From Chitinophagales bacterium (GTDB taxonomy: Bacteria > Bacteroidota > Bacteroidia > Chitinophagales > Chitinophagaceae), in assembly GCA_017303415.1 (NCBI GenBank), contig JAFLBJ010000001.1, forward strand, positions 1,116,001 to 1,180,000: a stretch of 64,000 nucleotides of DNA. Reading direction: 5' to 3'. The position numbers and the translations under genes are program-made. The notes below the pieces were generated by a model. That model did not search any database. It was not told where the DNA came from and saw nothing but the letters and a program-made list of their open reading frames with translations. Shown piece after piece: positions 1 through 64,000 of the stretch. How positions within the stretch are numbered: position 1 is the stretch's first letter; every line of letters starts with the position of its first letter.

Positions 1-87
1 TAAGGAACAGATAAATAAGAAATAAGGAAGTAAGGGAATGACCTCTTACTTCCTTATTTCTTATTTATCTGTTCCTTATTTTTTTCC
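1..87. repeat. Perfect 34-bp inverted repeat built from AAATAAG-like units, with T-run
   Basis: Arms at 1-34 and 45-78 are exact reverse complements around a 10-base loop. Each arm carries short tandem units (AAATAAG, AAATAAG, GAAGTAAG). A T-rich run follows at 78-87, so the + strand transcript would end in a classic hairpin plus U-tract. It probably terminates a gene lying to the left of the window. The core AAATAAGGAAGTAA recurs in the hairpin at 24733-24773. The left edge is cut by the window, so the arm may be longer. Confidence 0.8.
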
Positions 88-168
88 TCCCATGCAGCAC
101 CCCCGGGGCCATGAGTGTCTCTAATACATAGTTGGTTTTACCCGGCTAAGGCCGGGAAGGTGAAATAT

Positions 169-226
169 AAGCGACCCCCAAACTCTTTTCTGACTGCTTA
201 TGCTTATCCGGGGGTCGCTTTTTTTA
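169..226 (+). terminator. Intrinsic terminator, possibly ending a small RNA
   Basis: AAGCGACCCCC at 169-179 pairs with GGGGGTCGCTT at 210-220, followed by seven T from 219. A second compact hairpin (CCCGGC/GCCGGG with a four-base loop) lies at 141-156. No open frame precedes the terminator after the hairpin at 1-78, so the stretch from about 90 to 226 could be a short structured RNA or an attenuated leader of the lipoprotein gene at 352. No known RNA family was recognised. Bases 227-351 show no further structure. Confidence 0.65.
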
Positions 227-351
227 TGACTCTCCTCTTCAAATTAAGTCTCCGCAAATTTTTTCCGCAAATTTCTTCCCGTTAAATACCCGCCATACGG
301 TATTGCCGATATCCTTCTCCGATAGGATATTTATTCCCTAAATAATTAATC

Positions 352-915
352 ATGAAAGGAACGATCTGGATCGGCCTGGCGCTGTTGGGTGCCACTGCCT
401 GTAACAATGCCGAAGTAAAGGTAACGGCAGGGAAAGAGTCACTGCCCTCCAAGCCAGCGGATATGGCCTCTGTAAAGGGTATATTGAGTGGCCACACTTA
501 TACCATGGCTAAAACAGGGGCGTTATCACCCTTTGATTTAGATAAAGAAAAGGAGGTGGAGTGGTTTGATGACCAAAAGGACACAACCCGTTTCTTTCGT
601 GAATTTCAGGCGGGTCTGATGAAGACTGCATTCCGGTTTGAAATGGATTCCCTGGTCGAGTATAATAATGAGGGCAAGATGATCAATGGGAAATGGAGTC
701 TGGATACCCTTTATGATGAGGGAGAGGACCCCGGAATGCGGTTAAGGGTGCATTTTCTCGACAGTACAGGTAGTTTTGGTTTCCCTGGCTCAAATGGGCC
801 GATGGAAATGACCTATAGTTTTCGGGTTCTGGGGTGTGATGAAAAGGGGTTGTTGCTGGAATTACCCCGGGAGTTCAACCGGAGAAAGGTTGTTGGATTG
901 TTGAATACGAAATGA
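352..915 (+). CDS. Hypothetical lipoprotein, 187 aa
   Basis: The N-terminus is a short lipoprotein signal peptide with Cys17 in a GATAC lipobox, so the mature protein should be membrane anchored and face the periplasm or surface. The rest is a soluble beta-rich domain with a Ser-Gly-His-Thr-Tyr start near residue 47 and a run of acidic and aromatic residues. No catalytic motif is visible. The pattern (small lipoprotein, one beta-rich domain reporting changes of a property such as size or composition) resembles lipocalin-like Bacteroidota lipoproteins, but the match is too weak to name. It stands alone and converges on the M16 peptidase gene, with a shared terminator between them. Confidence 0.75.
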   Translation: MKGTIWIGLALLGATACNNAEVKVTAGKESLPSKPADMASVKGILSGHTYTMAKTGALSPFDLDKEKEVEWFDDQKDTTRFFREFQAGLMKTAFRFEMDSLVEYNNEGKMINGKWSLDTLYDEGEDPGMRLRVHFLDSTGSFGFPGSNGPMEMTYSFRVLGCDEKGLLLELPREFNRRKVVGLLNTK

Positions 916-932
916 ACCACATTGATCTAAAT

Positions 933-966
933 AAAAAAAGGTGCACCGGAGGGTGCACCTTTTTAT
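933..966. terminator. Bidirectional terminator between convergent genes
   Basis: AAAAGGTGCACC and GGTGCACCTTTT form a stem around GGAG. A-runs on the left and T-runs on the right give a U-tract on both strands. It lies between the convergent lipoprotein gene (ends 915) and the M16 peptidase gene (ends 985). It is an ordinary short terminator, unlike the long tandem-unit hairpins elsewhere in the window. Confidence 0.85.
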
Positions 967-984
967 TTTGAACGTCAGGGTTTT

Positions 985-3840
985 TTAGAATCCTTTCTGC
1001 GATTTCACCGGTTTGCCATCCACATCCAGTTCGATGATCTCGTAACCGAATTTTTCGAGGGTGGGTAATACTTTGGCTTTATCTCCCACGAGCAGGATAT
1101 TCATCTTGCTGAGGTCGATCCATTTCTTAGCAAAGGCGCTCAGTTCCTCTTTTGTCATGTTCTTGAGGATCTGGTTTTGTTTATCTACATAATCAGCAGG
1201 CAGATCATATTCCAAAATGCGACCGATAAATCCGGCTTTTTGGAATCCGGTTTCATACCGAAGGGCATCGATCTGTCCCAGGGCACTTTTCATAAAGGTC
1301 ATTTCATCATCGGTCAACCCTTTTTCCTGGAAATCTTTTAATTCCTTGATGACTTCACTCAGGGCGCTGTCGGAGGCGGCGGCTTTGATACCGGCGCTGA
1401 AAGAAAATTCTCCGCTGTATTTGTCGCCACTGAATCCGGAGCGTGCTCCGTAGGTCCAACCTTTGTCTTCACGCAGGTTCAGGTTCAGGCGGCTGTTGAA
1501 GGCTCCACCCAGCGGATAGTTCATCAGGAATGAACGATAATAGTCGCCTGTTGCATCGTATTTCAGGTTGGTCAGATAGCCAACACGGAATTCGGATTGG
1601 GCGGCATTCTTTACATCAACAAAATAGACCTTTGTTTTTTCAGCAGCCGGAGCTGTTTTGATCTCAGGAATAGTGATCTTCTTGTTTGGCAATTTGGATA
1701 AGAAGCTCAGCTTAGGTAAAACTTCACTTTCTTTTACATCACCCACCACTACTACATCCACTCCTTGTGAGGTCATATAGTTATCATAGTATCCCTGAAC
1801 ATCTTCGATGGTAAATGTTTTGACGGTTTCTTCTGTGCCGCTTTCACTAATACCCAAGATATTATTCTCGCCGTAGTTGATCTTATCAAATACAGCAGAG
1901 GCAATAGCGGCTGGTTGCGATTTTATCTGCTTAAAGCTTTCCAGCGTTTGGCGCTTCAGGCGGCTAAAGGCGTCATTGGTGAATTTGGGTTGGAGGATAC
2001 GTTCTTCCAACAAGGCCAGGGTGGCATCCAGGTTCTTGGTCAGCGAGAACAACTGGAAGGTAATGCCATCGGTGCCACTAAACACACTGATCGTGCTACC
2101 CAGTTTCTCCAATTCTTTGCTGAAATCCTCGGCGCTCCGCACTTTGGTGTCTTCATCCATCATGCTGGCAAAGAAGGAAGCAAGACCTGCTTTACCCAGG
2201 TTATCAGCCTGCATCAGGTGACCACCAGGTATTTTCACCGAAATATTTACGGTTGGGAGTTCATTGTTTTCAGCACCGATCACCCGTACTCCACCATTGA
2301 TATCTTTTTTCCAAAAAGCGGGCACTTTTACCACGGGGTTGGGTCCGCTTGATGGTTGTTTGGTGCGGTCAAATTTATCCTTGGCCTTTACATATTTCAA
2401 ACCATCGTAGCCATAAGAGGGAGGGGTATAGTTATCGGGGTTCACCTTATAGTTGTCGTTACCGGTAGTTTGCGCTTCCTGACCTTTGGTGAGTACACTC
2501 AATACTACACAATGTTTGTTCTTCACGTATTGTTTGTACACCCGCATAACATCTTCTTTTGTTACGGAGCGGTACATGTTCAATTCCTTACCGATCAGGT
2601 TGGGATTGTCATGGAAGGTTTCGTAAGCGGCCAATTGCGCAACTTTTCCCGAAACACTTTGCAGGCTGTTCATATACTGTGCCTCCCGTTGGCCAATGAA
2701 TTTGGCGATATCCTCATCAGTGATACCACGGGCTTCAAAGCTATCCAATGCGTTGTTCAGCAGGGAGTACATATAGGCCAGTGATTTGCCAGGATAGGGA
2801 ACAACCTGGAACATGAATTCACCGGAGAGTTCGGAGTTGGAATGGTTAACACTCGCCGCAAGAGCCAGCTGTTTTTTTACGAGTTGCTGATAGAGTACCG
2901 AGTTATTGCCTTGTCCAAGTACTTCGGCCAGGCAATCCAGGGCAGCCATATCAGGATGCTGATCGGCCACGGTAGGGTAGGCTTTCAGCATTACGGGTAC
3001 ACGGGCATAATTATCAACGTAAGAAACAAAACGGTGCTGGTTCAGTTCAGGAATCATCTTTGGCATATCATCCACACGGGGGCCGGAAGGAATGGAACCA
3101 AAATATTTTTCTACCAGTTTCACTACTTCTTTGGGGCTGACGTCACCGCCAATGGTGATCGTGGCATTATTCGGGCCATACCAGCGAAGGAAGAAATTTT
3201 TCAGGTCGTTCACATCCACACGATCCAGGTCTTCCACATAACCGATGGTCAGCCAGCTATAGGGGTGACCGTAGGGGTACATGGCCTGGGATAATTTTTC
3301 AAAAGCCAGTCCGTAGGGACGGTTGTCGTAGTTCTGACCTCTTTCATTTTTTACAGTAGAACGCTGGATCTCAAATTTTTGCTGTGTTACGGCATCCAAC
3401 AGAAATCCCATCCGGTCGGCTTCGAGCCAGAGCATTTTTTCCAACTGGTTGCTGGGAACTGTTTCAAAATAGTTTGTCCGGTCGCGGTTGGTGGTTCCAT
3501 TCAGGGTACCGCCCGACTCGGTTACGATCTTGAAGTGCTGCTCATCGCCTACGTTGTCACTTCCCTGGAACATCATGTGTTCAAAGAAGTGGGCAAAGCC
3601 GGATTTTCCGATCTCTTCACGGGCAGAACCTACGTGGTAGGTCACATCCACCCGAACCAGGGGATCTGAATGATCCTCATGGATGATCAGGGTAAGCCCA
3701 TTTTTCAATTTGTATTTCTCATACGGGATAACGATCTCGTCTCCCTTCCTTGTTACTTTTTCCACCAGTTTGGTCTGGGCCAGCAAAGAGCTGCTCAGTA
3801 CCAATGCCAAACAGGTAGATAGGAAAGTACTTTTTTTCAT
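985..3840 (-). CDS. M16 family zinc metallopeptidase, two tandem M16 domains
   Basis: A signal peptide (residues 1-22, ending LLAQ) sends the protein to the periplasm. The N-terminal M16 domain carries the inverted zinc motif HFFEH (His84, Glu87, His88), with the distal ligand Glu166 in NERGQN. The C-terminal half repeats the M16 fold without the motif, as usual for the inactive lobe of two-domain pitrilysin/insulinase-type enzymes. At 951 residues it has the full length of this Bacteroidota class, which degrades peptides inside a closed chamber. It is monocistronic: the divergent neighbour starts 144 bases away and a bidirectional terminator follows it. The physiological substrate cannot be told from sequence. 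Confidence 0.93.
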   Translation of the reverse strand: MKKSTFLSTCLALVLSSSLLAQTKLVEKVTRKGDEIVIPYEKYKLKNGLTLIIHEDHSDPLVRVDVTYHVGSAREEIGKSGFAHFFEHMMFQGSDNVGDEQHFKIVTESGGTLNGTTNRDRTNYFETVPSNQLEKMLWLEADRMGFLLDAVTQQKFEIQRSTVKNERGQNYDNRPYGLAFEKLSQAMYPYGHPYSWLTIGYVEDLDRVDVNDLKNFFLRWYGPNNATITIGGDVSPKEVVKLVEKYFGSIPSGPRVDDMPKMIPELNQHRFVSYVDNYARVPVMLKAYPTVADQHPDMAALDCLAEVLGQGNNSVLYQQLVKKQLALAASVNHSNSELSGEFMFQVVPYPGKSLAYMYSLLNNALDSFEARGITDEDIAKFIGQREAQYMNSLQSVSGKVAQLAAYETFHDNPNLIGKELNMYRSVTKEDVMRVYKQYVKNKHCVVLSVLTKGQEAQTTGNDNYKVNPDNYTPPSYGYDGLKYVKAKDKFDRTKQPSSGPNPVVKVPAFWKKDINGGVRVIGAENNELPTVNISVKIPGGHLMQADNLGKAGLASFFASMMDEDTKVRSAEDFSKELEKLGSTISVFSGTDGITFQLFSLTKNLDATLALLEERILQPKFTNDAFSRLKRQTLESFKQIKSQPAAIASAVFDKINYGENNILGISESGTEETVKTFTIEDVQGYYDNYMTSQGVDVVVVGDVKESEVLPKLSFLSKLPNKKITIPEIKTAPAAEKTKVYFVDVKNAAQSEFRVGYLTNLKYDATGDYYRSFLMNYPLGGAFNSRLNLNLREDKGWTYGARSGFSGDKYSGEFSFSAGIKAAASDSALSEVIKELKDFQEKGLTDDEMTFMKSALGQIDALRYETGFQKAGFIGRILEYDLPADYVDKQNQILKNMTKEELSAFAKKWIDLSKMNILLVGDKAKVLPTLEKFGYEIIELDVDGKPVKSQKGF

Positions 3841-3959
3841 CTGATGAACTTTTGGTTATTAGAATGGGCAGGTCTGCCCGGGGCGGCAATTTAAAGGAAA
3901 CCCCGCTTTAATCCATGCCATTTATCACAATAATAACTATGTGGAGCCTTGATCTTCGG

Positions 3960-3967
3960 TATTTTTG
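3960..3967 (+). promoter_or_regulatory. Bacteroidota -7 element (TAnnTTTG)
   Basis: TATTTTTG matches the TAnnTTTG consensus exactly and ends 17 bases before the ATG at 3985. No clear TTTG was seen at the expected -33 spacing. Its place argues against starting the protein at 3949, because that codon lies upstream of the element. Confidence 0.5.
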
Positions 3968-3984
3968 CTAAAAATTACACAGTT

Positions 3985-4788
3985 ATGAGCGAATACAGCC
4001 GAACAAACCATGAAATAGACTACCGGATCCTTGGGGAGGAGATGCAATGTGTGGAGATCGAACTTGACCCCCGGGAAACCGCGATAGCGGAAGCGGGGTC
4101 GTTTATGATGATGGATGACGGGATACAAATGGAGACGATTTTTGGAGATGGCACAGGGCAGGAGAAAGGTTTCCTTGGAAAACTTCTCTCAGCCGGCAAG
4201 CGCGTGCTCACCGGGGAAAGTCTTTTCATGACCACCTATACCAATACCGGTTCTGGAAAGAAGCGGGTGAGTTTTGCTTCTCCTTATCCCGGTAAGATCA
4301 TTGCGATGGACCTGCTTCGCCTGGGAGGAAAAATGATCTGTCAGAAGGATTCATTCCTTTGCGCTGCCAAAGGCGTTTCCGTGGGAATTGAATTTCAGCG
4401 AAAACTGGGAACCGGTTTGTTTGGTGGAGAAGGGTTCATTATGCAAAAACTGGAAGGGGATGGAATGGCTTTTGTCCATTCCGGCGGACATGTGATCGAG
4501 CGAGAATTGCAACCCGGAGAATTACTTAAGATCGATACCGGATGTATTGTTGCTTTTACCCCCTCCTGTGATTATGACATCCAGTTTGTGGGAGGAATCA
4601 AGAATACGTTATTTGGAGGAGAAGGGGTTTTCTATGCCACCCTGCGCGGACCAGGTCGTGTCTGGATCCAGTCGCTTCCCATTAGCCGTCTTGCCAGTCG
4701 TATCCTCGCTTACGGTACCTACAACAGAAAAGAAGAAGGAAGCTTGCTGGGAGGATTAGGGAATTTGTTGGATGGGGATGGTAGGTAA
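3985..4788 (+). CDS. AIM24/TIGR00266 family protein
   Basis: This 267-residue protein belongs to the AIM24 family (TIGR00266-like), a double-psi/beta-roll fold of glycine-rich strands without known catalytic residues. Family features seen are the N-terminal VEIELDPRE and AGSFMMM segments, the central GLFGGEGF motif and the C-terminal [14 protein letters not shown] repeat of the same motif. There is no signal peptide, so it should be cytosolic. The start at 3985 is preferred over an upstream in-frame ATG at 3949 because a -7 promoter element lies between them and homologues begin near this point. The biochemical role of bacterial AIM24 proteins is unknown. It converges on the M43 protease gene across a tandem-unit hairpin. 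Confidence 0.85.
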
Positions 4789-4790
4789 AA

Positions 4791-4854
4791 ATCGTGAGAT
4801 GTGAATCGTGAGACGTGAGAACAAACTCACCTCTTACGATTCACATCTCACGAT
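4791..4854. repeat. Heptamer-built inverted repeat (GTGAGAT/GTGAATC/GTGAGAC)
   Basis: Arms 4791-4819 and 4826-4854 pair over 29 bases with three mismatches around a 6-base loop. The left arm is made of GTGAGAT, GTGAATC and GTGAGAC. It fills nearly the whole gap between two convergent genes (ends 4788 and 4860). The same heptamers make up the larger arrays at 53951 and 60388. Confidence 0.85.
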
Positions 4855-4859
4855 ACTTC

Positions 4860-5834
4860 TTATGGCTGCGCAAAACTATTCCGCGGTCCGCCAGTTGCAA
4901 AGGTGGCCAGCATACGGGATTTCTGCCCTAAGCTGAACATATACATACAAGCATCATCGGAGTAGTCCATATAGTTCATGGTCATTTCTACGGGAGTTCC
5001 TGTACAGGTGCTCTTATGACCTGCAGCGGGGCAACCATAGTTAGCCGTGTTATGCAGCGGGGTATCACCCACCTGGTCGTTGCCACAAGTAGCATCACCC
5101 CAGATATGGCGGAGGTTCAGCCAATGGCCTACTTCGTGGGTTGCAGTACGGCCTTTGTTGAAAGGCGCAGCGGCAGTACCAGTACGGCCGGTTGCATTAT
5201 CATCCAATACCACACCATCTGTAGAGGAAGCACCACCGGGGAATTGAGCATAACCCAGGATACCACCACCCATGTTACATACCCAGATATTGAGTTTGGT
5301 TGTGGGGCTGGTAGGATTGATACCACCTTGCGCAGATTTTTTCATCGCATTGTTTGTGGTCCAACTTGTTTTGTTGGTCTGTTTACGGATCACCTGATCA
5401 AGTACAAACCGGATCTGAATATCGCCCGACTTTACACTTTGGTAAGTAGAGGTCAGGTTATAGTCGGCATTGGTTGCACTATAATCTTCGTTCAATACAT
5501 CGATCTGTGATTGTAACTGGGCCAGGGAAACATTTTGTGCCGCTGTGCGATACAATACATTGAAAACAACCGGGATTTCAATGATTCCATTGGCGAGCAA
5601 ACGTTGTGATTCCGGGCTCTCAACGAATTGTTGCGTAAAACGTTCGATAGCCGCCATCCGGTCAGCCAATCCCGGATCTTCCTGTAATTGTTGTTGTAAA
5701 ACTTCATTCGAGAAACAGATCCTTTGCGAGATAGCCGATTCTTCGGCCTGGATCTCTTCTGCAGGGCCTGCGGATTTTTTACAAGCCGCTACGAGCAAGA
5801 CACCTCCTAAGAGGAAAGCAAGGGTTTTTTTCAT
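4860..5834 (-). CDS. M43 family zinc metalloprotease lipoprotein (pappalysin-like)
   Basis: A lipoprotein signal peptide with Cys18 (LLVAAC) is followed by a helical propeptide-like segment to about residue 85 and then an M43/pappalysin catalytic domain. The extended zinc motif HEVGHWLNLRH gives His233, Glu234, His237 and His243, and a Met-turn (MNYMD) follows near residue 286. The conserved GDTP segment after the zinc motif also fits M43. At 324 residues it is a typical single-domain secreted protease of this phylum. It sits alone: the M48 gene is divergent and AIM24 convergent. It lacks the C-terminal type IX secretion domain found on many relatives, in keeping with its lipid anchor. Confidence 0.93.
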   Translation of the reverse strand: MKKTLAFLLGGVLLVAACKKSAGPAEEIQAEESAISQRICFSNEVLQQQLQEDPGLADRMAAIERFTQQFVESPESQRLLANGIIEIPVVFNVLYRTAAQNVSLAQLQSQIDVLNEDYSATNADYNLTSTYQSVKSGDIQIRFVLDQVIRKQTNKTSWTTNNAMKKSAQGGINPTSPTTKLNIWVCNMGGGILGYAQFPGGASSTDGVVLDDNATGRTGTAAAPFNKGRTATHEVGHWLNLRHIWGDATCGNDQVGDTPLHNTANYGCPAAGHKSTCTGTPVEMTMNYMDYSDDACMYMFSLGQKSRMLATFATGGPRNSFAQP

Positions 5835-5930
5835 AAATACGCGTGTGGTTTGGTTAAAAAAAATGATTCATCAATATATATTTTTTTAAATTTCATATAA
5901 CAACTGTTAGCCAAATATTATAACAACAAT

Positions 5931-5959
5931 GTTGCAAACCGTGAAAAAAGGTAGCTTTG
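5931..5959 (+). promoter_or_regulatory. Probable promoter of the M48 gene
   Basis: TAGCTTTG at 5952-5959 is an exact TAnnTTTG match. GTTG at 5931-5934 lies 17 bases upstream, close to the usual 19-21 for a -33 TTTG. The ATG follows 31 bases after the -7 element. Confidence 0.55.
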
Positions 5960-5990
5960 CTAAGTAATTCTTCTTAATCCATTTGCACGT

Positions 5991-7073
5991 ATGGAGTCAT
6001 TTTCCGGTATATATTATCTCGGCGAGGGTCAACCGCAATCAGTGCGTGTTTCTTTTGGGCTACAAAAAATGACCATCCATTTTGAGGATGGCACGGGACG
6101 TGAGGTATTCTGGTATTATGACAAAATTCTCCGGCAGGCATTTCAGCAGGTGGGTACCACCCGGGTCAAATACCTGGGCATTCCGCTTCAAACGATCGAG
6201 GTGAACCACCCAGGGTTTGCCGAGGCTTTGCAACAAAAATTGGGGAAGAATGACCGGTCCTGGTTACGTAAGACATTTGGGAATGGAGCCTCGACGCTGG
6301 TAAAGGTCCTTCTGGTCCTACTGGCCTTGATGGTTTCTTTTTATATCTGGGGAATTCCATTTTTGGCGGAAAGGCTTGCGAGGCGGGTGCCTGTTTCATA
6401 TGAGGAAAAACTGGGGGACGGGATGATGAGCACCCTGCTTTCCGGGTATACCACCAATGACCGACAGACCCTGCTGCTCAATGATTTTTTTGCTGAGATG
6501 AAGATCGAAACGGCCTATGATATCCACATCACGGTGGTGAAGGAAGATGTAGCCAATGCCTTTGCTGTACCCGGGGGCAATATTGTGGTGTACGACCGGT
6601 TGCTCAATGATATGGATAATTACGAGGAACTGGCAGCGCTTTTATCACACGAATTCACGCATATCCAGAACAAACATACCACCCGATCCCTCTTCCGCTC
6701 TTTGGGCTCCTCCCTTTTTCTTTCCATGCTCTTTGGGGATATGGGCGGGGTGATGAACCAGGCAATGCTTCAGGCCGACCAGTTAAAAACACTCAACTAC
6801 TCACGGAAACTGGAGAAAGAGGCCGACCTGGACGGGCTTAAAATTCTGGCCGATAGAAAGATCGACGGAAATGGGTTTGTGGGATTATTTAAACTTTTGG
6901 AAAAGGAAGTACAGCAATCGGGCGAAGATGTCCCTGCCGAATGGATCAGCTCCCACCCCGACCTCAAAAACCGGATCGAATACATCAAAGCAGACCCGAT
7001 GTTCAATAAGAATGGCGTAGCGAAGAACGAGACGTTGGAGGCTTTGTTTCAGCGGATGAAGGAGGATAGATGA
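5991..7073 (+). CDS. M48 family membrane metalloprotease
   Basis: The protein has an N-terminal beta-rich domain of about 85 residues (DUF7092-like), one transmembrane helix near residues 104-124 and a C-terminal M48 peptidase domain. The zinc motif HEFTH places His220, Glu221 and His224, and the third ligand is probably the Glu of KEADLDG near residue 276. Family members act in envelope protein quality control; with one membrane span the protease domain should face the periplasm. The last codons run into the tandem-repeat region that follows, and the stop at 7071 lies at the edge of the left arm. Confidence 0.9.
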   Translation: MESFSGIYYLGEGQPQSVRVSFGLQKMTIHFEDGTGREVFWYYDKILRQAFQQVGTTRVKYLGIPLQTIEVNHPGFAEALQQKLGKNDRSWLRKTFGNGASTLVKVLLVLLALMVSFYIWGIPFLAERLARRVPVSYEEKLGDGMMSTLLSGYTTNDRQTLLLNDFFAEMKIETAYDIHITVVKEDVANAFAVPGGNIVVYDRLLNDMDNYEELAALLSHEFTHIQNKHTTRSLFRSLGSSLFLSMLFGDMGGVMNQAMLQADQLKTLNYSRKLEKEADLDGLKILADRKIDGNGFVGLFKLLEKEVQQSGEDVPAEWISSHPDLKNRIEYIKADPMFNKNGVAKNETLEALFQRMKEDR

Positions 7074-7250
7074 TGGAGGACGGAGGACGGATGTTGGTTG
7101 TTGGATGACAGATGACGGATGTTGGATGTTGGATGTTGGAAGGGAGTCGAAGGGGCCGAGGGTGGCTGTCATCAGTCATCAGTCATCAGTCATCTGTCAT
7201 CCAACATCCGTCATCTGTCATCCGTCCTCCGTCATCTGTCACCCTTCATC
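7069..7250. repeat. Heptamer-built inverted repeat (GATGACG/GATGTTG type)
   Basis: The left arm (about 7069-7140) consists of GGAGGAC, GGATGTT, GATGACA and GATGACG units, and the right arm (about 7182-7250) of their complements. Two blocks pair exactly: ACAGATGACGGATGTTGGATG with its complement, and GGAGGACGGATG with its complement. They are separated on the left by an extra 14 bases, that is two heptamers, absent from the right. It lies between the M48 and DUF1800 genes. An open frame runs through it from 7112, but its translation is a Ser/Val/Ile/His repeat and is not believed to be protein. Confidence 0.85.
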
Positions 7251-7291
7251 CCCCCATTAAACCTTCCCCCCCAACCCCAGTCCAACCCCCC

Positions 7292-8749
7292 ATGTCACTA
7301 TCCCTTAAAACCAGGAATCACCACCTCATGTGGAGGGCCGGTTTTGGCCCTTCTGTGGAGCAATTGGCCGACCTGGACACCCTATCTCCCGCCCAATTAT
7401 TTAAAGCCCTGCAGCAATCTTCAAAAACCACTCCCGCGTATATGGATGTGGCAGGGGACTACCTGGACGGATTAAAGGCCGGGTTGGAAGAGGCCGGCCG
7501 CCAGCAAAAGAAAGAGCTGAGCCAGGAAGAGAAAAAGAAAATGCAGCAAATGTCGAGGGAAAGGATCCGCAGCCTGAACCTGACCTGGTTCAAGGAAATG
7601 GTGAATTCGGACGCCCAGCTTCGCGAAAAATTCGCGCTCTTCTGGCATGGCCATTTTGCCTGTCGCAACCTCAATGTTTATTACCAGCAAGGGTTACTGG
7701 ACATTCTTCGCAAAAATGCACTGGGAAGTTTTAGAGATATGTTGCATGCCGTTTCCAAATCAGCGGCCATGCTCAACTTTTTAAATAATCAACAAAACCG
7801 GAAAGACCATCCCAATGAAAATTTTGCCCGCGAGGTAATGGAACTCTTTACCCTGGGACGTGGAAACTATACCGAACAGGATATCAAGGAGGCCGCCCGG
7901 GCCTTTACAGGTTGGTCGGCCAACCTGCAGGGGGAATTTGTATTTCGACGGTTTCAACATGATACCGGGATAAAGACCGTTTTGGGCCGAACCGGAAACC
8001 TGACGGGAGAGGAGGTTTTGGACCATTTACTGGCGCAAAAACAAACTGCCCGGTTCATTACCCGCAAACTGTATCGGTTCTTTGTCAATGAGCAGGTGGA
8101 TGAGGCAAAAGTGGAATGGTTGTCTGAACGTTTCTATCAAAGCAATTACCAGATCAGTAAACTGGCCGAGGATATTTTTACCAGCGATTGGTTCTTTGAC
8201 GAAAAAAATACCGGAAATCATATCAAATCACCCGTTGAGCTATTGGTAGGTATCCAGCGCATGTTGCCCATGCAACTCGAGAATGAAGAAAGCCTGTTGT
8301 TTTTACAGAAAGCCCTGGGTCAGATTTTGTTCTATCCTCCCAATGTGGCGGGTTGGCCCGGAGGTAAATCATGGATCGACAGTTCAACATTACTGTTGCG
8401 GATGCGGATACCCCAACTGATCGTGGATGCGGATGAATTGAATATACGCGCCAAGGATGACGATGACCAGCAAATGGGAAAAAGGAATGATGCGGATAAA
8501 ATGCTGGTAAAAGGAATGAACAGAAGGGCATTGATAAAAGCAACGATCGATTGGAAGACGTATAACGAACAATACAGCAAAACAGAAAAGGATAAACTGG
8601 TGGATAGCATTGTGGGAAACCTGCTGATGGCAGACAGCCAGATCAATGGTTCATTGATCGTTCAGTTCAGTAATTCCAAAAGCCGGGAGGATTTTGTCCG
8701 GTCGGTAACCTTGCAGTTAATGAGTTTGCCGGAATATCAGCTTGCATAG
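7292..8749 (+). CDS. DUF1800 family protein
   Basis: This 485-residue protein is a DUF1800 member, recognised by the WRAGFGPS segment at the N-terminus, the FWHGHFA segment, NENFAREVMELFTLG and the following AARAFTGW. The function is unknown; the family is regularly encoded beside a DUF1501 protein, as here. The open frame continues upstream to 7112, but that part translates the tandem-repeat hairpin, so the ATG at 7292 (MSLSLKTRNHH) is chosen. There is no obvious signal peptide from this start. The partner gene follows after 102 bases that hold another hairpin. Confidence 0.88.
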   Translation: MSLSLKTRNHHLMWRAGFGPSVEQLADLDTLSPAQLFKALQQSSKTTPAYMDVAGDYLDGLKAGLEEAGRQQKKELSQEEKKKMQQMSRERIRSLNLTWFKEMVNSDAQLREKFALFWHGHFACRNLNVYYQQGLLDILRKNALGSFRDMLHAVSKSAAMLNFLNNQQNRKDHPNENFAREVMELFTLGRGNYTEQDIKEAARAFTGWSANLQGEFVFRRFQHDTGIKTVLGRTGNLTGEEVLDHLLAQKQTARFITRKLYRFFVNEQVDEAKVEWLSERFYQSNYQISKLAEDIFTSDWFFDEKNTGNHIKSPVELLVGIQRMLPMQLENEESLLFLQKALGQILFYPPNVAGWPGGKSWIDSSTLLLRMRIPQLIVDADELNIRAKDDDDQQMGKRNDADKMLVKGMNRRALIKATIDWKTYNEQYSKTEKDKLVDSIVGNLLMADSQINGSLIVQFSNSKSREDFVRSVTLQLMSLPEYQLA

Positions 8750-8755
8750 CAAAAA

Positions 8756-8804
8756 GACCGCGGTAGGAAGTCCGGAGTCCAGCTTCGGACTTCCTACCCC
8801 GGTC
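8756..8804. repeat. 19-bp inverted repeat between DUF1800 and DUF1501 genes
   Basis: GACCG and GGTAGGAAGTCCG (8756-8774) pair with CGGACTTCCTACC and CGGTC (8786-8804) with one internal mismatch around an 11-base loop. The arm carries partial tandem units of the GGAAGTCC/GGAGTCC kind. No T-run follows, so it is not a standard terminator. It may act on the mRNA between two genes that probably share a transcript. Confidence 0.75.
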
Positions 8805-8851
8805 TCCGGACTTAGAACATCCGATATCGAAAAAAAAATAACGTTACAACC

Positions 8852-10048
8852 ATGGTACGAAGAAGAGAGTTTTTACAATTGGGTTCCCTGGCCACGGCTT
8901 CACTTTTGGTGCCGCGTTTTTTAAAGGCTTTTGACGGAAAGGCTGTTGTGCCCAAGGGTAACAGGGTATTGGTAATCTTGCAGCTCAGCGGAGGGAATGA
9001 TGGATTGAATACCGTCATTCCTACCTACAATGATATTTATTATAAGGAGCGCCCCCGGCTGGGAATTGAAAAGACCAAGGCGCTTGCTCTTTCGGATGAA
9101 GCCGGTCTTCACCCTTCACTGGTAGCCTTCAAAGGCTTGTACGATGAAGGCGAATTAGCCATCCTCAACAGTGTCGGTTATCCCAATCCGGATCGTTCCC
9201 ATTTTCGGAGCATGGATATCTGGCATAGCGCAAGCGACAGCCGCGATTATTGGAACAATGGTTGGGTGGGCAGGTATCTTGATGCGCAATGTAGTGGTTG
9301 TGATAAACCTACCTATGCTCTTGAATTGGATGATATGTTGAGCCTCGCGCTGAAGGGCGAACAAGTCAATGCCATTGCCATGCGCGATCCACGCCGGCTT
9401 TATGGTACCGCCAATGAACGTTTCTTTCGGGAAGTAATGAAGCAGCATGTAGACGAACCCGGTGAGCAACCTGTGGACTATTTATACAAGACCATGGCCA
9501 CGACGCTGTCTTCTGCCGATTATATTTTCCAGCAAAGTAAAATGAGCCCCACCAAGGCTGTTTACCCGCAAACTCAGTTAGGTACCGATCTCAAAACCAT
9601 CGCCTCCCTGATCTACTCAGATATCAACACCAAAGTATATTACCTGTCATTGGGAAGTTTTGATACCCATGTCAACCAGCAGTTTACCCAACAACGTTTA
9701 TTTACAGAAATGAACGATGCGATTGCTGCTTTTACCAAAGACCTGAAAGCCAACGGTCGTTTCGACGATGTGATGCTGATGACCTTTAGTGAATTTGGAA
9801 GAAGGGTATCACAAAATGCCAGCGGGGGTACCGATCATGGAACGGCCAACAATATGTTCTTTGTAGGTGGTGGGTTGAAGAAAAAAGGATTGATCAATGC
9901 CTTACCCGATCTCAGTGATCTGGAGGAAGGTGACCTGAAATACAAGGTGGATTTTAAATCCGTCTATGCTACAGTGTTAAATAAGTGGCTGGGAGCGGAT
10001 GACGCGGCCATCCTGAAACAATCCTATCCTCATCTTTCCTTTATTTGA
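8852..10048 (+). CDS. DUF1501 family secreted protein
   Basis: The 398-residue protein begins with a twin-arginine-type signal (MVRRREFLQLGSLATASLL), pointing to export in folded form. The DUF1501 domain relates to the alkaline phosphatase/sulfatase superfamily; LQLSGGNDGLNTVIP near the N-terminus, the DRSHF segment and FSEFGRRV followed by GGTDHGTAN near the C-terminus are the conserved parts. The substrate of these proteins is unknown. It pairs with the upstream DUF1800 gene, a very common arrangement in Bacteroidota and Planctomycetota. Its stop lies only 8 bases from the end of the convergent transporter gene, with no terminator between them. Confidence 0.9.
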   Translation: MVRRREFLQLGSLATASLLVPRFLKAFDGKAVVPKGNRVLVILQLSGGNDGLNTVIPTYNDIYYKERPRLGIEKTKALALSDEAGLHPSLVAFKGLYDEGELAILNSVGYPNPDRSHFRSMDIWHSASDSRDYWNNGWVGRYLDAQCSGCDKPTYALELDDMLSLALKGEQVNAIAMRDPRRLYGTANERFFREVMKQHVDEPGEQPVDYLYKTMATTLSSADYIFQQSKMSPTKAVYPQTQLGTDLKTIASLIYSDINTKVYYLSLGSFDTHVNQQFTQQRLFTEMNDAIAAFTKDLKANGRFDDVMLMTFSEFGRRVSQNASGGTDHGTANNMFFVGGGLKKKGLINALPDLSDLEEGDLKYKVDFKSVYATVLNKWLGADDAAILKQSYPHLSFI

Positions 10049-10056
10049 CAAGCGGA

Positions 10057-11694
10057 TCAGGCAACACCTTTTTCTTTCATGACCTTGTTGAGCCAGCGCA
10101 GCATCATGAAGCAAACCAAGGCAGCACCCATGAGCAGGAAAAAATTCAACCAGAAGTAATTACTCTTATGGTCATACTTATCCCACATGGTGGCCAGAAC
10201 ACCGGATAATTTATTGCCGATCGAGGTAGAAACAAACCAGCCCCCCATCATCAGTGAGCTGATACGCAATGGGCTCAATTTGGATACAATGGAGAGCCCC
10301 ATTGGACTTAGCAATAATTCACCTACTGTGATCACTCCATAACTGGCGATGAGCCACCAGGCACTTGCTTTCTCTCCTCCGTTTTGACTCGCATAAACGG
10401 CTCCTACCATCACCAGCGCAGATAACCCGCTGATAAAAAGCCCAAACGCGATCTTGGTCGCAGTGGATGGTTCCTTGCCCTTTCGTCTGCGCCATGCAAA
10501 AAAGGAAATGATCAAGGGAGTTAAGAGGATCACCCAGCCGGGGTTGATGGATTGACTCAGATTGGTGGCCCAGAGACTGATGGATTCTTTCTCAGCGGGT
10601 TTTTTTTGCTCGGGGATGTTCTTAAAATAGGGCGGATAATTGTATTCAAAAAGGATCTTCCCATTTTCCTTTTGCAACCGGAACTGGTCATCGTACACAG
10701 GAACGGAATCTTTTGCATAAACAACCTGTTTGGCCAGGATCAGGTTATCAAATACTTTTTGTGTAGTGCCTGTCACCTGTCTGTCCGTATAGCGGTCGGC
10801 CCAGGTATTAAGGGCAGAACCATTTTGTTTAAAAACGGCCCAGAACAATATCACCACGGCAAAAATGGCCAGCAGCGCGGCAATGGGTCGCTTCTCTTCT
10901 TTTTCTGCCTTGAAATAAATGGTACTGTAAAAATATATGACAGGGATACAGGCAAAGATGAAGGCGTCCGTGGAATCGGAACCAAAGATGGTGCCCGGTA
11001 TCAACCATCCAAGCACCCCGGCCGCCACGGAAGGAGCGAGGATAAGCAACACGATCCGTGTAAAAGGCATATCACCTTCTTTCAATTCTTTTTTAACATC
11101 GTAAGACCGGTAATGGCGTAATCCAATGATATACGTGATCACTCCAATAAACATACCCACCCCCGCGGCAAAGAAGGCAGCTCCCCATCCGTAAGTGATG
11201 TACAGTACCGCGCTGATAAAATTGCAGATGAAGGCACCGATATTGATGCCCATATAAAATATATTATAGCCCTCATCCTTACGCGCCACATGTTCCGGGG
11301 TATTGTACACATTACCCAGCAATGTGGAGATATTGGGTTTAAAAAAACCATTTCCAATGATCACCAGGGTCATGGAGACATAGAGGATCGGGAGGCTATG
11401 AATGGACATCAGGCAATAGCCCAATCCCATCATCAATCCACCGGCAATGATGGATTTAGTGTATCCCAGGAAGCGGTCGGCCAGAAGCCCTCCCAGAAAA
11501 GGCGTGAGGAAAACGAGTGCGATAAATGTACCATAGAGATCAGCAGACTCCGCTTCGGTCATACCATACCCTGCCTTTACATCTTTAAGGTAAAGGGTAA
11601 AGATCCCGATCATCAGGTAGTACCCAAATCGTTCCCACATTTCAGAAAAGAAAAGAAAGGGCAGAGCTTTGGGGTGATTCTTCCACATGGACAA
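10057..11694 (-). CDS. POT/PTR family proton-dependent peptide transporter
   Basis: A 545-residue integral membrane protein with the POT signature: EMWERFGYY in the first helix, the FKPN motif of helix 4 (GNGFFKPNIS) and FYMGINIGAF in helix 5. POT carriers import di- and tripeptides with protons. Compared with typical members it has an extra soluble stretch of about 100 residues in the middle (near residues 290-370) that contains a Tyr/Pro-rich segment and probably sits outside the membrane. It is the downstream member of a tandem pair, 37 bases behind its paralogue, so the two are probably co-transcribed. Confidence 0.93.
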   Translation of the reverse strand: MSMWKNHPKALPFLFFSEMWERFGYYLMIGIFTLYLKDVKAGYGMTEAESADLYGTFIALVFLTPFLGGLLADRFLGYTKSIIAGGLMMGLGYCLMSIHSLPILYVSMTLVIIGNGFFKPNISTLLGNVYNTPEHVARKDEGYNIFYMGINIGAFICNFISAVLYITYGWGAAFFAAGVGMFIGVITYIIGLRHYRSYDVKKELKEGDMPFTRIVLLILAPSVAAGVLGWLIPGTIFGSDSTDAFIFACIPVIYFYSTIYFKAEKEEKRPIAALLAIFAVVILFWAVFKQNGSALNTWADRYTDRQVTGTTQKVFDNLILAKQVVYAKDSVPVYDDQFRLQKENGKILFEYNYPPYFKNIPEQKKPAEKESISLWATNLSQSINPGWVILLTPLIISFFAWRRRKGKEPSTATKIAFGLFISGLSALVMVGAVYASQNGGEKASAWWLIASYGVITVGELLLSPMGLSIVSKLSPLRISSLMMGGWFVSTSIGNKLSGVLATMWDKYDHKSNYFWLNFFLLMGAALVCFMMLRWLNKVMKEKGVA

Positions 11695-11731
11695 TCGTTT
11701 TGGTGAATGAATGATGAACAGTGATCAGGAT

Positions 11732-13540
11732 TTACCTTACCCCGTGCATCATTTTTTTCATCATCGGTGTTAAGGAGTACAGGAGAAGACCTGCGGCTCC
11801 ACACAGGATCACAAACAACATGAAGAAATCATACAGGCTTTTCAGTGTGAACCCGACAAACTGAGGATAACCCACCGTGACAATATTCTCCTTTTTGATC
11901 AGCTCCAATTGTTGGGCGCTGAGAGTTGTGTCTGTTGATTTTAAGATCTTTTCAAAATCAAGGTTGAATTCACGGCCCTTATCATAGTCTACAGTCGTCG
12001 CGATTTTATTCTTGGCCAAGGTAAACAGTTGGTCTGGTGTGGGATCAACTTCTTTATCCAGAATTCCTTTCAGGTTGATATTCTCTTTATCCATTTTCAC
12101 ATAGGCTTCTGTAGTTGGGGGAAGCAGGGCACCCAATACACCTGTGAGTACATAACCGCCTGCGTTTCCGAGGAACCATACACCCATGAGCAGCGAGGCA
12201 AAACGTTTGGGGGCGAGTTTGGCCACCAGGGAAAGTCCGATCGGTGACAGACAGAGTTCACCCCATGTATGCAGGAGGTAAAGGATGATCATCCAGATGA
12301 TGCCTACTTTCCCGCTAATCCCCAATCCTTTTACCTGGGTAGCGATAATAAAATAACCCAGGGCGATCAGCATAAGTCCCCAGGCCTGTTTGACCGGGGA
12401 GATGGGTTCCAGTTTTCTTTTATTCATCCAGATCCATAACAGACTGAAGGGAATGGCAAAAGCCATCACAAAGATCCCGTTGAAATTCTGAACCATGCTT
12501 GGGGGCATGGTCCAACCCAGGATGCGGGTATCGGTTTGGTTATCGGCAATAAAGGTCAGGGACGATCCTGCCTGTTCAAAGGCCCCCCAGAAGAACATCA
12601 CAAAGAAGCAGACGATATAAAGTACCCAGATCCGGTCGCGTTCTATTTTCGTGATCGTTTTATCCGATAGGATGAGATAGCCAAGGCTGATACCGGCGGC
12701 AAAAATGAAGGGATAAAGCCATTTTTTGATGACTGAATCGCCAGGGCCCGCCATCAGCAGGTGCAATCCATAGGTAGCGGCAACCAGCAATACAATGGAA
12801 ATGATGATACTGGTGGTCGTAAACTTGGCGCTTTCAGATTCTCCTTCGGGTATATCTGATTTTTTGGGCCGGCCTCCGATCGCTTCTCCCTGTGGAGTGA
12901 TAACATATTTATTTTTTAAAAAATAGAAGGAGATAGTACCAACGAACATGGCGATACCGGCAGCGAGAAATCCCCAACGGAAAGCCGACAGGTCACGCAC
13001 GCCATTGGTTTCCACATCGCCAAAGAATGGACAGATGAATTGCCCCAGGGTAGCCCCTACATTGATACCCAGGTAAAACAGGGTAAAGGCAGAGTCCAGT
13101 TTATTCTTTTGTTCTTTGGGATAAAGGCTCCCCACCATGGAAGAGATATTGGGTTTGAAGAAACCATTACCCAGGATAATGGCCAGCAAGGCCAGCCACA
13201 TGATATTCGTTGAAAGAGGCAGGTTGGTTTTGAACAAACTGCCACTAAAGAATAATAACAATTGACCAACCCCCATTGTGGCACCGCCAAGCAGAATACA
13301 ATTGCGGTTGCCCAGGTATTTATCCGATATATAACCACCCAGCATCGGGGTGAGGTAAGAAAGTCCAAGGAAACCCCCATAGATAATTGAGGCTTCCTGC
13401 TTACCCATCATTAAGGCTTCAGCCAGAAAAAGGGAAAGCAAGGCCCGCATGCCATAGAAATTGAAGCGCTCCCACATTTCTGTTGTAAACAAAACCCAAA
13501 GACCCTTCGGATGACCGGAGGTGGTTGAAGTTGAAGTCAT
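11732..13540 (-). CDS. POT/PTR family proton-dependent peptide transporter
   Basis: A 602-residue paralogue of the next gene, with EMWERFNFYGMRALL in helix 1, GNGFFKPNISSMVG in helix 4 and FYLGINVGA in helix 5. It has an insertion of about 80 charged residues near 470-560, before the last helix, that the neighbour lacks at that place. Two POT carriers in tandem probably differ in peptide preference. Together with the secreted proteases at 1-7 kb they fit a lifestyle of peptide scavenging. The start at 13540 gives a short polar tail before helix 1, as usual. Confidence 0.93.
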   Translation of the reverse strand: MTSTSTTSGHPKGLWVLFTTEMWERFNFYGMRALLSLFLAEALMMGKQEASIIYGGFLGLSYLTPMLGGYISDKYLGNRNCILLGGATMGVGQLLLFFSGSLFKTNLPLSTNIMWLALLAIILGNGFFKPNISSMVGSLYPKEQKNKLDSAFTLFYLGINVGATLGQFICPFFGDVETNGVRDLSAFRWGFLAAGIAMFVGTISFYFLKNKYVITPQGEAIGGRPKKSDIPEGESESAKFTTTSIIISIVLLVAATYGLHLLMAGPGDSVIKKWLYPFIFAAGISLGYLILSDKTITKIERDRIWVLYIVCFFVMFFWGAFEQAGSSLTFIADNQTDTRILGWTMPPSMVQNFNGIFVMAFAIPFSLLWIWMNKRKLEPISPVKQAWGLMLIALGYFIIATQVKGLGISGKVGIIWMIILYLLHTWGELCLSPIGLSLVAKLAPKRFASLLMGVWFLGNAGGYVLTGVLGALLPPTTEAYVKMDKENINLKGILDKEVDPTPDQLFTLAKNKIATTVDYDKGREFNLDFEKILKSTDTTLSAQQLELIKKENIVTVGYPQFVGFTLKSLYDFFMLFVILCGAAGLLLYSLTPMMKKMMHGVR

Positions 13541-13603
13541 ACAGCTTGTTTTGATGAATTGATCTGGATCACAATATATTAATGCTGAAAAGTAAACAAT
13601 TTC

Positions 13604-13634
13604 TTTTACTCACAAATATTTCATGTTATCTTTA
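13604..13634 (+). promoter_or_regulatory. Possible purD promoter
   Basis: TTTT at 13604-13607 and TATCTTTA at 13627-13634 are 19 bases apart, the expected spacing for a Bacteroidota -33/-7 pair. Each deviates from TTTG and TAnnTTTG by one base. The gene starts 51 bases further on. Confidence 0.4.
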
Positions 13635-13685
13635 ACAGCCTTATCCGATATTCGCAGGACGTATTAAAAAACACTTCAGTCCGTA

Positions 13686-14975
13686 ATGAAAATCTTACTG
13701 TTAGGCTCTGGCGGCCGCGAACACGCAATGGCATGGAAGATTAACCAAAGTGTTTGGGCCAATCCCCTTTTTATCGCTCCCGGCAATGCCGGTACCGCTC
13801 AATGCGGACAGAATGTCGATATCGATATTGCTGATTTTGAAGCCATCGAAAAATTTTGCCTGGATGAGGTCATCAAAATGGTGGTCGTTGGACCAGAAGA
13901 ACCCCTGGTAAACGGGCTCTATGATTATTTCCAATCCAAACCCGGGTTAAAGGATATTATGTTCATTGGTCCATCCAGAGAAGGCGCCCAATTGGAAGGA
14001 TCCAAGGCTTTTGCTAAAGCCTTTATGAAGCGGCACAATATTCCCACCGCAGCCTATCAGGAATTTACACAGGAAAATTATCAGCAGGGCATGGAGTACC
14101 TGCGGGCACATCCCTTACCTATTGTTATTAAGGCAGATGGATTAGCCGCCGGAAAGGGTGTGGCCATTTGTCAGAACCATGTAGAGGCCATGGCTGAGTT
14201 TGAATTGATGGTGAAAGAATTGAAATTCGGAGAAGCCAGCCGCAAAGTAGTAGTCGAAGAATTTTTGACCGGAATCGAACTCAGTGTTTTTGTGCTGACC
14301 GATGGGAAACACTATGTCACACTCCCGGAGGCCAAAGACTATAAACGTGCCAAAGAAGGGGATTCCGGACTGAATACCGGTGGTATGGGTGCCGTTAGCC
14401 CTGTACCCATCGCTACCCCCGGCTTTATGCATAAGGTGGAAGAAAGAGTGATCAAACCAACCATTGCCGGATTAAGCAAGGATGGGATCGATTATAAAGG
14501 GTTCATCTTCTTTGGACTGATCAATGTCAATGGTGATCCGTTTGTGATCGAATACAATTGTCGTCTGGGTGACCCCGAAACCGAAGTGGTATTGCCCAGA
14601 ATGAATAATGACCTGGTTGGATTATTTGTTGCTACAGCCCGTCAGGAATTGGATAAAGTGCGTATGGAAACAGATCCCCGTGCCGCTGCAACGGTGGTGG
14701 CCGTTAGCCGGGGCTATCCTGGCCCATATGAAAAAGGCTACGAGATCACCGGACTGGATGGAAAATACGGTAAACAATCCATGCTCTTTCATGCGGGCAC
14801 CAAGATGGAAGATGGGAAAGTGGTGACCAATGGAGGACGGGTATTCTGTGTAACCTCTTTTGGCGAAACCATCAAAGATGCCGTGGATTCCTCGCTGGAG
14901 ATACTCCATCATACACAATTCGACGGCATTTACTATCGGCGCGATATCGGCTATGAGTTTATTCCGGCTTATTAA
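13686..14975 (+). CDS. purD: Phosphoribosylamine-glycine ligase
   Basis: GAR synthetase catalyses step 2 of purine synthesis: phosphoribosylamine + glycine + ATP to GAR. The 429 residues cover the full enzyme: N-terminal GSGGREHA nucleotide-like loop, VVVGPEEPLV, the ATP-grasp core with IKADGLAAGKGV, the GGMGAVSP segment, and the RLGDPETEVVLPR metal-binding signature. The C-terminal domain ends with FDGIYYRRDIGYE. The protein is cytosolic. It is not in a purine operon here; the next gene, tryptophan dioxygenase, lies only 34 bases downstream and may share its transcript. Confidence 0.96.
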   Translation: MKILLLGSGGREHAMAWKINQSVWANPLFIAPGNAGTAQCGQNVDIDIADFEAIEKFCLDEVIKMVVVGPEEPLVNGLYDYFQSKPGLKDIMFIGPSREGAQLEGSKAFAKAFMKRHNIPTAAYQEFTQENYQQGMEYLRAHPLPIVIKADGLAAGKGVAICQNHVEAMAEFELMVKELKFGEASRKVVVEEFLTGIELSVFVLTDGKHYVTLPEAKDYKRAKEGDSGLNTGGMGAVSPVPIATPGFMHKVEERVIKPTIAGLSKDGIDYKGFIFFGLINVNGDPFVIEYNCRLGDPETEVVLPRMNNDLVGLFVATARQELDKVRMETDPRAAATVVAVSRGYPGPYEKGYEITGLDGKYGKQSMLFHAGTKMEDGKVVTNGGRVFCVTSFGETIKDAVDSSLEILHHTQFDGIYYRRDIGYEFIPAY

Positions 14976-15009
14976 GCGGATGGCTAACTTTGCGGACTAA
15001 ACGATCCTT

Positions 15010-16053
15010 ATGCCGGCCAACGATGTGCATTACCACGATTATTTGCAGCTTGATAAAATACTCAATGCCCAGTTCCCCGAAAGCATAAAAAGAGGTGAGC
15101 CGGCACATGATGAAACCCTTTTCATCATTATTCACCAGGCCTATGAACTATGGTTCAAACTCATTCATCACGAAGTAGATTCAGCCATCGGTATCCTTCG
15201 CCAACCAGAAGTGAATGACAACTCCCCGGAATTGCAAACATTGGTTCATCGTCTTCAACGTGTAGTTACTACACTCCGAGTATTGGTTCACCAAATCGAT
15301 ATCATGGAAACCATGAACCCGATGGACTTTCTTGATTTTCGGGACATGTTGCGTCCTGCCTCCGGATTTCAAAGCTGGCAGTTTAAGGAACTCGAGGCAA
15401 AACTGGGTTTGAAATTTGAGCACCGACATGGCAAGGAGTACTATGTTTCTCAACTACGACCTGAACATGTCGGGATCATCAAAAATGCGGAGGAGCAACA
15501 GTCGCTTTTACAATTGCTCAATGAATGGTTGGAGCGGATGCCATTTTTTGACCAGGCCCATAATTGGGCGGAGTTCAGGACCTCGGGTCCTGTAGAGAAA
15601 GGCATGCATCCATTCTGGCAGGAATACAAATACCGGTTGACGCAAAGTCTCGCAGAAGCGGAGAAAGGAAACCTGCAGGCCTTTGAAGAAGTTTTTTTTA
15701 ATGGAACAGATGCTGAGCGTACCTTATCTCCGGCCTCTTGCCGTGCTGCTCTCTTTATAATGTTATACAGGGGGTATCCTTTGTTGCAATTGCCCTATCA
15801 ATTATTGAATGTGTTACTGGAAATTGATGAGCAACTGAGTAACTGGCGTTACCGCCATATGAATATGGTTCACCGGATCATTGGCACCCGGATCGGCACG
15901 GGAGGAAGCACAGGGAAGGATTATTTGCGTGCCGCTGCAGACAAGCATTATATCTTTAAAGATATTGCCCGGTTAACGAGTTTTCTGATTGAGCGGAAGC
16001 GGTTACCTGAGTTGGGAGTGGAAATGGAGCGCAAGCTGGGATTTATAATTTGA
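15010..16053 (+). CDS. kynA: Tryptophan 2,3-dioxygenase
   Basis: This heme enzyme opens the indole ring of L-tryptophan to give N-formylkynurenine, the first step of the kynurenine pathway. At 347 residues it is slightly longer than many bacterial TDOs. Key residues of the family are seen: the distal His42 in HQAYELWFK, Arg111 in FRDMLRPASGFQS for the substrate carboxylate, the proximal heme ligand His283 in WRYRHMNMV, and the GTGGSTG loop at about 296-302. No other kynurenine-pathway gene is in the window. It follows purD by 34 bases. An inverted repeat after the gene separates it from the convergent barrel gene. Confidence 0.95.
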   Translation: MPANDVHYHDYLQLDKILNAQFPESIKRGEPAHDETLFIIIHQAYELWFKLIHHEVDSAIGILRQPEVNDNSPELQTLVHRLQRVVTTLRVLVHQIDIMETMNPMDFLDFRDMLRPASGFQSWQFKELEAKLGLKFEHRHGKEYYVSQLRPEHVGIIKNAEEQQSLLQLLNEWLERMPFFDQAHNWAEFRTSGPVEKGMHPFWQEYKYRLTQSLAEAEKGNLQAFEEVFFNGTDAERTLSPASCRAALFIMLYRGYPLLQLPYQLLNVLLEIDEQLSNWRYRHMNMVHRIIGTRIGTGGSTGKDYLRAAADKHYIFKDIARLTSFLIERKRLPELGVEMERKLGFII

Positions 16054-16080
16054 AGATTGGAAGATTTGACACGAATTATG

Positions 16081-16140
16081 ACGAATGAGTCGAATGACAC
16101 GAATTTTATTTAATCAATTCGTGACATTCGACTCATTCGT
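16081..16140. repeat. 25-bp inverted repeat with 9-base tandem units
   Basis: Arms 16081-16105 and 16116-16140 pair with a single mismatch. The left arm reads as GACGAATGA, GTCGAATGA, CACGAATTT, so the unit here is nine bases rather than seven. A further partial unit (GACACGAATTAT) precedes it from 16068. It lies between convergent genes (ends 16053 and 16176) and is the only terminator-like structure there. Confidence 0.8.
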
Positions 16141-16175
16141 TTCAATACGTGCTTATGGGTAAAACGTGTTAAGGC

Positions 16176-16634
16176 TTAATTGCCGAATGTATACCTCACA
16201 CCCAATCCTCCCCAGCCGCCATAGAATCCACGACCGGAACCAAATTCAATGGATGGTTGCCAGTCAAGCGAAAGGTTGATCGGGGCGTTGTTGAATTTAT
16301 AATCCAGGCCGAGCACCCCATCTACTCCGAAATAGGCACCATCGCCATATTTGGAATTATAGAAACCGACGTGGGCACCGGGTCCGATATACCACCGGAG
16401 GCCACCGGCATTGCTGATATCTCCGTGGATCTCATACAGTCCCGTAAAGCGGGCGCCCTGGCTCCAAAAATATCCGATCAGTTCGCCGGCATTTTGTTCG
16501 TTAAAAAAGTGTTTCAAGGTGATTCCACCTCCATCCCAGAACTTAACACCCAGGGCTGTGGTATAATCCTGTGCTGAGCTACGGGTAACGGATACGGTGA
16601 GAAAAATGACTGCCGCTACGATAATCTTCTTCAT
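16176..16634 (-). CDS. Small outer-membrane beta-barrel protein, 152 aa
   Basis: A signal peptide ending at SSAQ (about residue 21) is followed by alternating Gly/aromatic strands and a C-terminal strand VRYTFGN that resembles the end signal of outer-membrane barrels. About eight strands fit in the mature length, so a small OmpX/OmpA-type barrel is likely. It has no motif for enzymatic activity. Similar proteins are common, unnamed single genes in Bacteroidota. The upstream neighbour on the same strand (the MFS gene) ends 77 bases before it; no shared function is evident. Confidence 0.7.
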   Translation of the reverse strand: MKKIIVAAVIFLTVSVTRSSAQDYTTALGVKFWDGGGITLKHFFNEQNAGELIGYFWSQGARFTGLYEIHGDISNAGGLRWYIGPGAHVGFYNSKYGDGAYFGVDGVLGLDYKFNNAPINLSLDWQPSIEFGSGRGFYGGWGGLGVRYTFGN

Positions 16635-16711
16635 AATTACTGGTTTAGGTGACGAAATTAGGATGATGTAACTGGTTAATCTACCACCAATTATCCACTA
16701 TTGTGCCAAAA

Positions 16712-17875
16712 TCAGCCAATCGGGCCTGCAATTTTTTTGAAATAAAAATATATGGCGGCGATAAACGCGGCCAGTGCCGAGATAAGGAAGGGTAAGGGGC
16801 TGCCTCCGAGGCCCCAGAGCAGTCCTGCGGTACTGCTGGCAACCAGGCTGGCCAGACTTTGCCCCGAGGTGAACAAGCCGATCGCAGTTCCCGTATCAGT
16901 TTTTGGGGCAAAACGCGAAATCCACGCCTTGGCGAGTCCGTCAGTGGCCGCGGCAAAGATCCCATACAGGAAGAAGAGAAAAAGAAGCACGGGCGTGGAG
17001 TTGGACAGGGCAAAGCCGCTATAAACAACGGCAAACAGGATCAGCCCAAGCACCATCACCGGGCGGTATCCTTTTTTATCGGCCAGGGCTCCCATGGGGA
17101 AGGAAAAAAGGGCGAAAATGGCATTATAAAAAATGTATGCGCCGATCGTGAGGGTGTCACTACCAGTCACTTCCCGGGTTTTTAACAGCAAGAAGACATC
17201 GGAGCTATTAAAGAGGGCAAAGAATAGTAAACCGGCTACTAGTTTCCGATAGCCCGGGTCAGCTTTTTTCCAATACCCGAAAAAGGAGAAGAAACCTTTT
17301 CTCCCCAGGGTAGATGAAGGGGAGCGGGTTTCTTTGAGTAAAAAGAGCAAGGCAACGGCTACCAGGCCAGGTAAGAAAGCCCAATAAAACAGTGGCCGGT
17401 AATCACCCGGGAGAAAGTGAAGAAACAACAGGGCGATCAATGGCCCTGCTACCGCACCTGCCGTATCCATTCCCCTATGAAAACCAAAGACACGGGCCCT
17501 GTTTTCGGGGCTGGCCGCTGCGGAGAGCATGGCATCCCGGGCGGCCGTGCGCATTCCTTTCCCCAGACGGTCTACGGTCCGGGCACCAAATACCCAGAGC
17601 GGCCAGGCAAAAACCACCATTAATGGTTTAGAAAGCGCACTTAGCAAATATCCTCCCCGGATATAGGGTAAACGCCTTCCGGTTTCATCGCTGATTTTAC
17701 CAAAATACCCCTTGGTGATACCGGCAGTACACTCGGCCACTCCTTCCAGCAGCCCGATCAGGAATAGGGAAAACCCCAGATCCCGGAGATAAAGCGGTAC
17801 CACAGGGTACAACATTTCGCTCGCCACATCGGCGAACAGGCTCACCAGGGAAAGTATCCAGACGGTTCGCGACAT
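16712..17875 (-). CDS. MFS transporter, 12 membrane segments
   Basis: A 387-residue carrier with two groups of six hydrophobic helices. The motif DRLGKGMRTAARDAM after helix 4 and the loop with FGKISDETGRR between helices 2 and 3 match the MFS subgroup annotated as general multidrug or metabolite permeases. No substrate can be assigned. It is divergent from mreB, with 71 bases between the starts. The three glycine- and alanine-rich C-terminal helices follow the usual pattern, and the reading frame shows no defect. Confidence 0.85.
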   Translation of the reverse strand: MSRTVWILSLVSLFADVASEMLYPVVPLYLRDLGFSLFLIGLLEGVAECTAGITKGYFGKISDETGRRLPYIRGGYLLSALSKPLMVVFAWPLWVFGARTVDRLGKGMRTAARDAMLSAAASPENRARVFGFHRGMDTAGAVAGPLIALLFLHFLPGDYRPLFYWAFLPGLVAVALLFLLKETRSPSSTLGRKGFFSFFGYWKKADPGYRKLVAGLLFFALFNSSDVFLLLKTREVTGSDTLTIGAYIFYNAIFALFSFPMGALADKKGYRPVMVLGLILFAVVYSGFALSNSTPVLLFLFFLYGIFAAATDGLAKAWISRFAPKTDTGTAIGLFTSGQSLASLVASSTAGLLWGLGGSPLPFLISALAAFIAAIYFYFKKIAGPIG

Positions 17876-17891
17876 GACTTGAAGTTAATGG

Positions 17892-17922
17892 TTTGTATAT
17901 TCAAAATATTACACCAACTTTG
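17892..17922 (+). promoter_or_regulatory. mreB promoter (Bacteroidota -33/-7)
   Basis: TTTG at 17892-17895 and CAACTTTG at 17915-17922 are exactly 19 bases apart. The -7 box differs from TAnnTTTG only in its first base. The mreB ATG lies 24 bases downstream. It should drive at least mreB-mreC-mreD. Confidence 0.65.
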
Positions 17923-17946
17923 CACGCATAAATCCAACCTGAATAA

Positions 17947-18972
17947 ATGGGACTTTTTAACTGGTTTACACAAGAAATTGCGATCGACCTGGGTACAGCC
18001 AACACCCTGATCATACATAATGAAGAAGTGGTAGTGAATGAGCCGAGCATTGTTGCCCTCAATAGAAATAACCCTAAGGAAGTACTTGCTGTGGGGAAGA
18101 AGGCATTGATGATGCACGAAAAAACCCATGAGAGCATCCGTACCGTTCGACCGTTGAAAGATGGCGTGATCGCCGATTTCAACGCCGCGGAATTAATGAT
18201 CCGCGAATTGATCAAACTCGTTTATCCCAAGAAACCGTTGTTCCCTCCCAGTTGGCGGATGATGATCTGTATCCCATCTTCTATTACGGAAGTAGAGAAG
18301 CGTGCGGTACGTGACAGCGCTGAGCAGGCCGGAGCAAAAGAAGTATATCTCATTCACGAACCCATGGCCGCTGCACTCGGTATCGGTATTGATGTAGAAG
18401 AACCCGTGGGTAATATGATCATTGATATCGGTGGTGGTACCACAGGTATCACAGTAATTGCGCTGGCGGGTATCGTGTGTGATCAGAGTATCCGTATTGC
18501 CGGTGATGAATTCACGGCGGATATTATGGAAGCCCTTCGTCGCTATCATAGCTTATTGATCGGTGAACGTACATCGGAGCAGATCAAAATTCAGATCGGT
18601 GCCGCGATGAAAGATCTCGATAACCCTCCGGATGATATTCCGGTTAATGGTCGCGACCTTGTGACCGGTATTCCCAAACAGATCATGGTGAGTTACCAGG
18701 AGATCGCGGAGGCATTGGATAAAAGTATTTTCAAAATCGAAGAAGCCATATTAAAAGCATTGGAGCAAACACCACCCGAACTGGCTGGAGATATTTATCG
18801 CCGTGGCTTATATCTTACCGGTGGTGGAGCTTTGTTACGCGGACTGGACAAACGTCTTAGCCAAAAGATCAAACTTCCCGTACATGTAGCCGACGACCCG
18901 CTGAAAAGTGTGGTACGGGGCACCGGGATCGCGCTTAAGAATTACGACAGGTATCCTTTTGTGATGCGGTAA
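17947..18972 (+). CDS. mreB: Rod shape-determining actin homologue MreB
   Basis: MreB forms membrane-bound filaments that steer lateral wall synthesis. The 341 residues carry the actin-type nucleotide sites: phosphate-1 IDLGTANTLI near residue 14, phosphate-2 MIIDIGGGTTGITV near 160, and the adenosine loop LYLTGGGALLRGLD near 295. The amphipathic N-terminus (MGLFNWFTQE) fits membrane binding. It heads the shape cluster mreB-mreC-mreD-mrdA-rodA in the usual Bacteroidota order. Confidence 0.97.
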   Translation: MGLFNWFTQEIAIDLGTANTLIIHNEEVVVNEPSIVALNRNNPKEVLAVGKKALMMHEKTHESIRTVRPLKDGVIADFNAAELMIRELIKLVYPKKPLFPPSWRMMICIPSSITEVEKRAVRDSAEQAGAKEVYLIHEPMAAALGIGIDVEEPVGNMIIDIGGGTTGITVIALAGIVCDQSIRIAGDEFTADIMEALRRYHSLLIGERTSEQIKIQIGAAMKDLDNPPDDIPVNGRDLVTGIPKQIMVSYQEIAEALDKSIFKIEEAILKALEQTPPELAGDIYRRGLYLTGGGALLRGLDKRLSQKIKLPVHVADDPLKSVVRGTGIALKNYDRYPFVMR

Positions 18973-19003
18973 ACCGGTCGCCACGTGCTGACCTCACCCC
19001 CTT

Positions 19004-19885
19004 ATGCGAAATGTCATTCTTCTACTTCGGCGGTATTCTACCTTCATCAGTTTCCTGGTGCTGCAACTGATTGCCCTGTCTTTTCTTTTTTCCTATAACC
19101 GGTATCAGCGTGCGCGCTTTTTGGGTGTGGCCAATGAAGTAACCGGCCGGGTAAATATGCAGGTTGATAAAGTAGATGACTATTTTCACCTCCGGGAGGA
19201 AAATGTGCGTGTTCACCGGATGAATGATTCGCTGCTCAATTTGCTCTCCTCCAATTTTATGACTCCCGACAGTTCACGAAAACTCGTGATCGATACGGTA
19301 AGCTATGATACCACGGGTCGCATGCGGCAATACTATTGGCGTGAGGCCAAAGTGGTGGCCAATTCCACGATCAAGGACAAAAATTATATTCAGATCAACC
19401 GGGGTGCTAACCAGGGGATCAAGGATAATATGGCCGTGGTAAGTTCGGATGGGACCCCGGTAGGGGTGGTGGCCAATGTGAGCGCCAACTTTAGTCAGGT
19501 CATGAGCCTGTTGCATGTACAACGGTTTACCTATGTCATGATGAAAAGGAGTAAGACCACTGGTCGCCTGGAATGGGATGGCAAGGATGCCGGAACACTG
19601 ATCCTTAAAAGGGTGCCCCGCAGTGACTCCATTTCCGTTGGGGATACAGTGATCACAAGCCCCTTTGAACTGGGTAGTTTTCCTCCCGGTTTATTGGTGG
19701 GAACGGTCAGGGAGATCGATAATGAAAAGGCCTCTGGAGATTATATCCTGAAGATCAAACCCTTTGTGAATTTCAGACGGATTCAACAGGTGTTTGTGAT
19801 CGAGAATCTCTTTTATGAAGAACAAATCAAGCTGGATAAGGACACCCGCAAAAAGGTAGAGGAATCACAAAAGAAAACGAATTGA
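19004..19885 (+). CDS. mreC: Rod shape-determining protein MreC
   Basis: MreC is a bitopic scaffold linking MreB to the periplasmic wall machinery. The 293 residues show a short cytoplasmic tail, one membrane helix near residues 12-30, a coiled coil near 45-75 and a beta-barrel domain with the typical SSDGTPVGVVANV and RVPRSDSISVGDTVITS segments. It starts 31 bases after mreB and overlaps the start of mreD by four bases, pointing to translational coupling. The C-terminus ends in a charged tail (KKVEESQKKTN), as in relatives. Confidence 0.95.
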   Translation: MRNVILLLRRYSTFISFLVLQLIALSFLFSYNRYQRARFLGVANEVTGRVNMQVDKVDDYFHLREENVRVHRMNDSLLNLLSSNFMTPDSSRKLVIDTVSYDTTGRMRQYYWREAKVVANSTIKDKNYIQINRGANQGIKDNMAVVSSDGTPVGVVANVSANFSQVMSLLHVQRFTYVMMKRSKTTGRLEWDGKDAGTLILKRVPRSDSISVGDTVITSPFELGSFPPGLLVGTVREIDNEKASGDYILKIKPFVNFRRIQQVFVIENLFYEEQIKLDKDTRKKVEESQKKTN

Positions 19886-20415
19886 GCGATCTGTTAAGAA
19901 ATATCATCCGCTTTGTACTGTTCATCGGTATCCAGGTTTTTGTGCTGGATAAAATACCCCCATTGCACCAGGCTTTTGTACCAATCCTTTATTTCCTGTT
20001 TATCCTCTGGCTGCCTTTTTCCCTGTCGCGGTTCTGGTTACTTGTCATGGGTTTCCTTACAGGGCTTACACTGGATTATTTTACCCCTTCACCCGGGCTG
20101 CATGCAGCGGCCTGTGTACTCATTGCCTATGTAAGGCCCTTTCTGATCAATGTCCTTACCCCGCGCGACAGCACCGAATTCAACTACCGGGAACCCTCCC
20201 CCAAAGCCATGGGATGGGCACCTTATAGTGTGTACATCATTGTGCTGGTACTCCTGCACAATAGCTACCTGGTCTTCCTGGAGTGGCTGCAGTTTGGATC
20301 CTTCTGGCTCTTTCTCGTAAAGATACTCGGTACCTCTGCGGTAAGTTTGTTACTCATTTTTACGGCTGAATTGTTGTTTCCCCGCAAAATGAAGTTTCGC
20401 ACCAATGTGGCTTAA
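19882..20415 (+). CDS. mreD: Rod shape-determining protein MreD
   Basis: A 177-residue membrane protein with five or six hydrophobic helices, at the MreD place in the cluster. The start is TTG at 19882, overlapping the mreC stop (TTGA), and the N-terminus MSDLLRNIIRFVLFIGIQV matches Bacteroidota MreD well, so the rare start codon is accepted. Coupled translation would hold its level low relative to MreC. A promoter element follows the gene, so mrdA can be transcribed separately. Confidence 0.9.
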   Translation: MSDLLRNIIRFVLFIGIQVFVLDKIPPLHQAFVPILYFLFILWLPFSLSRFWLLVMGFLTGLTLDYFTPSPGLHAAACVLIAYVRPFLINVLTPRDSTEFNYREPSPKAMGWAPYSVYIIVLVLLHNSYLVFLEWLQFGSFWLFLVKILGTSAVSLLLIFTAELLFPRKMKFRTNVA

Positions 20416-20435
20416 CATATTTTTTTTCATTGGCT

Positions 20436-20467
20436 ATTGAATTTGATTTTTTTGAATTGTAGCTTTG
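20436..20467 (+). promoter_or_regulatory. Internal promoter in front of mrdA
   Basis: TAGCTTTG at 20460-20467 matches TAnnTTTG exactly, and ATTG at 20436-20439 sits 20 bases upstream as a -33 element. The 97-base gap between mreD and mrdA is the only sizeable one in the cluster, in keeping with a second transcription start. Confidence 0.6.
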
Positions 20468-20511
20468 ACTACTAATTTCGAAACTTACCTTACGCTACAC
20501 CCTCCCTTATT

Positions 20512-22584
20512 ATGTCTGTGTTCAACCAGTCGCGGAGCCGAATCATACGTCTTATTTTCCTGGCAGTATTCATTGTCATAACGGCTCAGTTATTCAACCT
20601 GCAGGTCATTTCGGGTAAATACAAGAAACTGGCGGATGAACAGGCGATTCTAAAAAAGATCGTATATCCTTCCCGTGGGATCATTTATGACCGGAAAGGC
20701 CGCGCCATCCTGAATAATATCAAGATGTTTGATCTCATGGTGACTCCGGCCGAGGTTAAGAATATAGACACCCTTACCCTTTGCCGCTTGCTGGCGATCG
20801 ATACCATCGAATTCAAGAAAAGGATCAAGACCTCGATCGACAAGAACAAAAGTTTCCGGCCGTCCGTCTTTGAACCGCTGTTGACCGCCGATAAACTGGC
20901 CGTCATCGAAGAGAATATGTGGCGTTTCAGCAACGGTTTTTTTCTCCAGGAACGCCCCGTTCGTTTGTATCCTTACAATGCCGCTGCACATATTCTGGGG
21001 TATATCGCTGAGGTGAACCAACGGGAGATCGAGCGCTCGGGTGATTTTTACCGGATGGGTGACTATATCGGAAAAAGCGGTCTCGAATCCTATTATGAGA
21101 ATATCCTGATGGGTGAAAGAGGCGTACAGTTTCTGTTGCGGGATAATTTCAACCGCGTACAAGGCCCCTATGAGAATGGCGAATTTGATACAGCCGCTGT
21201 GGCCGGCAGAGGGTTAAGGACCTATATCGACATTGAATTGCAACAGCTCGCCGAGAAAATGATGACCAATAAGGTTGGGGCAGTGGTTGCTATTGATCCC
21301 AAAACAGGCGGTATATTGGCCATGGCGTCGGGACCAACGTTTAACCCCAACGATCTAACCGGTTCAGCCTTTTCAAAGAACTACAGCAAACTGGCCCTGG
21401 ATGTATCCGGTCCGTTACTCAACCGGGCCATCAAGGGGCAATACCCTCCCGGTTCCACCTTTAAACCGATTGGTGCCCTGGTGGCATTGGAAGAAGGTGT
21501 TATTGATGCGAATTTCGGCTATCCCTGTACGGGGAGGTATTATGCCTGTGGACATGGAAAACCAGCCTGTACACATAGCAATGCCGGACACGCCGCAAAC
21601 CTCCGTCTGTCCATTGCCAATTCCTGTAATTCCTATTATGCCCATATCTACCGAATGACAGTGGACAATCCCAAATACGGGAGTGTGAAAAAGGGCTATG
21701 AGAAATGGCATGACTATATGAACCTTTTTGGGCTTGGGGTAAGGCTGGGAATAGACCTGCCGAGTGAAGACAAAGGGAATATCCCCGATTCAGCAGTTTA
21801 CAATAAGGCGTACCGCAGCGCCTGGAACTCCTGTACCAACCTAACCCTGGGAATTGGCCAGGATATGATGCTGGCGACTCCCCTGCAATTGGCCAACGCC
21901 ATGTGCATGATCGCCAATAAAGGATACTATTACACGCCCCACCTGGTGGAAAAGATCGATAATGAAACAGCACAGGATACGATTCTCAAACCATTCCGGG
22001 TACGGAACAATGTATTGACCCATTTGTCGAATGAACTTTTTGAAGAAGTGATCAGTGGTATGCAGGATGTGGTAGAAACAGGAACAGCCCGGTCTGCGGC
22101 CATACCCGGTATTAATGTATGTGCCAAAACAGGTACCGCGGAGAACTTTATTATTCTTGACCGCCGGAGAATTCAATTGAAAGATAACTCGGTGTTTGTC
22201 TGTTTTGCCCCAAGGGAGAATCCGAAGATCGCCATTGCGGTTGTGGTTGAAAATGCCGGATTTGGGGGAACCTGGGCCGGTCCTATCTCGTCGATCCTGA
22301 TGGAGAAATACCTGAATGATACCCTGCGACCAGAACGGCTGGCAAAAGTGGAGGAGCTCGCCAACGCGAATATCATGCCTTCCTACCTGAAACGAAAACA
22401 GTTCATTGAAGATTCAACCCGGGCTTATTGGTGGTTCAAAACAACAAAGGACAGTAATTATATTCGTCGTTTTATCAGTTTTGGACAAAGACAAAAGGAC
22501 CCTTCTCCGCCAAAACTTCCCAAAAGACAGTTGATCGTGATGAATATACCCGATGATAAACAACGAAGAAACACTACTCCATGA
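20512..22584 (+). CDS. mrdA: Penicillin-binding protein 2 (elongasome transpeptidase)
   Basis: The class B PBP cross-links peptidoglycan in the elongation machinery with RodA. The 690 residues contain an N-terminal membrane anchor (residues 12-30), the dimerisation/pedestal domain with PSRGIIYDRKG and a transpeptidase domain. Active-site motifs are SxxK in GSTFKP (near residue 313), SxN in NSCNSYY (near 372) and KTG in CAKTGTAEN (near 541). The C-terminus runs into a charged tail. Its last four bases overlap the start of rodA. Confidence 0.95.
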   Translation: MSVFNQSRSRIIRLIFLAVFIVITAQLFNLQVISGKYKKLADEQAILKKIVYPSRGIIYDRKGRAILNNIKMFDLMVTPAEVKNIDTLTLCRLLAIDTIEFKKRIKTSIDKNKSFRPSVFEPLLTADKLAVIEENMWRFSNGFFLQERPVRLYPYNAAAHILGYIAEVNQREIERSGDFYRMGDYIGKSGLESYYENILMGERGVQFLLRDNFNRVQGPYENGEFDTAAVAGRGLRTYIDIELQQLAEKMMTNKVGAVVAIDPKTGGILAMASGPTFNPNDLTGSAFSKNYSKLALDVSGPLLNRAIKGQYPPGSTFKPIGALVALEEGVIDANFGYPCTGRYYACGHGKPACTHSNAGHAANLRLSIANSCNSYYAHIYRMTVDNPKYGSVKKGYEKWHDYMNLFGLGVRLGIDLPSEDKGNIPDSAVYNKAYRSAWNSCTNLTLGIGQDMMLATPLQLANAMCMIANKGYYYTPHLVEKIDNETAQDTILKPFRVRNNVLTHLSNELFEEVISGMQDVVETGTARSAAIPGINVCAKTGTAENFIILDRRRIQLKDNSVFVCFAPRENPKIAIAVVVENAGFGGTWAGPISSILMEKYLNDTLRPERLAKVEELANANIMPSYLKRKQFIEDSTRAYWWFKTTKDSNYIRRFISFGQRQKDPSPPKLPKRQLIVMNIPDDKQRRNTTP

Positions 22585-23915
22585 ACCAACGTAACCCTGC
22601 CATATCCAAAGGAACCGACTGGGCATTGGTCTGGTTATGGTTCTTTCTGTCACTCGTTGGCATTCTTGCGATCTTTGCGGCTACCTACCGGGAAGGAAAC
22701 CCCATTGTATCTTCTTTTCTTGGATTTAAGACAGACTATAGCCGGCAATTCTATTTCTTCCTCGCTGCGGGGATGATCGCGTTGGTCATCATGCTGATCG
22801 ATAGTAAATTCTTTACTGCTACGGCCAACCTTTGGTATGCCATGGGTATACTGTTGATGTTATCGGTATTTGCCATTGGTACAAGTGTGAAAGGAACCGA
22901 ATCCATCATCCGGCTGGGCTCTTTTCAGTTTCAACCGGCAGAGTTTTGTAAGATCACCGTAGCATTGGCCCTTGCCAAATACTTATCCAGGGTGGAAACG
23001 GATTTTAGCAAAACAAGGGCGCAGCTCATTGCTGCCGGTATTGCCTTGTTGCCTGCCTTGTTGAGCATTGCCCAAAAAGAAACCGGATTGGCGCTGGTCT
23101 ATTTTTCTTTTTTTATTGTGATGTACCGGGAAGGGCTTCCTTCCTCCATTCTGATCATCGGTTTTTCAGCAGCGGTTTTGGTCGTTGCCACCCTGCTGGT
23201 GGAGAAGAACCTCCTCGCGATCATTTTAACGGCACTTGCGTTGGTACTCTTGTATTTTCTCCGCCGCCAATTAAAACGGCAACGCGGCCTGCTGCGAAAT
23301 GTAGTAATTGTCTGGTTTCTCTGTGTGGGATTGGTTCGATTTGGGGTGCCGTTTATTTTCAAACATGTTTTACAGGAACACCAGGTGGAAAGGATATTTT
23401 CTACCATAGGCCGTGATATCCCTGCTGAATACATGAAACCCGGAGGGGATAAAGAATCGGGGGCTTCCAAAAAAGACACCGACTATAATGTAAAACAATC
23501 CAAGATCGCGATTGGTAGTGGCGGGTTTATTGGAAAAGGGTTATTAAAGGGTACGCAAACCCGTTATGATTTTGTTCCCGAACAGCGGACCGATTTTATC
23601 TTCTGCACCATTGGAGAGGGTTTTGGGTTTGTGGGGAGTTTTGTCTTGTTAGGGCTTTACCTCGTTCTTCTCTTCCGTATCGTAGCCGTTGCCGAACGAC
23701 AACGAAGTGTGTTCAGCCGTTGTTATGCCTATGGAGTAGGCTCTGTATTCTTCTTTCACATAGCCATTAACGTGGCCATGACTGTAGGGTTAGCCCCGGT
23801 GATCGGGATACCATTACCTTTTGTCTCTTATGGGGGTACTTCTCTTTTAACCAACACGATTCTATTGTTTATTCTGGTTAGACTGGATGCCGACCGACAA
23901 ATGGTTTTGCGCTAA
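22581..23915 (+). CDS. rodA: Rod shape-determining glycosyltransferase RodA
   Basis: RodA (SEDS family) polymerises glycan strands from lipid II, paired with PBP2. The 444 residues hold about ten membrane helices. Typical SEDS sequences are present: GSFQFQPAEFCKI, QKETGLALVYF, the GKGLLKGTQTRYDFVPEQRTDFIF segment in the large extracellular loop, and PLPFVSYGGTSLL near the C-terminus. The start overlaps mrdA by four bases. A perfect palindrome begins two bases after its stop. Confidence 0.95.
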   Translation: MNQRNPAISKGTDWALVWLWFFLSLVGILAIFAATYREGNPIVSSFLGFKTDYSRQFYFFLAAGMIALVIMLIDSKFFTATANLWYAMGILLMLSVFAIGTSVKGTESIIRLGSFQFQPAEFCKITVALALAKYLSRVETDFSKTRAQLIAAGIALLPALLSIAQKETGLALVYFSFFIVMYREGLPSSILIIGFSAAVLVVATLLVEKNLLAIILTALALVLLYFLRRQLKRQRGLLRNVVIVWFLCVGLVRFGVPFIFKHVLQEHQVERIFSTIGRDIPAEYMKPGGDKESGASKKDTDYNVKQSKIAIGSGGFIGKGLLKGTQTRYDFVPEQRTDFIFCTIGEGFGFVGSFVLLGLYLVLLFRIVAVAERQRSVFSRCYAYGVGSVFFFHIAINVAMTVGLAPVIGIPLPFVSYGGTSLLTNTILLFILVRLDADRQMVLR

Positions 23916-23917
23916 TT

Positions 23918-23937
23918 CCTTTGTGTCGACACAAAGG
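23918..23937. promoter_or_regulatory. Perfect 20-bp palindrome after rodA
   Basis: CCTTTGTGTCGACACAAAGG is exactly self-complementary with no loop. It lies 35 bases before the metallo-hydrolase start and overlaps the region where its promoter would be. It could be a dimeric repressor site or the stem of a loop-poor hairpin ending the rod cluster; no T-run follows. Confidence 0.45.
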
Positions 23938-23971
23938 GTTTGGGATTGCGGAACAATTGTACCTTTACGAA

Positions 23972-24724
23972 ATGAGAATTATCTCCCTCGCCGAAGGCAA
24001 TTTCACAATCGACAAGTCTAAATTATTCGTTCCCTTTCATCCCGATGAACATGATCTGCAATCCCGGCCCACCGGAAGCTTACTCGTGGAAGTACAACCT
24101 TTTGTGGTGGTCACGGAAAAGGATGTACTTCTGCTTGACACCGGATTGGGGTTTGAGAAAAACGGACGTCTTCAACTTCATGCCAACCTGGAAGCCGTTG
24201 GTATTTCCCCCAGTCAGGTAACAAAAGTGCTGATGACGCATTTGCATAAAGACCATGCAGGGGGATTGACGAATGAGGATAAATTAAGCAGTCGCTACCA
24301 TTTGAATTTCCCTGATGCCACGCATTATATTCATGAACGTGAAATGGAGTTTGCCTTTGAAAAAGGGTTTCCCTCTTACATACCTGCTGAGTTGGAGGAA
24401 CTGCGCGGTTCGGATAAGGTTGTATTGTTAAAAGAAGATTCAGGGTTTATTGACGGGTATATTGAGTATCGGTTAACGGGCGCCCATTCTCCTTTTCATC
24501 AGGTTTTTTGGATACGGGAGGAGGAGGAAACAATTTTCTTTGGCGGGGATGATGCACCGCAATTGCAACAGATGAAACACCGGTTTGTGGCCAAATATGA
24601 TCATAATGGAAAACTGGCGGCAGAACTCAGAAAGCAATGGTGGGAAGAAGGAAGAGAAAAAGGGTGGAGGTTTTTGTTCTATCACGACATTCGAGCAGCG
24701 GTTTGGTCCGGGGAGAACATGTAG
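23972..24724 (+). CDS. MBL-fold metallo-hydrolase
   Basis: A 250-residue cytosolic metallo-beta-lactamase fold enzyme. The metal motif THLHKDHAGG, a later His in the GAHSPFHQ segment, the Asp of FFGGDDAP and the C-terminal FYHDI give a two-metal site of the usual kind. The fold serves thioesters, lactones and many others, and no substrate is indicated. The ATG at 23972 is chosen; a TTG at 23921 would put the frame inside the palindrome. TACCTTTA at 23960-23967 may be its -7 element. It converges on the Spy-like gene across a hairpin. Confidence 0.85.
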   Translation: MRIISLAEGNFTIDKSKLFVPFHPDEHDLQSRPTGSLLVEVQPFVVVTEKDVLLLDTGLGFEKNGRLQLHANLEAVGISPSQVTKVLMTHLHKDHAGGLTNEDKLSSRYHLNFPDATHYIHEREMEFAFEKGFPSYIPAELEELRGSDKVVLLKEDSGFIDGYIEYRLTGAHSPFHQVFWIREEEETIFFGGDDAPQLQQMKHRFVAKYDHNGKLAAELRKQWWEEGREKGWRFLFYHDIRAAVWSGENM

Positions 24725-24732
24725 AAAATTAG

Positions 24733-24773
24733 AAATAAGGAAGTAAGAGATGTTGTCTTTTACTTCCTTATTT
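24733..24773. repeat. 14-bp inverted repeat with T-run, same core as the hairpin at position 1
   Basis: AAATAAGGAAGTAA (24733-24746) pairs exactly with TTACTTCCTTATTT (24760-24773). A-rich and T-rich flanks give U-tracts in both directions. It separates the convergent hydrolase and Spy-like genes and probably terminates both. The stem is the same sequence as the inner half of the repeat at 1-78. Bases 24780-24863 hold nothing else recognised. Confidence 0.85.
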
Positions 24774-24863
24774 TTTATTATAAAAAAATGGCCCGCCCTG
24801 AAAAGAGCTGGCCGTTGCTAACCTATGAAAAACACCAGGTTCAAAGATACAGTAAAAATGATT

Positions 24864-25295
24864 TTATTCCTTGTTTAGAACGCTTCCGCCCCGGCGCCGT
24901 ATCTGGAGATTTCGGCGTTCTGCTTCATCTTTCAGGGCTTTGCGAAATTCAACAGCGGCTTTTTCCACTTTATCAGGATCTACGCGTTCCGGTCTTTCTT
25001 TGACGGTCTGACGGAATTGTTCGCGATAGCGGAGTTTGATCTCAATGACTCTTTGACGTTGTTTCAGCTGATCATTGGGGAATTCCCGGCGTGCCTGGCG
25101 GATCTCATTGAAATAACGGAGGAACAGCGGGAAGGTACGGTCAGCTTCATCCTTGGACAGGTTCAGGCGCTGCTGCATGTATTCGCGGAAGCGTTCTTTC
25201 ACCTTTCCATTGGCATCCTCATCTCCCTCATCCTGGGCATGGAGCGCGGAGAAGGAAAAGAGAAGCATTCCTAATATGTATAAAATCTTTTTCAT
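24864..25295 (-). CDS. Spy/CpxP-like periplasmic protein of the sigma operon
   Basis: A signal peptide (residues 1-20, ending LHAQ) precedes 120 highly charged, helical residues rich in Arg, Glu and Gln, with a Leu-Ser-Lys-Asp-Glu-Ala segment typical of LTxxQ/Spy-like helical proteins. Such proteins follow ECF sigma and anti-sigma genes in many Bacteroidota and are often labelled a sensor of the ECF sigma factor. It is the third gene of that operon, 27 bases after the anti-sigma gene. A role in sensing envelope stress is an inference from context. Confidence 0.75.
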   Translation of the reverse strand: MKKILYILGMLLFSFSALHAQDEGDEDANGKVKERFREYMQQRLNLSKDEADRTFPLFLRYFNEIRQARREFPNDQLKQRQRVIEIKLRYREQFRQTVKERPERVDPDKVEKAAVEFRKALKDEAERRNLQIRRRGGSVLNKE

Positions 25296-25322
25296 TTCAA
25301 GTCTGCATATGATTCTTTAATG

Positions 25323-25934
25323 TCAGTTCATTTCATCGGGTAATACTTCCATGAAATCGAGCAGTTCCTTGTCGGAAACGTCATTCAGATTGGTATTCCC
25401 CGTATTGGCAATGGGTTCCTGTTTGGTATCTACGGCGGCAATCGCTTCGGTCAGGTCAAGAAAATCATCCACCTCTTCTTTGCTGATCTCCTGGTTCTTT
25501 ATGTCCTTACCCAATTGCTTGGCGATGGCTGTTTCCGGGTTTACATTCGACCGGTTGTTATCCAACAGCCGGATTCCGCCGATAACCACTGCACCGGTGA
25601 TAACTGCGGCTATGGCATATCGCATGATGCGGTTACCCATTGACACCACTTTGGCCGGTTTTCCGAATGGTTGTTCTTTGGTTTCGGAAACAGGGATGGC
25701 GATGTTCTTTTCAAAATAGCCCGCAGGCACTTCGTAGGGAGTCTGCTTTCTCAGGCTGCTCAGCAAGGGAGACAGGCTTTCCAGCTCTTCCTGGCTCCGG
25801 ATTCGGTTCAATACCGTTTCCGCCAGCCCTTCGAAATACCCTTTTGGCACAACAAAAACATTTTCAATGCTTTGTGTGGCAAGAGTGCTCTCCAGGGAGG
25901 CCAGTTCTTCTTGTATGTCTCTTTGCTTTTTCAT
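25323..25934 (-). CDS. Probable membrane anti-sigma factor
   Basis: The 203-residue protein has an N-terminal helical region of about 100 residues, one membrane helix near residues 107-127 (YAIAAVITGAVVIGGI) and an acidic C-terminal domain that should be periplasmic. Size, topology and place directly after an ECF sigma gene fit an anti-sigma factor. No zinc-binding anti-sigma motif (HxxxCxxC) is present. It is the middle gene of the three-gene unit. Confidence 0.7.
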   Translation of the reverse strand: MKKQRDIQEELASLESTLATQSIENVFVVPKGYFEGLAETVLNRIRSQEELESLSPLLSSLRKQTPYEVPAGYFEKNIAIPVSETKEQPFGKPAKVVSMGNRIMRYAIAAVITGAVVIGGIRLLDNNRSNVNPETAIAKQLGKDIKNQEISKEEVDDFLDLTEAIAAVDTKQEPIANTGNTNLNDVSDKELLDFMEVLPDEMN

Positions 25935-25971
25935 GATCTGTTTACTTAGGACAATCTATCTACCCCAAAGT

Positions 25972-26526
25972 TTAATGATTTTTTATGTAGTCCTCGATTT
26001 TCTTGACCGCATGGTGGTAGCTCGCCTTTAGCGCGCCTTCACTGGTTTCCAAAACCCGGCTCATTTCCTCATAGGGCATTTCATCATAATACCGCAACTG
26101 GAACACAATCCTTTGTTTTTCAGGTAGTTGCTGTATAGCCAATTGGAGCCTCCATTCTAACTTGTTGGCATCGAAGTTCTGTTCTGCACGGATCTTGTTT
26201 TCAAGCCCTGTTTCTACCTCACTTAAAGAAACAGATGCCCTTTTTTTCTGTTGTTCCAGATAGGTCAGGCATTCGTTGGTAGCCACCCGGTAGAGCCAGG
26301 TATAAAGCTGACTGTCTTCCCTGAATTTTTCCAGCCCATTCCACACCCGGATCAGCACATTTTGCAATACATCATTGGCATCATCGTGGTTGACCACCAT
26401 TCGGCGCAGGTGCCAGTAAAGTTTTTCCTGATATTTCCGGATGATAGCGGTGTATGCCTTTTCCCGCGTGGCGGGATCGCGGAACTGCTCTAATAATTCG
26501 GTATCGCTGGGGTTCGGCAAAGGCAT
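25972..26526 (-). CDS. ECF-type RNA polymerase sigma factor
   Basis: At 184 residues it has only region 2 and region 4. Region 2 is seen in DDANDVLQNVLIRVWNGLEKF followed by YTWLYRVATNECL, and region 4 in LPEKQRIVFQLRYYDEMPYE followed by a helix-turn-helix (EMSRVLETSEGALKASYHHA). It should direct polymerase to its own set of promoters when released by the anti-sigma factor. It heads the operon; a terminator of the upstream gene lies just in front of it. Target genes cannot be identified here. Confidence 0.9.
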   Translation of the reverse strand: MPLPNPSDTELLEQFRDPATREKAYTAIIRKYQEKLYWHLRRMVVNHDDANDVLQNVLIRVWNGLEKFREDSQLYTWLYRVATNECLTYLEQQKKRASVSLSEVETGLENKIRAEQNFDANKLEWRLQLAIQQLPEKQRIVFQLRYYDEMPYEEMSRVLETSEGALKASYHHAVKKIEDYIKNH

Positions 26527-26570
26527 TGGTGGAGGTATAAGGATTAAAAATACAGTTTGAAACTGAAATA

Positions 26571-26619
26571 TAAAAACCCTCGCGTCTTAGCGGTTAATCT
26601 TACCACAAAGGCGCGAGGG
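26571..26619 (-). terminator. Intrinsic terminator after the transketolase half
   Basis: CCCTCGCG (26577-26584) pairs with CGCGAGGG (26612-26619). On the minus strand the stem is followed by TTTTT, as for a terminator of the gene ending at 26643. The 27-base loop contains ACCGC/AAAG-type text that resembles the CGCAAAG repeats common between genes in many bacteria. Confidence 0.75.
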
Positions 26620-26642
26620 CGTTAACGGGTGCTGGAGGTAAG

Positions 26643-27596
26643 TTATTTTCGGGAAATGGCTTTTTCCGCTGCTGTGACGATATCGCTGATATCCAGTCCG
26701 TATTTTTTCATTAGTTCTTTTGGCGTTCCACTTTCACCAAATGTATCCTGTGTTCCGATGAACTCAATGGGAACAGGTATGTGTTTAGCGGCAACCTGTG
26801 CAATGGCATCACCCAATCCGCCAATGACATTGTGTTCTTCAGCGGTAACGGCGCATTTGGTCTTTTTCAGCGAAGCGATCACTGCTGCTTCATCCAATGG
26901 TTTGATGGTATGAATGTTGACCACTTCTACGCTGATTCCTTTTTCCTGGAGTTGTATTCCGGCCTGGATGGCATTCCAAACCAGGTGGCCACAGGCAAAG
27001 ATGGTTACATCGGTTCCTTCGCTGAAGAACTGTGCCTTACCGATCTCAAAGGGTAACTCAGAAGTGAATATGGGCCAGGAGGGGCGTCCAAAGCGGAGAT
27101 AAACAGGTCCCTGATAATCGGCAATTGCAATGGTAGCGGCCTTTGTTTGTGCATAATCGCAGGGAACGATCACGGTCATGCCCGGCAGCATTTTCATTAG
27201 GCCGATATCTTCCAGTATCTGGTGGGTAGCACCATCTTCACCGAGTGTAAGTCCGGCGTGGGAGGCGCAAATTTTTACATTCTTGCCGCTATAGGCCACA
27301 CTCTGCCGGATCTGATCATATACCCGACCAGTAGAGAAATTGGCAAAGGTGGTGGTGTATGGAATTTTTCCGCCGATGGTTAATCCCGCGGCGATACCGA
27401 TCATATTTGCTTCGGCGATACCACATTGGATAAAACGTTCCGGAAATTCCTTTATGAACTGATTCAATTTCAGTGAACCGGCCAGGTCAGCGGTGAGCGC
27501 TACCACGTTCGGGTTTTTTTTGGCTACTTCAGCAATTCCGTCCCCGAAGCCGCTTCGGGTGTCTTTGTTTCCGATCGATTGAATGTCTTTGAGCAT
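26643..27596 (-). CDS. Transketolase, C-terminal subunit
   Basis: The 317 residues cover only the pyrimidine-binding and C-terminal domains of transketolase. The catalytic Glu lies in CGIAEANMIGIAAGL, and THQILEDIGLMKMLPGM and PVYLRFGRPSWP are typical. In split transketolases the pyrophosphate-binding half is a separate gene, usually adjacent. Here the gene upstream is galE and no N-terminal half is found anywhere in the window. The protein needs that partner for activity in the pentose phosphate pathway, so it must be elsewhere in the genome. Confidence 0.9.
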   Translation of the reverse strand: MLKDIQSIGNKDTRSGFGDGIAEVAKKNPNVVALTADLAGSLKLNQFIKEFPERFIQCGIAEANMIGIAAGLTIGGKIPYTTTFANFSTGRVYDQIRQSVAYSGKNVKICASHAGLTLGEDGATHQILEDIGLMKMLPGMTVIVPCDYAQTKAATIAIADYQGPVYLRFGRPSWPIFTSELPFEIGKAQFFSEGTDVTIFACGHLVWNAIQAGIQLQEKGISVEVVNIHTIKPLDEAAVIASLKKTKCAVTAEEHNVIGGLGDAIAQVAAKHIPVPIEFIGTQDTFGESGTPKELMKKYGLDISDIVTAAEKAISRK

Positions 27597-27672
27597 GTTG
27601 ATGGTTGTTTTCTTATGCCAGCGGCTAACAGATATGGTTCATTAGCTTTCGGCGTTTATGAATTTAAAATGG

Positions 27673-28728
27673 TTAATTCAGTTCCGATTTTCCCCGTGTA
27701 AATACTGTTTCATCCTGCTTTAATTTCATTTCCCATTTCCAGGCGCTGCTGATCATTTCTTCCAGGCTGTATTGAATGGTCCATCCCAGCAGGTCGGAGG
27801 CAAGGTCGTTATTGGCATAGATCGCCACCACATCACCGGAGCGGCGGGGGCCGATACGGTAATTGAGTTTTTGACCGCTTACTTTTTCAAAGGCTTTGAT
27901 GGCTTCAAGTACGGTCACGCCATTTCCGGTTCCCAGGTTGAAAACTTCACAGCGGCTGTCATTTTTGTCGTTCTCCAGGTATTGGAGGGCGAGGGTATGC
28001 GCATGTGCCAGGTCGGATACATGGATAAAGTCGCGCAAACAGGAACCATCGCGGGTGTCATAATCGTCGCCATACACTACAAGCATGGGAAGTTTGCCAA
28101 TAGCTGTTTGGGTAATGGCGGGAAAAAGGTTTTGAGGTTTACCCATGGGCATTTCACCGATCTCAATGGAAGGGTGGGCGCCTACGGGGTTAAAATATCG
28201 CAGCAGGATACACTGGGTATCGTTGGCCTTTGAAAATTCATTCACGATCTGCTCACCCATTTGTTTGGTATAGCCATAGGGAGAGGCTGCCGGTTTGGGT
28301 GGGGTTCTTTCTGTTACCGGTATCTCATCCGGATTGCCATACACCGTACAGGAGGAGGAGAAAACAAAATGCGGGGTTTTGAATTCCTGTGCGCATTTCA
28401 ACAGGTTGATCAGCGACATCAGGTTATTTTCAAAGTAAAGAAGAGGCTGTTCAACCGATTCACCCACTGCTTTATAAGCCGCAAAATGAATGATTCCCGT
28501 GAGGTCAGGGTTTTCCTGAAAGATTGCAAACGTATCATCAAAATTGCAGAGGTCTACACGGTAGTTCTTTACTCTCTTTCCCGTTATCTTTTCCACGCCA
28601 TCCAGGATCTTGCTGCTCGACCGGGAATTATTGTCAACGGAAATTACTTCATAGCCATTCTCGATAAGGTCAACCAGGGTATGCGAACCGATATAACCAC
28701 ATCCTCCCGTTACCAGGATTTTTGCCAT
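27673..28728 (-). CDS. galE: UDP-glucose 4-epimerase
   Basis: An extended short-chain dehydrogenase that interconverts UDP-glucose and UDP-galactose with bound NAD. Features: GGCGYIGSHT nucleotide-binding loop at the N-terminus, the FSSSCTVYG strand with catalytic Ser/Thr, the YxxxK pair in PYGYTKQMGEQ, and LRYFNPVGAHPS. The length of 351 is normal for GalE. It lies 76 bases upstream of the transketolase half on the same strand; both supply sugar precursors, but a shared role is not shown. Confidence 0.94.
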   Translation of the reverse strand: MAKILVTGGCGYIGSHTLVDLIENGYEVISVDNNSRSSSKILDGVEKITGKRVKNYRVDLCNFDDTFAIFQENPDLTGIIHFAAYKAVGESVEQPLLYFENNLMSLINLLKCAQEFKTPHFVFSSSCTVYGNPDEIPVTERTPPKPAASPYGYTKQMGEQIVNEFSKANDTQCILLRYFNPVGAHPSIEIGEMPMGKPQNLFPAITQTAIGKLPMLVVYGDDYDTRDGSCLRDFIHVSDLAHAHTLALQYLENDKNDSRCEVFNLGTGNGVTVLEAIKAFEKVSGQKLNYRIGPRRSGDVVAIYANNDLASDLLGWTIQYSLEEMISSAWKWEMKLKQDETVFTRGKSELN

Positions 28729-28763
28729 AGTTCAAATTTGTGGGCAAAATTCAGCATTTCTTT

Positions 28764-29960
28764 CTAGATAAAAAACCGGACGATAAGATAAACTCCGGCA
28801 GCCAGCAATCCGCTGATCGGGATTGTCAGAATCCACGCCCATAAGAGGTTGACTGTAACTCCCCAACGCACCGCTGACAGGCGTTTGGTAGCGCCTACCC
28901 CGATTATTGAACCGGTGATGGTATGGGTGGTACTGACCGGTATTTTTAGGGCTTCCGTAACAAAAAGGGTGATGGCACCCGCCGTTTCTGCGGCTACCCC
29001 TTCAAATGGGGTCACTTTGGTGATTCGGGTACCCATGGTCTTTACGATCTTCCAGCCTCCGCTCATGGTACCCAGACCGATGGCTGAATAACAGGCCAGG
29101 GGCACCCAAACGGGCATTTGATCAAACCCGCCGATGGAGCCGTGAGCGATCAGGGCGGCCGTGATGATACCCATTACTTTTTGGGCATCATTTCCTCCGT
29201 GACCGATACTAAACGCGGCAGAAGATACCAGTTGAAGTCTCTTAAACCAGGAATTGGCCTTGTTGGCATTCAGATTGCTCAGGTACATGGAAAAAGTGGC
29301 CATAATGAGCATGATCAACGAAAGGAGAATCCACTTAAAGTTGGAACCATGGAATACGACTCTCCAGAAATACGTATCAAAATCGGATTTGAGTTTCTCC
29401 GGTCGGGTTTCCAGGTTAAATATGAGGAAGACCACGACACCTGCCATGACGGTAATGGAAATGATCTTGGGCAGCCACCCTTTTTGAAAGGAATGGATGA
29501 ACCAGAGTGAAATTATAAAGGCAGCGATCATACCGACCACCGGAGCGAGGAATATGAAAATGGCAGTTTTAAAAACCGGATCTGCATTTACCGAAGAAAA
29601 GGTTCCGGCATGGGCAATGGCGGCTCCGGCAAATCCTCCGATCAGGGTATGCGAAGACGAAGAAGGGATACCAAACCACCAGGTAAACAAATTCCAAACG
29701 ATGGCAGCCACCAGACCTGAGAAAATGACAGGCAAGGTGATAAAATCTTGTTTCACCGTTTTAGCGATCGTATTGGCAACACCGTGATCTTTGAAAATAA
29801 AAAAGGCCAGAAAATTAAATGCGGCAGCCCAAAGTACAGCCTGAAAAGGGGTCAAAACCTTGGTGGATACCACGGTAGCTATCGAGTTGGCCGCATCGTG
29901 AAATCCATTGATATAATCAAAAACCAGGGCGAGGGTGATGATAACGATCAGGAAGGTCAT
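28764..29960 (-). CDS. Inorganic phosphate transporter, PiT family
   Basis: A 398-residue integral membrane protein with the PiT signature repeated in inverted halves: GFHDAANSIATVVSTKVL near the N-terminus and GGNDAQKVMGII in the second half, each with the Asn-Asp/Ala pair that binds phosphate. It should import phosphate with a cation at the inner membrane. The ATG follows directly on the stop of the upstream DUF47 gene (TAAATG), so the two are translationally coupled. This pair is a well-known low-affinity phosphate system. Confidence 0.95.
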   Translation of the reverse strand: MTFLIVIITLALVFDYINGFHDAANSIATVVSTKVLTPFQAVLWAAAFNFLAFFIFKDHGVANTIAKTVKQDFITLPVIFSGLVAAIVWNLFTWWFGIPSSSSHTLIGGFAGAAIAHAGTFSSVNADPVFKTAIFIFLAPVVGMIAAFIISLWFIHSFQKGWLPKIISITVMAGVVVFLIFNLETRPEKLKSDFDTYFWRVVFHGSNFKWILLSLIMLIMATFSMYLSNLNANKANSWFKRLQLVSSAAFSIGHGGNDAQKVMGIITAALIAHGSIGGFDQMPVWVPLACYSAIGLGTMSGGWKIVKTMGTRITKVTPFEGVAAETAGAITLFVTEALKIPVSTTHTITGSIIGVGATKRLSAVRWGVTVNLLWAWILTIPISGLLAAGVYLIVRFFI

Positions 29961-30608
29961 TTACGAATATTTAATGATGATCGACTCGATCACGTTACTG
30001 GCATCCTCACATTTATCGGTCACGATCTCCATAACCTGGTAGATCTCTCTTTTCTTGATCACCTCTTTGGCATCTTCTTCCATGGCAAATAACCGTTCAA
30101 TACAAAGGTCAAATACATCATCGGCCTGATTCTCCAGACTGTTGATCTTGACCAGTGATTCGGTTACCTGGCGGAGGTTTTTCATGTCGCGTAATCCACC
30201 TACCGCTTTACGCACCAACACCGTTCCCTGCTCAATCATATCGGCAAACTTTTGCATACCGGTATCATTCGGGTTCACCCGATAGAAATTGATCTTTTTG
30301 GCAGAGGCATAAATGTAATCCGCGATATCATCCAGAGAAGTAGCCAGATAGTGGATATCCTCACGATCAAAGGGAGTGATAAAATTCCGGCCAAGCTCTG
30401 TGAATATCCGATGAGTCAGGTCATCATTAGCATGCTCGAGGTCTTCCACCTCAATGATCAGGGCGGCCCTTTTATCAAAATCAGGCTCCGCTACGATATC
30501 CTTTAATTTCTGGCCCATGATGGCCCCGTTGTCGGCCACCTTTTCGAACAACTCATAAAATATGAGGTTCTTTGGCATAAAGATCTTGAGAAATGAGTTG
30601 AGGCCCAT
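29961..30608 (-). CDS. DUF47/PhoU-like regulator of the phosphate transporter
   Basis: The 215 residues form the all-helical PhoU-like fold (DUF47, TIGR00153), recognised by MGLNSFLKIFMPKN at the start and by LDDIADYIYASAKK, the EDLEHANDDLTHRIF helix and DKCEDASNVIESIIIKYS at the end. It is thought to modulate PiT activity. The frame opens upstream with TTG at 30626, but ATG at 30608 is chosen because homologues start there and a -7-like AATCTTTG (minus strand, 30624-30631) overlaps the TTG. Confidence 0.9.
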   Translation of the reverse strand: MGLNSFLKIFMPKNLIFYELFEKVADNGAIMGQKLKDIVAEPDFDKRAALIIEVEDLEHANDDLTHRIFTELGRNFITPFDREDIHYLATSLDDIADYIYASAKKINFYRVNPNDTGMQKFADMIEQGTVLVRKAVGGLRDMKNLRQVTESLVKINSLENQADDVFDLCIERLFAMEEDAKEVIKKREIYQVMEIVTDKCEDASNVIESIIIKYS

Positions 30609-30706
30609 GGTAGAAATTTTGCGCAAAGATTATGTTTTGGTGGCCCAAAGTATATGAAATTCGATTTTGGTAACAATTTCTTAATACAGTCCTTTTTCGC
30701 CCCAAT

Positions 30707-30714
30707 TACCTTTG
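30707..30714 (+). promoter_or_regulatory. -7 element of the porin gene
   Basis: TACCTTTG is an exact TAnnTTTG match ending 17 bases before the ATG at 30732. No good -33 box was found at 19-21 bases. The element lies in the divergent region between the phosphate transporter operon and the porin gene. Confidence 0.5.
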
Positions 30715-30731
30715 CGAAATATTAATTTTTC

Positions 30732-32033
30732 ATGAACAAATCGTTAACTGGTTCATTGTTAATAGCTTTGGTTATCACAGGATTGTGTTTGCCCGCCACA
30801 GGCCAGCGGTACCTGACCGGGTTAGATTCATCCCTATTCATAAAAGATACGGTCAGACCGTTTCTGAAACGGTTTGGAAACCTTCGGTTTTCGGGCTATA
30901 TACAACCACAATATCAGGTCATAGAAAAGGATGGGGCCGCTACATATGGTGGAGGTGATTTTTCAGCTCAATCACGAAACAGGTTCATGTTACGGAGGGC
31001 CCGGATGAAGATCGATTACCTGGCGCTTACAGAGGACAGGCTTCCTAAAGCGCTGTTCACTTTCCAAATGGATGTAACTGAGAGAACGGTCAGAGTCAGA
31101 GATATGTTTGTTCGCTTGTATGAAACCAAAGGGAACCAGTTTTCACTTACCACCGGGATCTTTGCCAAGCCCTTTGGTTATGAAGTGAACGTTTCTTCAT
31201 CCTTTCGCGAAACACCAGAACGGGGGCGAATGTCGCAAATTCTGATTCCATCCGAACGGGATCTGGGGGTCATGATCAGCTATGAACCTCAGCGCCCGGG
31301 AAAAAATAAACACCAGTTGCGTATTGATGCGGGTGTATTCAATGGCCCGGGATTGTCTGCTACAACGGATTTTGATAATAAAAAAGATCTGGTAGCCCGA
31401 ATAACCTATGAACCCCTTCACAGAGAAGGCATCCAGGTTCATGGTGGCCTGTCGTTGATGCGGGGAGGATGGAAGCAATCCTCAAAATATGTTTACACGA
31501 CAAGGGAAACAGGAGGGAAGGAGGATTTTTATGTGGACTCTGCCATCTCCAATGTGGGAAAGACGGCACCCAGACAATACTATGGTGGGGATGTGCAGGT
31601 GAGGTTTCCTGTCCACCATGGCGGTCTTGAACTGCGGGGTGAGATCTGGTTTGGAAAACAACCCGGTACGGCCACTTCAACCATTAACCCCGGAACGCTT
31701 CCTGCTGGTCCGACCTATATCCGTCAATTCAGCGGTGGTTTTTTCTACCTGATCAAGGACCTGGGCCAAAAAGGGCATCAATTGCTGGCCAAATATGATT
31801 GGTATGACCCTAACACTAAAATACAGGGCAAGGCCATCGGACTTAACAATAGCTTTACATCGGGCGATATAAGTTATCAGACCTGGGGGCTGGGCTATTC
31901 CCATCCGGTTACAGAGAATGTCAAATTGGTTCTTTACTATGAACATGTTGTAAATGAAGCAACTAGCTATGCCGGGTACACCACCGACCTGCCAGATAAC
32001 CTGTTTACCTGCCGGCTCCAATTTCGGTTCTAG
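30732..32033 (+). CDS. Phosphate-selective porin (OprO/OprP family)
   Basis: A signal peptide ending ATGQ (near residue 25) precedes a 400-residue outer-membrane barrel. The LRFSGYIQPQYQV start, RRARMKIDY, FTFQMDVTE and the closing FTCRLQFRF strand match the Porin_O_P family. Related porins pass phosphate or polyphosphate through a ladder of Arg/Lys. Divergent placement from PiT and DUF47 supports a phosphate role: the porin would bring phosphate across the outer membrane and PiT across the inner one. A binding selectivity is inferred, not seen. Confidence 0.88.
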   Translation: MNKSLTGSLLIALVITGLCLPATGQRYLTGLDSSLFIKDTVRPFLKRFGNLRFSGYIQPQYQVIEKDGAATYGGGDFSAQSRNRFMLRRARMKIDYLALTEDRLPKALFTFQMDVTERTVRVRDMFVRLYETKGNQFSLTTGIFAKPFGYEVNVSSSFRETPERGRMSQILIPSERDLGVMISYEPQRPGKNKHQLRIDAGVFNGPGLSATTDFDNKKDLVARITYEPLHREGIQVHGGLSLMRGGWKQSSKYVYTTRETGGKEDFYVDSAISNVGKTAPRQYYGGDVQVRFPVHHGGLELRGEIWFGKQPGTATSTINPGTLPAGPTYIRQFSGGFFYLIKDLGQKGHQLLAKYDWYDPNTKIQGKAIGLNNSFTSGDISYQTWGLGYSHPVTENVKLVLYYEHVVNEATSYAGYTTDLPDNLFTCRLQFRF

Positions 32034-32138
32034 ATCGACCGGGTTAACATTCCGGTAATATTGGCATCACAATTCGATAATATTCGCGTAATACCGCAAT
32101 AACATTGGGGTGGTTGCTTTGCAGCGAAATTGGAAGAT

Positions 32139-34961
32139 ATGCTGCGAATAAAACTGGTCCGGTACGTTGCTCTGTTCTTGTCCCTGTTCATGGTGGTACA
32201 ACTCCATGCACAGTCTGTTAAGCTCAACGGTAAAATTGTTAACGAGAAAAATGAACCGATTCCTGGTGCCACTATCCAGGTAACCGGTGTATCCGGAAGC
32301 TATATTGCAGACATAGAAGGACGTTTTTCCGTAAGCCTGAACCCGGGTAAATACACCATCGCTGTTTCAAGCGTGGGTTTCAATTCCAAAGAAATCTCGG
32401 ACATCGAGGTAGGGCAGAACATGGATAACTCCATCACGATCGTTTTGGACAGACAAGTGAAAACCGGAGAGAATGTGGTTGTCCGATCCACCCGCAAACA
32501 GGAATCCACTGCCGCTTTATTGACCTTTCAGCGCAGCAACCCCGCTCTTTCCAGTGGTCTGGCTGCTGACTTTATCCGCCGCACACCCGATAAGAATACA
32601 GGTGAGGTGTTGAAGCGTGTGTCTGGTGCAAGTATCCAGGATAACCGCTTTGTGATCATTCGTGGTCTGAGCGACCGCTACAATGCCGCGATCATCAATA
32701 ATGCACAATTACCCAGCACAGAGCCGGATAAGAAGGCTTTCTCTTTTGATGTATTCCCTGCTACGCTGGTAGATAATATTATCATCAATAAAACTGCTAC
32801 ACCTGAACTGACCGGTGAGTTTGCCGGTGGTGTGGTTCAGATCAACACCAAGGATGTTCCTTCCCGGAATACATTGAGTGTAGGTCTTACAATCGGGTTC
32901 AACACACAATCTGCCTTCAAAGATTTCACCAGCAACGAACGTAATGGCACCGATTGGATGGGTTTTGATGACGGTACGCGGAGTATTCCTGCCGGATTCC
33001 CAACCAGCCCCCAGGCCTATCGCGTTTTGGGTGCCAACCCCACCGGTTTCAACCAACAACTGGCCATCAGCCGTCTATTTAATAGTGATGTTTATAAAAG
33101 GAAGACCACTACAGCCGCTCCCAATCAAACCTATAGTCTGACCTGGGGTAATGCGACCAAGTTCAAGAATGGTGGCACATTTGGTTCGGTAATCTCCCTT
33201 ATCTACCGCAATAGCATGTTGGTGTATGATGTAACAAGACAGTTACATGAAGACAACGGCTCATTGCTCGTTCAATTGAATGACCGTCAAAATCGTTACG
33301 GGGTTAACGTGGGTGCTATTGCCAATTTTACCTATGTAAAGGGCAAGCATAAGATTTCTTTTAAGAACCTGTTCAACCAACTTTTTGAAGATAATTTCTA
33401 CACCCGTACCGGTTTCTCAGTTGACCGCGTACAGGATATTGAATTCAGTTCATCCGTACTCAACCAACGCAGCCTCTACACCGCCCAGTTGGAAGGCGAA
33501 CATCGTCTCACCAACAGTGGAGTGAAATTGACCTGGAATGGAAATATTGGTTACAACTGGAAGATCCAACCCGATCTTCGCACCCAATCATATTTCCGCT
33601 CACAAGGCAGCGCCGATCCTTTTGAAATGAACGATGATGATACGCGTCGTTTCGACAGCAAATTGAAGGACTATAGTTATGGTGCAGTAGGTAGCCTGGA
33701 GATCCCCTTTAAGATGGCCGGAAATAGCCAGAAATTTAAAGCGGGTGGTTCGACCCTGATCCGTATCCGTGATTTCCGCAGCCGGATCTTCCGCTATATC
33801 CCTGCTTCTGCAGCACAGTTTGATAACAGCAAACTGGAGCTTCCATATGATCAGATCTTCCTCCCCTCCAATATTTCCAACAACGGGTTCATCATTGAAG
33901 ATTTTACCAATAACCAGGATAAATACTTTGGTGTTTCCATCGTAAATGGCATGTACGGTCAGTTTGATAATAAGTTTGGTGACATGGTGCGTTTGGTTTG
34001 GGGTGTGCGCGTAGAAAATTTCCAGCAGTTCCTGACCACTAAAGATGTTACGGCGAAGCGGGTAGTAGTGGACAATGAGAAATGGGACGTATTGCCTTCT
34101 TTTAACCTGACCATCAGTCCCGATAAAAAACAAAATATCCGTCTCGCCGGTAGCCGTACCGTTAGCCGTCCAGAGTTTCGCGAAATAGCTCCGTTCTCAT
34201 TCTTTGATTATGAAGTGAACTATGCGGTGAATGGTAACCCCGATCTTCAACGTGGTACCATCCTGAACGGCGACATTCGGTATGAGTTCTACCCCAAAGG
34301 TGGTGAGGGTGTATCCATCGGCGCCTTCTACAAATTCTTTAATGATCCCATCGAACTTCGTCTGAACCCTTCCAGCGTACTTGACCGTCGTAACTATCAG
34401 TTCCAGAATGCAGATGAGGCCTATGCGCTTGGTGGAGAGATCGAAGTACGGAAAGCGCTTGATTTTATCAGTGATGATCTCGAGGTATTCAATGTATTTG
34501 CCAACCTGACCTATATCTATTCCAAGGTAACCCTGGCTTCTACATCGGGTAGTGGCGCTACTGAATCAACCAACCGACCCTTGCAAGGCCAGTCGCCTTA
34601 TCTGATCAACCTGGGTGTACAATATAATAGTGAGAACGGCAATTGGAGTGGTTCGCTCTTGTACAACCGTATTGGTCAGCGACTCGCACTGGTGGGTATC
34701 AATAACCTCGGCTTCCCCGATGTGTATGAGCGCCCCCGTAACCAGGTTGACCTGCAATTGACGCGGAAGATCATGAACAACCGGGGAGAGCTTAAACTGA
34801 CCTGGGCCGATATGTTGAACCCGGCCTATTATTTCTATGAAAACGTAGACAGCAAAAAAGCATTCAAGGAAGGAACGGATCGCCTGTTCAATAGTTTCAA
34901 ACCCGGATCGACGATCTCACTTGGGTTTACGTATGATTTCAATCTGGGGAAGAAGGGGTAG
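32139..34961 (+). CDS. TonB-dependent outer-membrane receptor
   Basis: The 940-residue protein has a signal peptide ending LHAQ, a carboxypeptidase-regulatory-like domain (about 26-110, from LNGKIVNEKNEPIPGATI), a plug domain (about 120-260, with RVSGASIQDNRFVIIRGLSDRY and GEFAGGVVQINTK) and a 22-strand barrel ending in LGFTYDFNLGKKG. It lacks the SusC length and has no SusD partner; the next gene is a beta-helix lipoprotein. The frame opens at a TTG at 32130, but the ATG at 32139 gives a normal signal peptide. The ligand is unknown. Confidence 0.92.
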   Translation: MLRIKLVRYVALFLSLFMVVQLHAQSVKLNGKIVNEKNEPIPGATIQVTGVSGSYIADIEGRFSVSLNPGKYTIAVSSVGFNSKEISDIEVGQNMDNSITIVLDRQVKTGENVVVRSTRKQESTAALLTFQRSNPALSSGLAADFIRRTPDKNTGEVLKRVSGASIQDNRFVIIRGLSDRYNAAIINNAQLPSTEPDKKAFSFDVFPATLVDNIIINKTATPELTGEFAGGVVQINTKDVPSRNTLSVGLTIGFNTQSAFKDFTSNERNGTDWMGFDDGTRSIPAGFPTSPQAYRVLGANPTGFNQQLAISRLFNSDVYKRKTTTAAPNQTYSLTWGNATKFKNGGTFGSVISLIYRNSMLVYDVTRQLHEDNGSLLVQLNDRQNRYGVNVGAIANFTYVKGKHKISFKNLFNQLFEDNFYTRTGFSVDRVQDIEFSSSVLNQRSLYTAQLEGEHRLTNSGVKLTWNGNIGYNWKIQPDLRTQSYFRSQGSADPFEMNDDDTRRFDSKLKDYSYGAVGSLEIPFKMAGNSQKFKAGGSTLIRIRDFRSRIFRYIPASAAQFDNSKLELPYDQIFLPSNISNNGFIIEDFTNNQDKYFGVSIVNGMYGQFDNKFGDMVRLVWGVRVENFQQFLTTKDVTAKRVVVDNEKWDVLPSFNLTISPDKKQNIRLAGSRTVSRPEFREIAPFSFFDYEVNYAVNGNPDLQRGTILNGDIRYEFYPKGGEGVSIGAFYKFFNDPIELRLNPSSVLDRRNYQFQNADEAYALGGEIEVRKALDFISDDLEVFNVFANLTYIYSKVTLASTSGSGATESTNRPLQGQSPYLINLGVQYNSENGNWSGSLLYNRIGQRLALVGINNLGFPDVYERPRNQVDLQLTRKIMNNRGELKLTWADMLNPAYYFYENVDSKKAFKEGTDRLFNSFKPGSTISLGFTYDFNLGKKG

Positions 34962-34965
34962 CAGC

Positions 34966-35104
34966 GTTTTGCTATTAGCTGTTAGCTATTAGCTTATAGT
35001 TTCAGAAAGAAGAGTTCTTAAATATTGGAAGTAAAATTTTTTATTAATAAAACACAAAAACTAATAGTTAAAGGCCAACAGCTGATAGCTATTCAGAAGC
35101 AAAA
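34966..35104. repeat. Decayed heptamer-built inverted repeat (GCTATTA type)
   Basis: The left arm (34966-35002) holds GCTATTA, GCTGTTA, GCTATTA, GCTTATA. The right arm (35057-35104) contains complements such as TAATAGTTA, CAACAGCTGATAGCTATT and ends AGCAAAA, pairing with TTTTGCT at the outer edge. Several mismatches and unequal arm lengths suggest an old, drifting copy. It lies between the TonB receptor and the lipoprotein gene, which probably form one transcript. Confidence 0.6.
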
Positions 35105-35114
35105 TCAAACTTGT

Positions 35115-36467
35115 ATGAAGCAATTCCTCCTGGCAGCGTTTGTACTTACCACTGTAGTAAGCGTTACATCCTGCGTAAAGGTGAATTTTGATGAGACCGA
35201 GGTAACGGCTCCGGTTGATTCCACCAGCAATGTCATTACCGGAAAAGTTACTACCAGCCGGTTTTATGCCCGTGGTACCTATATCCTGAAAGGATATGTA
35301 TATGTTACTGAAGGCGCTACCCTGACCTTTGAATCTGGTTGTGTTGTGAAAAGTGATATTACCGAGAAAGGGGCTTTGATCATCGAGCGCGGCGCCAAGC
35401 TGATTGCTGATGGTACAGCTGCCAATCCGATTGTTTTTACCAGTGGTAAAGCGGCTGGTTCACGTGCGCCTGGTGACTGGGGTGGTATCATCCTGCTGGG
35501 TAAAGCACCCACTAACCGTCCTCTTGACCCGGCTCCAACGATCGAAGGAGGTGTTGCCCGTCAATATGGTGGAACTGATCCGCTGGATGAAAGTGGTATC
35601 CTCCGCTATGTACGTATCGAGTTTGCCGGTATCGCCGCCGAACCCGGATCTGAGATCAATGGGTTGACCTGTGGTGGTGTTGGTTCCGGTACCATCATTG
35701 AAAATGTAATGGTCTCCTTTGGGAATGATGATGCCTACGAATTCTTTGGTGGCACGGTGAATGCGAAACGACTGATCGCTTTTGCCACTGCCGATGATGA
35801 TTTTGACTTTGACTTTGGTTATACAGGAAAGATCCAGTACGGTGTTTCCTGCCGTAAGCCTGACTTCGTTGATGCAGGTGATGCAGGTAATGCCATTGAG
35901 TGCGATAATGACGGTTCTGGTACAGCTGCTACCCCGAAGACCAAACCCCAGTTGAGCAACTTTACCTTTGTTGGCCCCAATAATGCCGCTGGTACTGCAG
36001 CCAACCACAACTTCTCCAACCGCTGGCGCCGGGCCACGCAGTTCATCCTGCGTAACTCCATCCTGATGGGTCACCCCGATGCCGGTTTCTCTCTGGAGTC
36101 TGATGCAACCATTAACGACTACTATATTAACAACCTTTCTGAATTCAAAAATAACCTGGTGCATGCCAACAGCACACCGTATAAATCAGGTAATGCAGCC
36201 ATCGCTACCAACGCCCAGTTACAAACCAAGGCAGAGAGCGAAGGTTGTATCACCTATGCGGATGCCGCTTCCATTCAACTGGAAAGCCCTTTCTATAGCA
36301 CCAGCCCCAACTTTTTACCTAAAACCGGCTCGCCCGCACTTACTGGCGCAAGCTATTCTGGAATGAACTCCTTCTTTACCAGCGGTACATTTATCGGTGC
36401 CTTTGGTACAACCAACTGGGCGACTGGCTGGACGGAATGGGATCCGCAGAATAAAGTGTACAACTAA
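35115..36467 (+). CDS. Beta-helix surface lipoprotein, 450 aa
   Basis: A lipoprotein signal peptide with Cys20 (VVSVTSC) leads to a repetitive Gly/Thr/Asp-rich protein that fits a right-handed beta-helix: successive short strands such as ADGTAANPIVFTSGKAAG, RAPGDWGGIILLGKAP and IENVMVSFGNDDAYEFFGG. No catalytic residues of pectate lyases were recognised. The frame opens further upstream at 35025, inside the repeat, but ATG at 35115 is clearly the start. It follows the TonB receptor and is probably its surface partner. A pair of this kind (receptor plus beta-helix lipoprotein) is frequent in Chitinophagaceae and has no assigned ligand. Confidence 0.82.
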   Translation: MKQFLLAAFVLTTVVSVTSCVKVNFDETEVTAPVDSTSNVITGKVTTSRFYARGTYILKGYVYVTEGATLTFESGCVVKSDITEKGALIIERGAKLIADGTAANPIVFTSGKAAGSRAPGDWGGIILLGKAPTNRPLDPAPTIEGGVARQYGGTDPLDESGILRYVRIEFAGIAAEPGSEINGLTCGGVGSGTIIENVMVSFGNDDAYEFFGGTVNAKRLIAFATADDDFDFDFGYTGKIQYGVSCRKPDFVDAGDAGNAIECDNDGSGTAATPKTKPQLSNFTFVGPNNAAGTAANHNFSNRWRRATQFILRNSILMGHPDAGFSLESDATINDYYINNLSEFKNNLVHANSTPYKSGNAAIATNAQLQTKAESEGCITYADAASIQLESPFYSTSPNFLPKTGSPALTGASYSGMNSFFTSGTFIGAFGTTNWATGWTEWDPQNKVYN

Positions 36468-36550
36468 GACCAGGATTTTGGGATTGTGCGGATGTTTAGG
36501 ATTTGTGTGGAGTAATTTGGATTGATGAGATTTATTTTTGATAGATTAGG

Positions 36551-36622
36551 CCGGGATGGTTTATTTTGAACTACAATTTTTCAAATGAAAAGAAGTTCAA
36601 AAAATATCATCCCGGCTTTTTC
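36551..36622 (+). terminator. Long intrinsic terminator
   Basis: GCCGGGATG (36551-36559) pairs with CATCCCGGC (36608-36616), and inside it TTTTGAACT pairs with AGTTCAAAA, continuing to a TTTTC/GAAAA tip. The stem is about 23 bp with a few mismatches, and TTTTT follows at 36617-36621. It ends the TonB receptor/beta-helix transcript. The hairpin covers the ATG at 36585 that would open the next gene, so that ATG is unlikely to be the true start. Confidence 0.75.
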
Positions 36623-36653
36623 ATGGAGGAATACTAGTCGGTTTAAATTCCCC

Positions 36654-37076
36654 GTGAGATCAATCCTTTTCATCCTCCAAATCCTGGTAACTGGGTGTGG
36701 GAGTAAAGGCACCCCCGCTCTCATGCCTGAAATTTCAACTGCTGATTCAGCGGCTGTTCTCTATTATACTACACCTGGTAATCCCCGTTTCTATACATTT
36801 TCCAAATCCACCGATACGGTTCAGTTGCGCCTGATCTCGAGCAATGTCAACCAGGCTGCCAAACCCATGAAATCAGATTGCGCCACTGAAGGCAAGATCT
36901 TTTTTTACAGGGGGAAAGAAGAAGCTTATACCGTTTACTTCAGCACAGTGGAGGATTGCTCCCGGCTTTATTTTATTCGCACGGGTGAAAAGTTCTATGT
37001 TCCCCTGAAGGAAGAAGTGAAAAAGATATTGGAAGAGTGGAAAAAAGGGGCAAAAGAGCCCGCGCCCGAGAATTGA
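36654..37076 (+). CDS. Small hypothetical lipoprotein, 140 aa
   Basis: From the GTG at 36654 the protein begins VRSILFILQILVTGCGS, a near-ideal lipoprotein signal with Cys15. The frame also opens at ATG 36585, but this would place 23 polar residues before the signal and lies in a terminator stem. The mature part has no known motif; it contains two cysteines (in SDCATEG and VEDCSRL) that could form a disulfide, and a charged C-terminal helix (KEEVKKILEEWKKGA). The PKD/Kelch gene follows after 56 bases on the same strand. Confidence 0.6.
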   Translation: MRSILFILQILVTGCGSKGTPALMPEISTADSAAVLYYTTPGNPRFYTFSKSTDTVQLRLISSNVNQAAKPMKSDCATEGKIFFYRGKEEAYTVYFSTVEDCSRLYFIRTGEKFYVPLKEEVKKILEEWKKGAKEPAPEN

Positions 37077-37132
37077 CCGCCCCCGAAACTGAATTCTTTT
37101 TTAGCCCGGCAAATATTCTATTTTAGCAGCGG

Positions 37133-39136
37133 ATGCTGACCAGTTCCCACCAAAGACCGATTCTGTCGGTTGCCCTTATTTTGATTACCAGTTATTTATT
37201 TCTCACGGCTTGTGAGCGGGAATTGTCATGCGAAGACTGTAAGGTAGGTAACCTGCCACCCGTGGCCAATGCAGGGCACGATCTGGCAATCAGCTTACCG
37301 CAGGACAGTATACTATTGGATGGTCGGGCATCGACCGATCCGGATGGCCAGATCATACGGTTTAAATGGACGAAGGTCTCAGGTCCTGCATCCTATTCCA
37401 TACAAACCGATGCGCAATCCACCACCCGGGTGCGTGGGCTCCTGATTGGCAGTTATAATTTTGAACTGGAAGTAGAGGACAACGAAGGACAAATTGACAA
37501 AGACACGATACAGGTTTTGGTGGAAGAAATAGCTACCAATCATCCCCCCGTGGCAGTTGCGGGTGCAGATATCAATATTATAACCCCGACGAATACTGTT
37601 TCCTTAAATGGTTCTGCATCCTGGGATCCGGATAATAATATTGCGGGGTATGCCTGGACAAAAATCGCGGGTCCTTCGATCGTGACTATATCCGATCCGG
37701 TGAACGTACAAACTGAAGCCGGAAACCTCGTGATAGGGGAGTATCTGTTTGAATTGGTGGTAACGGATGCCGGAGGATTGTTCTCAAAAGACACGATAAA
37801 AGTAACGGTTTCAAATCCACCCGGAGTGCCTCCTGTAGCTGATGCAGGTACGGATCAGTCCATACAATACAATTTGCAAACCTGTAGTATGGATCCCTCC
37901 TTTATTACGTTGGATGGAACAGCTTCCTTTGACCCGGATGGAACGATCGTTGCCTATCAGTGGACCTTAATAAGTCCTGCCAACTCACTGGTCAATATGA
38001 CCAATCCTGTCACATCCACTACGACCGTAAGTGGTCTTGCATCCGGGGTCTATAAGTTTCAATTGGAGGTAAGGGACAATGATGGTGGAACGGATAAGGA
38101 TACGGTGTTGGTCAATGTTGTATCCGGTAACCGCCAACAGATACCCGCGCAATTGGTACCTGTCGGTACTTTATCTCAACAACGCCATGTTGGTGCGGTG
38201 GCCACGGTTGGAACAAAGATATTTTTTGCTGGTGGCAGATTTCCTCCTCTAAGCCCAGGTCCCAATTTTTCCTCCCGGGTAGATATTTACGATATTTCGA
38301 CCAACAGTTGGTCAACAACAGAACTTAGTCAGCCCCGTTGGGGTCTCACGGCTGTGACTTCAGGCAACCGTGTGTATTTTGCCGGAGGTACAGCCATCCA
38401 AACACAAGCTGGCACTACAGTCAGCCAAACCAAGCGGATAGATGTGTATGATAATTTGACCGGACTCTGGTCAACCATGGAAATGCCCCGTGCCGGTCAT
38501 TTCAGTTCCATTGCATTTGGATCAAAATTGTTCTTTGCAGGTGGCAGCGCCATCGATATTTATGATATAAATGCCAATGCCTGGACAGCTAAGACATTAA
38601 GTCAACCAAGGTATCTGATCGCTACAGCCAACGTGCAGGGTAAATTATATTTTTCCGGAGGTGCATCAACAATTTCAGGAACAAATCCATTTGCTCAAAT
38701 AGATATTTTTGATCCTTCCTCGGGCTCCTGGTCGGTTTCAGCTATGAGCGAACCAAAATACGGAATGGTCAGTGTCGGATTGCGAGGGAAGGTGATGTGG
38801 GCAGGTGGTACTACGGCTGGGGGAGTTACCAATAAAGTAGAAATGTTGGATGTAAATACGCAGTCTACATCTTTTTCCTGTTTATTTCAACCCAATTCAT
38901 TTTCCTATCAAAGCCTGGGAAAGTTAAATGAACGATTGGTGTTCTTTGTGTGGAATGGAACCGCGAAAGACAGGTTCGATATTTATGATGTGGTCAATGA
39001 TACCTGGTCGATCGGCGTGCTGGATCAGGCGATCACTCCTTCATTAGTTATATCAGTCAATAACGAAATTTATGTGGTTGGTGCCCTGGCGGGGGGAAAT
39101 GGGTACTACGACCAGGTTTGGAAACTGGTATTCTAG
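37133..39136 (+). CDS. PKD-repeat and Kelch-repeat lipoprotein, 667 aa
   Basis: A lipoprotein signal with Cys27 (FLTAC) leads to three PKD-like beta-sandwich domains of about 95 residues (near 40-130, 135-225, 230-325), each opening PPVANAG-like and carrying a DPDG core. The C-terminal half (about 340-667) has five or six Kelch-type blades, each with a VYFAGG or LFFAGG strand and a following DIYD. It should form a surface-exposed propeller on PKD stalks, for binding rather than catalysis. The PKD unit resembles REJ/K319-type domains. No secretion-system tail is present. Confidence 0.85.
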   Translation: MLTSSHQRPILSVALILITSYLFLTACERELSCEDCKVGNLPPVANAGHDLAISLPQDSILLDGRASTDPDGQIIRFKWTKVSGPASYSIQTDAQSTTRVRGLLIGSYNFELEVEDNEGQIDKDTIQVLVEEIATNHPPVAVAGADINIITPTNTVSLNGSASWDPDNNIAGYAWTKIAGPSIVTISDPVNVQTEAGNLVIGEYLFELVVTDAGGLFSKDTIKVTVSNPPGVPPVADAGTDQSIQYNLQTCSMDPSFITLDGTASFDPDGTIVAYQWTLISPANSLVNMTNPVTSTTTVSGLASGVYKFQLEVRDNDGGTDKDTVLVNVVSGNRQQIPAQLVPVGTLSQQRHVGAVATVGTKIFFAGGRFPPLSPGPNFSSRVDIYDISTNSWSTTELSQPRWGLTAVTSGNRVYFAGGTAIQTQAGTTVSQTKRIDVYDNLTGLWSTMEMPRAGHFSSIAFGSKLFFAGGSAIDIYDINANAWTAKTLSQPRYLIATANVQGKLYFSGGASTISGTNPFAQIDIFDPSSGSWSVSAMSEPKYGMVSVGLRGKVMWAGGTTAGGVTNKVEMLDVNTQSTSFSCLFQPNSFSYQSLGKLNERLVFFVWNGTAKDRFDIYDVVNDTWSIGVLDQAITPSLVISVNNEIYVVGALAGGNGYYDQVWKLVF

Positions 39137-39165
39137 CGTTAATCGTATAAAAATGTAAGACCGCT

Positions 39166-40380
39166 CTATTTTTCCCTCGCTGGCATATAGGCATACGCTA
39201 TTTCGTATTGTGCTTTCACAAATTGAGGGGGGAGCTGTCCGATCTTCAAATCGGTTTTTTGCGGTGTGGGTTCGCAGATGGAATATTTTCTTCCAGCATA
39301 GTCGATCTGGTTCTGGCCAATCGGTTTGTCAAAAGCAACGGCAATTGTTACATGGGTGGGATAGGAGATCACCAGCATGGGCAGGTCATAGATTTCTTTA
39401 ATGAGATAGAAAAAGAGGGCAGCCCGGTCATCGCAATCGCTTTGATCCGAAAGTAGTGTTTGTTCGGGGGTCAGTCTTTTTTCACCACCATAGATATTGA
39501 TATCCGGTTCATATAAGAAAGCGTATCGGGTGAAATTCATCAGAAACTCAACTCCTTTTTTCTTGTTTAACCCCTTGACCCTTTTTTTAAGTTCCGGTAT
39601 CAGGGATGTATAGGTAGGTCCGCTTAAAGGAGTATTGAAGTAGGAGCCATAATCCACTACCGGATAATTGGTAAACAGGGCCTTTACACCAGTGCTCAAT
39701 TTTATCTTAAAATGATACCCCTCTTCATAATAATTAAAGGCAATGTCTTTTTCCTGATAGGTGGCCGGCCCGAGATCGGGCATGTGGGTGACTTTATAGG
39801 TAAAACCGCGGTTGGCATTTGCTACTGGAAGTTCAACTTCTGAAAATTGCGTTTTTGTAAAATCGATCTGCCCATAATCATGGTAGTTCAGGCATACATA
39901 CTGTTTTCCCTCCTTGACCCGATAAGGGATATTGTACACGTTTTCGTCCGTTTGAATGTAGAAGAGGATGCGCTCCCCATCCACGGTAACGATGGAATTA
40001 TAACCTGATTTGACCAGGAAGAACCATTTGTAGAGAGTATAACGGGCGTAATTACCGTATTTGGGACTGATTCCCTGTGCGGTCCTGCGAATGAGTTGGT
40101 AAAAAAGCCAGTCATCCAGTTTGTACTTATCCCGGGTAGCAACCAGGTTTTCGATCAATCCGGCATAGGATGATTGGTTGATTTTAGCATAAAAGTCCCG
40201 GATTCCGGATGCGGTTAGAGGCCCTTCCCAGTTTACAAATAAGGAGGAATCTGCTTGAAATTCAATCTTTTCGCCAAGAAAATCAAAGCGGAGAGGTTCA
40301 GTTTGAGCCTGAAGAGAAAGGGCGCAAACCCATAGGATCGATATGGCCAGGAGCTTTTTCAAGGGGCCGATGGTTAACAT
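39166..40380 (-). CDS. Transglutaminase-like exported protein
   Basis: The 404-residue protein has a signal peptide (ending LSLQAQ near residue 26), a middle region of unknown fold, and a C-terminal segment resembling the transglutaminase-like core: Cys in SDCDDRAALFFYLIKEI, His in YPTHVTIAV and a final acidic residue in YSICEPTPQ, in the right order and spacing. A papain-like thiol role is thus possible but unproven. It is monocistronic; the REP region lies upstream of it. Confidence 0.65.
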   Translation of the reverse strand: MLTIGPLKKLLAISILWVCALSLQAQTEPLRFDFLGEKIEFQADSSLFVNWEGPLTASGIRDFYAKINQSSYAGLIENLVATRDKYKLDDWLFYQLIRRTAQGISPKYGNYARYTLYKWFFLVKSGYNSIVTVDGERILFYIQTDENVYNIPYRVKEGKQYVCLNYHDYGQIDFTKTQFSEVELPVANANRGFTYKVTHMPDLGPATYQEKDIAFNYYEEGYHFKIKLSTGVKALFTNYPVVDYGSYFNTPLSGPTYTSLIPELKKRVKGLNKKKGVEFLMNFTRYAFLYEPDINIYGGEKRLTPEQTLLSDQSDCDDRAALFFYLIKEIYDLPMLVISYPTHVTIAVAFDKPIGQNQIDYAGRKYSICEPTPQKTDLKIGQLPPQFVKAQYEIAYAYMPAREK

Positions 40381-40446
40381 TAAAGTTACAAAAACTTAAC
40401 AATTAAGTAATATTAAGTTTTTGGCCTTCTGGTTTGGGGTCCAAAT

Positions 40447-40539
40447 TCCCGCCATCGTTGGTGTTTTCCGGCAGGTATTTTAACGGGTTGAAATAAGGAC
40501 GGGCAGGAAACACCAACGATATAGGTTGTTGGTGTTCCC
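40447..40539. repeat. REP-like palindromes left of the RAYT gene
   Basis: A hairpin at 40506-40539 has the stem GGAAACACCAAC/GTTGGTGTTCC around GATATAGGTT. An outward half-copy, GCCATCGTTGGTGTTTTCC, lies at 40451-40469 in inverted orientation. A tail after the hairpin (TTTTAGTC ... ATTCTGA) resembles the tail of the units on the right side. A small palindrome (TTTCAGAAT/ATTCTGAAA) is at 40551-40569. Bases 40570-40701 hold nothing else recognised and are AT-rich. Confidence 0.8.
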
Positions 40540-41418
40540 TTTTAGTCCTATTTCAGAATTATTCTGAAAATTGTTAGGAACGGAATAGCCGAGGTTACCT
40601 TATAAGCAGAATTGTTAAAACAACGAGCCATTCTGTTTAAAATACCTAAAATTTTTGATGATTTATTTAACATACAAAAATTCATATCCCGTTATTTTTA
40701 AATGAAGAAGATTATAACGGAATGGCCTCAGTTTTATACTGCAACAATTTTAGATTGGAAGAGGTTGTTGAAGCAGGATAAATACAAGGATATTGTAATT
40801 GCTAGCCTCCGATTTCTTGTTAAATCCAGAAGGGTTCGGATTTTTGGATTTGTAATAATGTCTAATCACATCCATCTTATTTGGCAAGTTGAACCTGATT
40901 TTAAACAGTCTGACGTAAAAAGAGATTTTCTAAAGTACACGGCTCAAAAAATAAAGGCAGACCTGCGAAGAAGCCATCCACAGGTGTTGGATCGGTTCCT
41001 TGTTTGCTCATCCGATCGCCACTATCAATTTTGGAAGAGAGGATCTTTAAGTGTTGAATTAAGATCGCGTGCTGTGTTTTTTCAGAAATTGGAATATATT
41101 CATTGGAATCCTGTAAAAGCGTTTCTTTCTTCTACGCCGGAAGAGTATAAGTATTCTTCAGCTTCTTTTTATGAAACTGGCTTGGATAATTGGGGTTTTT
41201 TAACTCATTATACTGAGTGAAAGGAGGACATGCAGGAAGCACCAACGATATAGGTTGTTGGTGCTCCCTTTTAGTCTTACCTCTTAAATATTCTGATACT
41301 AGTCGGGAAACACCAACAACGGCGCGGGTAAAACACCAATGATATTGGTTGTTGGTGTTCCCTTTTAGTCTTACCTCTTAAATATTCTGATACTTGTCGG
41401 GAAACACCAACAACGGCG
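40450..41418 (+). mobile_element. RAYT/REP element
   Basis: The transposase gene at 40702 is bracketed by palindromic units in inverted outer orientation: CGCCATCGTTGGTG at 40449-40462 on the left and CACCAACAACGGCG at 41405-41418 on the right. The two ends could mark the cut sites of a single-strand transposition. The segment has a lower GC content by eye than its neighbours and interrupts no gene. No target-site duplication is expected for this class and none was seen. Confidence 0.65.
40702..41220 (+). CDS. REP-associated tyrosine transposase (RAYT, Y1_Tnp)
   Basis: At 172 residues it has the Y1 transposase/HUH fold. The metal-binding HUH motif is NHIHLIW (His56, His58) and the likely nucleophile is Tyr132 in LEYIHWNPVKAFL, followed by PEEYKYSS, all typical of REP-associated transposases. 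These enzymes cut and join single strands at REP palindromes. The REP hairpins found on both sides fit its role. Such genes are normally single copy and are thought to be domesticated to spread REPs rather than themselves. The frame is intact. Confidence 0.92.
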   Translation: MKKIITEWPQFYTATILDWKRLLKQDKYKDIVIASLRFLVKSRRVRIFGFVIMSNHIHLIWQVEPDFKQSDVKRDFLKYTAQKIKADLRRSHPQVLDRFLVCSSDRHYQFWKRGSLSVELRSRAVFFQKLEYIHWNPVKAFLSSTPEEYKYSSASFYETGLDNWGFLTHYTE

Positions 41419-41419
41419 T
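41235..41419. repeat. Two tandem 94-bp REP units right of the RAYT gene
   Basis: Each unit holds a hairpin, then a tail TTTTAGTCTTACCTCTTAAA ... TCGGGAAACACCAACAACGGCG. The period is 94 bases (TTTTAGTC at 41269 and 41363). The first hairpin (41235-41268) differs from the left-hand one by a paired change, A-T to G-C in the stem. The second has CAAT/ATTG changes near the loop. The array ends 15 bases before the stop of the glycosyltransferase gene. Confidence 0.85.
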
Positions 41420-41433
41420 AAAGAGGGATTTCA

Positions 41434-42411
41434 TCAACCAAAAACATGGTGAAGAAGATCCGGCACAGAACGGCTATAATCCTTTTTAAGGGCTTTTTTG
41501 CAATAGATCCAGTTGTAGAACTCTTCGGGAAAGAGTTCGTCGAGTCTTTCCAGGGTGGTGATACCCATTTTCCGTAGTGCGGCGGCATTGCATTGCTGTT
41601 CATATTGCCCCCGGATGGGAATCGAGAGGATCTTTTTGCCGAGGTGAAGGGCTTCGGCAGGGGTTTCAAAGCCTCCTCCGGTGATGATACCGGTACAATG
41701 GATCAGGCTTTCATTGAACAGTTGTTTATTTACCGGTTTCCAGGTTATATGCCCTTCGGTCCGGTCGGACTTGGTTTCTCTGGAGAAGATCTCAAATCGG
41801 AAATCGGGAAGTTTATTGAACAAGCTTTTAAGTTGTGGTTCGCAGTAGGCAGGAAGGTAGACCGTTACATATCCACCGTCTGTAGGCTGGGCATCCAGAA
41901 TCATTTGCTTGATCACCGGGGTGAAAATGAATTCATCATACCGCTCAAAATGAAGTCCTGCCTGCCGGGTGGCTCTTGCATAGTTAAGGAGGATCCATTC
42001 ACCAATACGGCTCTTGATGGAAGGCCTTGGTGTTTTCTCTGATACAAAGCTGGCCTGGTGTCCAAAGTTGACCGAGGGAACTCCTTTTTTGGCACAGGCA
42101 GCGGAAGTTATATGGTCAAAATCGTTCAGCACCAGATCATATTTCTCCACCGGGAGTTCATTGATCTCTTTTTTCAGCCGCAGCGGTGAATAGGCCCTGG
42201 TCATTTTCCAATAATCCAGTCCCCCATCGCATTTATAAAAAAGGCTTAATCCCTGGCTACGGAATTTCACCGGCGCATCAATGGCCAGGGTGCTGTTACT
42301 CCCACTGAGAAAAATATCCACTTCCCCTTTCTGGCTAAGGTGGGGAAGCAATTCCATGGCCCTGCTGATATGGCCGTTTCCGGTAGCTTGAACAGCGTAT
42401 AAGATCTTCAT
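41434..42411 (-). CDS. MurG/GT28-like glycosyltransferase
   Basis: The 325-residue protein has the two-domain GT-B outline: VQATGNGHISRAMELLPHL at the N-terminus (donor/acceptor Gly-rich loop) and GGGFETPAEALHLGKKILSIP in the C-terminal domain, which is the usual nucleotide-sugar binding stretch. There is no signal peptide. Family members transfer a sugar to lipids or other acceptors in the cytosol. It lies 2 bases downstream of the LpxH-like gene, so the two are co-transcribed and may both act on envelope lipids. The exact acceptor is unknown. Confidence 0.82.
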   Translation of the reverse strand: MKILYAVQATGNGHISRAMELLPHLSQKGEVDIFLSGSNSTLAIDAPVKFRSQGLSLFYKCDGGLDYWKMTRAYSPLRLKKEINELPVEKYDLVLNDFDHITSAACAKKGVPSVNFGHQASFVSEKTPRPSIKSRIGEWILLNYARATRQAGLHFERYDEFIFTPVIKQMILDAQPTDGGYVTVYLPAYCEPQLKSLFNKLPDFRFEIFSRETKSDRTEGHITWKPVNKQLFNESLIHCTGIITGGGFETPAEALHLGKKILSIPIRGQYEQQCNAAALRKMGITTLERLDELFPEEFYNWIYCKKALKKDYSRSVPDLLHHVFG

Positions 42412-42413
42412 GT

Positions 42414-43256
42414 TTACATTGCTAAGGAGTGTAAATACAAGGCTATTTCTGCAGTAACAACATCGGTTTCCTTTCGGGCCTCGATATCGCGCACCTGCAC
42501 CGTATTCATCACTTTTTCGTCGTAGGTATAAATATGCCAGTCATTATTATAATATTCTAAGGAGGTCAGGTGTTCTACCCAATCACCACTGTTCAGGTAC
42601 ACCACACTTCCTTCCTCGTTTTTCACCACCCTTTTCTGGGGCTGATGGATATGCCCACAGATCACATAATCATATTTTTTTCGGATGGCGATCTCCGCGG
42701 CGGTCGTTTCAAAATCATTGATCCGGATCACGGCTTTATTCACACTCGCCATAACTTTTTTTGATAAAGACACCCGCTCACGACCAATCAGTTTAAAACA
42801 ATAATTGATCGCTTTATTAAATAGCAACAGGGCGGCGTATCCATTGCTCCCCATCTTTGCCCACAGCTTGGCAGCACCCTTGGTGGTATTATCAAACACA
42901 TCTCCATGAAAGATCCAGGTCATCTTATTGTCGATCTCAATGATGAGTTTATCTGTCAGTTGAAAATTCCCCATGTTCATATCAGTATACTTACGCAATA
43001 ATTCATCATGGTTTCCGGTAATGTACACCACCTTGGTTCCTTTCGTAAGCATGCTGATCACTTCTTTCAAAACGGCGGCGTGAGAAGGGGGAAAGTATCG
43101 CTTTGAAATTTGCCAGATATCCAGGATATCTCCATTCAGAATCAGGATACGGGGGCTGATACTCTTTAAATAAGTGAGGATCTCTTTGGCCCGGCTTCCA
43201 TATGTTCCTAGATGAAGGTCAGACAGCACAACCACATCAACCAATCTTCTTTCCAT
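42414..43256 (-). CDS. LpxH-like UDP-2,3-diacylglucosamine diphosphatase/metallophosphoesterase
   Basis: A 280-residue calcineurin-like phosphoesterase. The metal motifs are in order: SDLHLG, NGDILDIW, TGNHDELL, FHGDVFD and CGHIHQP. The whole pattern and the helical cap between GDVFD and CGHIH agree with the LpxH/YbbF family, which hydrolyses UDP-diacylglucosamine in lipid A synthesis. Many Bacteroidota carry several paralogues, so this may not be the lipid A enzyme. It heads a two-gene unit with the glycosyltransferase. Confidence 0.85.
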   Translation of the reverse strand: MERRLVDVVVLSDLHLGTYGSRAKEILTYLKSISPRILILNGDILDIWQISKRYFPPSHAAVLKEVISMLTKGTKVVYITGNHDELLRKYTDMNMGNFQLTDKLIIEIDNKMTWIFHGDVFDNTTKGAAKLWAKMGSNGYAALLLFNKAINYCFKLIGRERVSLSKKVMASVNKAVIRINDFETTAAEIAIRKKYDYVICGHIHQPQKRVVKNEEGSVVYLNSGDWVEHLTSLEYYNNDWHIYTYDEKVMNTVQVRDIEARKETDVVTAEIALYLHSLAM

Positions 43257-43385
43257 GGGAATAGGAGTTTTGCAAAGCTCCGGAAGAGATATGTCTTTAC
43301 TGTTATCGAATGATTAAGTAATTGTGAATTGAAATTGTTAAGAGTTGCTTAACCTGAAGCTAATCCTGGCTTCATATGACACGGA

Positions 43386-43393
43386 TAGTTTTG
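43386..43393 (+). promoter_or_regulatory. -7 element of the susC-like gene
   Basis: TAGTTTTG is an exact TAnnTTTG match, 43 bases before the ATG at 43437. No -33 TTTG at 19-21 bases. The leader between them is A-rich (ends with AAAACTATG). Confidence 0.5.
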
Positions 43394-43436
43394 CGCCGGG
43401 TTAAAAAAAACAATTACAATCAAAACCGGGAAAACT

Positions 43437-46400
43437 ATGAGAGAAAAAATGAATTGGCTCCGCCAGTTATCCGCCTTGCTGGTTTGTTTAAGCATGGCTA
43501 CACTGGTACAGGCCCAAAATGTACTTTCAGGGAAAGTACTCAATGAAAACGGCCAGCCATTAAGCGGGGCCAGTGTTACCGTAAAAGGAACAAAACAATC
43601 CACCTCCACGGACAATGAAGGCAATTTCAGCCTCAATGCCTCTTCCTCCGATGTATTAGTGATCTCGTTTGTGGGATACGGTCAACTCGAAGTAAAAGGC
43701 AATCAATCAAGTTCCGTGATACTTTATCCCGACAGTAAGAGTATGTCGGAGGTAGTTGTCACTGCCCTGGGTATCCGCAAGGAGAAAAAGAAACTAGGGT
43801 ATGCCATTCAGGAATTAAAAGGTGAAGAGTTTACCGTGGCCCGTGAATCAAATGTCGTTAACCAACTGGCGGGCAAAGTGGCTGGTGTGACCGTAGTAGG
43901 CAGCCCATCCGGTATTGGTGGTTCTTCCCGTGTTTCCATTCGTGGTGAGCGTTCGGTTGACCTCAATAAAAACCAACCTTTATATGTAGTGGATGGAGTT
44001 CCCGTTAGCAATGCCATCACAGGAGCATCTGGCCGGGGTAACCTGGAAGTGGATTTTGGAAATGGCGCCGGATTTCTCAATCCAGATGACATTGAATCCA
44101 TGAGTGTATTAAAAGGAGCTGCCGCTTCGGCCCTGTATGGTTCACGCGCAGCCAATGGGGTTATCCTTATCAAGACCAAGAGTGGACGTCGCGGAAAAGG
44201 GATCGGTCTTGAAGTGAACAGTAACGTAACATTGGAGTCTGCACTCAAACTTCCCGAATATCAGACCGTTTACGGACAAGGAAACGGAAGTGGTGGTGCT
44301 TTTGCTTTTGTCAATGGTGGTGGTGGCGGTTTGGCCGATGGTACCGATGAAGGATGGGGCCCTGCATTCTCGGGTAATTTTAATTTCCCTCAATACAATT
44401 CACCCCGCACCCTGAATGGCCAATTGATCAATTTTACCGGCGGTGACCTGAACGCACCTGCCGGTAGCGTGATCACTTCCACACCCTGGGTAGCTGACAA
44501 AGATAATTTGAAGAATTTCCTGGAAACCGGAACCACGTTTACCAACAACGTAGCCATGGTGGGTGGCAATGAGAACGGAGATTTTCGCCTGAGCTATACC
44601 AATCTCGATCAAAAAGGGATCGTACCCAATACCGATCTCAAAAGAAATACCCTCTCTCTGTCTGCCGGTTATAACCTGAGCAAGAAGTTATCGGTGAAAT
44701 CTTTCGTAAGCTATATTAAAAGCGAAAGCGATAACCGTCCGTCTATCAGCTACGGTACAGAAAGCATCATGTACTTGTTCAACTGCTGGTTACCTGCTTC
44801 TGTAAAAGTGAGCGATATGAAACGTTTGTGGCAACCTGGTCTGGAGAACCAAAAGCAGTATAGCTGGAACTATAACTATCATGATAATCCGTATCTGACC
44901 GTAATGGAAAATACCAATGGTCAGTACTATGATCGCATCATTGGCAATATCATCCTCAAGTATGATTTCACCAACTGGCTGAGTCTGCAGGTACGTACGG
45001 CTACCGATTGGAGTAATGAACGCCGGGAATACCGCCGGGCCTTCAGTACCCAGCGTTTTCCCTTTGGTCAGTACAGGGAAACAGGTATCGTAAATGAAGA
45101 AAGAAATACCGACTTCCTGTTCACTGCCAATAAGGAGATCACATCCGATCTCGCCTTTAGTGCCAGCCTCGGTGGTAACCAAATGCGCCAGACCTCTCGC
45201 TTTAAAGAGGATGTAGCCGGGCAATTAAATATCCCCGGTATCTACAGCCTGAACAACTCCCGTATCGCCCTGGTGGTTGAACAAAGCAATGTGGCCAAGC
45301 GCATCAACAGCTTGTATGGTTCTGTTGGCTTCTCGTACAAGAACAAAATATTTCTGGACCTGACCGGTCGTAACGACTGGAGCAGCGCCCTGACCCTCCC
45401 TGAAAACCTCAAAGCCTTTGGAACAGAGGATAATTCCTATTTCTATTCTTCCGCGGCTTTGAGCGCCATCATCAGCGATATGGTGGAACTGCCCGAAGTG
45501 TTTAGTTTCCTGAAACTTCGCGCCAGCCTCGCACAAGTGGGTAACGATACGGATCCTTTTGCCTTTACCCAAACCTACAACAGAAGCGATCCCTTTGGTG
45601 CTTACCAGGTGTATAGTGAGACCAGCAGCCTCGCCAACCTGAACCTGAAACCCGAGATCAGCTCTGCCTACGAGTTTGGTACGGATATCCGGTTATTCAA
45701 AAACCGCATCGGATTGGATCTGACCTATTATCAAAGCCGTACCAAAAACCAGATCCTGAATATCCCCCTGTCTAACACCAGTGGATATGATACCCGTAAG
45801 ATCAACGCCGGTTTGATCAAGAACTATGGATTTGAAGCTATGTTGACTGGATCTATCCTGAAAGGAAAGAACCTGACCTGGGATGCCTACATCAACTTCT
45901 CCACCAACCGCAGTACTGTTATCGAATTGAGTGATGGGTTGACCAACTATGTAATGGCCAGTCGTCGGGTAAGTGTGGAAGCCCGCGTAGGGGAACGTAT
46001 GGGTGATATGTACGGTATCGGTTTTGCAAGAGTACAGAGCTCCGATCCTACCAAACCCTACTATGATGCCAGTGGACAATACACCGGGCAAATGGTATTT
46101 GGAAGCAACGGACGTCCCATTTATACAACCAACCGCATCAAATTAGGGAACTACAATCCGGATTGGATGATGGGTATTGGAAACAGCCTGAACTATAAAG
46201 GCATCCGCTTATCCTTCCTCTTTGATATCCGTCAGGGTGGGGAGATCTATTCTGAAACGCAGACCGTAGGCCGTGAAGGAGGAATCATTGTGGAAACGCT
46301 TGAAGGAAGGGCCGATGGATATGACCTGAGCAAACCCGGAAATGGCGTGATCGGACAGGGTGTTGTTTTCTCCGGAGGTACAACCGGCACTATCAGTCCG

Positions 46401-46727
46401 AATACAACCAAGGTTACCGCCCGCGAATGGCATACGGCCTGGACTGGTGGACGCGGTGTTGCAGAGGGAGTCATGTATGATGCTTCTTTTGTTAAGCTCC
46501 GCGAGTTGCAGATCGGTTACTCGCTTCCTGATAAGCTATTTGGTAAACTTCCTTTCCGTGGAGTAACCGTATCGCTGGTAGGACGTAACCTCCTGCTGTG
46601 GGATAAAGTGCCCCACGTGGATCCCGAGAACATGTCCTACTCTGGGGGCACAGCGCTTCCTGGTATCGAGTACATGAGTATCCCTACCACCCGCAGTTAT
46701 GGATTTAACCTCAGCTTCAAACTCTAA
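43437..46727 (+). CDS. SusC/RagA family TonB-linked outer-membrane transporter
   Basis: The 1096 residues have a signal peptide (ending LVQAQ near 27), a carboxypeptidase-regulatory-like domain (about 28-105, from LSGKVLNENGQPLSGASV), a TonB-box-like stretch MSEVVVTALGIRKEK, the plug (about 115-235, with QPLYVVDGVPVSNA and LKGAAASALYGSRAANG) and the barrel ending in YGFNLSFKL. It forms the pore under the SusD-like lid encoded next. No glycoside hydrolase or sugar sensor is nearby, so a carbohydrate ligand is doubtful; the genes behind it suggest a phosphonate-bearing one. Confidence 0.95.
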   Translation: MREKMNWLRQLSALLVCLSMATLVQAQNVLSGKVLNENGQPLSGASVTVKGTKQSTSTDNEGNFSLNASSSDVLVISFVGYGQLEVKGNQSSSVILYPDSKSMSEVVVTALGIRKEKKKLGYAIQELKGEEFTVARESNVVNQLAGKVAGVTVVGSPSGIGGSSRVSIRGERSVDLNKNQPLYVVDGVPVSNAITGASGRGNLEVDFGNGAGFLNPDDIESMSVLKGAAASALYGSRAANGVILIKTKSGRRGKGIGLEVNSNVTLESALKLPEYQTVYGQGNGSGGAFAFVNGGGGGLADGTDEGWGPAFSGNFNFPQYNSPRTLNGQLINFTGGDLNAPAGSVITSTPWVADKDNLKNFLETGTTFTNNVAMVGGNENGDFRLSYTNLDQKGIVPNTDLKRNTLSLSAGYNLSKKLSVKSFVSYIKSESDNRPSISYGTESIMYLFNCWLPASVKVSDMKRLWQPGLENQKQYSWNYNYHDNPYLTVMENTNGQYYDRIIGNIILKYDFTNWLSLQVRTATDWSNERREYRRAFSTQRFPFGQYRETGIVNEERNTDFLFTANKEITSDLAFSASLGGNQMRQTSRFKEDVAGQLNIPGIYSLNNSRIALVVEQSNVAKRINSLYGSVGFSYKNKIFLDLTGRNDWSSALTLPENLKAFGTEDNSYFYSSAALSAIISDMVELPEVFSFLKLRASLAQVGNDTDPFAFTQTYNRSDPFGAYQVYSETSSLANLNLKPEISSAYEFGTDIRLFKNRIGLDLTYYQSRTKNQILNIPLSNTSGYDTRKINAGLIKNYGFEAMLTGSILKGKNLTWDAYINFSTNRSTVIELSDGLTNYVMASRRVSVEARVGERMGDMYGIGFARVQSSDPTKPYYDASGQYTGQMVFGSNGRPIYTTNRIKLGNYNPDWMMGIGNSLNYKGIRLSFLFDIRQGGEIYSETQTVGREGGIIVETLEGRADGYDLSKPGNGVIGQGVVFSGGTTGTISPNTTKVTAREWHTAWTGGRGVAEGVMYDASFVKLRELQIGYSLPDKLFGKLPFRGVTVSLVGRNLLLWDKVPHVDPENMSYSGGTALPGIEYMSIPTTRSYGFNLSFKL

Positions 46728-46754
46728 TTCACTAACACCAAATAAAACAGGCAC

Positions 46755-48278
46755 ATGAAACTGTCAAAAATATGGATCCCGGTACTGGCCCTTGTAGTTG
46801 GCATCGGGTGTACCAAAGACTTTGAAGAGGTCAATACAAACCTGAATAACCCGATCGATGTAACACCCGATCTGTTGCTGAGTGGAATCATTCGCAGCAC
46901 CATGAACCAACAGGTAAGCGAAGCCTGGGGTATCGGAAACATCGTGGTTCAGCATCATGCCAAGATCCAGTTTGTAAACGAAGACCGCTATGGCTGGAAT
47001 GAACAAAATGGTATCTGGAACAATGTTTATGGTAACTATCGTAACCTGCAGAACATCCTGACCAAAGTCGGGGGAGATGAATCAAATCCCTATTACGGAG
47101 TGTCCCTGATCCTCAAATCCTGGATGTTTTCACTCGCCACGGATGCTTATGGAGATATTCCCTATTCAGAAGCTGGTAAGGCCAAGACCGAAGGGTTGTA
47201 TCAACCGGTTTATGATAAACAGGAAGATATTTACACCGGCATCCTCGCTGATCTGAAGAAAGCCAATGAATCATTGGCAACAGCCATCGGGTCTTTCAAC
47301 GGCGATCTGATCTACGGTGGTGGTTCCTCTGCGCTGATCAAATGGAGAAAACTCGCCAATTCCCTTCGCCTCCGTTACCTGATGCGTTTGTCGAAAAAGA
47401 AGAACGTGAATGCAGATATGCAAGCGATTCTGAGCGACCCAACCAATAACCCCATTTTTACCGGGAATGCTGATAATGCTGAACTCAAGTACTTGGCAGC
47501 AGCGCCAAACCAGTGGCCTTTGTATGGCACGCGCGTTGGTTCTTTTGATGAGTTTCGCGTAAGTAAGACATTGACTGATCGGCTTACTGCTTTGGGAGAT
47601 ACACGGATCAATGTTTTTGGCCGCCCCACACAAACCTCTGTGGCGAATGGTACTCCTCAGATCCTGGGTGTACCCAACGGTCTCAGTGATGTAGATGCCC
47701 TGGCATACAATGGAGGGGTACAAGGCGTATCGCGTGTAGGCTATACGTTTGCCTGTCTGGTATGCAACGACAATGGGCAAGCGCCTCCTGATCCCGCAGC
47801 CCCTCGCGCTTTGCTGATGACCTATGCCGAACTTCAGTTCATTCTTGCTGAAGCGCGTCAGAAAGGAATGATCACCACCGGTGATGCAGAAACCTATTAC
47901 CTGAACGGGATCAATGCCAACTTTGCATACTGGCAATCCGTGGTACCCGCCGCCTATGGTTTGAATGTAAACATGCCGGCAGGATACCTCACCCAATCGG
48001 GCGTGGCTTTTACAGGTACAGATGCCGAGAAACTGGCTAAGATCGCTTTGCAAAAATGGATCGCTCTATACTTTAACGGACTCGAAGCCTGGTACGACTG
48101 GAAGAGAACGGGCATGCCCGAGATCATTCCTGGTCCGGCCAACCTGAACAATAATAAAGTGCCTGTACGGTATATCTATCCTCAGTCGGAGCAATCATTG
48201 AATGGCACTAACCGCGCGGCAGCTGTATCCCGTCAGGGTACAGATGACCTGAACACCAGACCCTGGATTTTCCAATAG
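46755..48278 (+). CDS. SusD/RagB-like surface-binding lipoprotein
   Basis: A lipoprotein signal with Cys19 (VVGIGC) is followed by a 490-residue helical TPR-type fold of the SusD-like_2 group; DFEEVNTNLNNPIDVTPDLLLSG near the start and QKWIALYFNGLEAWYDWKRTGMPE near the end are typical. It is the ligand-capturing lid over the SusC pore, exposed on the cell surface. It starts 27 bases after susC. A terminator-like hairpin follows before the next gene, which would keep the pair more highly expressed than the rest. Confidence 0.94.
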   Translation: MKLSKIWIPVLALVVGIGCTKDFEEVNTNLNNPIDVTPDLLLSGIIRSTMNQQVSEAWGIGNIVVQHHAKIQFVNEDRYGWNEQNGIWNNVYGNYRNLQNILTKVGGDESNPYYGVSLILKSWMFSLATDAYGDIPYSEAGKAKTEGLYQPVYDKQEDIYTGILADLKKANESLATAIGSFNGDLIYGGGSSALIKWRKLANSLRLRYLMRLSKKKNVNADMQAILSDPTNNPIFTGNADNAELKYLAAAPNQWPLYGTRVGSFDEFRVSKTLTDRLTALGDTRINVFGRPTQTSVANGTPQILGVPNGLSDVDALAYNGGVQGVSRVGYTFACLVCNDNGQAPPDPAAPRALLMTYAELQFILAEARQKGMITTGDAETYYLNGINANFAYWQSVVPAAYGLNVNMPAGYLTQSGVAFTGTDAEKLAKIALQKWIALYFNGLEAWYDWKRTGMPEIIPGPANLNNNKVPVRYIYPQSEQSLNGTNRAAAVSRQGTDDLNTRPWIFQ

Positions 48279-48344
48279 GTCTGAATGATGAAGTAGTTCT
48301 TTTCATTTACGCATAAGCAGTAGTTTCTTCATTCTCATGTACAC

Positions 48345-48381
48345 GGGGTGGAACGTCATGTTTCACCCCTATTTATTTTTC
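48345..48381 (+). terminator. Terminator or attenuator after the susCD pair
   Basis: GGGGTGGAAC pairs with GTTTCACCCC (one mismatch) around GTCAT, followed by TATTTATTTTT. It ends one base before the ATG of the hydrolase gene at 48383. Partial read-through would give lower expression of the downstream enzymes than of susCD. Confidence 0.65.
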
Positions 48382-48382
48382 T

Positions 48383-49693
48383 ATGCGCTTCTTTTTTTTA
48401 ACCCTTTTATTTATACAGGTTCAGGTGGCCGCACTTTGGTCACAGGACATTAACCTGGGCAAACCTCTACCCAATTGGGAACGGGGTTATTTGGATATTC
48501 ACCACATCAATACAGGAAGGGGAAATGCCAGTTTTCTGCAGTTTCCCGATGGTACCACATTTTTGATCGATGCCGGAGAGATTTCTCCGCTTGAGCCCCG
48601 TATTTTTTCCCCTCGAAATGCCAGCATCAAACCCGATTATTCCGAGAAGCCGTTTGATTGGATCGTACACTATATCCGGACTGTGAAACCGGATATCGGG
48701 ACAACAGGGATAGACTATGCCTTATTGACCCATTTTCACGATGATCATTTTGGTGCCATGTATCCTGGGGCACCCCTGTCAGGTACAGGAAAATTTGGTC
48801 TAACGGGGATTACAGGCGTGGGCGAACGAGTTCCTGTTCACAATTTAATTGACCGAGGCTACCCACACTATGGATACCCTTATGATATGAAATTACAATC
48901 CACACAATATGGCGGGGGTGAGATTGAATTTGGTGAAACCATGAAGAACTATTTCTCTTTTCTTCAATACCAGATAGAAAAGGGTTTCAAAATTGACTCT
49001 TTTCGGGCTGGAAGTAAAACACAGATTTCGATGAAACATGATCCAGCCTCCTTTCCAGGCTTTTTTGTACAAAATGTAAAATCCAATCAATTTATATGGT
49101 CGGGGAAAGACAGCAGTGTACAGAATGTTTTTCCCCAATACAATGCCACTGACCGTACAACCTGGCCGGATGAAAACAGCCTTAGCCTGGCACTCACCAT
49201 TCATTATGGTCCATTTATTTATTATACAGGAGGAGATAATCCGGGTAATGTATTTGCCGGGGATAAACCCTGGCGGGATGTAGAAACCCCAATGGCAAAA
49301 GCAATTGGAGAGGTGGATATAGCTACCATGGATCACCATGGTAACCGCGATGCGGTTAATGAATTTCAGGTCAGGACATTCAGGCCAACAGTCTGGATTG
49401 AACAGGTATGGTCCTCTGATCACCCTGGTCATGAGGTCTTGATCCGGGCAACATCACCTCACCTTTATCCGGGAAAGCGTGACCTCTTTGCCACAAATAT
49501 GCTTGAGGCCAACAAAAATGTGATCGGCCCTCTGATCGATCGTGCCTACCGCAGCCAGCAAGGACATATTGTGGTACGGGTATTTCCTGAAGGTAAAAAA
49601 TACTTGGTGATCATATTGGATGATAGTCGGGCCGACATGGTGGTGAAGGCTGTATTTGGTCCTTATTATTCTAAAAACAAACAAATAAAATAA
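48383..49693 (+). CDS. Exported MBL-fold hydrolase (ComEC/phosphorylcholine-esterase-like)
   Basis: A signal peptide (residues 1-21, ending LWSQ) precedes a metallo-beta-lactamase fold with THFHDDHFGAMYPG (near 109), GGDNPG (near 288) and MDHHGNRDA (near 315) as metal sites. The N-terminal DIHHINTGRGNASFLQFPDG segment is typical of the ComEC/Rec2 and Pce-like branches, of which the latter cleave phosphodiesters. The enzyme should act outside the inner membrane. It begins the enzyme part of the susCD-linked locus; the next gene starts 20 bases on. Confidence 0.82.
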   Translation: MRFFFLTLLFIQVQVAALWSQDINLGKPLPNWERGYLDIHHINTGRGNASFLQFPDGTTFLIDAGEISPLEPRIFSPRNASIKPDYSEKPFDWIVHYIRTVKPDIGTTGIDYALLTHFHDDHFGAMYPGAPLSGTGKFGLTGITGVGERVPVHNLIDRGYPHYGYPYDMKLQSTQYGGGEIEFGETMKNYFSFLQYQIEKGFKIDSFRAGSKTQISMKHDPASFPGFFVQNVKSNQFIWSGKDSSVQNVFPQYNATDRTTWPDENSLSLALTIHYGPFIYYTGGDNPGNVFAGDKPWRDVETPMAKAIGEVDIATMDHHGNRDAVNEFQVRTFRPTVWIEQVWSSDHPGHEVLIRATSPHLYPGKRDLFATNMLEANKNVIGPLIDRAYRSQQGHIVVRVFPEGKKYLVIILDDSRADMVVKAVFGPYYSKNKQIK

Positions 49694-49713
49694 CCTCTGA
49701 AACAAATACGAAT

Positions 49714-50796
49714 ATGAAAAAGGTGTATCTCCTTCAGGTCTTTTTTTTCCTGGTATTGAGCGGTAATGCCCAAACAAAGACAGAAAACGTTGTAGTCATT
49801 ACGCTGGATGGGCTTCGTTGGCAGGAATTATTTGCCGGAGCTGACAGTCAATTGATCAATGATGATACTTATGTCCACAACGCCAGAGAACTGAAGAAAA
49901 AGTTCTGGGCAAACGAACCAAGTGAACGGCGAATGAAATTCATGCCTTTCATGTGGGGTACTATTGCCAAACAAGGGCAGATCTATGGAAACCGTTGGAT
50001 GGGTAATAAGGTGAATAATGCCAATCCGTATTGGTTCTCTTATCCTGGCTATAATGAGATATTTACCGGCTTCCCGGACGACAGTGTAAATTCTAATGAT
50101 AAAAGGCTTAATAAAAACGAGAATGTTCTGGAGTACTTACACCGGCAGAAGGATTTTAAAGGCAAGATCGCGGCCTTTACCTCCTGGGATTGCTTTGACG
50201 CGATATTGAATGAACCCCGGAGTGGTTTTCTGGTAAGTTCCGGGTTTGATAAAACCGGATTGAATACACCCGAATTCAGGATGCTTGATGAAGCCCAGTT
50301 TCTTTCACCTCAACCGCTTGGAGATGGTGTCAGACCCGATTTTCTGACCTATACGTTTGCCAAAAAATACCTTGAGACCTTTAAACCGAGATTATTGTAT
50401 ATCGGGTTTGATGAAACAGATGACTATGCACACTCGGGTAAATATGATGAATATCTATACAGCGGGTATATGACGGATAAATGGATCGGGGACATATGGA
50501 ATTATCTGCAATCACAACCTCAGTACAAGGACAAGACCACACTGCTAATTACCACGGACCATGGAAGAGGGGATAAAGAAAAAAAGCAATGGACAAGTCA
50601 TGGGGAGAAAGTACCTGATGCCAGTGAGATCTGGTTTGCTGCAATCGGACCGGATACAAGGCCTTTGGGTGAAATGAAGGAAGAAGGGCAGTGGTATCAG
50701 CGGCAGGTGGCCACCACCATTGCGGCGGTACTGGGTTATGATTTTAAACCCAAACACCCTGTGATGGAACCTTTTAGGTCTGTGTTAGCAAAGTAA
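49714..50796 (+). CDS. Exported alkaline phosphatase superfamily hydrolase (phosphodiesterase-like)
   Basis: A signal peptide (ending SGNAQ near 20) leads to an alkaline-phosphatase/NPP-type fold. VITLDGLRWQELFAGA gives the first metal Asp, FSYPGYNEIFTGFP holds the position of the NPP nucleophile with Ser in place of Thr, GFDETDDYAHSG and TTDHGRG give later Asp/His ligands, and SHGEKV the last His. It should hydrolyse a phosphate, phosphonate or sulfate ester in the periplasm. It is placed between the MBL gene and the phosphonatase-like gene, 64 bases before the latter. Confidence 0.85.
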   Translation: MKKVYLLQVFFFLVLSGNAQTKTENVVVITLDGLRWQELFAGADSQLINDDTYVHNARELKKKFWANEPSERRMKFMPFMWGTIAKQGQIYGNRWMGNKVNNANPYWFSYPGYNEIFTGFPDDSVNSNDKRLNKNENVLEYLHRQKDFKGKIAAFTSWDCFDAILNEPRSGFLVSSGFDKTGLNTPEFRMLDEAQFLSPQPLGDGVRPDFLTYTFAKKYLETFKPRLLYIGFDETDDYAHSGKYDEYLYSGYMTDKWIGDIWNYLQSQPQYKDKTTLLITTDHGRGDKEKKQWTSHGEKVPDASEIWFAAIGPDTRPLGEMKEEGQWYQRQVATTIAAVLGYDFKPKHPVMEPFRSVLAK

Positions 50797-50819
50797 TAAA
50801 TGGAAGGTCATTCATAGGT

Positions 50820-50841
50820 TTCCCGCAGCGCGCTGCAGGAA
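50820..50841. promoter_or_regulatory. 22-bp palindrome before the phosphonatase-like gene
   Basis: TTCC-C-GCAGCG and CGCTGC-A-GGAA form a two-fold symmetric site with one mismatched pair and no loop, 19 bases in front of the ATG at 50861. It may bind a dimeric regulator or fold as an intergenic stem. No T-run follows. Confidence 0.4.
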
Positions 50842-50860
50842 TCATAAACTAAATAGAATC

Positions 50861-51541
50861 ATGGCAGTAAAGCTCGTTGTCTTCGATATCGCTGGTACCA
50901 CCGTCCGTGATGACGGATCCGTTGCCACTGCTTTCCGGAATGCTTTTGTAAAAAATGGATTTGAAATCAGTCTGGAGGACACCCATCCCTATATGGGGGT
51001 AAAGAAAGTGGTTGCCGTGCAAATGATGCTTGAACAGTTAGGTGCCCGCTATACGGCCGACGATATTCAAAGGATCCATGCGGATTTTGTGAATGAGATG
51101 ATCGATTATTATGAGTATGATCCATCGGTCAAACCCTTTGCAGATACAGAAGAGGTTTTTCAGTCACTCAAAGAGAAGGGTGTAAGGATCGCCCTGAATA
51201 CAGGCTTCCCTCGCATTATTGCGGAAACCATTGTGAACCGTTTTCAATGGATGGAACGCGGTTTGATCGATGACCTGATCGCCAGTGATGAAGTAAAAGA
51301 TGGCCGGCCTTCCCCTCTCATGATCGAACAACTGATGCACCGTGCAGGTATTGACGACCCAATGATGGTTGCCAAGGTGGGAGATACCACGGTAGATATT
51401 GAAGAAGGCCGTGCGGCTGGTTGTTTTTATATCATTTCGGTGACAACGGGCTCCGGCACTATGGAGGAATTGGCCCCTTATTCCCCCACGCATATTGTCA
51501 ATAACCTGACAGAGGTTTTTGAAGTGCTTTCTAAAAATTAA
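50861..51541 (+). CDS. Phosphonatase-like HAD hydrolase (TIGR03351 type)
   Basis: The 226-residue HAD enzyme opens with VFDIAGTTV, the DxAGTT nucleophile loop (Asp9) found in phosphonoacetaldehyde hydrolases rather than the common DxDGT. The cap segment YMGVKK keeps a Lys (Lys49) where PhnX has its Schiff-base Lys in MGxxK. ALNTGFPR and VGDTTVDIEEG complete the HAD motifs. It should break a C-P bond next to a carbonyl in the cytosol. The family is known for its frequent pairing with TIGR03364 FAD oxidoreductases, one of which lies two genes downstream. Confidence 0.88.
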   Translation: MAVKLVVFDIAGTTVRDDGSVATAFRNAFVKNGFEISLEDTHPYMGVKKVVAVQMMLEQLGARYTADDIQRIHADFVNEMIDYYEYDPSVKPFADTEEVFQSLKEKGVRIALNTGFPRIIAETIVNRFQWMERGLIDDLIASDEVKDGRPSPLMIEQLMHRAGIDDPMMVAKVGDTTVDIEEGRAAGCFYIISVTTGSGTMEELAPYSPTHIVNNLTEVFEVLSKN

Positions 51542-51556
51542 GCGGCCTAAATAATT

Positions 51557-52846
51557 CTGCTGGCACAGCCATCTACCATACGGTCTCTGGGTAATTTATT
51601 ACTTACCGCCCTGGCGGCGTTTAGTGTGTACACCTGTATGTATGCCTATCGCAAACCTTTTACTGTTGCCGATTTTGGAGCGCTTCGCTTTTTGAATATC
51701 GATTACAAGATCTGGTTGGTGATTGCCCAAACAACAGGTTATACGCTGAGTAAGTTTGTGGGCATTCGCTTTATCGCCGAATTGAATAAAGGAACCCGTT
51801 TTCTTGCTGTGATCAAACTGATCGGTATCGGATGGATCGCGCTTTTACTTTTTGCCATTGTACCCGCTCCATACAACATTATTTTTCTTTTGATCAATGG
51901 TTTGCCGCTGGGCATGATCTACGGTATCGTATTCAGCTACATTGAAGGTCGGCGTACAACGGAATTTCTGGGTGCCGTGCTGGCCGCCAGTTTCATATTT
52001 GCTTCGGGATTCACCCAAAGCGCCGGTAAATGGGTGATGAAAATGCTAGATACCAATATCTGGTGGATGCCGTTCATGACCGGACTTGTATTTTTTCTCC
52101 CGCTGTTATTTTTTACCTGGCTACTTGATCGTACCCCACCACCTACCGCTGATGACATTGCTCAACGTACTGAAAGACGCACGATGAATAAAGCCGAACG
52201 GCGAAAATTCATCCGGCATTTCTTTCCGGGATTATTACTGTTGGTGCTCACCTATATACTTCTCACCATCCTGCGTGATTACCGTAGCAATTTTGCCGCC
52301 AATATCTGGAAAGAACAAAACCTGGAGAATGACTCTTCGATCTATACAACGAGTGAATTAGTGCCTTCGATTGTCATCCTGGTTTTGATGGCCCTGTTGA
52401 TTTCCATCCGCAGTAATATGCGTGCACTGATGGTCAATCATACCCTGGTGATATTGGGGTTCTTTCTGGCAGCGATCAGCACCCTTCTGTTCCAGGCCGG
52501 ATGGATTTCTCCATTCTGGTGGATGACTCTCACAGGTACCGGATTGTACATGGGTTATGTTCCGTTCAATTGTATGTTGTTTGAGCGACTTATCGCTTCC
52601 TTTCGCTATGTCAGTACGGCAGGGTTTATCATTTATGTGGCCGATGCGTTTGGTTATTTAGGGAGTGATGCGGTTCTGCTCATAAAGAATTTTGGAAATT
52701 TCTCTTTATCCTGGACAGATTTCTATATACAGTTGGTGTTGGGGGTTTCTGCCATAGGCGTGTTGATGACCAGCATCGCCGCCTTTTATTTCAAACGAAA
52801 ATACAATCGTCACACTTTAGCTTCCTCAATTATACACTATGCCTAA
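51557..52846 (+). CDS. DUF5690 family MFS-like membrane protein
   Basis: A multispanning carrier-like protein of about 430 residues with about 12 helices and the DUF5690 pattern MYAYRKPFTVADF after the first helix. The first ATG/GTG/TTG in frame is GTG at 51626, which cuts helix 1 in half. The frame is open back to a stop at 51548, and the extra residues (RSLGNLLLTALAAFSVYT) complete helix 1. Only ATA, ATT or CTG codons are available there, so a non-standard start is likely; CTG at 51557 is given. It probably imports the substrate of the flanking cytosolic enzymes. Its end overlaps the next gene by 8 bases. Confidence 0.8.
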   Translation: MLAQPSTIRSLGNLLLTALAAFSVYTCMYAYRKPFTVADFGALRFLNIDYKIWLVIAQTTGYTLSKFVGIRFIAELNKGTRFLAVIKLIGIGWIALLLFAIVPAPYNIIFLLINGLPLGMIYGIVFSYIEGRRTTEFLGAVLAASFIFASGFTQSAGKWVMKMLDTNIWWMPFMTGLVFFLPLLFFTWLLDRTPPPTADDIAQRTERRTMNKAERRKFIRHFFPGLLLLVLTYILLTILRDYRSNFAANIWKEQNLENDSSIYTTSELVPSIVILVLMALLISIRSNMRALMVNHTLVILGFFLAAISTLLFQAGWISPFWWMTLTGTGLYMGYVPFNCMLFERLIASFRYVSTAGFIIYVADAFGYLGSDAVLLIKNFGNFSLSWTDFYIQLVLGVSAIGVLMTSIAAFYFKRKYNRHTLASSIIHYA

Positions 52847-53957
52847 AGCCATCGTTATTGGTGCCGGAATTGCAGGTCTTGCCACGGCCCGCGCCCTCGC
52901 TGTTAAAGGATATCAGGTCACTGTCATAGAAAGATCCAGCCGGGCTGTTGGCGCTTCCATTCGCAATTTTGGAATGGTATGGCCAATAGGTCAACCGGAT
53001 GGTGTATTATATGAAAGGGCAATGCGTTCGCGAAGTATATGGATAGATGTTTGTACTGAGGCCGGTATCTGGTTTGATCCCGTTGGCTCTCTGCACCTGG
53101 CCTACCGACCGGAGGAATGGCAGGTGTTGGAAGAACTACAAGTTGCTTACGGTCATCGCCAAACCCGTTTGCTGAATGCAAATGAAGTAAGGGCCTGTTC
53201 CCCTTTTTCACAACCAGAGGGATTATTGGGTGGATGGTTTAGTCCGACTGAAACCATTGTAGATCCCCGACAAGCCATTGCCCTGATTCCTAACTGGCTC
53301 GAAGGAAAATATGGTGTAAAATTTATTTGGGATAAAGCAGTTACCGATATTGCCTATCCTGCCGTATATGCCGGAAAAGAAATGTGGGAGTCAGACCGGA
53401 TCTTTGTTTGTAGTGGTGCTGATTTTGAAACGCTTTATCCCGAACTTTTCCAGGAAGCGCCCATTACAAAATGTAAACTTCAAATGATGCGTATGGCCGG
53501 TCAGCCCAATGGGCAACGGATCGGCCCCGCGCTTTGTGGCGGACTCTCTCTGGCACATTATACCAGTTTCCGGGCGGCCCCTTCTTTGGACGGATTGAAG
53601 AAAAAATTTGAACAGGATTATCCTGAATTACTGAAATGGGGTATTCATGTGATGGTTTCTCAAAACCAGGCCGGTGAACTTACGGTAGGCGATTCACATG
53701 AATACGGACCGACGCATGACCCATTTGACCGGCAGTATATTAATCAACTGATCCTCGATTACCTTTCTCAATTTGCACGCTTTCCCAATGAACAGGTCAT
53801 TGAGACCTGGAACGGCATTTATCCCAAACTCACCAATGGCGGAACGGAATGGGTGCTACAACCCGAAAGTGGTGTAACCATCATCAATGGTGTCGGTGGG
53901 GCAGGGATGACATTGAGTTTTGGGTTGGCGGAGGAGGTGGTGGTTCGGGAGGCGTGA
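52839..53957 (+). CDS. FAD-dependent oxidoreductase, TIGR03364 family
   Basis: The 372 residues show the DAO/glycine oxidase fold: dinucleotide loop IGAGIAGLATARALA at the N-terminus, SIRNFGMVWPIGQ as the flavin-near segment typical of the subgroup, and NGVGGAGMTLSFGLAEEV at the C-terminus. Family members act on amines; TIGR03364 proteins are repeatedly linked to phosphonatase-like genes and proposed to deaminate an aminophosphonate to an aldehyde. The final residues REA and the stop codon come from the tandem-repeat array that follows. Confidence 0.88.
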   Translation: MPKAIVIGAGIAGLATARALAVKGYQVTVIERSSRAVGASIRNFGMVWPIGQPDGVLYERAMRSRSIWIDVCTEAGIWFDPVGSLHLAYRPEEWQVLEELQVAYGHRQTRLLNANEVRACSPFSQPEGLLGGWFSPTETIVDPRQAIALIPNWLEGKYGVKFIWDKAVTDIAYPAVYAGKEMWESDRIFVCSGADFETLYPELFQEAPITKCKLQMMRMAGQPNGQRIGPALCGGLSLAHYTSFRAAPSLDGLKKKFEQDYPELLKWGIHVMVSQNQAGELTVGDSHEYGPTHDPFDRQYINQLILDYLSQFARFPNEQVIETWNGIYPKLTNGGTEWVLQPESGVTIINGVGGAGMTLSFGLAEEVVVREA

Positions 53958-54199
53958 TTTTTCGTGAGACGTGAGGCGTGAATGGTGAATGGTGAATAGT
54001 GAATAGTGAATAGTGAGACGTGAAACGTGAGATGTGAGATGTGAGATGTGAGATGTGAGATGTGAGATGTGAGAAATATTTGGGTTTGTAAGTTATATGT
54101 TTTTACTATTCACTATTCACCATTCACTATTCACTATTCACGCCTCACGTCTCACGCCTCACGAAAAATCACGCCTCTCGCTTCACGTCTCCCGAAAAA
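53951..54199. repeat. Large heptamer-built inverted repeat (GTGAGAC/GTGAATA type)
   Basis: The left arm (53951-54073) runs through GTGAGAC, GTGAGGC, two GTGAATG, three GTGAATA, GTGAGAC, GTGAAAC and six GTGAGAT. The right arm (54106-54199) gives the complements of the outer part, with the block GGCGTGATTTTTCGTGAG matched at both outer edges. The six GTGAGAT units have no partner on the right. The array fills the gap between convergent genes; the FAD gene ends in its left arm and the histidine kinase in its right. Confidence 0.92.
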
Positions 54200-55252
54200 T
54201 CACCCCTCTCGCCTCGCATTCAACGTAAACCCGATCGTAGTACCAATATTTTCTGTGCTACGCACATGAATGGTTTGACCATGGGCTTCTACAATATGTT
54301 TACAGATGGCAAGACCAAGACCAGAGCCGGTAACATCTACAGAGCGCCCACGTTCCGTGCGGTAGAATCGTTCAAATATCCGGGGAAGATGTCTTTCCTG
54401 GATACCCATACCATCGTCACTGATCTCGATCAGTATTCTTTTTCCATCCGTATTGTAAGCACTGGCGGTGATCGTACCACCGTTTTTGCCATATTTGATA
54501 GAGTTCTCAACGAGGTTGGTTATAACCTGTCGGATCTTTTCTTTATCGGCAAAGACATACAGTGGGGATTCGCACCCTTTCTTGATCGCACAACGGATAT
54601 TTCGGGGTTCTGCCTTCAGGGAAAGAACTTCGTACACTTCACGTATCAGATCCTGTATCACAAAATTTTCTTTGTACAACATTAATTCTCCCCGCTCCAG
54701 TTTTGAGATTTCATCCAGGTCATCAATCAGATTGGAGAGTCTTTCCACATTACGGGATGTTTTTTCCAGGAATGCCTTATTGACCTCGGGATTAAAAAGT
54801 GCTCCTCCCAGGAGCGTATCCACATATCCCTGTATGGCAAAGACCGGGGTCTTGAATTCATGCGCCAGGTTCTGTAAAAATTCCTTTCTGAATTGCTCAT
54901 TCTTCCGGAGCATGTCGATCTCTTTCTGTTGTTGTTCTCCCCATGCTTCCACATCCTCTCTTACTTCATCAATGCTTTTTTTGGGTAAAATATATTTGTA
55001 GTATGTCTCTTCGCGTTTACTCGCTTTGGTCTGGTGGATCATTTTATAGATCAACTTGATCTTCCGGTAAATGAATTTTTCAAGGGTAAAAAGAATTAAG
55101 GCATATCCACCGATCAACATGAGGCCAAAGGCAATGGCTGCATGTTGCCAATTTCCATTCAATACATAGATACCCAGGGCTACGGGGATCGAAAGGATCA
55201 ATGCCGTAAACAGGGAAAGCTGTTTGGGAGAGAGGTTTTTGGTATCGAACAT
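54200..55252 (-). CDS. Sensor histidine kinase, PhoR-like
   Basis: The 350-residue protein has two membrane helices (about 12-32 and 38-57), a linker coiled coil and the kinase core: H box NLAHEFKTPVFAIQGYV with His131, N box TNLVENSIKYG, G1 DDGMGI, F box LPRIFERF and G2 GSGLGLAICKHI. There is almost no periplasmic loop, so it probably senses in the membrane. It lies after the response regulator gene on the same strand. The frame continues upstream to 55450 through repeats; ATG at 55252 is chosen. Its last codons (ARREG) and stop are part of the array. Confidence 0.93.
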   Translation of the reverse strand: MFDTKNLSPKQLSLFTALILSIPVALGIYVLNGNWQHAAIAFGLMLIGGYALILFTLEKFIYRKIKLIYKMIHQTKASKREETYYKYILPKKSIDEVREDVEAWGEQQQKEIDMLRKNEQFRKEFLQNLAHEFKTPVFAIQGYVDTLLGGALFNPEVNKAFLEKTSRNVERLSNLIDDLDEISKLERGELMLYKENFVIQDLIREVYEVLSLKAEPRNIRCAIKKGCESPLYVFADKEKIRQVITNLVENSIKYGKNGGTITASAYNTDGKRILIEISDDGMGIQERHLPRIFERFYRTERGRSVDVTGSGLGLAICKHIVEAHGQTIHVRSTENIGTTIGFTLNARREG

Positions 55253-55264
55253 GGGGCAAAGATA

Positions 55265-55540
55265 GACCAGGATGGGGTTGTTTGGATGACAGATGACGGA
55301 TGACGGATGACAGATGACGGATGACGGATGACGGATGACAGATGACGGATGACGGATGACAGATGACCGAGGAGAGATGTTGGATGTTGGATGACCTATG
55401 TCAAAATAAATATATTGAAAACAAAGCCAGTATAAACGAAACAGTATCACCCCTCTCCAACATCCAACATCTCTCCTCGGTCATCCGTCATCTGTCATCT
55501 GTCATCCAAAATCCAACATCCACCCAACCCCATCCTGGTC
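55265..55540. repeat. Heptamer-built inverted repeat with unique 16-bp outer arms
   Basis: GACCAGGATGGGGTTG at 55265-55280 is the exact complement of 55525-55540. Inside, the left arm is a long run of GATGACA and GATGACG heptamers; the innermost block GATGACCGAGGAGAGATG and TTGGATGTTGGA is matched on the right at 55455-55485. The left arm is much longer than the right, the surplus being whole heptamers. It lies between the response regulator and kinase genes of one operon, its right end touching the regulator stop codon. Confidence 0.92.
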
Positions 55541-56219
55541 AAAGCTCGAATTTATACCCCACCCCCTTCACGGTGCGGATACAATCGATGCCGAGTTTTT
55601 GGCGCACTTTGCGGATGTGTACATCAATGGTGCGATCGCCAACAATGACATCATTTCCCCATACCTGGCTGAGGATCTCATTGCGAAGAAAAACTCGCCC
55701 CGGTTTTGATGCCAGGAGATAAAGTAACTCAAATTCTTTTTTCGCTAATACGATTTCCTTGCCGTCGAGTTGGATCAGGAATTTCTCGGGGTCGATGGTC
55801 AGGCCATTTACTTTGATCAATTTGACCTCGGATTTATTCAGCCGGCGGAAAAGGGCATTCACCCGGCTGATAAAGACCTTGGGACTAATGGGTTTGCTGA
55901 TATAGTCGTCGGCTCCCGTTTCAAGGCCTTTGATCTGGGTTTCCTCGTCACTCAACGCGGTAAGAAACAAGATCAGGGTTTCCTTAAAAGCCGATTGGGA
56001 ACGGAGGATCTTACAAACTTCCACCCCCGTCTTTTTGGGCATCATGATGTCCAGCACAATCAGATCAGGCAGGGCGAATTTGGCCCTTTCCAATGCTTCA
56101 TCCCCGTCTTTTGCCGTAAAAACCTGGTAGCCTTCATTGACCAGGTTATACTTCAGGATCTCGAGAATATCCGGCTCATCATCTGCGATCAATACCTTTC
56201 TGGATTTTTTTTCGGCCAT
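55539..56219 (-). CDS. Response regulator, OmpR/PhoB family
   Basis: The 226 residues contain a receiver domain (about 8-120, acidic pair in IADDEPD, phosphoacceptor Asp57 in IVLDIMMPK, Lys in YISKPIS) and a winged-helix DNA-binding domain (about 130-226, with KKEFELLYLLASKPGRVF and DRTIDVHIRKVRQKL). It precedes its kinase, separated by the heptamer palindrome. TAGGTTTG on the minus strand (56238-56245), an exact -7 match, lies 18 bases before the start codon. The regulon is not evident. Confidence 0.94.
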   Translation of the reverse strand: MAEKKSRKVLIADDEPDILEILKYNLVNEGYQVFTAKDGDEALERAKFALPDLIVLDIMMPKKTGVEVCKILRSQSAFKETLILFLTALSDEETQIKGLETGADDYISKPISPKVFISRVNALFRRLNKSEVKLIKVNGLTIDPEKFLIQLDGKEIVLAKKEFELLYLLASKPGRVFLRNEILSQVWGNDVIVGDRTIDVHIRKVRQKLGIDCIRTVKGVGYKFEL

Positions 56220-56237
56220 GAGATGCTAAAGTTTGCG

Positions 56238-56245
56238 CAAACCTA
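56238..56245 (-). promoter_or_regulatory. -7 element of the response regulator gene
   Basis: Read on the minus strand it is TAGGTTTG, an exact TAnnTTTG. The start codon begins at 56219. No clear -33 TTTG was seen at 19-21 bases. Confidence 0.5.
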
Positions 56246-56359
56246 AAGGAAATTGTTTTGATGGGATTTGTCCCAGTCGCTCATAACATAGACTTAATAT
56301 AAAGTTAATAATTACTGGGTTGCCCACCGGATTACTAGTAAAAAGTGGATATAGGGTAT

Positions 56360-56367
56360 TAAATTTG
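56360..56367 (+). promoter_or_regulatory. -7 element of the 734-aa protein gene
   Basis: TAAATTTG, an exact TAnnTTTG, ends 13 bases before the ATG at 56381, implying a very short leader. It is in the divergent region shared with the response regulator. Confidence 0.5.
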
Positions 56368-56380
56368 TCTTTCGTTTGGT

Positions 56381-58585
56381 ATGTCCAAATCAATACTTTA
56401 TACCTGTTTTATCTGTATCCTGGTCCTGAAGGGCCCTGTCGCATCTTTTGCCCAGGACCTGAAGCCGGATATCCGCCGCGCTTTGTACCATGATTTTGTG
56501 GACAAACAGCAGACCATGGCCCTGGCTGCCGACGGTCAGGCTGACCGATCCTACAAGCCAACCGGGAATGAAGAAATTGATTTTATCCTGACCGATGCCC
56601 TGGTTACCCGGGTGGATGCCCTCCAGTACCAGTTTGAAAAGGATTCCATCTATCCACATCCAGTCAAAGTGCGATATATCCGTGGTTTAGAGGAGATTTT
56701 GAAGAACCTGAATACAGATACCACCCGCGATCGGCAAGCAGCCCTCAACCTGCCCCGGGTCCTGGCCACTTATGAGGAGTTTATTGCCTGGGACCGGGAC
56801 AATAAACCACTGGATAGCCTGGTTGAATCGCTTCCTTATGCAGTAGCCCTGCCCCTGGTACGGTCAGCCGCATTTGACCTGAACCCTTCCATAAAGACCT
56901 GTCGGCAGATCATCATCCGGAAATATTGTGAGCTCAACCCATCTCAGATATTTTTCACACTCAGGCAGTACCCCGATCTGCCTTATGCGGACAGCCTGAT
57001 CAAAGTAGCCGCCTATCGCTACCCAATGAGCCTGTACGATTATGCCTCAGCCAATAATGCACTGAGTGCACGGATCCGAAAGCTGGAAGATCCCCTGATC
57101 AGCACCATTTCCCGGATGGCAGTAAGCGGTGGTAGCGGGCAGTTGTATTTTCCTTTTCTCGACAATATCATTAAAGGCAAAGTGAGCCAACGCGAAGTAG
57201 ACGCCGTTAAGAATGATGCGGAGGAGTATTATAAACTATTGGTCAGGACGCGTATTGATTATGTAGAAAGGGCCATTGCCGGTGATACTACCTATGGTTT
57301 TAAGGCTTTGGCGGATATGTTGAAAAAGAAGGCCACCGATGTCTACATCAATGTCATCAACGGGCTGCACGATCAACCTGATGCGGTACGGTTCAGGGTA
57401 TTGCAATCACTCAATGCACAGGAGTTATATTATCTCGCTGTTCTTAGCGATGGGGAAATATATACGTCCAGCTATGTAAAAGGCGTCTATCCCCTGATGA
57501 TGGCCAAAGTAAATCACCGTCCCGATTCCCTGCTGAAACTGGTGCGCTTTGATAAGTTCCGGAAATTCATCAAGATGGCGGCAGGGTACAATACACTCAG
57601 CGATTTTCTGGGTGCTTTCCCGAATCACAATGATGCACAAACGCTGATGACCGCCTTTGTCAACGGTCTGGAAAATGGAGAAGGATTGGAAGAAGGAGTG
57701 GATGTGGCCGACTCCTATGGCAGTATCTCGGAAACCAATAAAACGGTAGCCGAGGATATGGTCACCAATGTAAAGATCAATTACCGGAAGAATTTCAACG
57801 CCAATAACCGCCGGGGCATGGTGATCTATGACCTTTTGTATAAACTTTTTCTGTCAGCCGATTCTACCAAGCCCATTGATCTTTCCAAAGAATTAGGCAT
57901 TCCACCAGTCTATACCGTGAATTATGATATGTTGTCGGATGATTCCGCGCGTGTTATCCAACAAGTATTTTTTTATGGAGATGAAGATCAGGATGGACAA
58001 TTGTCCTTTATCAACTTCATGGCCATGTTCAAAGGCAAACCAGACTGGAGCATCAGTGAGAATGACTACTGGGTCACGATCAAATCGGTAAAAGGGAAAT
58101 CGGTCTGGATCTTTGCCAATAAACCCAAACTGGGGGATGATGATCCGGATGAACAGGCGCAGATCCGATTGGGCGAATACCTCAAAGCCAACAATCTGCA
58201 TCCTACGGTGGTCATTCACCGGGGGCATAGTTATCATTTGCCTTCCACACTGGAGAAACTGGCTCCTTCAGCGGGTATAGTCGTGCTGGGTTCCTGTGGA
58301 GGTTATAATAACCTGAATGATGTACTCTCAATCAGCAGTGATGCACATATCATTTCTTCCAAGCAGGTGGGGACAAAATCGGTGAACGAACCCATCCTGG
58401 AAGAGATCAATAACAGTCTGCTGGCGGGTAAGGACATTGACTGGATCGGTATGTGGCAGCGCCTTTCAGTCCGATTTAGCAAGAACGCGGCTGCACGCGA
58501 AAAATTTGATGATTATATCCCTCCCTATAAGAACCTGGGAGCGATATTTATAAAGGGTTATCGTATTGCTATGGCTAAAGGTTAA
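56381..58585 (+). CDS. Uncharacterised exported protein, 734 aa, with a possible His/Cys dyad
   Basis: A signal peptide (ending SFAQ near 25) precedes a largely helical region to about 520. Near residue 530-545 lies GDEDQDGQLSF, a DxDxDG calcium-loop-like run lacking the final Glu of an EF-hand. The C-terminal domain has the strand-turn VVIHRGHSYH (His613, His616) followed by VVLGSCGGYNN (Cys639), the order and hydrophobic setting of the His and Cys in clan CD (caspase/CHAT) peptidases, though the spacing is short. No family was recognised. It sits before the ABC exporter; the last 20 bases may overlap that frame. Confidence 0.75.
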   Translation: MSKSILYTCFICILVLKGPVASFAQDLKPDIRRALYHDFVDKQQTMALAADGQADRSYKPTGNEEIDFILTDALVTRVDALQYQFEKDSIYPHPVKVRYIRGLEEILKNLNTDTTRDRQAALNLPRVLATYEEFIAWDRDNKPLDSLVESLPYAVALPLVRSAAFDLNPSIKTCRQIIIRKYCELNPSQIFFTLRQYPDLPYADSLIKVAAYRYPMSLYDYASANNALSARIRKLEDPLISTISRMAVSGGSGQLYFPFLDNIIKGKVSQREVDAVKNDAEEYYKLLVRTRIDYVERAIAGDTTYGFKALADMLKKKATDVYINVINGLHDQPDAVRFRVLQSLNAQELYYLAVLSDGEIYTSSYVKGVYPLMMAKVNHRPDSLLKLVRFDKFRKFIKMAAGYNTLSDFLGAFPNHNDAQTLMTAFVNGLENGEGLEEGVDVADSYGSISETNKTVAEDMVTNVKINYRKNFNANNRRGMVIYDLLYKLFLSADSTKPIDLSKELGIPPVYTVNYDMLSDDSARVIQQVFFYGDEDQDGQLSFINFMAMFKGKPDWSISENDYWVTIKSVKGKSVWIFANKPKLGDDDPDEQAQIRLGEYLKANNLHPTVVIHRGHSYHLPSTLEKLAPSAGIVVLGSCGGYNNLNDVLSISSDAHIISSKQVGTKSVNEPILEEINNSLLAGKDIDWIGMWQRLSVRFSKNAAAREKFDDYIPPYKNLGAIFIKGYRIAMAKG

Positions 58586-58616
58586 ATGGATATTTTTCAA
58601 ATTCTCAAATCCTTCC

Positions 58617-60404
58617 GTGTCTTCAACTACATCCAAAAGTCTGCTTGATTTAAGCCTCCTCCGGAGGATCATGCATTTTGCCTCACCGTACAAGAGACGG
58701 TTTTGGTTGTCAGTGGTTCTGGCCATTGTACTGGCCGTATTTACTCCCATACGCCCCATTCTTATTCAGCAAACAGTTGATAAATATATTGCCGGGCGAT
58801 TGGTGGAAGGATTGATCCTGATCACCGTGATACAGATCGGCTTATTGCTGGTGGAAACCGCCATCCGGTTTTGGTTTACCTATATAACCGCTTGGCTGGG
58901 CCAATCGGTGGTGAAAGACATGCGGGTAAAAGTATTCAATAAGGTACTCCACCTGAACCTGTCCCAATTTGATAAAACACCGATCGGCACGCTCACCACC
59001 CGGACCGTGGATGATATTGAACGGATCAATGATGTTTTTGCAGATGGCCTGATCCCTATCATTGCCGACCTGTTATCCATCATTTGTGTATTAGGTTATA
59101 TGTTTTGGGCAGATTGGAAACTGACACTGGTGGCGTTGATCCCCTTTCCCATACTTATCCTGGCCACCTATTATTTTAAGAATTCGGTGAACAAGAGTTT
59201 CCATCGTGTGCGCAACGCGGTAGCCCAACTCAATGCGTTTGTGCAGGAACACCTGACGGGTATGGCGGTGGTTCAGGCCTTTGCGGCGGAAGAAAGAGAG
59301 TTTGGGAAATTCCGGAAGATCAATAAGGAACACCGCAATGCAAATATCCATGCCATCTTTGCTTACTCCATCTTCTTTCCTATTGTGGAGATCATATTGG
59401 CCTCGGCCATTGGATTGGTGGTCTGGAAAACCTCACACCAGGCATTGGCATTGGGAGAAAACCGCCAGGGTACCCTGATGGCCTTTATCCTTTGTTTGAA
59501 CCTGATCTTTCGACCCCTCCGTGTGATCGCCGATAAGTTCAATGTGTTGCAAATGGGTATGGTGGCCGGGGAAAGGGTGTTCAAAGTGCTCGACAATGAT
59601 GACTTTATTAAAAATGAAGGCGATCATGCTCCTGCCCGGGTGGAAGGAAGGATCGAGTTTGATAAAGTCGGATTCTCCTATGTACCCGGCAAACCGGTGT
59701 TAAAGGGGGTTTCCTTTCAGGCCGAACCCGGAAAAACAGTAGCCATAGTGGGGCATACCGGTAGTGGAAAGACCACGATCATCAGTTTGCTCAACCGGAT
59801 GTATGAAACAGGGGAGGGCAGGATCTTGTTGGATGGAGTAGATATCCGGGAATATAAATTGGATGCTCTACGGGCCAGAATAGGTGTTGTATTACAGGAT
59901 GTATTCCTCTTTTCCGGGTCCATCATGGATAATATTACCCTCCGCAATCCAGAAATACCCCGCGAAAGGGTCGTGGAAGCTGCCAAACTCATCGGCATGC
60001 ACGATTTTATCCTTCGCCTGCCAGGTGGGTATGATTATAATGTGCGGGAAAGAGGGGCCACGCTCTCTCTGGGTCAACGACAGCTCTTGTCCTTTATCCG
60101 GGCTTTATTGTACAATCCGGCCGTCCTGATCCTGGATGAAGCCACTTCATCAATTGATACGGAAAGTGAGCAACTGATTCAGGAGGCTACCGAAAAACTC
60201 ATTTCCGGACGTACCTCCATCATCATCGCTCACCGTCTTTCCACCATCCGCCGCACCGACCTGATCCTGGTGATGGATAAGGGGGAAGTAAGGGAAATGG
60301 GCACCCATGAGGAACTGCTGGAAAGGGGAGGATATTACCACCGGCTTTATCAGTTACAGTTTGAAAAACAGCGGGTTGTGGGGCGCGAGTTTCGTGAGAC
60401 GTGA
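58617..60404 (+). CDS. ABC exporter (MsbA/lipid exporter type), fused TMD-NBD
   Basis: The 595 residues comprise six membrane helices (about 20-320) and a nucleotide-binding domain with Walker A GHTGSGKTT, signature LSLGQRQ, Walker B VLILDEATSS and the switch His in IIAHRLST. It forms a homodimeric half-transporter for lipids or drugs. The frame opens at TTG 58566 inside the previous gene; GTG at 58617 (MSSTTSKSLLDLSLLRR) is preferred, and a later ATG at 58671 would drop part of the elbow helix. The last residues REFRET and the stop belong to the heptamer array. Confidence 0.9.
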   Translation: MSSTTSKSLLDLSLLRRIMHFASPYKRRFWLSVVLAIVLAVFTPIRPILIQQTVDKYIAGRLVEGLILITVIQIGLLLVETAIRFWFTYITAWLGQSVVKDMRVKVFNKVLHLNLSQFDKTPIGTLTTRTVDDIERINDVFADGLIPIIADLLSIICVLGYMFWADWKLTLVALIPFPILILATYYFKNSVNKSFHRVRNAVAQLNAFVQEHLTGMAVVQAFAAEEREFGKFRKINKEHRNANIHAIFAYSIFFPIVEIILASAIGLVVWKTSHQALALGENRQGTLMAFILCLNLIFRPLRVIADKFNVLQMGMVAGERVFKVLDNDDFIKNEGDHAPARVEGRIEFDKVGFSYVPGKPVLKGVSFQAEPGKTVAIVGHTGSGKTTIISLLNRMYETGEGRILLDGVDIREYKLDALRARIGVVLQDVFLFSGSIMDNITLRNPEIPRERVVEAAKLIGMHDFILRLPGGYDYNVRERGATLSLGQRQLLSFIRALLYNPAVLILDEATSSIDTESEQLIQEATEKLISGRTSIIIAHRLSTIRRTDLILVMDKGEVREMGTHEELLERGGYYHRLYQLQFEKQRVVGREFRET

Positions 60405-60690
60405 GGCGTGAGGCGTGAGGCGTGAGACGTGAGTTTCGTGAGGCGTGAGGCGTGAGAGGTGAATGGTGAATAGTGAATAGTGAATAGTGAATGGTGAATA
60501 GTGAGTGGTGGATGCCGTAATGGGTTATAAGTTATTGATTTTTAGAGGTAGACTCGACAATACACCGTACTACATTCACTATTCACTATTCACCATTCAC
60601 TATTCACCTCTCACGCCTCACGTCTCACGAAACTCACCTCTCACGCCTCACGCCTCACGTCTCACGAAACTCACGTCTCACCCCTCCCGC
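60388..60690. repeat. Large heptamer-built inverted repeat (GTGAGGC/GTGAATA type)
   Basis: The left arm (60388-60510) and right arm (60574-60690) are made of GTGAGAC, GTGAGGC, GTGAATG and GTGAATA and their complements, with the block GAGTTTCGTGAGACGTGAGG at the outer part of both arms and twice within. The ~65-base centre between them is unique sequence. It overlaps the end of the ABC gene and stops about 45 bases before the atpB -7 element. It is a close relative of the array at 53951. This accounts for most of the 353-base gap. Confidence 0.92.
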
Positions 60691-60735
60691 CTAAAAGGAT
60701 TTTTCCATTTTTTCGGCATTTACACCTCCGACCCC

Positions 60736-60743
60736 TATCTTTG
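60736..60743 (+). promoter_or_regulatory. -7 element of the atp operon
   Basis: TATCTTTG is an exact TAnnTTTG match, 14 bases before the atpB ATG at 60758. A T-rich stretch lies upstream (60702-60715), but no exact TTTG at 19-21 bases. Confidence 0.6.
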
Positions 60744-60757
60744 CGCCAAATTTTGGG

Positions 60758-61909
60758 ATGGGTATGATGTCGAGATTACTAAAATCCTTTACTGTAGCGG
60801 CTTTCAGCGTTTTTTTGGTGGTTTTTCCGGGTGTCACTCGTGCCCAGGATCATGGTCACGAGGAAGGGCATGAAACCGGTGCTCCCAAGACCGAACATGC
60901 CGAAGAAAAGAAGGGCGCTTTCAATGCCCAGGAAGTGATTTTTGACCACGTATTAAATGCCCATGAGTTTCATTTCATGGACCTGCCCGGAAAGAATGGT
61001 GAAAAGCACCCCGTAACCCTTCCCCTGCCAGTGATTCTTTATTCTCCTCAACGCGGATTGGATGTGTTCATGTCTTCCAAATTTCATCACGGACATGAAG
61101 CCTATAAAGGGTATCGTCTTTCTCATGGTAAAGTCATTGCCGTAAAGGAAGATGGTATTACTCCCGATGAAACCGTAAAAGTGCTGGATGTTTCTCTTAG
61201 CCGTAACGTAGTGCAAATGTTCATCGCCCTGATCCTGCTGGTTTGGTTGATGACCTCCATTGCCAAACGTTATAAAAGCGGCACTGGTGTTAGTTCCTCA
61301 CCCAAAGGCTGGCAAAATGCCATTGAGCCGGTGGTGACCTTTGTACGGGATGAAGTGGCCAAGCCCAACCTGGGTGATAAATATGCCAAATACCTTCCGT
61401 ATTTGCTGACCATCTTTTTCTTTATTCTCATCAACAATATTTTCGGGTTGATACCCGGTTCTGCCAACGTAACCGGCAATATCGCCTTTACCGCGGTGTT
61501 GGGGATCATTTCACTGATCGTGATCCTGTTTAGCAGCAACAAACATTATTGGGGACATATTTTCAATCCTCCGGTTCCCGGCGCCATGAAGCCCATCATC
61601 GCCCTGGTTGAGTTCATTGGAGCGATCTTTACCAAACCCGCTTCGCTGATCATACGGCTTTTCGCCAATATGTTGGCAGGGCACATTATCATCATTTGTC
61701 TTATTTCCCTGATTTTCATTTTCGCGAATATGAGCAAGGGTATTGGTTGGGGTTTTGCACCCGTATCCATAGCCTTTACTGTATTTATATATATGATCGA
61801 GATTTTGGTCGCCTTTATCCAGGCCTTCATCTTTACAAACCTGACGGCCGTGTTTATCGGACAGGCCATGGAAGGGGCGCATCATGATGAAGCCCACGCG
61901 GCCCATTAA
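60758..61909 (+). CDS. atpB: F-type ATP synthase subunit a
   Basis: Subunit a forms the proton half-channels beside the c-ring. At 383 residues it is long for the family because of an N-terminal signal-like helix (ending TRAQ near 30) and a His/Glu-rich exported segment (about 30-150), as is usual in Bacteroidota. The essential Arg lies in LIIRLFANMLAGH (near 300), and the last helix ends FTNLTAVFIGQAM. It is the first gene of the atp operon here. Confidence 0.95.
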   Translation: MGMMSRLLKSFTVAAFSVFLVVFPGVTRAQDHGHEEGHETGAPKTEHAEEKKGAFNAQEVIFDHVLNAHEFHFMDLPGKNGEKHPVTLPLPVILYSPQRGLDVFMSSKFHHGHEAYKGYRLSHGKVIAVKEDGITPDETVKVLDVSLSRNVVQMFIALILLVWLMTSIAKRYKSGTGVSSSPKGWQNAIEPVVTFVRDEVAKPNLGDKYAKYLPYLLTIFFFILINNIFGLIPGSANVTGNIAFTAVLGIISLIVILFSSNKHYWGHIFNPPVPGAMKPIIALVEFIGAIFTKPASLIIRLFANMLAGHIIIICLISLIFIFANMSKGIGWGFAPVSIAFTVFIYMIEILVAFIQAFIFTNLTAVFIGQAMEGAHHDEAHAAH

Positions 61910-61935
61910 AACGTTTATTTTTTTAATCATTATAA

Positions 61936-62193
<258 letters not shown>

Positions 62194-62198
62194 AAAAA

Positions 62199-62239
62199 AT
62201 ACTGCATCCCGCGCACAGGGCAACGGATGCAGTTTTTCT
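62199..62239 (+). terminator. Terminator-like hairpin between atpE and atpF
   Basis: ACTGCATCC (62201-62209) pairs with GGATGCAGT (62225-62233) around a 15-base loop, followed by TTTTTCTC TTTT. An A-run precedes the stem, extending the pairing. It has all features of an intrinsic terminator but lies inside the operon, before atpF, so it should be leaky. No further promoter in front of atpF was recognised. Confidence 0.75.
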
Positions 62240-62265
62240 CTTTTAAAATTTTTAGAAATCACGAT

Positions 62266-62775
62266 ATGTTTTTACTGACCATCGACCTACTGATCCCCGA
62301 AGCCGGTTTGCTCATCTGGAACCTGCTGGCTTTCCTGATCGTTTTCTTCATTCTGAAGAAGTATGCCTGGCCTGCGATTGTAAAAGGGTTGAAAGACCGT
62401 GAGCAGACCATTGCCGATTCACTCGCTACTGCCGAGAAAGTAAAGGCTGAAATGGCCCAACTGAAAAGCGAGAACGAAGCGCTGATGGCCCAGGCCCGTG
62501 AAGAAAGAGCCCAAATGCTTAAGGAAGCCCGGGAAACCAAGGACCGGATCATCAACGAAGCCAAAGAACAAGCCAAGTTGGAAGCCAATAAGATCATGAG
62601 CGAATCGCAAACCGCGATCAACGCACAGAAAATGGCTGCCCTCACGGATGTAAAAAATCAAGTGGGTAAACTGGTGATCGAGGTGACAGAGAAAGTGCTG
62701 AGAAGAGAATTGGGGAATAAAGAAGCCCAGGAAGCACATATCTCCGGCCTCGTAAACGAAGTAAAACTGAATTAA
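62266..62775 (+). CDS. atpF: F-type ATP synthase subunit b
   Basis: The 169-residue stator protein has one N-terminal membrane helix (LIPEAGLLIWNLLAFLIVFF) and a long charged helix rich in Ala, Glu and Lys that dimerises and binds F1 through subunit delta. The frame opens at 62227, within the hairpin region, but ATG at 62266 (MFLLTIDLL) matches relatives and is chosen. Only one b gene is present. Confidence 0.94.
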   Translation: MFLLTIDLLIPEAGLLIWNLLAFLIVFFILKKYAWPAIVKGLKDREQTIADSLATAEKVKAEMAQLKSENEALMAQAREERAQMLKEARETKDRIINEAKEQAKLEANKIMSESQTAINAQKMAALTDVKNQVGKLVIEVTEKVLRRELGNKEAQEAHISGLVNEVKLN

Positions 62776-62799
62776 ATTCACAAGTTTCCAAATTAGCAT

Positions 62800-63363
62800 A
62801 TGCTGAACCCACGTCTCGCCGCACGCTACGCCAAATCCCTGCTCGACCTCGCTTTAGAGAGAGGCGAACTGGAACAGGTGTATGCTGACATGAAAGTGCT
62901 GCAGGTCATTTGCAAGGGCAATGCCGATTTTGTCGCCCTGCTGAGAAGCCCGGTGATCAAGAATGAGACCAAGCGGAAGATCGTAGAAGCTGTTACAGCC
63001 GGAAAGATCGGGGTGACCGTTAACTCCTTCAACCGTTTGCTCATCACCAAGAACCGTGAGGGGTATTTACCTGAGGTGATCGCTGCCTTTATTCAACAGT
63101 ATAAAAATTACAATGATATTTATACCGTTCAACTAACCACCGCGGTTCCTGCCAGCGAAGCATTGAAAACACAGATACTGGATCATTTGCGGAACACAAC
63201 CCCAATGAAAAAGATCGAACTGGAGACAAAAGTGAACGAGGATATTCTGGGTGGATTTGTGATCCAGGTAGGGGATAAATTGGTGGATGCCAGTGTGGCC
63301 TACGACCTGCGCGAAGTTGCCCGCCAATTTGAGAACAACGATTTCATTTATAAAGTCAGATAA
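62800..63363 (+). CDS. atpH: F-type ATP synthase subunit delta
   Basis: A 187-residue protein with the family start NPRLAARYAKSLLDLALERG and the C-terminal conserved stretch GGFVIQVGDKLVDASV. It joins the b stalk to the top of F1. It begins 24 bases after atpF and 33 before atpA. Confidence 0.95.
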   Translation: MLNPRLAARYAKSLLDLALERGELEQVYADMKVLQVICKGNADFVALLRSPVIKNETKRKIVEAVTAGKIGVTVNSFNRLLITKNREGYLPEVIAAFIQQYKNYNDIYTVQLTTAVPASEALKTQILDHLRNTTPMKKIELETKVNEDILGGFVIQVGDKLVDASVAYDLREVARQFENNDFIYKVR

Positions 63364-63396
63364 GGAACATTCAAAAAAAGATAAACTGTTCATACA

Positions 63397-64000
63397 ATGG
63401 TAGAGATCAAACCAGACGAAATAAGTGCCATTCTGCGCCAGCAGTTGAGCAACTTTAATGCCAGTGCCGACCTGGAAGAAGTAGGTACCGTATTGCAGGT
63501 GGGTGATGGTATCGCCCGTGTTTACGGACTGGGTAATGTCCGTTACGGTGAACTGGTAGAATTTGAAAATGGCGTAAGGGCCATTGCCCTGAACCTGGAA
63601 GAGGACAATGTGGGTGTGGTATTGATGGGAGAAACCGGGAACATCGAAGAAGGATCCAAAGTGCGCCGTACCGGTCAGATCGCCTCGATCAAAGTTGGGG
63701 AAGGCATGGTAGGCCGTGTGGTAAATACGCTGGGTGAACCCATTGATGGAAAAGGACCCATCACCGGTGAACGTTATGAAATGCCGCTTGAGCGGAAAGC
63801 CCCCGGGGTAATCTTCCGTGAGCCGGTAAAAGAACCTTTGCAGACAGGTATCAAAGCCATTGACGCGATGATCCCGATCGGACGTGGACAACGTGAATTG
63901 GTGATCGGTGACCGTCAAACCGGTAAGACCGCCATCTGTATCGACACGATCATCAACCAGAAGGAATTTTATAAAGCAGGCAAACCTGTTTATTGTATCT
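63397..64000 (+). CDS. atpA: F-type ATP synthase subunit alpha (3' end outside the window)
   Basis: The first 201 residues are present: [17 protein letters not shown], the beta-barrel domain with [14 protein letters not shown] and the P-loop GDRQTGKT near 170-177. The gene runs past the right edge of the window. It binds nucleotide in the non-catalytic sites of F1. Its ATG at 63397 is 33 bases after atpH and matches homologues. Confidence 0.96.

Follow-up and report, generated by a model that had tools for sequence, protein, structure and literature searches.

The 64-kb window analysed here, meaning the whole stretch of 64,000 nucleotides, comes from a 3.7-Mb genome of the Chitinophagaceae, where it spans 1116001-1180000 of contig C1, and carries a palindrome that separates the gene of a PhoB-type response regulator from that of its kinase (Table 1). 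The palindrome is real, with perfect outer arms of 16 bp and perfect inner arms of 30 bp, and as gene-strand RNA it is predicted to fold at -152.4 kcal/mol, compared with -88.5 (sd 5.1) in 200 shuffles (z = -12.6). As stated in the preliminary description, one outer arm touches the regulator stop codon, of which it covers two bases, and the GATGACR heptamers inside are more numerous on the left (11) than on the right (3). The outer arms were also described as unique sequence, which is true of the complete 16-mer, whose two exact copies in the whole genome both lie at this palindrome, but not of its parts, since the outer nine bases together with the promoter box beside them (ATCCTGGTC-TATCTTTGC) occur as six exact copies in the genome, all of them 3-5 nt ahead of an ATG or GTG. 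In a 424-kb sample, made up of the window and 18 further stretches of 20 kb, GACCAGGAT is over-represented (17 occurrences against ~3 expected, 11/17 intergenic). The irregular phrase GATGACCGAGGAGAGATGTTGG, a 22-mer forming the first 22 bases of the inner arm, has no exact copies in the genome other than those in the two focal arms. Intrinsic terminators, defined as a GC-rich hairpin with a T tract, number zero inside 55265-55540, and three terminator-like sites in 53800-56500 compare with 3.1 expected; Rfam models gave no matches at gathering score in the 64-kb window, and the palindrome had no match in a plasmid collection.

Table 1. Features of the regulator-kinase locus and further heptamer palindromes of the window (G021, same-genus genome used for comparison)
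Feature	Position	Strand	Remarks
Short GTGAG palindrome	4790-4854		Gap of convergent genes, 71 bp in both genomes; classical terminator hairpin in G021
GGATGAC/GGATGTT palindrome	7053-7251		
Palindrome, GTGAGRC/GTGAATR dialect	53946-54215		3' of kinase, convergent genes; 242 bp here, -4 bp overlap in G021
Sensor histidine kinase P0001, PhoR-like	54200-55252	-	HisKA and HATPase_c; below the curated cut-off of the named NCBIfam model
TATCTTTG, matching -7 box TAnnTTTG	55257-55264	-	4 nt 5' of kinase ATG, just outside the palindrome
Whole focal palindrome	55265-55540		
Outer left arm GACCAGGATGGGGTTG	55265-55280	+	Kinase-side edge; perfect complement of 55525-55540
Eleven tandem GATGACR heptamers	55285-55361	+	About six units more than the right arm
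Inner left arm, 30 bp	55362-55391	+	Reverse complement of 55456-55485; includes an irregular non-heptamer phrase
Loop, 64 nt	55392-55455		Non-repetitive
Inner right arm, 30 bp	55456-55485	-	Perfect match to 55362-55391
Three GATGACR heptamers of right arm	55486-55506	-	
Outer right arm CAACCCCATCCTGGTC	55525-55540	-	Two final bases belong to the regulator TGA stop
Response regulator P0002	55539-56219	-	Response_reg and Trans_reg_C; PhoB nearest, under that model's cut-off
GTGAGRC/GTGAATR palindrome	60378-60692		Gap 353 bp here, 60 bp in G021

A very stable gene-strand fold positioned between regulator and kinase invites the idea, put forward in the preliminary description, that it acts as an attenuator lowering kinase expression relative to that of the regulator. 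Reduced kinase expression is nonetheless unsupported, because the TATCTTTG box lies outside the palindrome, between it and the kinase ATG, as in G021, a genome of the same genus and the nearest relative among those searched, where TAGCTTTG stands at the same distance from the kinase start without any palindrome. The motif TAnnTTTG is given as the flavobacterial sigma-A -7 consensus, within the Bacteroidota, in the available text of PMC9723704. Among 63 relatives with a placeable kinase start, nine have an exact copy of it within 40 nt ahead of the kinase (shuffles: mean 1.3, maximum 8), and 49 have the shorter TAnnTT there (maximum 32 in 500 shuffles). Judged from sequence, the box and its enrichment in relatives argue that kinase transcription would be independent of passage through the palindrome, although read-through from the regulator may contribute to that transcription. 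Similar palindromes also lie between convergent and unrelated genes, which likewise counts against attenuation, and this very improbable reading was dropped for want of support.

The regulator and kinase genes had been expected to be normally overlapping or adjacent, which fits distant relatives (median gap -4 bp, nine loci) but not closer ones, where at 66 loci with a kinase identity of at least 55% the gap has a median of 63 bp and ranges from -4 to 490; the survey covered 80 loci, five of them with no upstream regulator. For nine relatives with a gap of at least 40 bp, no more than 10 of 200 shuffles reached the palindrome score of that gap, and only the four strongest (L032, L043, L051, and L083) had two shuffles or fewer at their score, which is suggestive, though not proof, of independent palindromes at this gap in other species. 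On the minus strand, the repeat has one stop-free frame in the kinase direction (55253-55450), so that a longer open reading frame reaches 55450 and gene callers could lengthen the kinase by 66 residues; this extension through the repeat to a GTG start is probably spurious.

The focal palindrome and its kin are a recent build-up. The window is collinear with G021, and the operon gap, 286 bp long here, is a repeat-free 44 bp in this same-genus relative. All four palindromic gaps of the window that are readable in G021 are without the repeats there (Table 1), and lag-7 tracts, reflecting a 7-nt spacing, number zero in 271 kb of that genome. Two elements were left out of the comparison, namely the one at 7053-7251 after gene g04, since the corresponding G021 gap is rearranged, and one at 34967, whose gap was not placed by alignment. 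Next to the palindrome at 60378-60692, the downstream promoter-like -7 sequence CCCTATCTTTGCG is kept in both genomes, and the arms often provide the stop codon of an adjoining gene, as they do for the genes that terminate within repeat sequence at 53957 and 60404.

The focal palindrome is one of many and no special device of the regulator-kinase operon. The 424-kb sample contains 39 heptamer elements, distributed over codirectional (23), convergent (nine), and divergent (four) gaps, open reading frames (two), and one edge; palindromic arms are found in 24 of them, which by extrapolation gives roughly 200 such elements per genome. Tracts with a lag of 7 number 59, those with lags 4-6 and 8-13 number 0-1 each, and enrichment is confined to lag 7 and its multiples, so that the elements class with tandem heptanucleotide repeats, their 7-nt head-to-tail unit exceeding all other unit lengths. 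They are dispersed and mostly intergenic (2/39 in open reading frames; 446 GATGACR dimers genome-wide), and several word sets exist side by side in the genome, including GTGAGRC/GTGAATR, GGATGAC/GGATGTT, and AGCTAAT, as well as sets of other spacing. Counting palindromes of any kind, a score of at least 25 is attained by 43/269 intergenic regions and by none of the 269 shuffled regions or 180 coding pieces; the corresponding figures elsewhere are 2/88 in G021, 7/95 in G004, 3/43 in G015, and 8/312 in the loci of 80 relatives.

Heptamer elements sit at stop codons, and downstream promoters are spared where they could be compared. Of 43 stop-side edges, 37 are no more than 30 nt away from a stop codon (median distance 3 nt). 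This close adjoining of stop codons would agree with a selected 3'-end hairpin, which in either direction would terminate or shield the transcript arriving from upstream, at this locus the mRNA of the regulator, and would keep the next promoter insulated. Also in keeping with such a role, strong palindromes (score of at least 20) are most frequent in convergent gaps (17/27, compared with 26/194 codirectional and 5/48 divergent), a count that includes ordinary terminators, and in one convergent gap of equal length (4790-4854) the palindrome stands in the place of the G021 terminator and could be functional. As a general replacement for terminators the palindromes were rejected, since that gap is the single replacement-like case and canonical terminators are not depleted, being as frequent at the gene 3' ends of heptamer gaps (8/39) as at others (23/153), in some instances within the loop. 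Arm mismatches are without G-U bias, and the hairpin is dispensable at two sites, because G021 manages with the 44-bp gap and the -4 bp overlap where 286 and 242 bp are found here. Selection for a 3'-end hairpin is accordingly considered unlikely as an account of the class.

The two arms of an element are more alike than the arms of different elements. When partners were permuted within dialects, leaving out one element of a third dialect, own-partner arms scored 540 against 348 (sd 30) in dialect A (n = 11) and 613 against 368 (sd 40) in dialect B (n = 12), values reached by 0/20,000 permutations in either case. The advantage is smaller for the longest exact match between own and other arms (median 23 vs 19 in dialect A and 29 vs 17 in dialect B), and exact matches between different elements extend up to 40-45 nt. 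With all 24 elements ranked together, the own partner was best in 5/24 by normalised and 12/24 by raw score, an unclear result because dialects and lengths are mixed in that ranking, and the within-dialect test was used instead. Other variants of the irregular phrase likewise come in matched pairs, two of which lie on contig C1 at 1106905/1107279 and 2667162/2667340. Neighbouring arms on opposite strands face inward in 22/22 pairs, and three more pairs are on the same strand. In codirectional elements, read in the transcribed sense, arm mismatches comprise 32 of G-U type and 28 of A-C type; G-U mismatches are thus not in excess, and selection for pairing at the RNA level, which was considered as a candidate, is unsupported.

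Together, the likeness of own arms, the private 22-mer, the inward orientation, and the lack of G-U bias favour copying of arms at the DNA level, with heptamers gained and lost afterwards. The suggestion in the preliminary description that the arms arose by template switching is supported by the private 22-mer and by own-partner scores above those of permuted pairs; its argument that copying ran on into unique flanking sequence needs to be changed. Because the kinase-side arm runs on into the promoter sequence that has several genomic copies, copying more probably went from the kinase side to the regulator side.

The focal palindrome is therefore best viewed, with reasonable though not strong confidence, as a lineage-specific quasi-palindrome of heptamers, one product of DNA-level slippage and template switching that has been tolerated. 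A short array of 7-nt words beside the regulator stop codon and the kinase promoter would have grown by replication slippage, and template switching inside a nascent hairpin would have produced the inverted duplicate and might also keep the arms alike. The left arm would subsequently have gained about six heptamers. Such a process would act on DNA, and its product would be tolerated because the space between a stop codon and the promoter of the following gene can accommodate it without damage to either gene or to the kinase -7 box. The focal hairpin looks more like tolerated, perhaps nearly neutral, DNA growth than a regulatory switch, and caution is warranted before each such hairpin is taken as a local regulatory device. 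Counting against slippage and template switching is the constant inward orientation of the arms (22/22), which a purely random process does not predict.

The same words are unevenly spread among related genomes. GTGAATR dimers are present in 75/147 genomes of the family with highly uneven counts, namely 248 in this genome and 1 in G021, 326 in G003 and 5 in its congener G103, 238 in G055, 143 in G028 and 1 in its congener G122, and 105 in G128 and 14 in its congener G038; counts as low as 1 or 2 carry little weight, because by our own estimate ~0.1 per genome is expected by chance for a 14-mer with two R positions. The 21-mer version was found in 9/296 genomes across the phylum. GATGACR dimers (446 here, 37 in G004, 17 in G051, 11 in G120, and 0 in G021) match at all in 29/147 genomes. 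Stretches of G003, G055, G028, and G060 contain 16, 32, 11, and 9 lag-7 tracts, respectively, with 0-3 for each of the lags 4-6 and 8-13, figures in which density is biased, and unit length less so, because known matches partly guided the choice of stretches. In general, heptamer arrays of other genera use the same or different 7-base words, and no rival unit length appears. Heptamer arrays apparently within coding sequence, as judged from the surrounding sequence, were seen in other Chitinophagaceae at L056:5310-5340, L057:4381-4409, and L146:1123-1158.

Slippage alone cannot place the same words at hundreds of loci (446 GATGACR dimers against 0 in G021), so some spread in trans is needed, and the spread of shared words among scattered lineages is covered by none of the explanations considered here. 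Identical words at hundreds of sites, absent from a same-genus genome and amplified patchily across genera, would be in keeping with a non-autonomous mobile element of REP/BIME or MITE type that inserts at gene ends and expands later. Four GGATGAC palindromes (L116:13960-14345, L116:15068-15354, L118:6184-6466, and L125:17542-17884) are moreover built around one dispersed nested core, GAGACCTCTGGTCTCG and a partner ~115 bp apart, the centre of which is inverted in one L116 copy relative to the other. This core may represent a separate repeat family or be evidence of whole-element spread, and since four elements share it, whole elements may indeed have spread. The arms, on the other hand, are private to each locus, and several unrelated heptamer word sets exist per genome, contrary to the conserved short hairpin unit that all copies of a REP, BIME, or REPIN family have in common; visual inspection of the gaps compared with G021 showed neither fixed ends nor target duplications, and the association with RAYT (Y1_Tnp) genes typical of these families was not found, as none of four Y1_Tnp genes has a lag-7 heptamer array in its 3.2-3.3 kb locus. 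A mobile element is therefore an improbable origin.

Beyond the slippage and template switching preferred for the focal site, a broader and distinctly speculative proposal, unlikely as it stands, is a heptamer-writing process of Chitinophagaceae that would amplify a few 7-nt words in trans at hundreds of gene ends, copy inverted arms, and switch on in single lineages. If real, it would point to a dedicated enzymatic activity (polymerase, reverse transcriptase, or recombination) that advances in 7-nt steps. That bacterial genomes carry an excess of heptamers has long been noted, but no explanation has gained acceptance. In pairs of array-rich and array-poor congeners (this genome and G021, G003 and G103, G028 and G122), comparison of gene content and mutation spectra would allow direct tests of how the 7-nt unit and arm copying arose.

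In the cyanobacterium Calothrix a single genome likewise carries several distinct tandem heptamers, which have been named STRR. The closest published precedent is found in Xanthomonas, with the word GGGAATC, and in the available text on these arrays, which also mentions the Calothrix heptamers, both they and the GGGGA(C/T)T arrays of Nostoc are tandem heptamers, mostly intergenic and codirectional with few divergent cases, located near a neighbouring open reading frame and variable between related species (PMC4692102). Convergent array pairs number 70 (Xcc) and 75 (Xac) in Xanthomonas, for which that text reports no function found (PMC4692102). Paired arrays on opposite strands that are always convergent are thus a shared feature, matching the inward pairs seen here. 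The Xanthomonas word is, as far as described, G-rich, linked to G-quadruplexes, and the one main word per genome, whereas several unrelated words are present here, arms are near letter-for-letter copies that include irregular phrases, and a same-genus genome is without them. GATGACR, GGATGTT, GTGAGRC, and GTGAATR contain no GGG tracts, and because its main words lack them, the focal class is only similar to, and not a member of, the Xanthomonas type. An older idea held that 7 nt corresponds to the stretch of DNA held by polymerase, according to the available text (PMC4692102; PMC4679880).

Other comparisons are similarly partial. TAACTGA direct repeats of Beggiatoaceae, cyanobacteria, and some Bacteroidetes are also intergenic heptamers of patchy occurrence, missing in some near relatives with shorter gaps, and the available account gives no known spreading mechanism; there the repeats are mostly upstream of starts, and the main genome described has a single inverted case, whereas inverted pairs after stops are the rule here (PMC4679880). 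Geobacter metallireducens has arrays of 7- or 8-nt repeats paired on opposite strands at variable distance, as here, but with other words, proposed IHF/HU sites, and 16-48 aligned sequences in three classes, as presented in the accessible sections (PMC2700814). Template-switch hairpins offer a parallel in that reverse-complement copying creates and repairs arms in one event; in the portion of the report available they are described for RNA genes and as single events, in contrast to the genome-wide class on heptamer arrays considered here (PMC8794818). In the literature located, no such elements are named in Chitinophagaceae.

A stop-codon filter, by which words would be kept because a stop-bearing heptamer closes all three frames, is a weak lead. 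In this genome, 36 stop-adjacent tracts contain 272 sense and 63 antisense stops, a count that is partly circular because a stop-bearing array ends the open reading frame it enters. For arrays at least 3 nt past the stop, the comparison is 14 vs 2 with one tie here and 12 vs 7 with two ties in other sampled genomes, where it becomes 4 vs 4 at 15 nt.

Several further palindromes and repeats of the sampled stretches may be recorded. At L125:1243-1516 and L132:17365-17673, the loop between heptamer arms has a hairpin and T run resembling an ordinary intrinsic terminator. Intergenic palindromes composed of other words (TGACACGAAT, GACCAGGATT, AGTCCGGA, GTGTCCTTC, and CGCAGAGAACACGG), some of them spaced 8 or 9 nt, occur in the window at 16034-16195, 36448-36644, and 8730-8911 and at L130:4038-4257 and L122:3420-3604. 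In the window, a Y1_Tnp (RAYT-like) gene with roughly two units of a 94-bp repeat behind it (40702-41418) may belong to a REP-type element unrelated to the heptamers.
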